A stretch of 21,533 bases of DNA, from positions 1 to 21,533 of the IMG/VR virus record IMGVR_UViG_3300009285_008332. One strand, written 5' to 3'. This document shows positions 1-21,533 of the stretch, piece after piece. Source of the DNA: a virus. The notes beneath the pieces were generated by a model, which did no database searches, had not been told where the DNA came from, and saw only the letters and a program-made list of their open reading frames with translations. Positions within the stretch are counted from its first letter, which is position 1; each line of letters opens with the position of its first letter. A program made the position numbers and the translations under genes.

Positions 1-736
1 CTAATAAATCAAATGTCCTGGCAGTAAAATGCAATAACTCCCCATCAAACAATTCATCTGTGTACTTTGTAGGCTCTTGCCATTCAAAACAGTTCTCCTT
101 AACATTTAAAGTGGCGACTTTATCTTGTGCCTGTAAGTCCTTAAATAATCTCCAGCCATTTTCAGTCAAAATCTCTGTTTGGTCATCAAAACACGTGCCC
201 CCACCTGGATGGAATAGTTTAAGTCTTGTTTTCTCTTTTTCACCTAAGAACAAGTCTGCTTCTCTAGGACCAAGATAGATCATGTCAGGTCTCGCTTTTT
301 CTATTGCAAAACCAATATCGGCACCAGCGTTCTTTATGTGGGTTTCATCATGATTTCCAGTAATGAAAAAAGTCTTTTTTCCAGTGTTAGGAAAGCTTTT
401 AGTCACTGCTTTAAGTTGTGCGTCATAACCTAAATGTGTCAGTTCATAAATGTGTCCTGGACGGTTATTGTACATTCCATCAGTTATGTCTCCTGTTTGT
501 ATGTAAAAATCAACGTTTTCTTTTTCGCAAACACCAACAAATATTTCTAAAGCTTTCTGGTCAAAATACTTGCTTCCAATGTGCGTGTCTCCTATAACTC
601 CTATTCTCAAATGTTTCTTCTTGAATCTTTTATCATGATAACTGTGCACTCCAGTACTTATAGGTGTGTCGATTGCTTTCATTATTGCTTTTAACTGTTC
701 AGGATTAAGCTTTTTTATTTGGTCTTCAAGAGTCAT
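1..736 (-). CDS. Calcineurin-like metallophosphoesterase, N-terminal part, interrupted by an intein; runs off the left edge
   Basis: The frame is open from the ATG at 736 to the window edge, 245 residues, with no stop. Residues 1-181 are a metallophosphoesterase: GDTH at 49-52, GD at 82-83 in TGDITDG, GNHDE at 127-131, and a histidine motif HPGGGT at 176-181. These are the metal-binding motifs of the calcineurin-like/Mre11-Icc superfamily, which cleaves phosphomono- or diesters. In viral members the HPGG motif normally continues into a short tyrosine-rich stretch. Here residue 182 instead begins an intein (separate entry), so the C-terminal extein lies beyond the edge. The start overlaps the upstream stop as TAATG, with GGAGTGAT about 9 nt before it. 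The substrate cannot be told; a role in viral DNA processing is only a guess. Confidence 0.85.
   Translation of the reverse strand, partial: MTLEDQIKKLNPEQLKAIMKAIDTPISTGVHSYHDKRFKKKHLRIGVIGDTHIGSKYFDQKALEIFVGVCEKENVDFYIQTGDITDGMYNNRPGHIYELTHLGYDAQLKAVTKSFPNTGKKTFFITGNHDETHIKNAGADIGFAIEKARPDMIYLGPREADLFLGEKEKTRLKLFHPGGGTCFDDQTEILTENGWRLFKDLQAQDKVATLNVKENCFEWQEPTKYTDELFDGELLHFTARTFDLL
2..193 (-). other. Intein N-terminal splicing domain (partial) inside the metallophosphoesterase gene
   Basis: The codon at 193-191 is the Cys1 candidate. The residues after it read CFDDQTEILTENGW and then a short helix-like stretch ending in KVATLN. This matches intein block A: Cys1, a Thr/Ile-Leu-Thr strand, Gly-Trp, then the D.V segment. 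The visible 64 residues end in TARTFDLL, which usually comes just before block B (TxxH). Insertion is directly after HPGGGT, a conserved active-site motif, the usual type of site for inteins. Block B, any homing endonuclease and the C-terminal His-Asn/+1 nucleophile lie outside the window. Confidence 0.85.
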
Positions 737-1137
737 TAGAAATCATCACTCCAGTACTTGTGGCATTCTTCAGTCAAGGTCAAGGGAGACTCGCCCATGT
801 TTATCACACGATAAATTGTACTGTATGAACGCTTCACTCTTTTACTTTCAGGTATCACGAACAATTTGTAACATTGAGCGTTAAAAACTTCTTGGATGAA
901 CTCTTCAGCTCTTAATAATTGCTCTAAAGCTTTACTTTCTCTTTTATTACTGTTTTTGTATTCTATGACGAAAAACGGGTGTGCATAATTCTTGACGTGG
1001 TATAACAGGTCTGGCTCGACACTTCCTTTAGAATAATTACATAATGGCTCTTTAGCACTCCACACGACATTATTGATGCCTATAAGGTGGGGGTGTCGTA
1101 AAAGCTGGTTTAGTGTGTGTTCATGACTGTTTCTCAT
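736..1137 (-). CDS. Small PD-(D/E)XK nuclease-like protein
   Basis: A 133-aa protein from the ATG at 1137. That start has GGAGG 5 nt upstream and overlaps the preceding stop as ATGA; an in-frame ATG at 1149 has a weaker AGGAAAG. Residues 41-43 are EPD, followed by a strand ending in FFVIEYK, so D43 and E59-x-K61 form the D...ExK signature of the restriction-endonuclease-like fold. A helix follows (residues 69-83). Such domains are found in resolvases, restriction enzymes and repair nucleases. It has no recognisable DNA-binding domain. It is coupled to the transglutaminase-like gene before it and the metallophosphoesterase after it. The fold call is moderate; no specific function can be given. 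Confidence 0.6.
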   Translation of the reverse strand: MRNSHEHTLNQLLRHPHLIGINNVVWSAKEPLCNYSKGSVEPDLLYHVKNYAHPFFVIEYKNSNKRESKALEQLLRAEEFIQEVFNAQCYKLFVIPESKRVKRSYSTIYRVINMGESPLTLTEECHKYWSDDF

Positions 1138-1967
1138 TGCTTCCTCCATTCTTTCCTGCTAAAATCTGTGCTGTTTTGACTCCACGTCCAGTCTTCATTA
1201 AAAGTCCACCAAATAGTTCCGTAAGTGCTGTTGTACTTGTGAGGCAGAATCCCGAAATCAGAAATTGCGTCTTCAAGCCAAAACGTCCCCTCAACCCCAA
1301 ACCATTCAAGCTCGTTGCCTAGCCATAACAAGTAGAAATGCCCTTCTTTATACGTTGGTACACCTTTATTGTTGATGTTTCCACATACGCATTTTAAACG
1401 GTGTTTGTGACTTTCCCACCAGCCTTCATCCATGAATGCTTGACGAATAATGAAGTATTCAAGAATGCTGTAATCATCACAATCCCCAATCTTTTCGTTA
1501 AGTGTTTCTTCAGGACTGTTCCACTTCTCACTTTTGTCAAGCAAGTACTTAAACTCCTTTTTGTCAAACTTGTCTTTAAGCCAGTGCATCACTGCCAACA
1601 CCGTCTGTTCTGGAGTGCTTCTAACCACTTCTAAGGCAACTTTTTCTATTTCAGGTATTTTCTTGTATGCCAGGTATTTTCTTATGTCTTGCCGTTTAGG
1701 AGCGGCGTAAAACACTTGGTTTAAACTCCACTTACCATTCCAGTAAAGCACGTCCATAACATCAACTTTTTTAGGCACCATGAGTTTAGCCTGTTCTAAC
1801 TCCCCTTCAACACTTGAAAGTTCCAAACGTAACAAGTTCAAGCTATTATTAAGAACAAGATTCTCATCACTCAATAAATTGTTTTGTGAAGAAAGAAAGC
1901 GTAACTTGTCACTAGAGCCTGAAAGGTACAGAAACCATTTACTGAAAACCTCAGTCAGTTTCATCAT
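1134..1967 (-). CDS. Transglutaminase-like cysteine peptidase
   Basis: A 277-aa protein. Residues 20-65 are helical and probably coiled coil. A linker follows, and then a transglutaminase-like core: GDCDDYS at 161-167 with catalytic Cys163, EGHFYLLW with His210, and an acidic residue in the VEGTFW strand near 226. This is the Cys-His-Asp/Glu order of papain-like transglutaminase peptidases. No signal peptide is evident. The start could be Met1 (1967) or Met2 (1964); GAGGTGG lies just upstream and fits Met2 better. It follows a small membrane protein gene. Some archaeal virus lysins (the PeiW/PeiP pseudomurein peptidases) belong to this superfamily, so a role in envelope opening is possible but inferred. 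It could equally be a virion-maturation protease. Confidence 0.75.
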   Translation of the reverse strand: MMKLTEVFSKWFLYLSGSSDKLRFLSSQNNLLSDENLVLNNSLNLLRLELSSVEGELEQAKLMVPKKVDVMDVLYWNGKWSLNQVFYAAPKRQDIRKYLAYKKIPEIEKVALEVVRSTPEQTVLAVMHWLKDKFDKKEFKYLLDKSEKWNSPEETLNEKIGDCDDYSILEYFIIRQAFMDEGWWESHKHRLKCVCGNINNKGVPTYKEGHFYLLWLGNELEWFGVEGTFWLEDAISDFGILPHKYNSTYGTIWWTFNEDWTWSQNSTDFSRKEWRKQ

Positions 1968-2011
1968 CCACCTCTTCTTTTATCTAAAACTACAAACGCC
2001 CTTTTTACTGT

Positions 2012-2031
2012 TTTAAAACTATTTAAAACTA
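2012..2031 (-). promoter_or_regulatory. Tandem 10-bp TA-rich repeat, candidate promoter/operator
   Basis: Two perfect adjacent copies of a 10-bp unit, TAGTTTTAAA on the minus strand, lie in the 64-bp gap between the 57-aa gene and the transglutaminase-like gene. Each contains a TATA-like TTTTAAA. The downstream copy is about 50 bp before the start codon, which would allow an archaeal transcription start and a short leader carrying the GAGGTGG SD. One repeat overlaps the stop of the 57-aa gene. A promoter function is inferred. Confidence 0.4.
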
Positions 2032-2202
2032 TTCACTTCTGTGCTTAAGCCAGTTCAACAACATCTCCATTAAAGGCACGAAAGCCAAAAACGCAGGGTT
2101 TTCACCGTACACGCTTAAGCTTCCCGCAACCAAAATGATTACCAAACTCTTACCACCTTTCACTAATGTTTTTTTCCAGTCATAACTGTTTTTTTTAACC
2201 AT
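2029..2202 (-). CDS. Small membrane protein, holin-like (57 aa)
   Basis: The start ATG is at 2202 with GGAGG 8 nt upstream, and the stop TAG is at 2029. The protein has a basic N-terminus (MVKKNSYDWKKTLVKGGK), one hydrophobic segment at about residues 19-32 (SLVIILVAGSLSVY), a second mildly hydrophobic stretch at about 37-51, and a basic C-terminus (WLKHRSE). This suggests one or two membrane helices. It sits between the receptor-binding fibre gene and the transglutaminase-like peptidase, where lysis genes often lie, so a holin-like role is possible. Size and topology are the only support for that. Coding status is supported by the SD and by filling an otherwise empty gap. Confidence 0.7.
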   Translation of the reverse strand: MVKKNSYDWKKTLVKGGKSLVIILVAGSLSVYGENPAFLAFVPLMEMLLNWLKHRSE

Positions 2203-2214
2203 GCTTCATTCCTC

Positions 2215-4164
2215 CTAAGCCTTGTTTGCATAACTTGTTGTGGCGCCACTAGGTATTAACATCTCAATGAAAGTTCCCGCAATTTTCGCAGACGTACTTA
2301 TGTGTACTGCGTAAGTTCTGAAACCGCCAACGAAAGGCGTTTTAATATCCACTCCTGCCATGGCTACATCCCCTGCCGCGGCATTCGCGGCATGCATGTT
2401 ATTTATTATCGATCCACCAACCATCGGTGCCACACCACTGTAACTCGCGTACAAGAACGGCTCAATATTGGAGAGATTTAAGTCCCCAACAAAGTTTACT
2501 CCCGCTTGAGTTATGAAACCTGTACGCCTCGCGGCAGTGTCTGAAGAATAATTATTGAAGTCTACGTAAAAGTTTGGACTAGTCCCACTGGTCGCCACGG
2601 CATTACTGCTAGTTGCGCACTCATACCTTTTGAACATTCCATTCTTTCTCCACAAGTCCTCAGTTGCGTAACTTCGTTGATCAAAAACCTGACTTGATAA
2701 AACAACCGAGTCATTAAGCGATAACACGTCAAGTATTTTGACCTCATGATATGCTTCTTCCTTACACTTCCTAGAAACTCGCAAGTGAGGATAGTCCACG
2801 TCTATAGTTTGCCCACTAGTGCTGACTAGAAGAAAGTAAAGCTCCCCACCACTACCATCCACTCCCGCTACACCACTAACGTAGTCTCTCCAGTTACTAC
2901 AACGAACCCCACCTTGCAGATCGTTTCTCTCCCACTTACCAAGACGGTAATTAAACACGTAACCTCTAATAGTTGATTGACCAGTAGTGTTTGGCAGGTA
3001 AACTATTATATCTTCTATCACGCTTCCTGCCACGTCAACATTAAACTTACCCCTAACCTGAATATAGTTCGGGCTGGCACCAGTAATGTTCACTTCAGGA
3101 GCTCCCTGTGCCCAACAGCTACCGTAACCCCCATTAGTGAACTCAGTCATGCTCGCACCAGTAGTCACTGGGTTCGCCGCGCTGTTGTGAAACCATAAAG
3201 TTCCAGTGGCCGTGCTAGGATTGCTTGCTCCACTGAAATCCATCTTGTAATAACACCCCTCCTCACTTTCTGCGTACTTGCTTCCAAGAGTCACGCTACC
3301 AATATCGATCACGCTAGCACCGCTCGTTACCGCCATGCTATGCCACCAGTACGCTTGACCACCAGTACCACTAGGACTACCTATACTAAACGTGGTCGTG
3401 CCCGTAGTTTCATAAAATCTACCATTAGCAATACACGCACCACTATTAATCACGAACTGGTCGGCATCAAGACTACTTCCAGCAATAACCTTAGAATAGT
3501 TATGATCAAAAAGCACTCCACTGGCCTGAACTTCATTCTGGAATAAAACACACCACCTTGCAAGACCCCCACTAATGTATCTCGCACCTCTAGCAATTCC
3601 ACTTATGCTAAACGAGTTCGCATCATTACTCGTCGAGGCTGCTTGTAGCCATGCACCGCTCGTGAAATCCCACACGTCAATCTCACACCTCGCACTGGAA
3701 TCCGCCGCACCCCCCCTATCTAAAACCTTTCCAGTCATGTAAAACCACGCCCAACTCGTACCAGTAGGCAAGTAATGCTCATGCATGAACATCACCGCAC
3801 CATTAACAGGAGCGGCAGCCGCGCTATTACTCCCCGTTATTTTAGTGCTGTCATCAACCCATAAACTACCATACTGCGAACTTGTTAACTCGTTAACTAT
3901 GCTTCCTGGAGGGTAAGGACTTGTTATCTCGCTGCTTGAGCTACCCACATTCAAGTAATACACTGCACTCCCGATGCTTGGACTTCCACAACCACTAAAG
4001 TCAACAGTGTAAGGACTGCCAAGAGTCGTTAATGCTTGACTAACTTCATAACCCCAAATCACCCCTTTAGGATTAAAAAACAATTGTGCGGGACCGCTCT
4101 GCCATTGCTGAGTCATGTCCCCCGCTCTTAACTTGTCCCCACTTGCCAAAAAAGGATACGTCAT
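2215..4164 (-). CDS. Tail fibre / receptor-binding protein with internal duplication
   Basis: A 649-aa protein rich in Gly, Ser, Thr, Asn and aromatic residues, predicted almost all beta. It holds two related units. Residues 52-102 (starting YTVDFSG, ending YGSLW) align with 306-351 (starting YKMDFSG, ending YGSCW). Each is followed by an ITG turn and a carbohydrate-binding-module-like beta-sandwich (about 139-226 and 367-466). A third beta-rich region (about 480-649) closes the protein. The place after the tape measure, hub and distal tail genes fits a host-recognition fibre or tip protein. The start at 4164 follows GGGAGTGAT in the end of the previous gene. No trimerisation or chaperone domain is recognised, and the ligand is unknown. 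Confidence 0.7.
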   Translation of the reverse strand: MTYPFLASGDKLRAGDMTQQWQSGPAQLFFNPKGVIWGYEVSQALTTLGSPYTVDFSGCGSPSIGSAVYYLNVGSSSSEITSPYPPGSIVNELTSSQYGSLWVDDSTKITGSNSAAAAPVNGAVMFMHEHYLPTGTSWAWFYMTGKVLDRGGAADSSARCEIDVWDFTSGAWLQAASTSNDANSFSISGIARGARYISGGLARWCVLFQNEVQASGVLFDHNYSKVIAGSSLDADQFVINSGACIANGRFYETTGTTTFSIGSPSGTGGQAYWWHSMAVTSGASVIDIGSVTLGSKYAESEEGCYYKMDFSGASNPSTATGTLWFHNSAANPVTTGASMTEFTNGGYGSCWAQGAPEVNITGASPNYIQVRGKFNVDVAGSVIEDIIVYLPNTTGQSTIRGYVFNYRLGKWERNDLQGGVRCSNWRDYVSGVAGVDGSGGELYFLLVSTSGQTIDVDYPHLRVSRKCKEEAYHEVKILDVLSLNDSVVLSSQVFDQRSYATEDLWRKNGMFKRYECATSSNAVATSGTSPNFYVDFNNYSSDTAARRTGFITQAGVNFVGDLNLSNIEPFLYASYSGVAPMVGGSIINNMHAANAAAGDVAMAGVDIKTPFVGGFRTYAVHISTSAKIAGTFIEMLIPSGATTSYANKA

Positions 4165-4165
4165 A

Positions 4166-4297
4166 CTAAATCACTCCCTCATTCGTTTGAAAAATTTTCT
4201 TTAAAAACCTTTTGATCTTTACCTTATCTGGATGTCCGCTGGTAACATCAAGAACCACCCTTAAAAACTGTTCCGCCATCAAGTCATACTTATCCAT
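4166..4297 (-). CDS. Small hypothetical protein (43 aa) between tail genes
   Basis: The start ATG at 4297 overlaps the upstream stop as TAATG, so translation is probably coupled. It ends one base before the fibre gene's ATG, and its last codons contain that gene's SD. The protein begins MDKYDLMAEQFLRVVLDV and has a basic middle (DKVKIKRFLKKIF); it is probably two short helices. No family is recognised. The stop-start overlap at one end and the tight junction at the other argue that it is real. Confidence 0.55.
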   Translation of the reverse strand: MDKYDLMAEQFLRVVLDVTSGHPDKVKIKRFLKKIFQTNEGVI

Positions 4298-4656
4298 TAA
4301 AAAGTTACAAACCTCAACTCTATCTGAACCTCACTACTCCCATCAAAAACGATAGGTGCAGATAAAGGCTCACGATTAAAACTCTTACCACCCGTGCTCG
4401 CCGCGAAAGAGGCAAACTCTTGAACAGACAAGCCACTCAATACAGTGCTTGTGAAGTCCACAGTGTAAATCGCTTGCTGTGAAGTACTCAAGTCCTTAGA
4501 AACCCCTCCTCTACTGCTGATCTCGGCAACAAGCCCTGTTTGGCTAACCAAGAAAGTTCCACTACCACTACCCAAACCAATGAATCCAGGACCTGTAATT
4601 CCACTACCTCCAAAATTAGCAGCCATTACTTCTTTACAGTAAGTGTTCACACCCAT
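4297..4656 (-). CDS. Distal tail / fibre-attachment beta-sandwich protein
   Basis: A 119-aa protein from the ATG at 4656, preceded by GGGTGACT. A TTG four codons upstream is less likely. The pattern is a glycine-rich start (FIGLGSGSGTF), a central strand pair (AIYTVDFTSTVLSGLSVQEF), an FAAS/GGKSFNRE segment, and a final amphipathic strand (VQIELRFVTF). This resembles small beta-sandwich tail proteins, seen in many tailed viruses near the fibre genes, that carry a GxGT start and an 'E-x-G/A-x-F...R' middle. It lies between the hub and the receptor-binding protein, which fits a distal tail or fibre-linking part. The family call rests on pattern only. Confidence 0.5.
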   Translation of the reverse strand: MGVNTYCKEVMAANFGGSGITGPGFIGLGSGSGTFLVSQTGLVAEISSRGGVSKDLSTSQQAIYTVDFTSTVLSGLSVQEFASFAASTGGKSFNREPLSAPIVFDGSSEVQIELRFVTF

Positions 4657-4690
4657 ACAGTCACCCAATTATTTTCAATATGTAAATTAA

Positions 4691-6187
4691 TTACCATGTT
4701 CCACCACTCACCAAGACAGAATAGCTCAAGTCAGTATCGTCACCTAAAACCCCCAAGAACTCCGAGCCCGAAGCGTCCTCAATCAATCCATAAATGTCAT
4801 CATCAAGCCTGTAACTGCTTCCTATACCCCTAGACCTCACGTACCATTGAGACTTTACCCCTACACTTCCCACAGCATTAACCAGCCGGGTGAAAACGTC
4901 ATCAGTATCAATATCGTAAGCTTGTAAACGCTTAATGTCAACCACTACCTGCCTCAAGTTATCCATCAAAGCAGTATGGTGCTCGCCAATCCTCAAAGTG
5001 ACAACCTCACCCTTCTGCAAGCTATCAGTAGTCAAGTTATAAATTGCTTCTTGAATCAAGAAAGTCTCGCTATTAACGTTCTCCCAAGGCAAGTCCACAA
5101 CAATAGTATTCCCGTTACTAAAACTCTGAGTGGTATTCAAAACGATATTCCCCTGCCGTTTAGGATCCTTATTCACCGCCAGCTCTGCCTTAGCCAAGTT
5201 AACCGCTTGTTGAGGATCCTTAATCTCCTTATTCTCAATAACCTTCTCACGAACACCATAACTTGACTGGCTAGCACCATCCTCACTCATCTTGATAATA
5301 GGCCTGCCACGATCATAAGCGACACTAACCGCGTTACCACTAGTCGGCCCGCTAACGAAAATAATTTTTTGCTCATCATAATCAACAAAGTAATCCGTAC
5401 TAACAGGGATCGCGGTAGTCATCTCGAAAATCGCACCTCTCTGTATTGTTCCCGCATTCTTAACCTCACAATTATGAGGCTTATAACTTAAGGTATAAGA
5501 GCTTCCCGCACCATCAGCCGTAAAAGTGTCAATCCACCCACTCAAGTACTTATCACCATAAACCCAAATCTTGTTAAACATGTCATTATTGTTCAAGCTA
5601 ATACTAGACCTCACTATATTAGTGTTGTTTGCCACGAAACCACTACTCACGCTTCCAGAAGGAGCGAAATGCAAGTCTTTATCTTCATCAACCCAGAAGT
5701 CATGCTCCACAATTCCTGCAAGCTCTTTAATACACTCCCAAACAGGCCTTCTTTTAAAACTGATAAAAGGCAAGGTCTTACTGGTCACTTGAACATTAGT
5801 GTACGTCAATCCTGGAGCGTACTTGTCCAGCAAGTCAGTAATTATAGTGCTGATCTCCTGAGAGGTATAATTCTCTAAAGCGTGAACGTCCATCAAGAAA
5901 CTAGAGTAATCCCTACCATACACTTCAATCTCCTCACTGTTTGACTCACCACTGAAACTCACGTCTTCAACACGACCCACGAAAATCCTGTTAACAAGAG
6001 GAGTGACCGTGTCATAATACACTATTATCTCCTCACCAATGCCGAAATCCGTCTTTTTATCACCCGCTTTATTCTTGAAACTAATCGTGGCCATGCTAGG
6101 TCTAGTATTAATGTTCTTACGAACCAGACAACGCACGCTCTCCGTGTACTCAGTACCACCAATCGTGATCTTAAAATAGTTAGCCAT
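4691..6187 (-). CDS. Baseplate hub / tail-tip protein (gpD/gp27-like)
   Basis: A 498-aa protein beginning MANYFKITIGGTEYTESV, with an early beta domain containing GEEIIVYYD, IFVGRVEDVSF and EIEVYGRDYSSFL (about 50-100). This strand order is typical of the hub domain in T4 gp27, phage D/late control and siphovirus tail-tip proteins. A helix-rich insert follows (about 105-155, ISTIITDLLDKYAPG, VWECIKELAG). Then come further beta domains to about 400 and a C-terminal region ending in GDDTDLSYSVLVSGGTW. It overlaps the tape measure stop by 8 bp and uses GGTGAGTT as SD. It probably forms the trimeric ring closing the tail tube. Confidence 0.75.
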   Translation of the reverse strand: MANYFKITIGGTEYTESVRCLVRKNINTRPSMATISFKNKAGDKKTDFGIGEEIIVYYDTVTPLVNRIFVGRVEDVSFSGESNSEEIEVYGRDYSSFLMDVHALENYTSQEISTIITDLLDKYAPGLTYTNVQVTSKTLPFISFKRRPVWECIKELAGIVEHDFWVDEDKDLHFAPSGSVSSGFVANNTNIVRSSISLNNNDMFNKIWVYGDKYLSGWIDTFTADGAGSSYTLSYKPHNCEVKNAGTIQRGAIFEMTTAIPVSTDYFVDYDEQKIIFVSGPTSGNAVSVAYDRGRPIIKMSEDGASQSSYGVREKVIENKEIKDPQQAVNLAKAELAVNKDPKRQGNIVLNTTQSFSNGNTIVVDLPWENVNSETFLIQEAIYNLTTDSLQKGEVVTLRIGEHHTALMDNLRQVVVDIKRLQAYDIDTDDVFTRLVNAVGSVGVKSQWYVRSRGIGSSYRLDDDIYGLIEDASGSEFLGVLGDDTDLSYSVLVSGGTW

Positions 6188-7787
6188 AACTCACCAAACC
6201 CTTAAACTGCCTAGTCAATACCTTACTTACTTTGTCCGCCACATCCATAGCATCATTAGCATAAATAACTATACTCGCACCCATGCCCCCCATGCTCCTG
6301 GCAGGATCTCTTAAAGCAACCAAGGTATCTCTCGGGTCAGTCTCAATCATGCTACCATCAGGCCTCAATACGGCATCTCTCACTTTCTTAGGTCCTGGAT
6401 CACCACCAGACTTCTTAATATCTCTTCTTATATCAGACTCTAGCAGTCTAGACATGTTACCCGTGCCCGACTTTGCACGCTCTAGAGCGGCATACTTTTT
6501 ATCTAGAGGATTCGCAACTGCCGCTTGTAGTTTGGTCAAGCTTGACGCGATCATCTTCTCAAAAAGCATTGGGACATTCTCCCCCATACTTTTAACCTTA
6601 TCCTCGGCAACCTGCATGCTCTTTTGCAGCTCGAGAAATCGCTTAGCACCACTAACCGTGCTAGTATCAAGCCTTTCTAGCTCGGCTCGATTCTTAATGT
6701 ACCCCTCACTAAGCTTAAATAAGCTTTCTATCTGAAAGTTCTGAGTTCCAGTAACTTTGCCTATGGCATCATCCCAGTCAAGAGAAGACTGAGTACTTAA
6801 AAAAGTCCCTTCAGCATTCACTTTATACGCTTTAGTTAAGGCATCAACTCCTTCCGCGCTAGCCTCTCTTTTCTTACCAAAAACTGCTTCTTTCCCACTT
6901 AAAACTCTAGGTATGTCAACAAGCGCCTTCAAGTCATTAAGAATTCCTGATCCTATAGACTCTTTTGCCACAGTTGCTAACTGTTCAGTAACCTCTTTAG
7001 TTGATGACCCTACACTATTCAAAACATCAATTAAAGACTCGAAAATCGGGATTACTCCCTCACCAATATCAACCTTCAAGTCATGAAGCTTGGTCTTTAA
7101 TCTATCGACCTTCTCATTAAAACCTATCTCTATATCATTACCGACCCGTTTAGCACTCTCTCCAAGCTGGTCCTGAACCGCGATCTGGAAAGCGGTCTTC
7201 TTCTCTAATTCAGTAAGCTCTCTACCTGTCGCTCCAATCTTTACTTTATAATCTTCATATGCTTTACTCGAGTCAACAATTATTCCTAACTGGCGAAGCA
7301 TTACATTACTTTGACGGCCAACACCCTCAGTTATCAACTCTATACTTTCAGTAACACTTTTCCCAGCAACCTGACCAACAATGATTGACTGCCTAAACAT
7401 TTCAGGAAGTCCCCCTTGATCAATACCCATAAGCATAGCCTTATTAGCACTACTCATGAGATCAAACTCGCTCGCCAGTCCTTTAGTACTCTCTTTTAAG
7501 CGAAACAAAAGTTTAGGATCGGCCATGCGCTCAAAACCATCTCTTATCGGCTTCATTTGCATAGCTGCTTCAACACTTGCCTTCGTGATCGCTGCGAGAC
7601 CTCCAACTACTATTCCTGCCATGGCAATAGAACCTAGTCTCAACCCAGAAACTTCCTTACCCATTCCCTTAACGCTTTTTTCTGCTTTATTGAATGTCTT
7701 ACTAAACTCGTCAACAGCTTTAATAACTATACTAACACTCGCACCACCAGCCGCTCCTCCGAGAAAGCTACTTAATAATCCTGCCAT
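6180..7787 (-). CDS. Tail tape measure protein
   Basis: A 535-aa, mostly helical protein directly after the frameshifted chaperone and before the hub, the standard tape measure position. A hydrophobic, glycine-rich N-terminus (about 1-18) is followed by an IVIKAVDEFSKTFNKAEKSV helix and a second hydrophobic segment (about 53-72, IAMAGIVVGGLAAITKAS). Then comes the conserved tape-measure head with MKPIRDGFERMA (about 78-89), a GRQSNVMLRQLGI segment and a long heptad-rich middle. In the family, length correlates with tail length at about 1.5 angstrom per residue, so a tail near 80 nm or less is expected. The start follows GAGGTAG and abuts the TAG of the frameshift product. Confidence 0.85.
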   Translation of the reverse strand: MAGLLSSFLGGAAGGASVSIVIKAVDEFSKTFNKAEKSVKGMGKEVSGLRLGSIAMAGIVVGGLAAITKASVEAAMQMKPIRDGFERMADPKLLFRLKESTKGLASEFDLMSSANKAMLMGIDQGGLPEMFRQSIIVGQVAGKSVTESIELITEGVGRQSNVMLRQLGIIVDSSKAYEDYKVKIGATGRELTELEKKTAFQIAVQDQLGESAKRVGNDIEIGFNEKVDRLKTKLHDLKVDIGEGVIPIFESLIDVLNSVGSSTKEVTEQLATVAKESIGSGILNDLKALVDIPRVLSGKEAVFGKKREASAEGVDALTKAYKVNAEGTFLSTQSSLDWDDAIGKVTGTQNFQIESLFKLSEGYIKNRAELERLDTSTVSGAKRFLELQKSMQVAEDKVKSMGENVPMLFEKMIASSLTKLQAAVANPLDKKYAALERAKSGTGNMSRLLESDIRRDIKKSGGDPGPKKVRDAVLRPDGSMIETDPRDTLVALRDPARSMGGMGASIVIYANDAMDVADKVSKVLTRQFKGLVSYG

Positions 7788-8197
7788 CTACCTCTTCCTC
7801 TTAACTCGTTCATACTCTCTTTCCTTACGCTTTTGGTCATCATTCCATTCCTGTAATAACCCGTGTACGTCATCATAAGGCATCTCATCTACTTCTGAGG
7901 GTTTCCATCCGAACTCTCTAGCACACCAGTACTTGATTCTCCACTCACTTCTTTTTTTTTGTTGTCTTTGAAAAGAAAAGGGTTAAGCTCGATGACTGCC
8001 TTAATAACTTCACTCATCTTTTCAGGAAGAGAATCATCCATGGCCAACTCATCAAGGTATGCCTGATCCTCCTCACTTAGGCAGGCACGAATGACCTTTT
8101 CAGGATCGCCATTAATCAATACCTTGAAATAATTCATCGCGCTAACTTGCTTAACAGTTACTGTCTTGCCCGCCACGTCTATTAGCTTAACTTTCAT
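7788..8197 (-). CDS. Tail assembly chaperone, long -1 frameshift product, GT-like (136 aa)
   Basis: This product reads residues 1-82 of the short chaperone, slips -1 at the A9 run, and continues from 7952 to the TAG at 7788. The added 54 residues begin RSEWRIKYWCAREFGWKPSE, continue through VDEMPYDDVHGLLQEWND, and end in a strongly basic tail (KRKEREYERVKRKR). The hydrophobic start, tryptophans and a D/E-M-P-x-x-D/E...L pattern look like the T extension in lambda-type gpGT chaperones, which binds tail tube protein and tape measure. The extension uses sequence that otherwise codes nothing (7788-7888) and ends exactly at the tape measure ATG. Frameshifting has to be shown experimentally, but the frame arithmetic (+1 in coordinate, -1 in reading) is clear. 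Confidence 0.75.
7889..8197 (-). CDS. Tail assembly chaperone, short (zero-frame) product, G-like
   Basis: A 102-aa acidic, helical protein. It begins MKVKLIDVAGKTVTVKQVSA, has ACLSEEDQAYLDEL around 38-51, and ends in a low-complexity tail (KKKEVSGESSTG...). Size and position between tail tube and tape measure match lambda gpG-type chaperones, which coat the tape measure during tail assembly and are absent from the virion. The start has GGTGGTGATTC just before it, lying across the tail tube stop. Codons 80-82 are the A9 run where ribosomes may slip -1 (separate entries). Confidence 0.75.
   Translation of the reverse strand: MKVKLIDVAGKTVTVKQVSAMNYFKVLINGDPEKVIRACLSEEDQAYLDELAMDDSLPEKMSEVIKAVIELNPFLFKDNKKKEVSGESSTGVLESSDGNPQK
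7952..7960 (-). promoter_or_regulatory. A9 slippery sequence for -1 ribosomal frameshifting
   Basis: Nine consecutive A (minus strand) read as AAC AAA AAA AAA GAA in the zero frame. A tRNA-Lys pair can re-pair perfectly after a one-base backward slip, giving AAA AGA AGT. It lies 82 codons into the chaperone gene. I see no obvious SD-like stimulator or clear pseudoknot. Transcriptional slippage on A9 would give the same product. Confidence 0.7.
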
Positions 8198-8200
8198 GAA

Positions 8201-9199
8201 TCACCACCCGTTATACTTGAACGTGCTACTGTCCTCAAGAGCGTCACTTATTTGAGGAGTGATCGTCAAGTCAAAAGCTTGAACTCCCCCGAGCTCGGTA
8301 GGAGCAGTCATGTCACTAAGTCTACAACCACTAAAAGTCCACCTTAAAACCCTACTTCCAGTACTTAACGTTCCTAAAAGCATCATGTTAAAAGTGCTCC
8401 CTCCAATAAAGTACTGGTCATAGAAAGTTTTCGCATCCGCACTATCCGCATTACTAGATAAAGAGATACTGTAATCTCTATTTCCAGGAATTGGATCTCC
8501 AACAGTTCTCGCGCCATCAAGATAGTTTGGAACATCCAAATTATTATTCACGTCAACAGTCAATGTCTTGAAATTACTAAATGTAGTCCCTGAAGGAATG
8601 TGCACTGCGAAATCACTAAACCTGAAAGGCCTCCCAGTATCCGCGGTCACGCTTGTCGTCGCACCACTAGAGAAAGACAGTTGCCTTGCCACGTAACTAA
8701 CACTACAGCTCGCGAGACCCCCTTCCTCAAGTGACAAGCTAAAATCCTTAACGAAACAGCCATTTAGCGTTCTCACGAAATTCAAGCCACTACCCGCGAC
8801 AAGAACACTCTTACTATCCTCCAAACCAAAAGCTGGCAAGCTAGTATTAGGGTGCTCGAGAACCGCACCGTCATTATTCGTCTCCACAAAAGCGTGAGTG
8901 TACGGGCTTGGCGATCCTGCATCAACACAACTACCCAAAACGAACTTTAAAATCCTGAAGTCCTGAGGATTATAAGAAATAGTTCCGTCAAAAGTCTGTG
9001 CCAGCTCCGTGAACAACTGCACGTTACGACTCGCCGCCCCCGCATACCTTACAGGAGTCACGTTCTCATTCTCATCAATACTGTGACTTGTGACGATTCC
9101 AGGCCACCAAGCACCACTATTAGTTATCGTTGTCCCGCTGGCATTAAAGCCAACCAACTTATTCTGATCCCCGACAAATTTGTAACCGATCTTAATCAC
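8201..9199 (-). CDS. Major tail tube protein
   Basis: A 332-aa beta-rich protein between the terminator/connector genes and the tail chaperone, the usual tail tube place. It has two halves, each with an edge-strand and helix pattern (TFDGTISYNPQDFRILKFVLG near 70-90, then ISLSSNADSADAKTFYDQYFIGG near 245-268). Both resemble the tube fold, where a 'tDASI/D.. F...l' helix packs on the sandwich. The closing LTITPQISDALED is typical of the last strand. No ATG is available: the likely start is GTG at 9199, with an in-frame TGA two codons upstream. The 332 residues are long for a single-domain tube protein, suggesting a duplicated fold or an outer Ig-like domain. Confidence 0.75.
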   Translation of the reverse strand: MIKIGYKFVGDQNKLVGFNASGTTITNSGAWWPGIVTSHSIDENENVTPVRYAGAASRNVQLFTELAQTFDGTISYNPQDFRILKFVLGSCVDAGSPSPYTHAFVETNNDGAVLEHPNTSLPAFGLEDSKSVLVAGSGLNFVRTLNGCFVKDFSLSLEEGGLASCSVSYVARQLSFSSGATTSVTADTGRPFRFSDFAVHIPSGTTFSNFKTLTVDVNNNLDVPNYLDGARTVGDPIPGNRDYSISLSSNADSADAKTFYDQYFIGGSTFNMMLLGTLSTGSRVLRWTFSGCRLSDMTAPTELGGVQAFDLTITPQISDALEDSSTFKYNGW

Positions 9200-9377
9200 C
9201 TCTCAATTCTTTTTTATTCTTTTTCATAACCTTCTCCGTAAGCGTGAAACCTTGATACTTATCAAGAAGCTCTTTAGCAAGCTCCTCAGTAAGCTCGTAA
9301 GTCCCCCCACTCTCAAAACACATGTTAAGCTCCCAAACTTTAGCCTTTTCATAACCATCATACCTTACTAAAACCAT
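9192..9377 (-). CDS. Small conserved tail-region protein (61 aa), unknown function
   Basis: The ATG at 9377 is preceded by GGAGGAGGT, 8 nt away, one of the best SDs in the window. The sequence starts MVLVRYDGYEKAKVWELNMC, then GGTYELTEELAKELLDKYQGF, and ends basic (MKKNKKELRGD). The pattern 'xxY/F-E-(L/V)-T/S-E-E-x-A-x-x-L-L' followed by G-F recurs in small proteins near phage head-tail junction genes, but I cannot name a family. It overlaps the tail tube gene by 8 bp, so the two may be translated together. Confidence 0.55.
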   Translation of the reverse strand: MVLVRYDGYEKAKVWELNMCFESGGTYELTEELAKELLDKYQGFTLTEKVMKKNKKELRGD

Positions 9378-9396
9378 AAAAGCATACCTCCTCCAA

Positions 9397-11556
9397 TTAC
9401 TGCATCACGATCTTGTAGCTAAGCTCTGCCACCTTCTGGTGTATTCCTCCCTTCCCATCTTCATCAATATTAGTACAGTTAACCAGCATGAAATCAAACA
9501 ATTCAGCACTCACGCTCTCACCACTACCGAACTGGTAAGTTCTCAAAAAGTTATACACTTCATCCCATAAAACATCCCGTTGCTTAGTACTCTTGCTAAA
9601 TATCCTGACCTCGAAATTAACACTCGCTAAAGTCTCTTCACTTCTTAAACCGAGACGGGTATGCCTCATACTAGTGACTCCAACCACGATCAAAGGAAAC
9701 TCGGCCAAGCGTTGAGGAAAGCTAGTACACACGAACTTACTATTAGCGTTGCGACTGGCACTAACTGGATCAGTAATGTTATTGATTAACGCGTCACGAA
9801 TCCAGACCGTGAAGTCATGAGTCATGGTCGCTGGATCAACAGTAGGCTTAGTAACTGTTAAAGTACTTGCGGCATCATCCTGCCTTCCTCCAGAACTGTT
9901 CGTGGCAAACACGGTAACCGTCTCAGCACTCACTATTCCTATACTGTGCCCGCTAATCGTGACACTATACGTTGATCCTGTAGTGTTCGTCATCGCGAAA
10001 CTTTCACCATTAACTTCCACAGCCGCCTCTGAAGGAGTGTTAGTTATTGATGCCGTAATAGTCACTGTACCAGTACTCTTGATACTTGTCGAGCTTAAAG
10101 TAATATCACTTATCACTGGAAGAACCCCTGTAGTAGTAAAACTGGCTTGAGAGGAAGCCACTGAATTATTCCCAGGATCAACACCTCTTAAAACGTAATA
10201 GTACAGCGTGCTTTGCTTCAAGCCATCAAGCGTGACGGCATGCGCGGTCCCAATCATTCCCCCAACCTTATCTTTATAACTTCCTCTACCGTACATGTCA
10301 GCCCAGTCATCATCTCTCAAATAACTCATTCCGTATGTTGATGGAGTGTCCGTGCTTATTCCCGTCGCTTCACTAAGGTAAACTTCACTAGTCTGTGGCC
10401 TGTTACTATTCCAAGTAATAACGCAACCACTACTTGAAGGAGTCGCGGATATGGTATCAATAGTGTTAGGAAAGTTCGGTGATGATAACGCATTGGTTCT
10501 GGCAAGAGTCAAGCCTACATATTGTGGTATTGTCTCTGTTGATGACGTTGATTCTGAAGTGTCCACGTTACCTAATGCAGCTCCGTTGTTTCCCGCAAAG
10601 TAATCATTATCAGATGACGAGCCGTTGTCAGTGTCAATTATGACAAAAGCCGGACTACCCGTTGGCAGAGCGCTAAATTTCGTCCCGACATAATCATTAT
10701 AAGACGAAGTGATTTTCGCCCCCACAACAGCATTCTGAAAAACGTGCTTAGCAGAGACTCTACCATTGTCACCACCGAAGACGTTCCCACTCACCACCAC
10801 CGTGACATCAGTGCTTGCACAAGTCACGATAACAGTATCCGATGCCGTTGTCGAATTAAAAGACTCAAACCAGTTATTAACTATGTTTGCAGTGCCAGAA
10901 TTGCTACTGAATGTTGCCGCCCTTCTACCACCCCCAGTGAAAAGATTCCTTCTGACATTTATCACCCCATAGGGGTGAGTTAAGCTACCCATTACAGGAG
11001 TTAACGCGTTAGTATCAAATACGCAACCTTGAATGTTTATCGGATGCCCACTCACCCCTTGCGTTACCCGTATCAAGTTAGTGCCCTCACTGTTGACACT
11101 TCCGAAATAACAGTCAGAAATCGTTATGTCTACATCGTTCGTTTCGGCAACGTCTATCGCGTTTCTGTTGTTAAAAAGGAATCTGTTCTTATTAATGCTT
11201 CCAATCTCCCCACCAGTACGCATGGCAAGACGTAATGCTGCAGTGGCACCACTACTATTCATCAAGTTACAGAACTCGAACTTGTTACCTGTCGTGTACG
11301 TGTTGAAAAGGATCGAGCTCCAACCGAAAACTGTCGCTTCTGGCCCGCTCGCCCGCCACGTGATCCTGCTTCCTAAAGCTCCAGCAGAAACAAGTACTCC
11401 ACTATAAACAGCAACAAAGTAGTTTCCAGCAAAACTGATTGTCGCCCCAGGATTGACAGTTACAACACCCCCACTCAGGATGTTCACGTTACCAACGATA
11501 TAGTCTCCATCAGCAAAAGTTTGTGCAGTAGTTATGTTCCCAGTCCAGTTAGTCAT
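9397..11556 (-). CDS. Fusion of beta-helix/FN3/Ig-like adhesin to a tail terminator-like domain
   Basis: A 719-aa protein. Residues 1-340 look like a right-handed parallel beta-helix: an LSGGVVTVNPGATISF entry motif, then repeated short N-x-F/N-x-W rungs (NKFEFCNL, NKNRFLFNNRN, RRNLFTGG, NNWFESF, SGNVFGGDNG). Residues 365-476 resemble a fibronectin type III domain (SEVYLSE, TLYYYVLRGVDPGNNS). Residues 480-572 form an Ig-like domain. From Met578 to 719 is a separate domain, starting THDFTVWIRDALINNITDP and including FPQRLAEFPLIVVGV and VNFEVRIFSKS, typical of tail terminator/completion (gpU-like) proteins. It occupies the terminator slot between the gp10-like and tail tube genes. ATGA overlaps the previous stop. 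No SD precedes Met578, so one polypeptide is expected. Confidence 0.7.
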   Translation of the reverse strand: MTNWTGNITTAQTFADGDYIVGNVNILSGGVVTVNPGATISFAGNYFVAVYSGVLVSAGALGSRITWRASGPEATVFGWSSILFNTYTTGNKFEFCNLMNSSGATAALRLAMRTGGEIGSINKNRFLFNNRNAIDVAETNDVDITISDCYFGSVNSEGTNLIRVTQGVSGHPINIQGCVFDTNALTPVMGSLTHPYGVINVRRNLFTGGGRRAATFSSNSGTANIVNNWFESFNSTTASDTVIVTCASTDVTVVVSGNVFGGDNGRVSAKHVFQNAVVGAKITSSYNDYVGTKFSALPTGSPAFVIIDTDNGSSSDNDYFAGNNGAALGNVDTSESTSSTETIPQYVGLTLARTNALSSPNFPNTIDTISATPSSSGCVITWNSNRPQTSEVYLSEATGISTDTPSTYGMSYLRDDDWADMYGRGSYKDKVGGMIGTAHAVTLDGLKQSTLYYYVLRGVDPGNNSVASSQASFTTTGVLPVISDITLSSTSIKSTGTVTITASITNTPSEAAVEVNGESFAMTNTTGSTYSVTISGHSIGIVSAETVTVFATNSSGGRQDDAASTLTVTKPTVDPATMTHDFTVWIRDALINNITDPVSASRNANSKFVCTSFPQRLAEFPLIVVGVTSMRHTRLGLRSEETLASVNFEVRIFSKSTKQRDVLWDEVYNFLRTYQFGSGESVSAELFDFMLVNCTNIDEDGKGGIHQKVAELSYKIVMQ

Positions 11557-11924
11557 AACGCCTCACGAACTGCCACAGCAATTATCTTCCGGACCTCATC
11601 AGCACTTCTTTCCTTAGTATTCCTGAAATGCCGTCTAGGACTGATACGACTCGTTCCGTACTCTAAAAACTCGGCGTACTCGACATTACTACTAACCTCC
11701 CCCTGCAAGTCACTAATACTAGAGTGAACACTATTCATGAAGCGCCCAGTATCAAAACTGCGAGTCTCCGCCTTCCTCCCAGCAATACTCAACTTGACTT
11801 CCCCCTCAACAAATAACGTGGCCTTACTAACACCCCTGCTCACTCCCTTGAGCGCGGCCGCACTCTTTTCCTTAAGCGCTCTCTGAACTTCAGGAATCCC
11901 CCTAACATCTATAGAGAAAGTCAT
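11553..11924 (-). CDS. HK97 gp10-like head-tail connector / tail completion protein
   Basis: A 123-aa protein with an N-terminal strand (SIDVRGIPEVQRAL), a central helix (LKGVSRGVSKATLFVEGEVK), a SFDTGRFMNSVHSS segment and the family hallmark VEYAEFLEYGTSRISPRRHFRN (about residues 80-102), followed by a C-terminal helix. HK97 gp10-type proteins join tail to head after packaging. It overlaps both neighbours by 4 bp. Confidence is high from the YA-x-x-x-EYGT...P-R-x-F motif. Confidence 0.85.
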   Translation of the reverse strand: MTFSIDVRGIPEVQRALKEKSAAALKGVSRGVSKATLFVEGEVKLSIAGRKAETRSFDTGRFMNSVHSSISDLQGEVSSNVEYAEFLEYGTSRISPRRHFRNTKERSADEVRKIIAVAVREAL

Positions 11925-12349
11925 ACGGCACCATACCCTAAATTCTGGCTTCTCAAAAAAACCTTCTTGAAAACAGTCGTGCCACTCACGAAATAAGGAA
12001 TGACCCCCATGGAAAGAACGTCATACACGCTACCATTATTAATCTTAACAGTACTATTCGTGTCAATACTCACGCTCCCCGCCAAGAACATCTTAATATC
12101 CCCTCTCCACAAGCGCCCCTCCTTAACGTACTGAGCGTCCTCACTAGAATACCTGTCACTTAATGGCAAGAAAAAACCAACACCACTCACTCCCGTGCCA
12201 CTAGCAGTTATTGGGTATTCCTCATCATAACTCGTCCCAGAATAAAGCAAGCCACCACCACTCCAGTTAGTAATGACGAAACCAGTACCAGCACTCTCTA
12301 CAGAATTAACGAAATCCTCTCTCAGACCCGCAGGATCAATACCTACCAA
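11921..12349 (-). CDS. Probable head completion / head-tail stopper protein
   Basis: A 142-aa, mainly beta protein that appears to start at a TTG (12349), with GAGG 7 nt upstream. No ATG is in frame. Motifs include GFVITNWSGG, a GVGFFLPLSDRYSSEDAQYVKEGRLWRGDIKMFLAGSV strand series and a VYDVLSMGVIPYF strand; the 'G-x-x-x-x-x-Y/F-L' ending is common in stopper-type proteins (SPP1 gp16, lambda FII). The position between the adaptor-like gene and the gp10-like gene fits. Sequence alone does not prove the family. It could start elsewhere if an unusual codon is used. Confidence 0.55.
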   Translation of the reverse strand: MVGIDPAGLREDFVNSVESAGTGFVITNWSGGGLLYSGTSYDEEYPITASGTGVSGVGFFLPLSDRYSSEDAQYVKEGRLWRGDIKMFLAGSVSIDTNSTVKINNGSVYDVLSMGVIPYFVSGTTVFKKVFLRSQNLGYGAV

Positions 12350-12392
12350 TTCATCGCCTCGCTCGGCATGAAATCCCTCTCACAGAAGGAAG

Positions 12393-12776
12393 TCAACCAA
12401 AACTCTTCCCGAAAACCCTCTTTCTAGGAAGCATTAACAAATCATTCTTCGCAGTTTCTAAAGCAAGCTCTACCTGCAAAGTCTCAGGACCCGCACTCTT
12501 ACCCTTACTCACGCTGAACTCTCCCAGACTCCAGTTAAAATCCGCGCCAACACCATGCATTCTGGCCAAAGTCTCAGCAACAGTCATACTCACCAAGAAC
12601 GGCAAGTACGTCTGACCAATACTAGTCGTGCCAATACTGTTCCCAGTCCATGATTCCAAACGGTAAACGTTAACCTCCGCGAACTGCTTCATGACCGTAC
12701 CACTAACCGCACTAGGCACGCTATCAATACGGTTATAAGCCATATCCGCAATACTTCCAACATTAAAGCTCGCCAT
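12393..12776 (-). CDS. Probable head-tail adaptor / connector protein
   Basis: A 127-aa protein that is helical at the start (VGSIADMAYNRIDSVPSAVSG, MKQFAEVNVYRLESW), with a hydrophobic YLPFLVSMTVAETLARMHG helix (about 57-75) and a C-terminal helix (LQVELALETAKNDLLMLPRK). This small all-helical pattern with a conserved central helix matches SPP1 gp15/HK97 gp6-like adaptors that form a ring under the portal. The call rests on helix pattern, size and gene order. Confidence 0.55.
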   Translation of the reverse strand: MASFNVGSIADMAYNRIDSVPSAVSGTVMKQFAEVNVYRLESWTGNSIGTTSIGQTYLPFLVSMTVAETLARMHGVGADFNWSLGEFSVSKGKSAGPETLQVELALETAKNDLLMLPRKRVFGKSFG

Positions 12777-12779
12777 TAC

Positions 12780-13145
12780 TCACTCAAAATACACATCTAT
12801 TCTTCCAACAGTACCCGCAGTCACGCTACCAAGACCGATACCACTAAACATTAAAGGCCCATTCATTAAAGGCTTAATCACATGACTGAAATTCGCACCA
12901 CTCAAAACGTTCACGCCATGATGCGCGAAAGTTCTAGGATAAAAAACAGTTGCTAAAGTGCCACTAATGCTTGTGAAAGTGAAAGCTTGATTATCCACAT
13001 CACTTATGACAACACTTCCATTAGCCCAGCTAGACGATTTAAAGACCACCTTATCAACATGCCCGGTGATGTCCCCTTCAGCTCCACTGGAGTTAAAAAC
13101 GGCATTTGTTGAAGTGAATGATTGTGAAACGATATTAGTTCTCAT
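12780..13145 (-). CDS. Beta-rich virion surface/structural protein, unknown
   Basis: A 121-aa protein from the ATG at 13145. GGGAGGAGTT lies directly before it, so a TTG four codons upstream is part of the SD rather than the start. It is all beta, rich in S, T, G and V, with strands such as DKVVFKSSSWANGSVVISD and NGPLMFSGIGLGSVTAGTVGRIDVYFE. The final 'G-x-I-x-V-Y-F-E' edge strand recalls small capsid or fibre decoration proteins. It is the first gene after the candidate terminator. No named family is recognised. Confidence 0.5.
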   Translation of the reverse strand: MRTNIVSQSFTSTNAVFNSSGAEGDITGHVDKVVFKSSSWANGSVVISDVDNQAFTFTSISGTLATVFYPRTFAHHGVNVLSGANFSHVIKPLMNGPLMFSGIGLGSVTAGTVGRIDVYFE

Positions 13146-13174
13146 AACTCCTCCCAATACATTAAAACATTCTC

Positions 13175-13221
13175 AAAAAAGAGAAAAAAAAAATGATTGC
13201 GAAAGAACCTTTATCTTCCGC
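13175..13221 (-). terminator. Hairpin plus T-tract transcription terminator inside the structural operon
   Basis: On the minus strand, GCGGAAGA (13221-13214) can pair with TCTTTCGC (13206-13199), an 8-bp stem with one G-U pair and a 7-nt loop. Five bases later T10 (13193-13184), CTC and T6 follow. The stem includes the stop codon of the lectin-like gene. A bacterial polymerase would use the hairpin; an archaeal one may use the T-tract alone. It separates the capsid/decoration genes from the connectors and tail, so it probably lowers downstream expression. Confidence 0.6.
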
Positions 13222-13642
13222 TACCTAAAGCAATCCAGCTAAAAGCCTTGCTTGCAGTCACTCCAGCCGCTTGAAAGCTACCAACACCTCTAGTACCGCT
13301 CGCAACCCAAATACCCGTAGTCGCGTCATCATTGTGTGTTACGACAACCTGTGGGGTTCCAGCAAAAGCCTTGCCGAAAACAACCCAGACACTACTTCCC
13401 GCACCAAGAGTACCAGTACCGAACTGCGCAGTGTTACCACCAGCGAAAGGGCTCCCAGTGTAAGCTGTTGGGAAAGTCACGTCAACCTTATTACCACTAC
13501 ACGCGCTAGCGGCAAGCTCGGCATTACCAATCTCCCCCGCACCAACAGCAGTGGTCGCGCCACTAAGCAAAGCAAAAGTCCCACTTCCAGTAGCTGAAAT
13601 GTCAACAACCTTCAATTCATCTGTAGTAAATCCATCCCTCAT
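13211..13642 (-). CDS. Lectin-like capsid decoration or head-fibre protein
   Basis: A 143-aa protein. The N-terminal part contains SGATTAVGAGEIGNAELA (about 27-44), then a beta domain with KVDVTFPTAY, VWVVFGKAFAGTPQVVVTHND and a final AFSWIALGSGR. The pattern 'V-x-F-x-x-x-F-A-G-T-P-Q-V...W-x-A-x-G' resembles H-type-lectin-like C-terminal domains found on phage fibres and capsid decoration proteins. It comes immediately after the major capsid gene, so it may sit on the capsid surface and bind glycans. GAGAGG precedes the ATG. Function is inferred. Confidence 0.55.
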   Translation of the reverse strand: MRDGFTTDELKVVDISATGSGTFALLSGATTAVGAGEIGNAELAASACSGNKVDVTFPTAYTGSPFAGGNTAQFGTGTLGAGSSVWVVFGKAFAGTPQVVVTHNDDATTGIWVASGTRGVGSFQAAGVTASKAFSWIALGSGR

Positions 13643-13655
13643 CGTTCAAACCTCT

Positions 13656-14519
13656 CTAAGATGATGTTATTTTAGCAACAGCAGTGCTTCTTAACAAAGC
13701 AATCGCGATCCTATGAGTTAAAGCAACTCCTCTCAAGTCATGTGTTGCCAAGTCATAATCTCTAACTGTCAAAGCTCTCTTCTCAGCAATAGCGTAAGCG
13801 TGTTTCCTATCAATCACGTAACTACTAGTAGCAGTCATTCCAGCATTTGATGACACCTTCCAAACTCTCATGCCATAAATTGAAGTGACAAATGAAGAGT
13901 TAAGAACACTATTCCCACCACTACGATCCGCTTCAAACAAGCTATTAATATCTCTTAAGTCTTTAGCAACCTCAGCACCAACAATCCAGTCTGTCGAAAC
14001 AGCATCCGAGTCTTCTAAGTACTGTATTGCCCTAGTGGCGTTAGCCAAAGTAACCGCTGACCCTCCAGAAACCGTGTTTGCAGCGCCATCAAGAGCGGTA
14101 ATGACCAAGCTATTCTCGTTCTCTGCAAAACGCAAAGCGGCAATAACGACTGCTCTTGGAAGTAATGCGAATTGAGAGTCTTCCTCCATCTCAGAAGTAA
14201 TATTTATTCTCAAACCATACTTTAAAGGCTTAATATTAACGTTGCTGTACTCAGGAGTTTCCAAAGGAATCTCTGACCCCTCTCCAACCTGCCTGACATC
14301 CATGACATTAACAGTCTCTAAATTAATGTTGTAATCACTACCTTTAATCATTCCAGGGCCGATATACAGCGCTGCCATCTCTCTAGGTAATAATGCTTTT
14401 TCGTATTCTGGCAAGAGCGTGCCGTGAATCTGATCTGGGATCAGGAGGCTTCCTTCTGTTCCAATACCAGTTCTTAGGTCTTCTCTTATCAGTTTTTCTT
14501 GAATTAGTTCTTGTGACAT
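13656..14519 (-). CDS. Major capsid protein, HK97 fold
   Basis: A 287-aa protein, a typical length for a mature HK97-fold capsid protein without a delta domain. Signatures include an N-arm (LIPDQIHGTLLPEYEKALLP), a beta-stranded E-loop region (VNVMDVRQVGEGSEIPLETPEY, about 70-91), a spine helix with AVVIAALRFAENENSLVITAL (about 123-143), an A-domain WIVGAEVAKDLRDINSL segment, and a closing VVK-like strand (ALTHRIAIALLRSTAVAKI). A scaffold/protease gene lies upstream. The SD is GGAGGAAATGAA, consistent with strong expression. Confidence 0.85.
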   Translation of the reverse strand: MSQELIQEKLIREDLRTGIGTEGSLLIPDQIHGTLLPEYEKALLPREMAALYIGPGMIKGSDYNINLETVNVMDVRQVGEGSEIPLETPEYSNVNIKPLKYGLRINITSEMEEDSQFALLPRAVVIAALRFAENENSLVITALDGAANTVSGGSAVTLANATRAIQYLEDSDAVSTDWIVGAEVAKDLRDINSLFEADRSGGNSVLNSSFVTSIYGMRVWKVSSNAGMTATSSYVIDRKHAYAIAEKRALTVRDYDLATHDLRGVALTHRIAIALLRSTAVAKITSS

Positions 14520-14533
14520 TTCATTTCCTCCTA

Positions 14534-14986
14534 TTACAAGTTTAGATTAACTAAACAGTATCCTGCGCTTCCCGCACTTGTCCATGCTCTTCCAACCACT
14601 CTTGCAGCGTTAGCTGTTGATAGTGTTGCGTTGCTTCCAAGATCACTCACGCAATGCGCTCCATTCTTTGCATCCACAAAGTTTCCAGGAGTGCAAGTTC
14701 CATCTGCTCCTGCAAGGATGAATCCTTTTGTGCACACAGACACTGCTGTGGCACTTCCCGCGTTGTGTACTGCTACACCAACAGGCCATAAAGTTCCACT
14801 TGCTGGCTGGTTAACTTGTAAATCTGCAAATACTAAACTGTTCAGGCCACTGCTTATACTGCTTGCCGTTCCTGATACTGCATAAAGGAATTGACCTCCA
14901 CTAACCACGTCATTTGCTTTTGCCGTGACGAAATGTGGAATTCCAAAATCGAGTGCTTGTACGAATCCTACTGGGTTTACTGCCAT
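14534..14986 (-). CDS. Capsid decoration protein-like (DUF2190-type)
   Basis: A 150-aa, beta-rich protein between the protease/scaffold gene and the major capsid gene, the usual decoration/stabiliser position. It starts MAVNPVGFVQALDFGIPHFV and has GGQFLYAVSGTASS, a WPVGVAVHNAGSATAVSVCTKG pair and a GFILAGADGT strand. The 'V-G-V-A-x-x-x-A/S-x-x-G/A-x-x-V-x-V...G-x-x' pattern matches the beta-barrel head decoration family. Four cysteines are present. GGAGG lies 8 nt before the ATG, overlapping the previous stop region. Confidence 0.65.
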   Translation of the reverse strand: MAVNPVGFVQALDFGIPHFVTAKANDVVSGGQFLYAVSGTASSISSGLNSLVFADLQVNQPASGTLWPVGVAVHNAGSATAVSVCTKGFILAGADGTCTPGNFVDAKNGAHCVSDLGSNATLSTANAARVVGRAWTSAGSAGYCLVNLNL

Positions 14987-14998
14987 TTCTTTTTCCTC

Positions 14999-15289
14999 CT
15001 AATAAATTATCTTACCCTTATCATCTGTTCTTGCCATGATGTGGGTTTCATTATTCTCCTTGAAAATAACGTACTTGTCATTAGTGACTCTTGCAGGAGT
15101 TATAACTCCTTTAGTCTCACTGATATTGTTCTTCTTTTTTTCTTTCAAAGATTCTAGTTCTGCTTTTGCTTTCTCAATTTTCAATCTTGATATTTCTTCT
15201 TGAATTCTTGAAAGTTCCGCTTTTAACATTTCTGAAGTCTCCTCTTCAGCTTCCTCTTTTTTTTCTTCTTCTTTCTTTTCCTTATCCAT
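14999..15289 (-). CDS. Nested in-frame scaffold protein (96 aa) from an internal start
   Basis: Within the protease-scaffold gene, the ATG at 15289 (residue 146) is preceded by a perfect GGAGG at 15302-15298, 8 nt upstream, the same spacing as the SDs of the 57-aa and 61-aa genes. Translation from here would give only the coiled-coil scaffold. Phage lambda uses the same arrangement (Nu3 nested in the protease gene C). The product starts MDKEKKEEEKKEEAEEETSE and ends in a 40-residue non-coiled tail that would bind capsid protein. Expression is inferred. Confidence 0.6.
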   Translation of the reverse strand: MDKEKKEEEKKEEAEEETSEMLKAELSRIQEEISRLKIEKAKAELESLKEKKKNNISETKGVITPARVTNDKYVIFKENNETHIMARTDDKGKIIY

Positions 15290-15724
15290 CTCGTTCTCCT
15301 CCGACTTAATACTGTTCTGTGCAGGCTTGAAAGTTGCACCCGCAATTCCAGGAGTGGGGGTGAAGCTCAACTCCAAGTACTCCAGTCCTTCTGCAATCAT
15401 GACCTCATCATCATCATTCTCTTTTACTATTCTCGCTGCCGTGGCGCCAACACTCACGGTTTCCAAAAGACCAGAATTTATCAACGCTTCCACTCGTGCG
15501 TCACTCACGACGCTCTCGAACTTGATCTTGTACTTCCCATCCTCGAAAACGCCTGTGCTTTCAAGTACTTTTCCAACAATGTTATCTACTTTACTCTCAT
15601 GATCTTTAAGCATCGGTCTACCCTTAAGAGAGTGATGGCTTTTCTCAAGTTCTTCTTTAGTGTACCTGATCTGGTTTCTACTAACCCCTTCTTCTATGGC
15701 GGTGCCTTTAATCTTTAGAGCCAT
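14999..15724 (-). CDS. Prohead protease fused to scaffold
   Basis: A 241-aa protein with two parts. Residues 1-130 form a herpes-like prohead protease: an early KGTAIEEGVSRNQIRYT strand, KGRPMLKDHESKVDNIVGKVLES with the histidine (His43) of a catalytic triad, LLETVSVGATAA with the candidate catalytic serine (about residue 93), and a LEYLELSFTPTPGIAGATF ending. Residues 146-200 are a highly charged coiled coil (KEKKEEEKKEEAEEET..., LSRIQEEISRLKIEKAKAELESLKEKKK) typical of scaffold. A GAGGTGACTG SD precedes Met1. The start overlaps the 72-aa gene's stop. A strong internal start at Met146 is given separately. Confidence 0.8.
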   Translation of the reverse strand: MALKIKGTAIEEGVSRNQIRYTKEELEKSHHSLKGRPMLKDHESKVDNIVGKVLESTGVFEDGKYKIKFESVVSDARVEALINSGLLETVSVGATAARIVKENDDDEVMIAEGLEYLELSFTPTPGIAGATFKPAQNSIKSEENEMDKEKKEEEKKEEAEEETSEMLKAELSRIQEEISRLKIEKAKAELESLKEKKKNNISETKGVITPARVTNDKYVIFKENNETHIMARTDDKGKIIY

Positions 15725-15926
15725 CAGTCACCTCTACCTTCTCAGTTATTACCCCGTCAAAAGTTATCTTCACGTTTTCCGCGACAATAATTCTACCTTT
15801 CTCATCACGCTTCACTTGTTCACCTTCCACTTTCTTCATCATTGCCGCACAATACGCTTCAGGTTTTTCTTTATCTTGATTCATTGAAACACAATGTTTC
15901 ATGTCTTTATACTTTCCAAATGGCAT
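15708..15926 (-). CDS. Small head-module protein (72 aa), unknown
   Basis: A charged 72-aa protein that starts MPFGKYKDMKHCVSMNQDK and has AYCAAMMKKVEG (about 23-35). The two cysteine-containing helices (CV...YC) recur in short proteins encoded beside portal and protease genes of archaeal tailed viruses and some phages. That is a pattern memory, not a tested match. The second half is a beta hairpin (RIIVAENVKITFDGVITEKVEV). GGAGGAATCCTA precedes the ATG. The end overlaps the protease gene by 17 bp. Confidence 0.5.
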   Translation of the reverse strand: MPFGKYKDMKHCVSMNQDKEKPEAYCAAMMKKVEGEQVKRDEKGRIIVAENVKITFDGVITEKVEVTDGSKD

Positions 15927-15979
15927 TAGGATTCCTCCAATTATTTCTTGTAGTAGAAGTAGTAGTAATTTCTTTTTAC

Positions 15980-16264
15980 TTAATCTCTCTCAAAAGTTAT
16001 GAATTCTCTTCTCTGAACTTGCGTGTGTGTTGAGGAATTCATCCCCCGTGCAGTAACTCCATTAAATCTTAATCCTTCACGTCCTGCACGAGTCATTTGA
16101 AAACGGTTAGAAACTCCATTCATTAAAGGATTCTTTCCTGTTAAGCTAAAACGGTCTTTCTGATCTCTAGTGTTATCTCCCGTGTGAACTTCTATATCAA
16201 TATCTTCATGCATTCTTGGGTCAAAACTGAATGCTTGGTTTGTTAAAGGTGATTGTTTTATCAT
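15980..16264 (-). CDS. Hypothetical head-module protein (94 aa)
   Basis: The start at 16264 overlaps the upstream stop as ATGA, so translation is coupled. The protein is hydrophilic and rich in Arg, Asn and Thr (SFDPRMHEDIDIEVHTGDN, then NRFQMTRAGREGLRFNGVTARG); it is probably unstructured or a short beta protein. No family is recognised. The 53 bases after its stop carry a TAC/TTC-rich trinucleotide run and the next gene's SD. Confidence 0.5.
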   Translation of the reverse strand: MIKQSPLTNQAFSFDPRMHEDIDIEVHTGDNTRDQKDRFSLTGKNPLMNGVSNRFQMTRAGREGLRFNGVTARGMNSSTHTQVQRREFITFERD

Positions 16265-16467
16265 TTGTTACGATTCTTTATTATTTCTGCTGCTGCTTCA
16301 ATTACCATGTTTTCTTGGTCTATCTTCCTTTTTTGGAAAGCGTTCACGACTAGTGGAGCACACAGTCCACAGTATAACTGGCCTATCACTCCAAATAAGG
16401 GTAGTACTTCTTTTTCACACTTAAAACAACACATTCTATCCTGTGTTTTTAATGTTTTCTCATTCAT
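16261..16467 (-). CDS. Small zinc-binding protein (68 aa)
   Basis: A 68-aa protein with Cys13-Cys14-x2-Cys17 and Cys33-x2-Cys36, a four-cysteine zinc-ribbon or treble-clef pattern (CFKCEKEVLPLFG..YCGLCAPLVV), followed by a C-terminal helix (ENMVIEAAAEIIKNRNK). It directly follows the portal-MuF gene, which itself ends in a zinc-binding Cys/His cluster. It may bind nucleic acid or act in assembly; the role is unknown. AGGTTAACA precedes the ATG. Confidence 0.55.
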   Translation of the reverse strand: MNEKTLKTQDRMCCFKCEKEVLPLFGVIGQLYCGLCAPLVVNAFQKRKIDQENMVIEAAAEIIKNRNK

Positions 16468-16476
16468 TGTTAACCT

Positions 16477-18384
16477 TTATTCTCGTATTGGCGCCCATCC
16501 ACAACGGCACTTATTATGACTCGGAATTCGTTCATTCGCTTCAGTTAACGAGAGAATACTTCCGTTTTGTGAATTACAGTAAGGACAAGTTCTGTCCCCC
16601 AAGCCCGCAATCCACATGACCTTCCCCGCGCCTAACTCCTCATAACTTCTTAATGCCCCTTGGTTCGCAACTCTTGTGCTTTCCGTACGAGCGATATTCA
16701 AGCTTCGAGAACGCTCAGTGAAAGTCTTCACGTGCGCTTTCCTAACAGTGTTCCCTTCACTATCCGTGACCTCAGGAACGTCAACAGTCATGTCTCCTGG
16801 ACGCACGTTCTCCTCTATCTTTCGAGCGATCTTAGACACGCTCTCTCCATTCTGCAAAGAGTCTATAAGCACCTCTCTTAACCTACCCAGCTTCTCCACA
16901 CCTAATGCCTCTTTCAAATCATACCTCTGCACTATCTCAGTCCATCTCTCGCCATCTAAGGTGAAACTTATGAACTCTCTACTCTCGAACTCCTCACTCT
17001 TAATGAACGCAAATATCTTTTCAAGATAGTTCTGATAGTTAAAACCAAGATACTCTCTCAATGGAGCATTATCAATCTCATCAAGGTCAACACTTTCATA
17101 AATCCCTTCAAAGGGCCTTTTCAGGTTTTGAGGTGGGAAAAACGGTTGTGGTTCTTTAAGCTCATCAATCATTTCAGGGGGCAGCTCTTCAAAACCTAAC
17201 ACTTCTCTTAAACGTTTCTCAACATCTTTTCTAGTTGCATCACTTAAGTTTCCTTTAGAATACTGGTCTAGTATTGCGAGAAGTGCTGCGGATTCTTCAC
17301 GCTTATCTTCTGGTGTTGGCAACCCCCACTCGAACTCCACATCATTAGTGGGTAAGCCATTGGCGATAAGAACTCTTTTGAGTATCTTCTCTTCCACAAC
17401 TCTTTCAATTTCTTCTTGTAAACTTCTTATTCGGAAAAGCCATGCCTTCATTTGCTCTCCTGCCAAGCCTTCAGGAACATTAGCCAAACCCATCAAGACT
17501 GCAGGAACTTGACTTCCAAATAACAGTTCTTGATTGATCAATTCTAGCGGCGAGGTGAACTTGTCACCAAGACTGCCAAAAGACAAGCTCTTAACATCCG
17601 TGTACGCGTCAAAAACCCATTCGTGACGGTTATCAAGATATTCTAACTTTTCAATTATCGCGTCAACTTGTGACGCGTCAGGAATTATTCCTTTCTCTCT
17701 ATCTCCAACAGTTATTATGTATGGATCGTTGGCTTTACGCTTCATAAGAGTTGCCATGTCGTTTATTAGCAAAGTCTTCTTTTTCAATGCGTAAACTAGA
17801 GGGTGTATGATCCCGTGACCGTAAGGGCAATCTCCACTTTTGTTAAATGACAAGTGCGCGATCTCATGAGGTTTGAAACTTACTGGAGACCCACCTAGAA
17901 TTCCAAGCCATTGATTATACTCAATGAGCTCTCCTTTCTCATCTCTTTTAATGAACACTCCTTTTCCATCAAGAACCTTCAGACCTGTCGGGACGGCATT
18001 CTCCATTCCACTTATCTCAATATACCCGTTGTGACTTAATGCCCTTCTGACCCACTCATTGAGAACGGTCTGAAACTGAAAGTCATAAAGAAACATGTTC
18101 AGTACTTCTTTCACTCGAGAGTCTTTACTTCTTATGAAGAACCCCCCTCCAGTTATGAAGTCCACGTGTTTTTCAATCATTCCATGAACGAAAGGATCGT
18201 CATTATACCATTTCTCTAAGCTTTTGAAGTCTGTGGGGTGCTCTTCACCTATGTTTGAGGGGTATAACTTCGTGTTTTTTAGAACTTTGCTTTTGCTTTC
18301 TTCAATGTTCGTCTTTGAATTGTTTAGAATGTATAATGGATTTCTTGACTCTTTCTTTCTAAATAGGTCTCTTAGAACGGGCAT
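16477..18384 (-). CDS. Portal protein fused to Mu F-like minor head protein domain
   Basis: A 635-aa protein. Residues 1-400 are portal-like: YNDDPFVHGMIEKHVDFITGGGFF, WVRRALSHNGYIEISGMEN, EIAHLSFNKSGDCPYG, PLVYALKKKTLLINDMA, and LELINQELLFGSQVPAVLMG (a portal wing/stem region) then GEQMKAWLFRIRSLQEEIE. After a linker (about 400-440), residues 450-635 are a phage head morphogenesis (Mu gpF) domain: LNIARTESTRVANQGALRSYEELG, W-x-A-G-x-x-D-R-T-C600PYC603, IPSHNKCRCGW with His623, Cys626 and Cys628. The Cys/His cluster is probably a zinc site. Portal-MuF fusions are known in several tailed viruses. The start at 18384 has no SD. Confidence 0.85.
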   Translation of the reverse strand: MPVLRDLFRKKESRNPLYILNNSKTNIEESKSKVLKNTKLYPSNIGEEHPTDFKSLEKWYNDDPFVHGMIEKHVDFITGGGFFIRSKDSRVKEVLNMFLYDFQFQTVLNEWVRRALSHNGYIEISGMENAVPTGLKVLDGKGVFIKRDEKGELIEYNQWLGILGGSPVSFKPHEIAHLSFNKSGDCPYGHGIIHPLVYALKKKTLLINDMATLMKRKANDPYIITVGDREKGIIPDASQVDAIIEKLEYLDNRHEWVFDAYTDVKSLSFGSLGDKFTSPLELINQELLFGSQVPAVLMGLANVPEGLAGEQMKAWLFRIRSLQEEIERVVEEKILKRVLIANGLPTNDVEFEWGLPTPEDKREESAALLAILDQYSKGNLSDATRKDVEKRLREVLGFEELPPEMIDELKEPQPFFPPQNLKRPFEGIYESVDLDEIDNAPLREYLGFNYQNYLEKIFAFIKSEEFESREFISFTLDGERWTEIVQRYDLKEALGVEKLGRLREVLIDSLQNGESVSKIARKIEENVRPGDMTVDVPEVTDSEGNTVRKAHVKTFTERSRSLNIARTESTRVANQGALRSYEELGAGKVMWIAGLGDRTCPYCNSQNGSILSLTEANERIPSHNKCRCGWAPIRE

Positions 18385-18406
18385 TCCATGACTGGAAGAG
18401 CTTTTC

Positions 18407-18424
18407 TTTTTTAATACTTTCCCC
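18407..18424 (-). promoter_or_regulatory. BRE/TATA-like promoter for the structural operon
   Basis: The minus strand reads GGGGAAAG (BRE-like) directly followed by TATTAAAAAA (TATA-like), centred near 18412. This is 28 bp upstream of the portal ATG, in the 42-bp gap after the GT4 gene. With a start site about 25 nt downstream, the transcript would begin close to the ATG. No SD precedes that ATG, as in archaeal leaderless genes. The bacterial reading (-10 box) is weaker: no -35 was seen. Confidence 0.5.
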
Positions 18425-18426
18425 TT

Positions 18427-19506
18427 CTATTCTAAATCTTGAACTAGTGCCACTAGCTTTTTTGCGGAGTTCTCCCAAGTTAATTCCTTAAAACTCCCCC
18501 CACACTTTTTCCCTTTACTCTTGAATGCAGTTCTTAACGCACTTCTAAGCTCGGAAACACTTGGCTCGAGCCACTTAACACCCTCATAACTGAAATCCCC
18601 AAAAGCGGGAATGACCTCCCCTCCAACAATCCAGCCATTCTCCCCCGTGACGAAATCCGTCTGACCACCATAACTAGTAGTTATCACTGGCCTTCCACAA
18701 TGCAACGCCTCCAATGCTGGAAGGCCAAAACCTTCACTTTTACTTGGCATCACGAACACGTCACATAACTTGTACAAGCCATGCATGAACTGCCTAGGAA
18801 TCCTATCCATGAACAACACCACTTTAGGATTCGAACTAATTCCACACTTCACGAGTTCACGATCCACACTCCATCCTGGAGGGCAGTAAACCGTGTTGAC
18901 GTGAGCGAGAAGCCTCACAGGCTCGTCCTTAAACTCTTCATTGAACGCAATAATTAACTGTGCAAGACCACTTCTATCATTCATTCCATTAACCCATCCT
19001 TTACTGAATAAGAACGTGAAATCCGTACTTTTCAAAGACTTCAACTCCTCGGGAATCCCCCTTTGAGTGTTGAATAGTTTAGTGTCAACCCCGTGAGGCA
19101 GCAAGAATAACTTCTCTTCTTTCACCCCCCCTTTTAGCGCTGCATTCCAAACGTGCCGGCTAGGAACGAGAACCTTGCTCACTCGTTCATCATTGCAGTT
19201 CAATGCCCAGCTCGCAGGAATTTTATCCCCTTCAAAAACTAGAAATCCAAAGAACTTCTCGTGCCCTCTACTAAGGAGTCTAGGCCAGTAAGGTGGCTGA
19301 GCTATAGCCACGAGAACACCTCGCTCCTCAGGAACTTTTTTCAGTACAGAAATCAGTTCAGGAGAGGCATTAGGCGAGTGCTCCCAACCCACAGGTAAAA
19401 AAGTCTCACAAGCCACACTAGTTAATCGACTAGTGGCAAGAAGCAACTCTCTAGCATGCACCTCGTAACCCGAATCCCCCAACACGTTACCGAAAAAGTT
19501 TATCAT
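18427..19506 (-). CDS. Glycosyltransferase family 4
   Basis: A 359-aa GT-B enzyme that transfers sugars from nucleotide-activated donors. The N-terminal half carries an acceptor-side Rossmann fold starting MINFFGNVLGDSGYEVHARE. Donor-side signatures are LPHGVDTKLF (136-145), FSKGWVNGMNDRSG (about 167-180), and the E-x7-E-like motif SEGFGLPALEALHCGRPVITT (257-277). The length is ordinary for the family. It overlaps the GT2 gene as ATGA and ends the sugar cassette. Substrate is unknown; likely targets are virion proteins or surface polysaccharide. Confidence 0.85.
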   Translation of the reverse strand: MINFFGNVLGDSGYEVHARELLLATSRLTSVACETFLPVGWEHSPNASPELISVLKKVPEERGVLVAIAQPPYWPRLLSRGHEKFFGFLVFEGDKIPASWALNCNDERVSKVLVPSRHVWNAALKGGVKEEKLFLLPHGVDTKLFNTQRGIPEELKSLKSTDFTFLFSKGWVNGMNDRSGLAQLIIAFNEEFKDEPVRLLAHVNTVYCPPGWSVDRELVKCGISSNPKVVLFMDRIPRQFMHGLYKLCDVFVMPSKSEGFGLPALEALHCGRPVITTSYGGQTDFVTGENGWIVGGEVIPAFGDFSYEGVKWLEPSVSELRSALRTAFKSKGKKCGGSFKELTWENSAKKLVALVQDLE

Positions 19507-20321
19507 TCCAAAAACCCCCTTAAACGATCAGACACTCTCTTAACCCAAGCCAAACACAACTCGTGATCCCTCACCACCAGTTCTGAATAGTTAGGCCAGC
19601 GGCAACCCCCACTCGGGCAAGGAGCGTGCCAAGCAACCGCGCCAGTATCAACACGAATCTTCCAACCCGCCAGTAAAGCCTTAACACTAATGACTAACTC
19701 TTCTCTAAAACCAACAGGACTATAACCTATAGGGTAACTCACGTCTTCACCAAACATTTTTCTACGCATCAATGCATTACTCCTGAACTGGTGAGCAGGC
19801 AAAACCGTGCTCTCCACGTACAAGAAACCGCAATCATCATGATAATCCCTCACGTTACCCTCGGCATCCAGAACGATCTTATTAATCACGGGACTGGCAA
19901 AACGTGTCTCCCTACGAAAGTCAGGACCGCTAAAATTAGGAGTTACACCACTAGTGATCCCAACACCATCCCCCATGCACTTGACCAACCGCTCAATGTA
20001 GTCAGGCTCTAGAACGACGTCATCATCCAAGCGTAAAACGAACTCATTCTCAGGCCAAGGATCTTCATCAATCATTCTCTGCCTTGCCCTACACACCCCA
20101 TTACTCACGTCATCACGAATTATCTTAACTCCGTGACCTTCCTCCCTCAACCTGCCAACAATGTCCTGAAAAAACTTGCTCCCTTGAACTAGCGGCGTGC
20201 CATAAGCGTTATCCAAGATGAACACGTCAAAATCCTGAAAAGATTGCTTTCTCAGACTGTGTAAGTTAATTGCCAACTCACTAGTTCTATCCCTTGACGC
20301 AATATGAATCGTGACTCTCAT
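19503..20321 (-). CDS. Glycosyltransferase family 2
   Basis: A 272-aa GT-A enzyme. Residues 1-12 (MRVTIHIASRDR) begin the nucleotide-binding fold. LHSLRKQSFQDFDVFILDNA (21-40) and the metal-binding RLDDDVVLEPDYIERLV (97-113, DDD at 99-101) are diagnostic. A FREELVIS segment and a WHAPCPSGGCRWPN region near the C-terminus complete the acceptor side. No transmembrane anchor is seen, so it is probably soluble and acts in the host cytoplasm. The start overlaps the 58-aa gene's stop as ATGA. Confidence 0.85.
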   Translation of the reverse strand: MRVTIHIASRDRTSELAINLHSLRKQSFQDFDVFILDNAYGTPLVQGSKFFQDIVGRLREEGHGVKIIRDDVSNGVCRARQRMIDEDPWPENEFVLRLDDDVVLEPDYIERLVKCMGDGVGITSGVTPNFSGPDFRRETRFASPVINKIVLDAEGNVRDYHDDCGFLYVESTVLPAHQFRSNALMRRKMFGEDVSYPIGYSPVGFREELVISVKALLAGWKIRVDTGAVAWHAPCPSGGCRWPNYSELVVRDHELCLAWVKRVSDRLRGFLE

Positions 20322-20494
20322 TCCTTACTCCTCATTATCAAATCAAACTTCTCCTTCTCATTAGCCCTCCTAATACGAGAGAGTTGTAACGCTTGCTGGT
20401 GACGCATGCTACACAACCCGCTCTCCACCACGAAATAGTGATCCATAACTTGTATAGCATCATCTTTAGATAACATACCTAACTTGTCTAACAT
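20318..20494 (-). CDS. Small hypothetical protein (58 aa) in the sugar cassette
   Basis: The ATG at 20494 has AGGAGG 6 nt upstream, overlaps the previous stop by 7 bp, and its stop overlaps the next ATG (ATGA). The sequence is helical: MLDKLGMLSKDDAIQVMDHYF, then a basic LQLSRIRRANEKEKFDLIMR helix. No family is recognised and there is no signal peptide. The double overlap is strong evidence that it is real. It might be an adaptor for the adjacent enzymes or have an unrelated viral role. Confidence 0.6.
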   Translation of the reverse strand: MLDKLGMLSKDDAIQVMDHYFVVESGLCSMRHQQALQLSRIRRANEKEKFDLIMRSKE

Positions 20495-21093
20495 AACATC
20501 CTCCTCGCCAGTTCCAACTGGACACCATCATTAACCGTGACCCATAAACCTTTATGAATGTGAAAGGTTAAGTTCTTACCTGCGAGACAGCTCTCATAAC
20601 TCCCATAATCAGGCAGCGCCCTGGCGAAATCAACAGTCATCACTGTATGACCTATATGCTGGTAACTTGTCTCTTGAGGACTGAACCTCCCCTCAAAAAC
20701 GATACTGTACGGTAATGGCTTGACTACTGGCATGAAATCCTCAACGTACTCGGCAAAAGTGCTCCCAACATTAATGTCAGTCAAGTCATCAACATTACAA
20801 ACCCAAAAAGTCTCTCCAGAACTGAACTGTCGACTAGCCAGCTTAACCGCCGCTGCCGTTCCCGTGCACACCTCTTCTTTAATAAAGAACACGTCATCTC
20901 CCAGATCTAAGTTCTCAAAACACTCTTTCTTATGCCCTATAACGACAAAAACCCTCTTAAATCCTTCTCTTCTCGCCCAAGCAAGTTGGAAGTCAAGTAA
21001 AGTTTGGCCGTTAACGTTTAATAACGCCTTAGGCGTGCTTTCAGTTCCTAAACGGGTTCCTTTACCACCTGCCAAGATGACTACTGACTCCAT
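20488..21093 (-). CDS. Sugar-phosphate nucleotidyltransferase
   Basis: A 201-aa protein with the nucleotidyltransferase signature LAGGKGTRLG (7-16) and PKALL (21-25), the mid-protein metal site NVDD (100-103), and a VCTGTAAAVK (75-84) base-recognition loop. It lacks the left-handed beta-helix of bifunctional members. Such enzymes make NDP-sugars from NTP and sugar-1-phosphate, which would feed the two glycosyltransferases downstream. It is closest in pattern to mannose/heptose-1-phosphate guanylyltransferases, but donor specificity is unknown. GGAGGTAAGAA precedes the ATG. Confidence 0.8.
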   Translation of the reverse strand: MESVVILAGGKGTRLGTESTPKALLNVNGQTLLDFQLAWARREGFKRVFVVIGHKKECFENLDLGDDVFFIKEEVCTGTAAAVKLASRQFSSGETFWVCNVDDLTDINVGSTFAEYVEDFMPVVKPLPYSIVFEGRFSPQETSYQHIGHTVMTVDFARALPDYGSYESCLAGKNLTFHIHKGLWVTVNDGVQLELARRMLC

Positions 21094-21533
21094 TTCTTAC
21101 CTCCATAATGCCTGGCCAGAACTCCATCACTCTCATAAATGTTGCTTTCACTAAAAGATTTAATGAAGTAAAGACCGTGCTGGTGAAATAAAGAATCCCA
21201 CCAGAGCTTACAGTGAACGCTAACGTGAGTGCGATCGTTCTTGCTAACATCAAGAATGAAATCTCGCCCTTCAAAAGCGCTTACAGGAATTCGAGTTATT
21301 ACCCCCTTACGTGGAGGGTTACGCTCGATAAGAGATAAGCAGCGCTCGAGTTCCCCTTGAGGCATGTGCTCGAAAACGTCTAAAGACAGTATCCAGTCCT
21401 GAGGAGCACTCAACAAGTTCAGATTGTAATACTGTAATTGTTGATCACTAAAACCAAAGTTTTCCCGACCGTACTGTACCGCCCACAAGCTAATATCGCT
21501 AGCTTGAACGTTATTAATTCCTAACTGGTTAAG
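21081..21533 (-). CDS. Class I SAM-dependent methyltransferase, 5' end truncated by the window
   Basis: The frame is open from the window edge to the stop at 21081, 150 residues. The visible part starts in the SAM-binding fold: LGINNVQASDISLWAVQYG has the acidic residue of motif II, followed by NLLSAPQDWILSLDVFEHMPQGEL (motif IV/post-I region, about residues 43-66 of the visible part), and ends in a beta-rich cap. Small methyltransferases in sugar clusters often methylate sugars or their precursors. It overlaps the nucleotidyltransferase gene by 13 bp. The start codon is outside the window; the TTG at 21488 is not a likely start because coding runs through it. Confidence 0.75.
   Translation of the reverse strand, partial: LNQLGINNVQASDISLWAVQYGRENFGFSDQQLQYYNLNLLSAPQDWILSLDVFEHMPQGELERCLSLIERNPPRKGVITRIPVSAFEGRDFILDVSKNDRTHVSVHCKLWWDSLFHQHGLYFIKSFSESNIYESDGVLARHYGGKKWSQ

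Follow-up and report, generated by a model that had tools for sequence, protein, structure and literature searches.

The window (the whole stretch of DNA analysed, a virus record of 21,533 bases that is probably a fragment) carries its head and tail genes on the minus strand. In the direction of that strand, the head genes comprise a portal fused to a MuF-like domain (18384-16477), the major capsid protein (14519-13656), an adaptor-like gene (12776-12393), a stopper-like gene (11921..12349, assigned from position and strand pattern, with no family match) and a Neck1/tail completion gene of the HK97 gp10-like type (11553..11924; phrog_5 E 2.7e-16, PF04883 E 0.0012). Position also points to a possible head-protease-like gene at 14999-15724, and it was the basis for naming every window gene that lacked a family match. 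Directly downstream of Neck1 lies a 719-aa gene (9397..11556), followed by a 61-aa gene (9192..9377), the tail tube gene (8201..9199; PF18906 Phage_tube_2 E 2e-14, phrog_290 E 2.3e-16), a 102-aa gene, a tape-measure-like gene (7787-6180), a gene for a YQBQ/prophage-tail-like protein (6187-4691) and two likely tail-tip genes. That the tape measure is short (535 aa) and that no sheath gene lies beside the tube points to a modest tail of the non-contractile type.

Further genes flank or interrupt these modules. The tail module ends with a transglutaminase-like protein (1134-1967, minus strand; PF04473 E 1.7e-4), and a calcineurin-like phosphoesterase gene (2-736, minus strand; PF00149) is cut by the window end and interrupted on its C-terminal side by an apparent intein start (CFDDQTEILTENGWRLFKDL). 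Two small orphan genes (13211-13642 and 12780-13157, minus strand) lie between capsid and adaptor; the former matches an H-type lectin (E 0.09) and a gp53-like fibre C-terminus (E 0.92) marginally, and its product could be another surface decoration. Upstream of the portal, a glycan cluster (18427-21533 of the window, minus strand, and 1-7708 of the near-identical contig L002) encodes at least four glycosyltransferases, a nucleotidyltransferase, a methyltransferase-like gene, an NAD-dependent epimerase and a radical SAM protein. The virus may thereby glycosylate its own virion proteins, speculatively including the Ser/Thr-rich arm described below. In the closest capsid relative (L032, 59%), which ends before the terminator, a 1070-aa fibre-like frame (5136-8348) lies between portal and protease, and this unusual siting of fibre-like genes among the head genes may be repeated within the virus group.

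The 719-aa gene occupies the minus-strand frame 11556..9397, a single stop-free frame of 721 codons, and its ATG start and the Neck1 stop codon overlap in the 4-nt sequence ATGA. GC content is 43-46% across its three parts and similar to that of the neighbours, which argues against a chimera. Thus the fused frame proposed in an earlier sequence-only reading, which gave no strand, is real and lies on the minus strand, joining an adhesin-like N-terminal part to a tail terminator. That reading divided the protein into 577 and 142 residues; the division fits the terminator core, as predicted helix 1 begins at residue 582, just past M578, and because the 142-aa remainder matches the size of the stand-alone terminators that fill the same slot in relatives. 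An internal start would instead make two proteins, but the ATG at codon 578 shows no Shine-Dalgarno pairing (+0.6 kcal/mol, as against -5.7 kcal/mol for the gene's own start and a median of -6.7 for window gene starts), and in-frame internal starts at -6 kcal/mol or better are not enriched (3/38 in the fusion gene versus 18% in other genes). The gene thus probably makes one protein, with no sign of an internal terminator start. Moreover, no second terminator gene was found in the 21.5-kb fragment by a six-frame ORF search with profiles that are themselves weak.

The gene sits in the terminator slot, with Neck1 (phrog_5) upstream and the 61-aa gene and PF18906 tube downstream. The same succession, with a Neck1-like gene (about 145-169 aa), a terminator (138-145 aa), a 52-62-aa gene and the tail tube, was found in Bacillus phage Jayan, Rossellomorea phage phiT1, Thermoanaerobacterium phage THSA-485A and several IMG/VR loci, all of which carry a counterpart of the 61-aa gene. 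A protein of 150-159 aa takes this place in the haloviruses HCTV-2 and HHTV-2 and in their IMG/VR relatives, and in most of them a ~110-aa gene and then the tube follow. The window thus repeats the bacterial gene order, save for the 577 residues ahead of the terminator. The slot assignment of the sequence-only reading is therefore borne out, and the search for unfused versions that it proposed yielded stand-alone terminators of 138-159 aa in relatives of the same gene order.

Structural comparison identified the C-terminal domain (residues 578-719; 9397..9825, minus strand). Its AlphaFold2 model (mean pLDDT 62, which is middling) has the order helix-strand-strand-helix-strand-strand and was built on an alignment of six syntenic halovirus proteins, so that syntenic terminators were included and circularity is a concern. 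In a Foldseek search of the PDB with this model, the best 50 entries were all terminators or their counterparts in tail-like machines (best E 1.3e-5). VIA-align returned Z scores of 12.7 to 8.2 for lambda gpU, T5 p142 and the proteins of phage 812, Chi and Mu, a range that also takes in a gene transfer agent, a pyocin and the archaeal virus HFTV1, whose terminator protein scored Z 12.3 with TM 0.71. The matches in BFVD included halovirus and phage terminators, among them a 156-aa HHTV-2 protein of the same length as the one in the terminator slot of that virus. A full-length single-sequence AlphaFold2 model, poor as it is (pLDDT 34), still recovers strands 623-632 and 644-652 and helix 657-673; the recovery of two strands and the second helix argues against pure circularity. 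On the predicted structure, then, residues 578-719 are a tail terminator, as had been read from the sequence.

At the sequence level the evidence for this identity is suggestive. A profile of nine syntenic bacterial terminators ranked residues 578-719 best of 13 window segments (E 0.0019 versus 0.31 for the next), and the fusion frame was the best of 101 six-frame ORFs for both the bacterial and the halovirus syntenic-terminator profiles, with weak scores. Pfam and PHROG gave no terminator-family match for the domain, hhalign gave too faint a signal from the single sequence to establish terminator homology, and sequence searches of IMG/VR, GTDB genomes and INPHARED returned no relatives of it. 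The single IMG/VR match (L007) was set aside as chance, since it runs antisense to a 5139-aa frame.

The 577-residue arm divides into three parts: i) a probable right-handed beta-helix (residues 1-345; 10522..11556, minus strand), rich in N, G, S and T; ii) an FN3-like domain (residues 370-475; 10132..10449, minus strand); and iii) a putative Ig-like, Ser/Thr-rich stalk (residues 477-570; 9847..10128, minus strand). The first part contains nine rung-like motifs against a mean of 1.8 in shuffled sequences (0/5000 shuffles as high, for a pattern chosen post hoc); eight of the nine are spaced 24-30 aa apart between residues 119 and 312, and no other window protein reaches this density. HMM libraries, PDB sequences and a fold search gave no match to a beta-helix in residues 1-345, nor did a seven-rung profile find one in the PDB. 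The beta-helix of the sequence-only reading thus stands as a repeated motif, without the backing of a family or fold match. The FN3 claim is supported by Pfam, as PF16656 (Pur_ac_phosph_N, the FN3-fold N-domain of purple acid phosphatase) matches residues 370-475 at E 5.5e-6 with 27.3 bits, just under its cut-off of 30. The stalk was read by eye, has no family match and lies in a segment (residues 477-577) with 16% Ser and 21% Thr. Matches of the FN3/Ig region by phmmer to designed 'Pizza' repeat proteins were judged a compositional artefact. The full-length model, made without relatives, gave no confident structure for residues 1-577, and a Foldseek search with it was meaningless. No homologue of the arm was found in IMG/VR, GTDB genomes, INPHARED or PLSDB, and none of the whole fusion in the first three; therefore conservation provides no evidence on the fusion.

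The joining of a genuine terminator to an adhesin-like arm is a real and unusual architecture. Lambda gpU, T5 p142, SPP1 gp17 and HFTV1 gp29 share the fold of the 142 residues and the slot by Neck1 and tube (fold likeness was tested for lambda, T5 and HFTV1, and taken from the literature for SPP1). However, these proteins are about 117-180 aa long and lack an adhesin-like arm, whereas here the core is preceded by 577 residues. Linares and Breyton point to larger terminators with added domains (PMC11784142), and such domains occur on phage 812 gp99, in which a small beta-sandwich binds the sheath (PMC12886913), on phiCD508 gp53 and on the PVC cap; unlike the fusion, all three are under 285 aa and none is adhesin-like. 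The phiCD508/phiCD27 terminator gp53 (273 aa, matched core 132-255) was also weighed as a precedent for an adhesin-terminator but dismissed, since its N-terminal half looks weakly terminator-like, which makes a duplication likelier than an adhesin.

Parallels in display come from separate neck proteins. XM1 gp40, a presumed host-sensing collar spike, rests with its Ig-like domains on both terminator and head completion protein (PMC10457771); it resembles the proposed arm as a neck spike but is a separate trimeric protein outside the terminator chain. The neck passage structures (NPS) of lactococcal 936/TP901-1 phages are large neck modules, two groups of which have a C-terminal beta-helix (PMC6669499). 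Unlike the fusion, an NPS is encoded by a separate gene, consists of a BppU-like base and a coiled-coil fibre and is modelled as a collar at the connector; its domain order is also the reverse, with the base N-terminal (and a carbohydrate-binding module at the other end) rather than C-terminal as in the fusion. Compared with the NPS of 936/P335 phages, Pfam reported no BppU-like beta-sandwich, coiled-coil fibre or carbohydrate-binding domain in the fusion protein. The R4C adaptor likewise carries an Ig-like domain N-terminal to a neck ring protein (PMC10276861), but the ring is that of the adaptor and the domain is single, small and thought to be structural. In HFTV1 the capsid turret proteins gp30 and gp31 are numbered straight after the terminator-like gp29 (PMC12494034), a parallel in gene position. 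As a large protein with a terminator-like domain, BFVD A0A6J5L8B8 (uncultured Caudovirales phage, 946 aa; Foldseek E 3e-5, TM 0.51, rank 25) may on this structural match be a second terminator fusion. A search, not exhaustive, of the literature on Ig-like and beta-helix terminators found no adhesin-terminator fusion described. The claim of the sequence-only reading that the fusion has no common precedent thus holds for a covalent fusion among solved structures (the longest terminator chain among the PDB matches listed is 284 aa). Yet spikes docked at the neck, whiskers with a beta-helix and terminators that carry additional domains are known, and BFVD contains the 946-aa protein.

We propose that this single protein builds a hexameric terminator ring from which about six arms point outward at the neck to bind the host, a reading we regard as somewhat probable. 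The last 142 residues, with the fold and slot of a terminator, would by analogy with the family form a hexameric ring at the top of the tail tube, closing the tube and linking it to the head. Each arm would exit from the outer face of the ring as an Ig-like stalk, an FN3-like domain and a beta-helix head, because the terminator helices lie outside the ring. In phage 812 (PMC12886913) and R4C (PMC10276861) the terminator is a hexamer atop the tube, with a sheet that lines the channel and helices outside. Moreover, T5 p142 was soluble with an N-terminal tag, while a C-terminal tag was suggested to fold back into the lumen (PMC11784142). As an N-terminal tag is tolerated in T5 and the helices are external in 812 and R4C, an N-terminal arm is likely to be directed outward; six arms of ~60 kDa would be too large for the channel. 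Arranged around the neck, the arms would make the first, reversible contact with the host, most likely through a surface glycan or an S-layer, ahead of engagement by the tail tip. That the arms point outward, number six and bind the host is inferred from the geometry of the ring and the domains of the arm, and neck display is the most economical reading of the protein. The interpretation in the sequence-only reading, which placed about six adhesins around the neck, is partly supported.

The arm might instead be a structural clamp over the stopper, adaptor or portal-vertex capsid that stabilises the head-tail joint and does not act as an adhesin. We think this unlikely, although structural roles have been proposed for the Ig domain of the R4C adaptor (PMC10276861) and for the neck decoration proteins of phage 812 (PMC12886913), and the R4C authors doubted that the Ig-like domain at its neck takes part in adsorption (PMC10276861), which counts against the adhesin reading. 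Nevertheless, 577 residues with a probable beta-helix far exceed the known neck Ig-like and decoration domains, and the beta-helix domains at the neck of 936 phages look like modules that bind or cleave glycans (PMC6669499). Still less probable in our view is that virions carry few or no arms, through cleavage by a virion protease, for which the possible head-protease-like gene at 14999-15724 would be a candidate by position, or through shorter products that would retain the terminator and make the hexamers arm-poor. The in-frame starts M434 (-6.8 kcal/mol) and V481 (-6.0 kcal/mol) have moderate Shine-Dalgarno energies, and 936 phages partly decorate their tail tubes via a frameshift (PMC6669499), but start sites of this strength are no commoner in the fusion gene than in other genes, and M578 lacks Shine-Dalgarno pairing. 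That the fusion is a metagenome assembly error is highly improbable: the gene is known in one copy only, contig L002 ends within the capsid gene and no second contig spans the junction, but the gene fits the operon at both ends with continuous frame and composition, and an insertion would require two joins that preserved both frame and gene order.

Under outward display, a siphovirus-type virus would have merged its terminator with a full adhesin and built six receptor-binding arms into the head-tail joint, an arrangement that, together with the 946-aa BFVD protein, may be recurrent; we judge the case for this broader proposal to be evenly balanced. If true, it would constitute a route to neck display that dispenses with whiskers, collars and docking proteins. 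Because relatives have short terminators that stand alone, the gain of the arm can be compared directly. Should the arms indeed be displayed, host contact can be encoded in the ring at the head-tail junction, with a copy number fixed at six and without separate attachment proteins, and there would be reason to screen neck proteins, beyond tail tips, for host-binding proteins in viral genomes.
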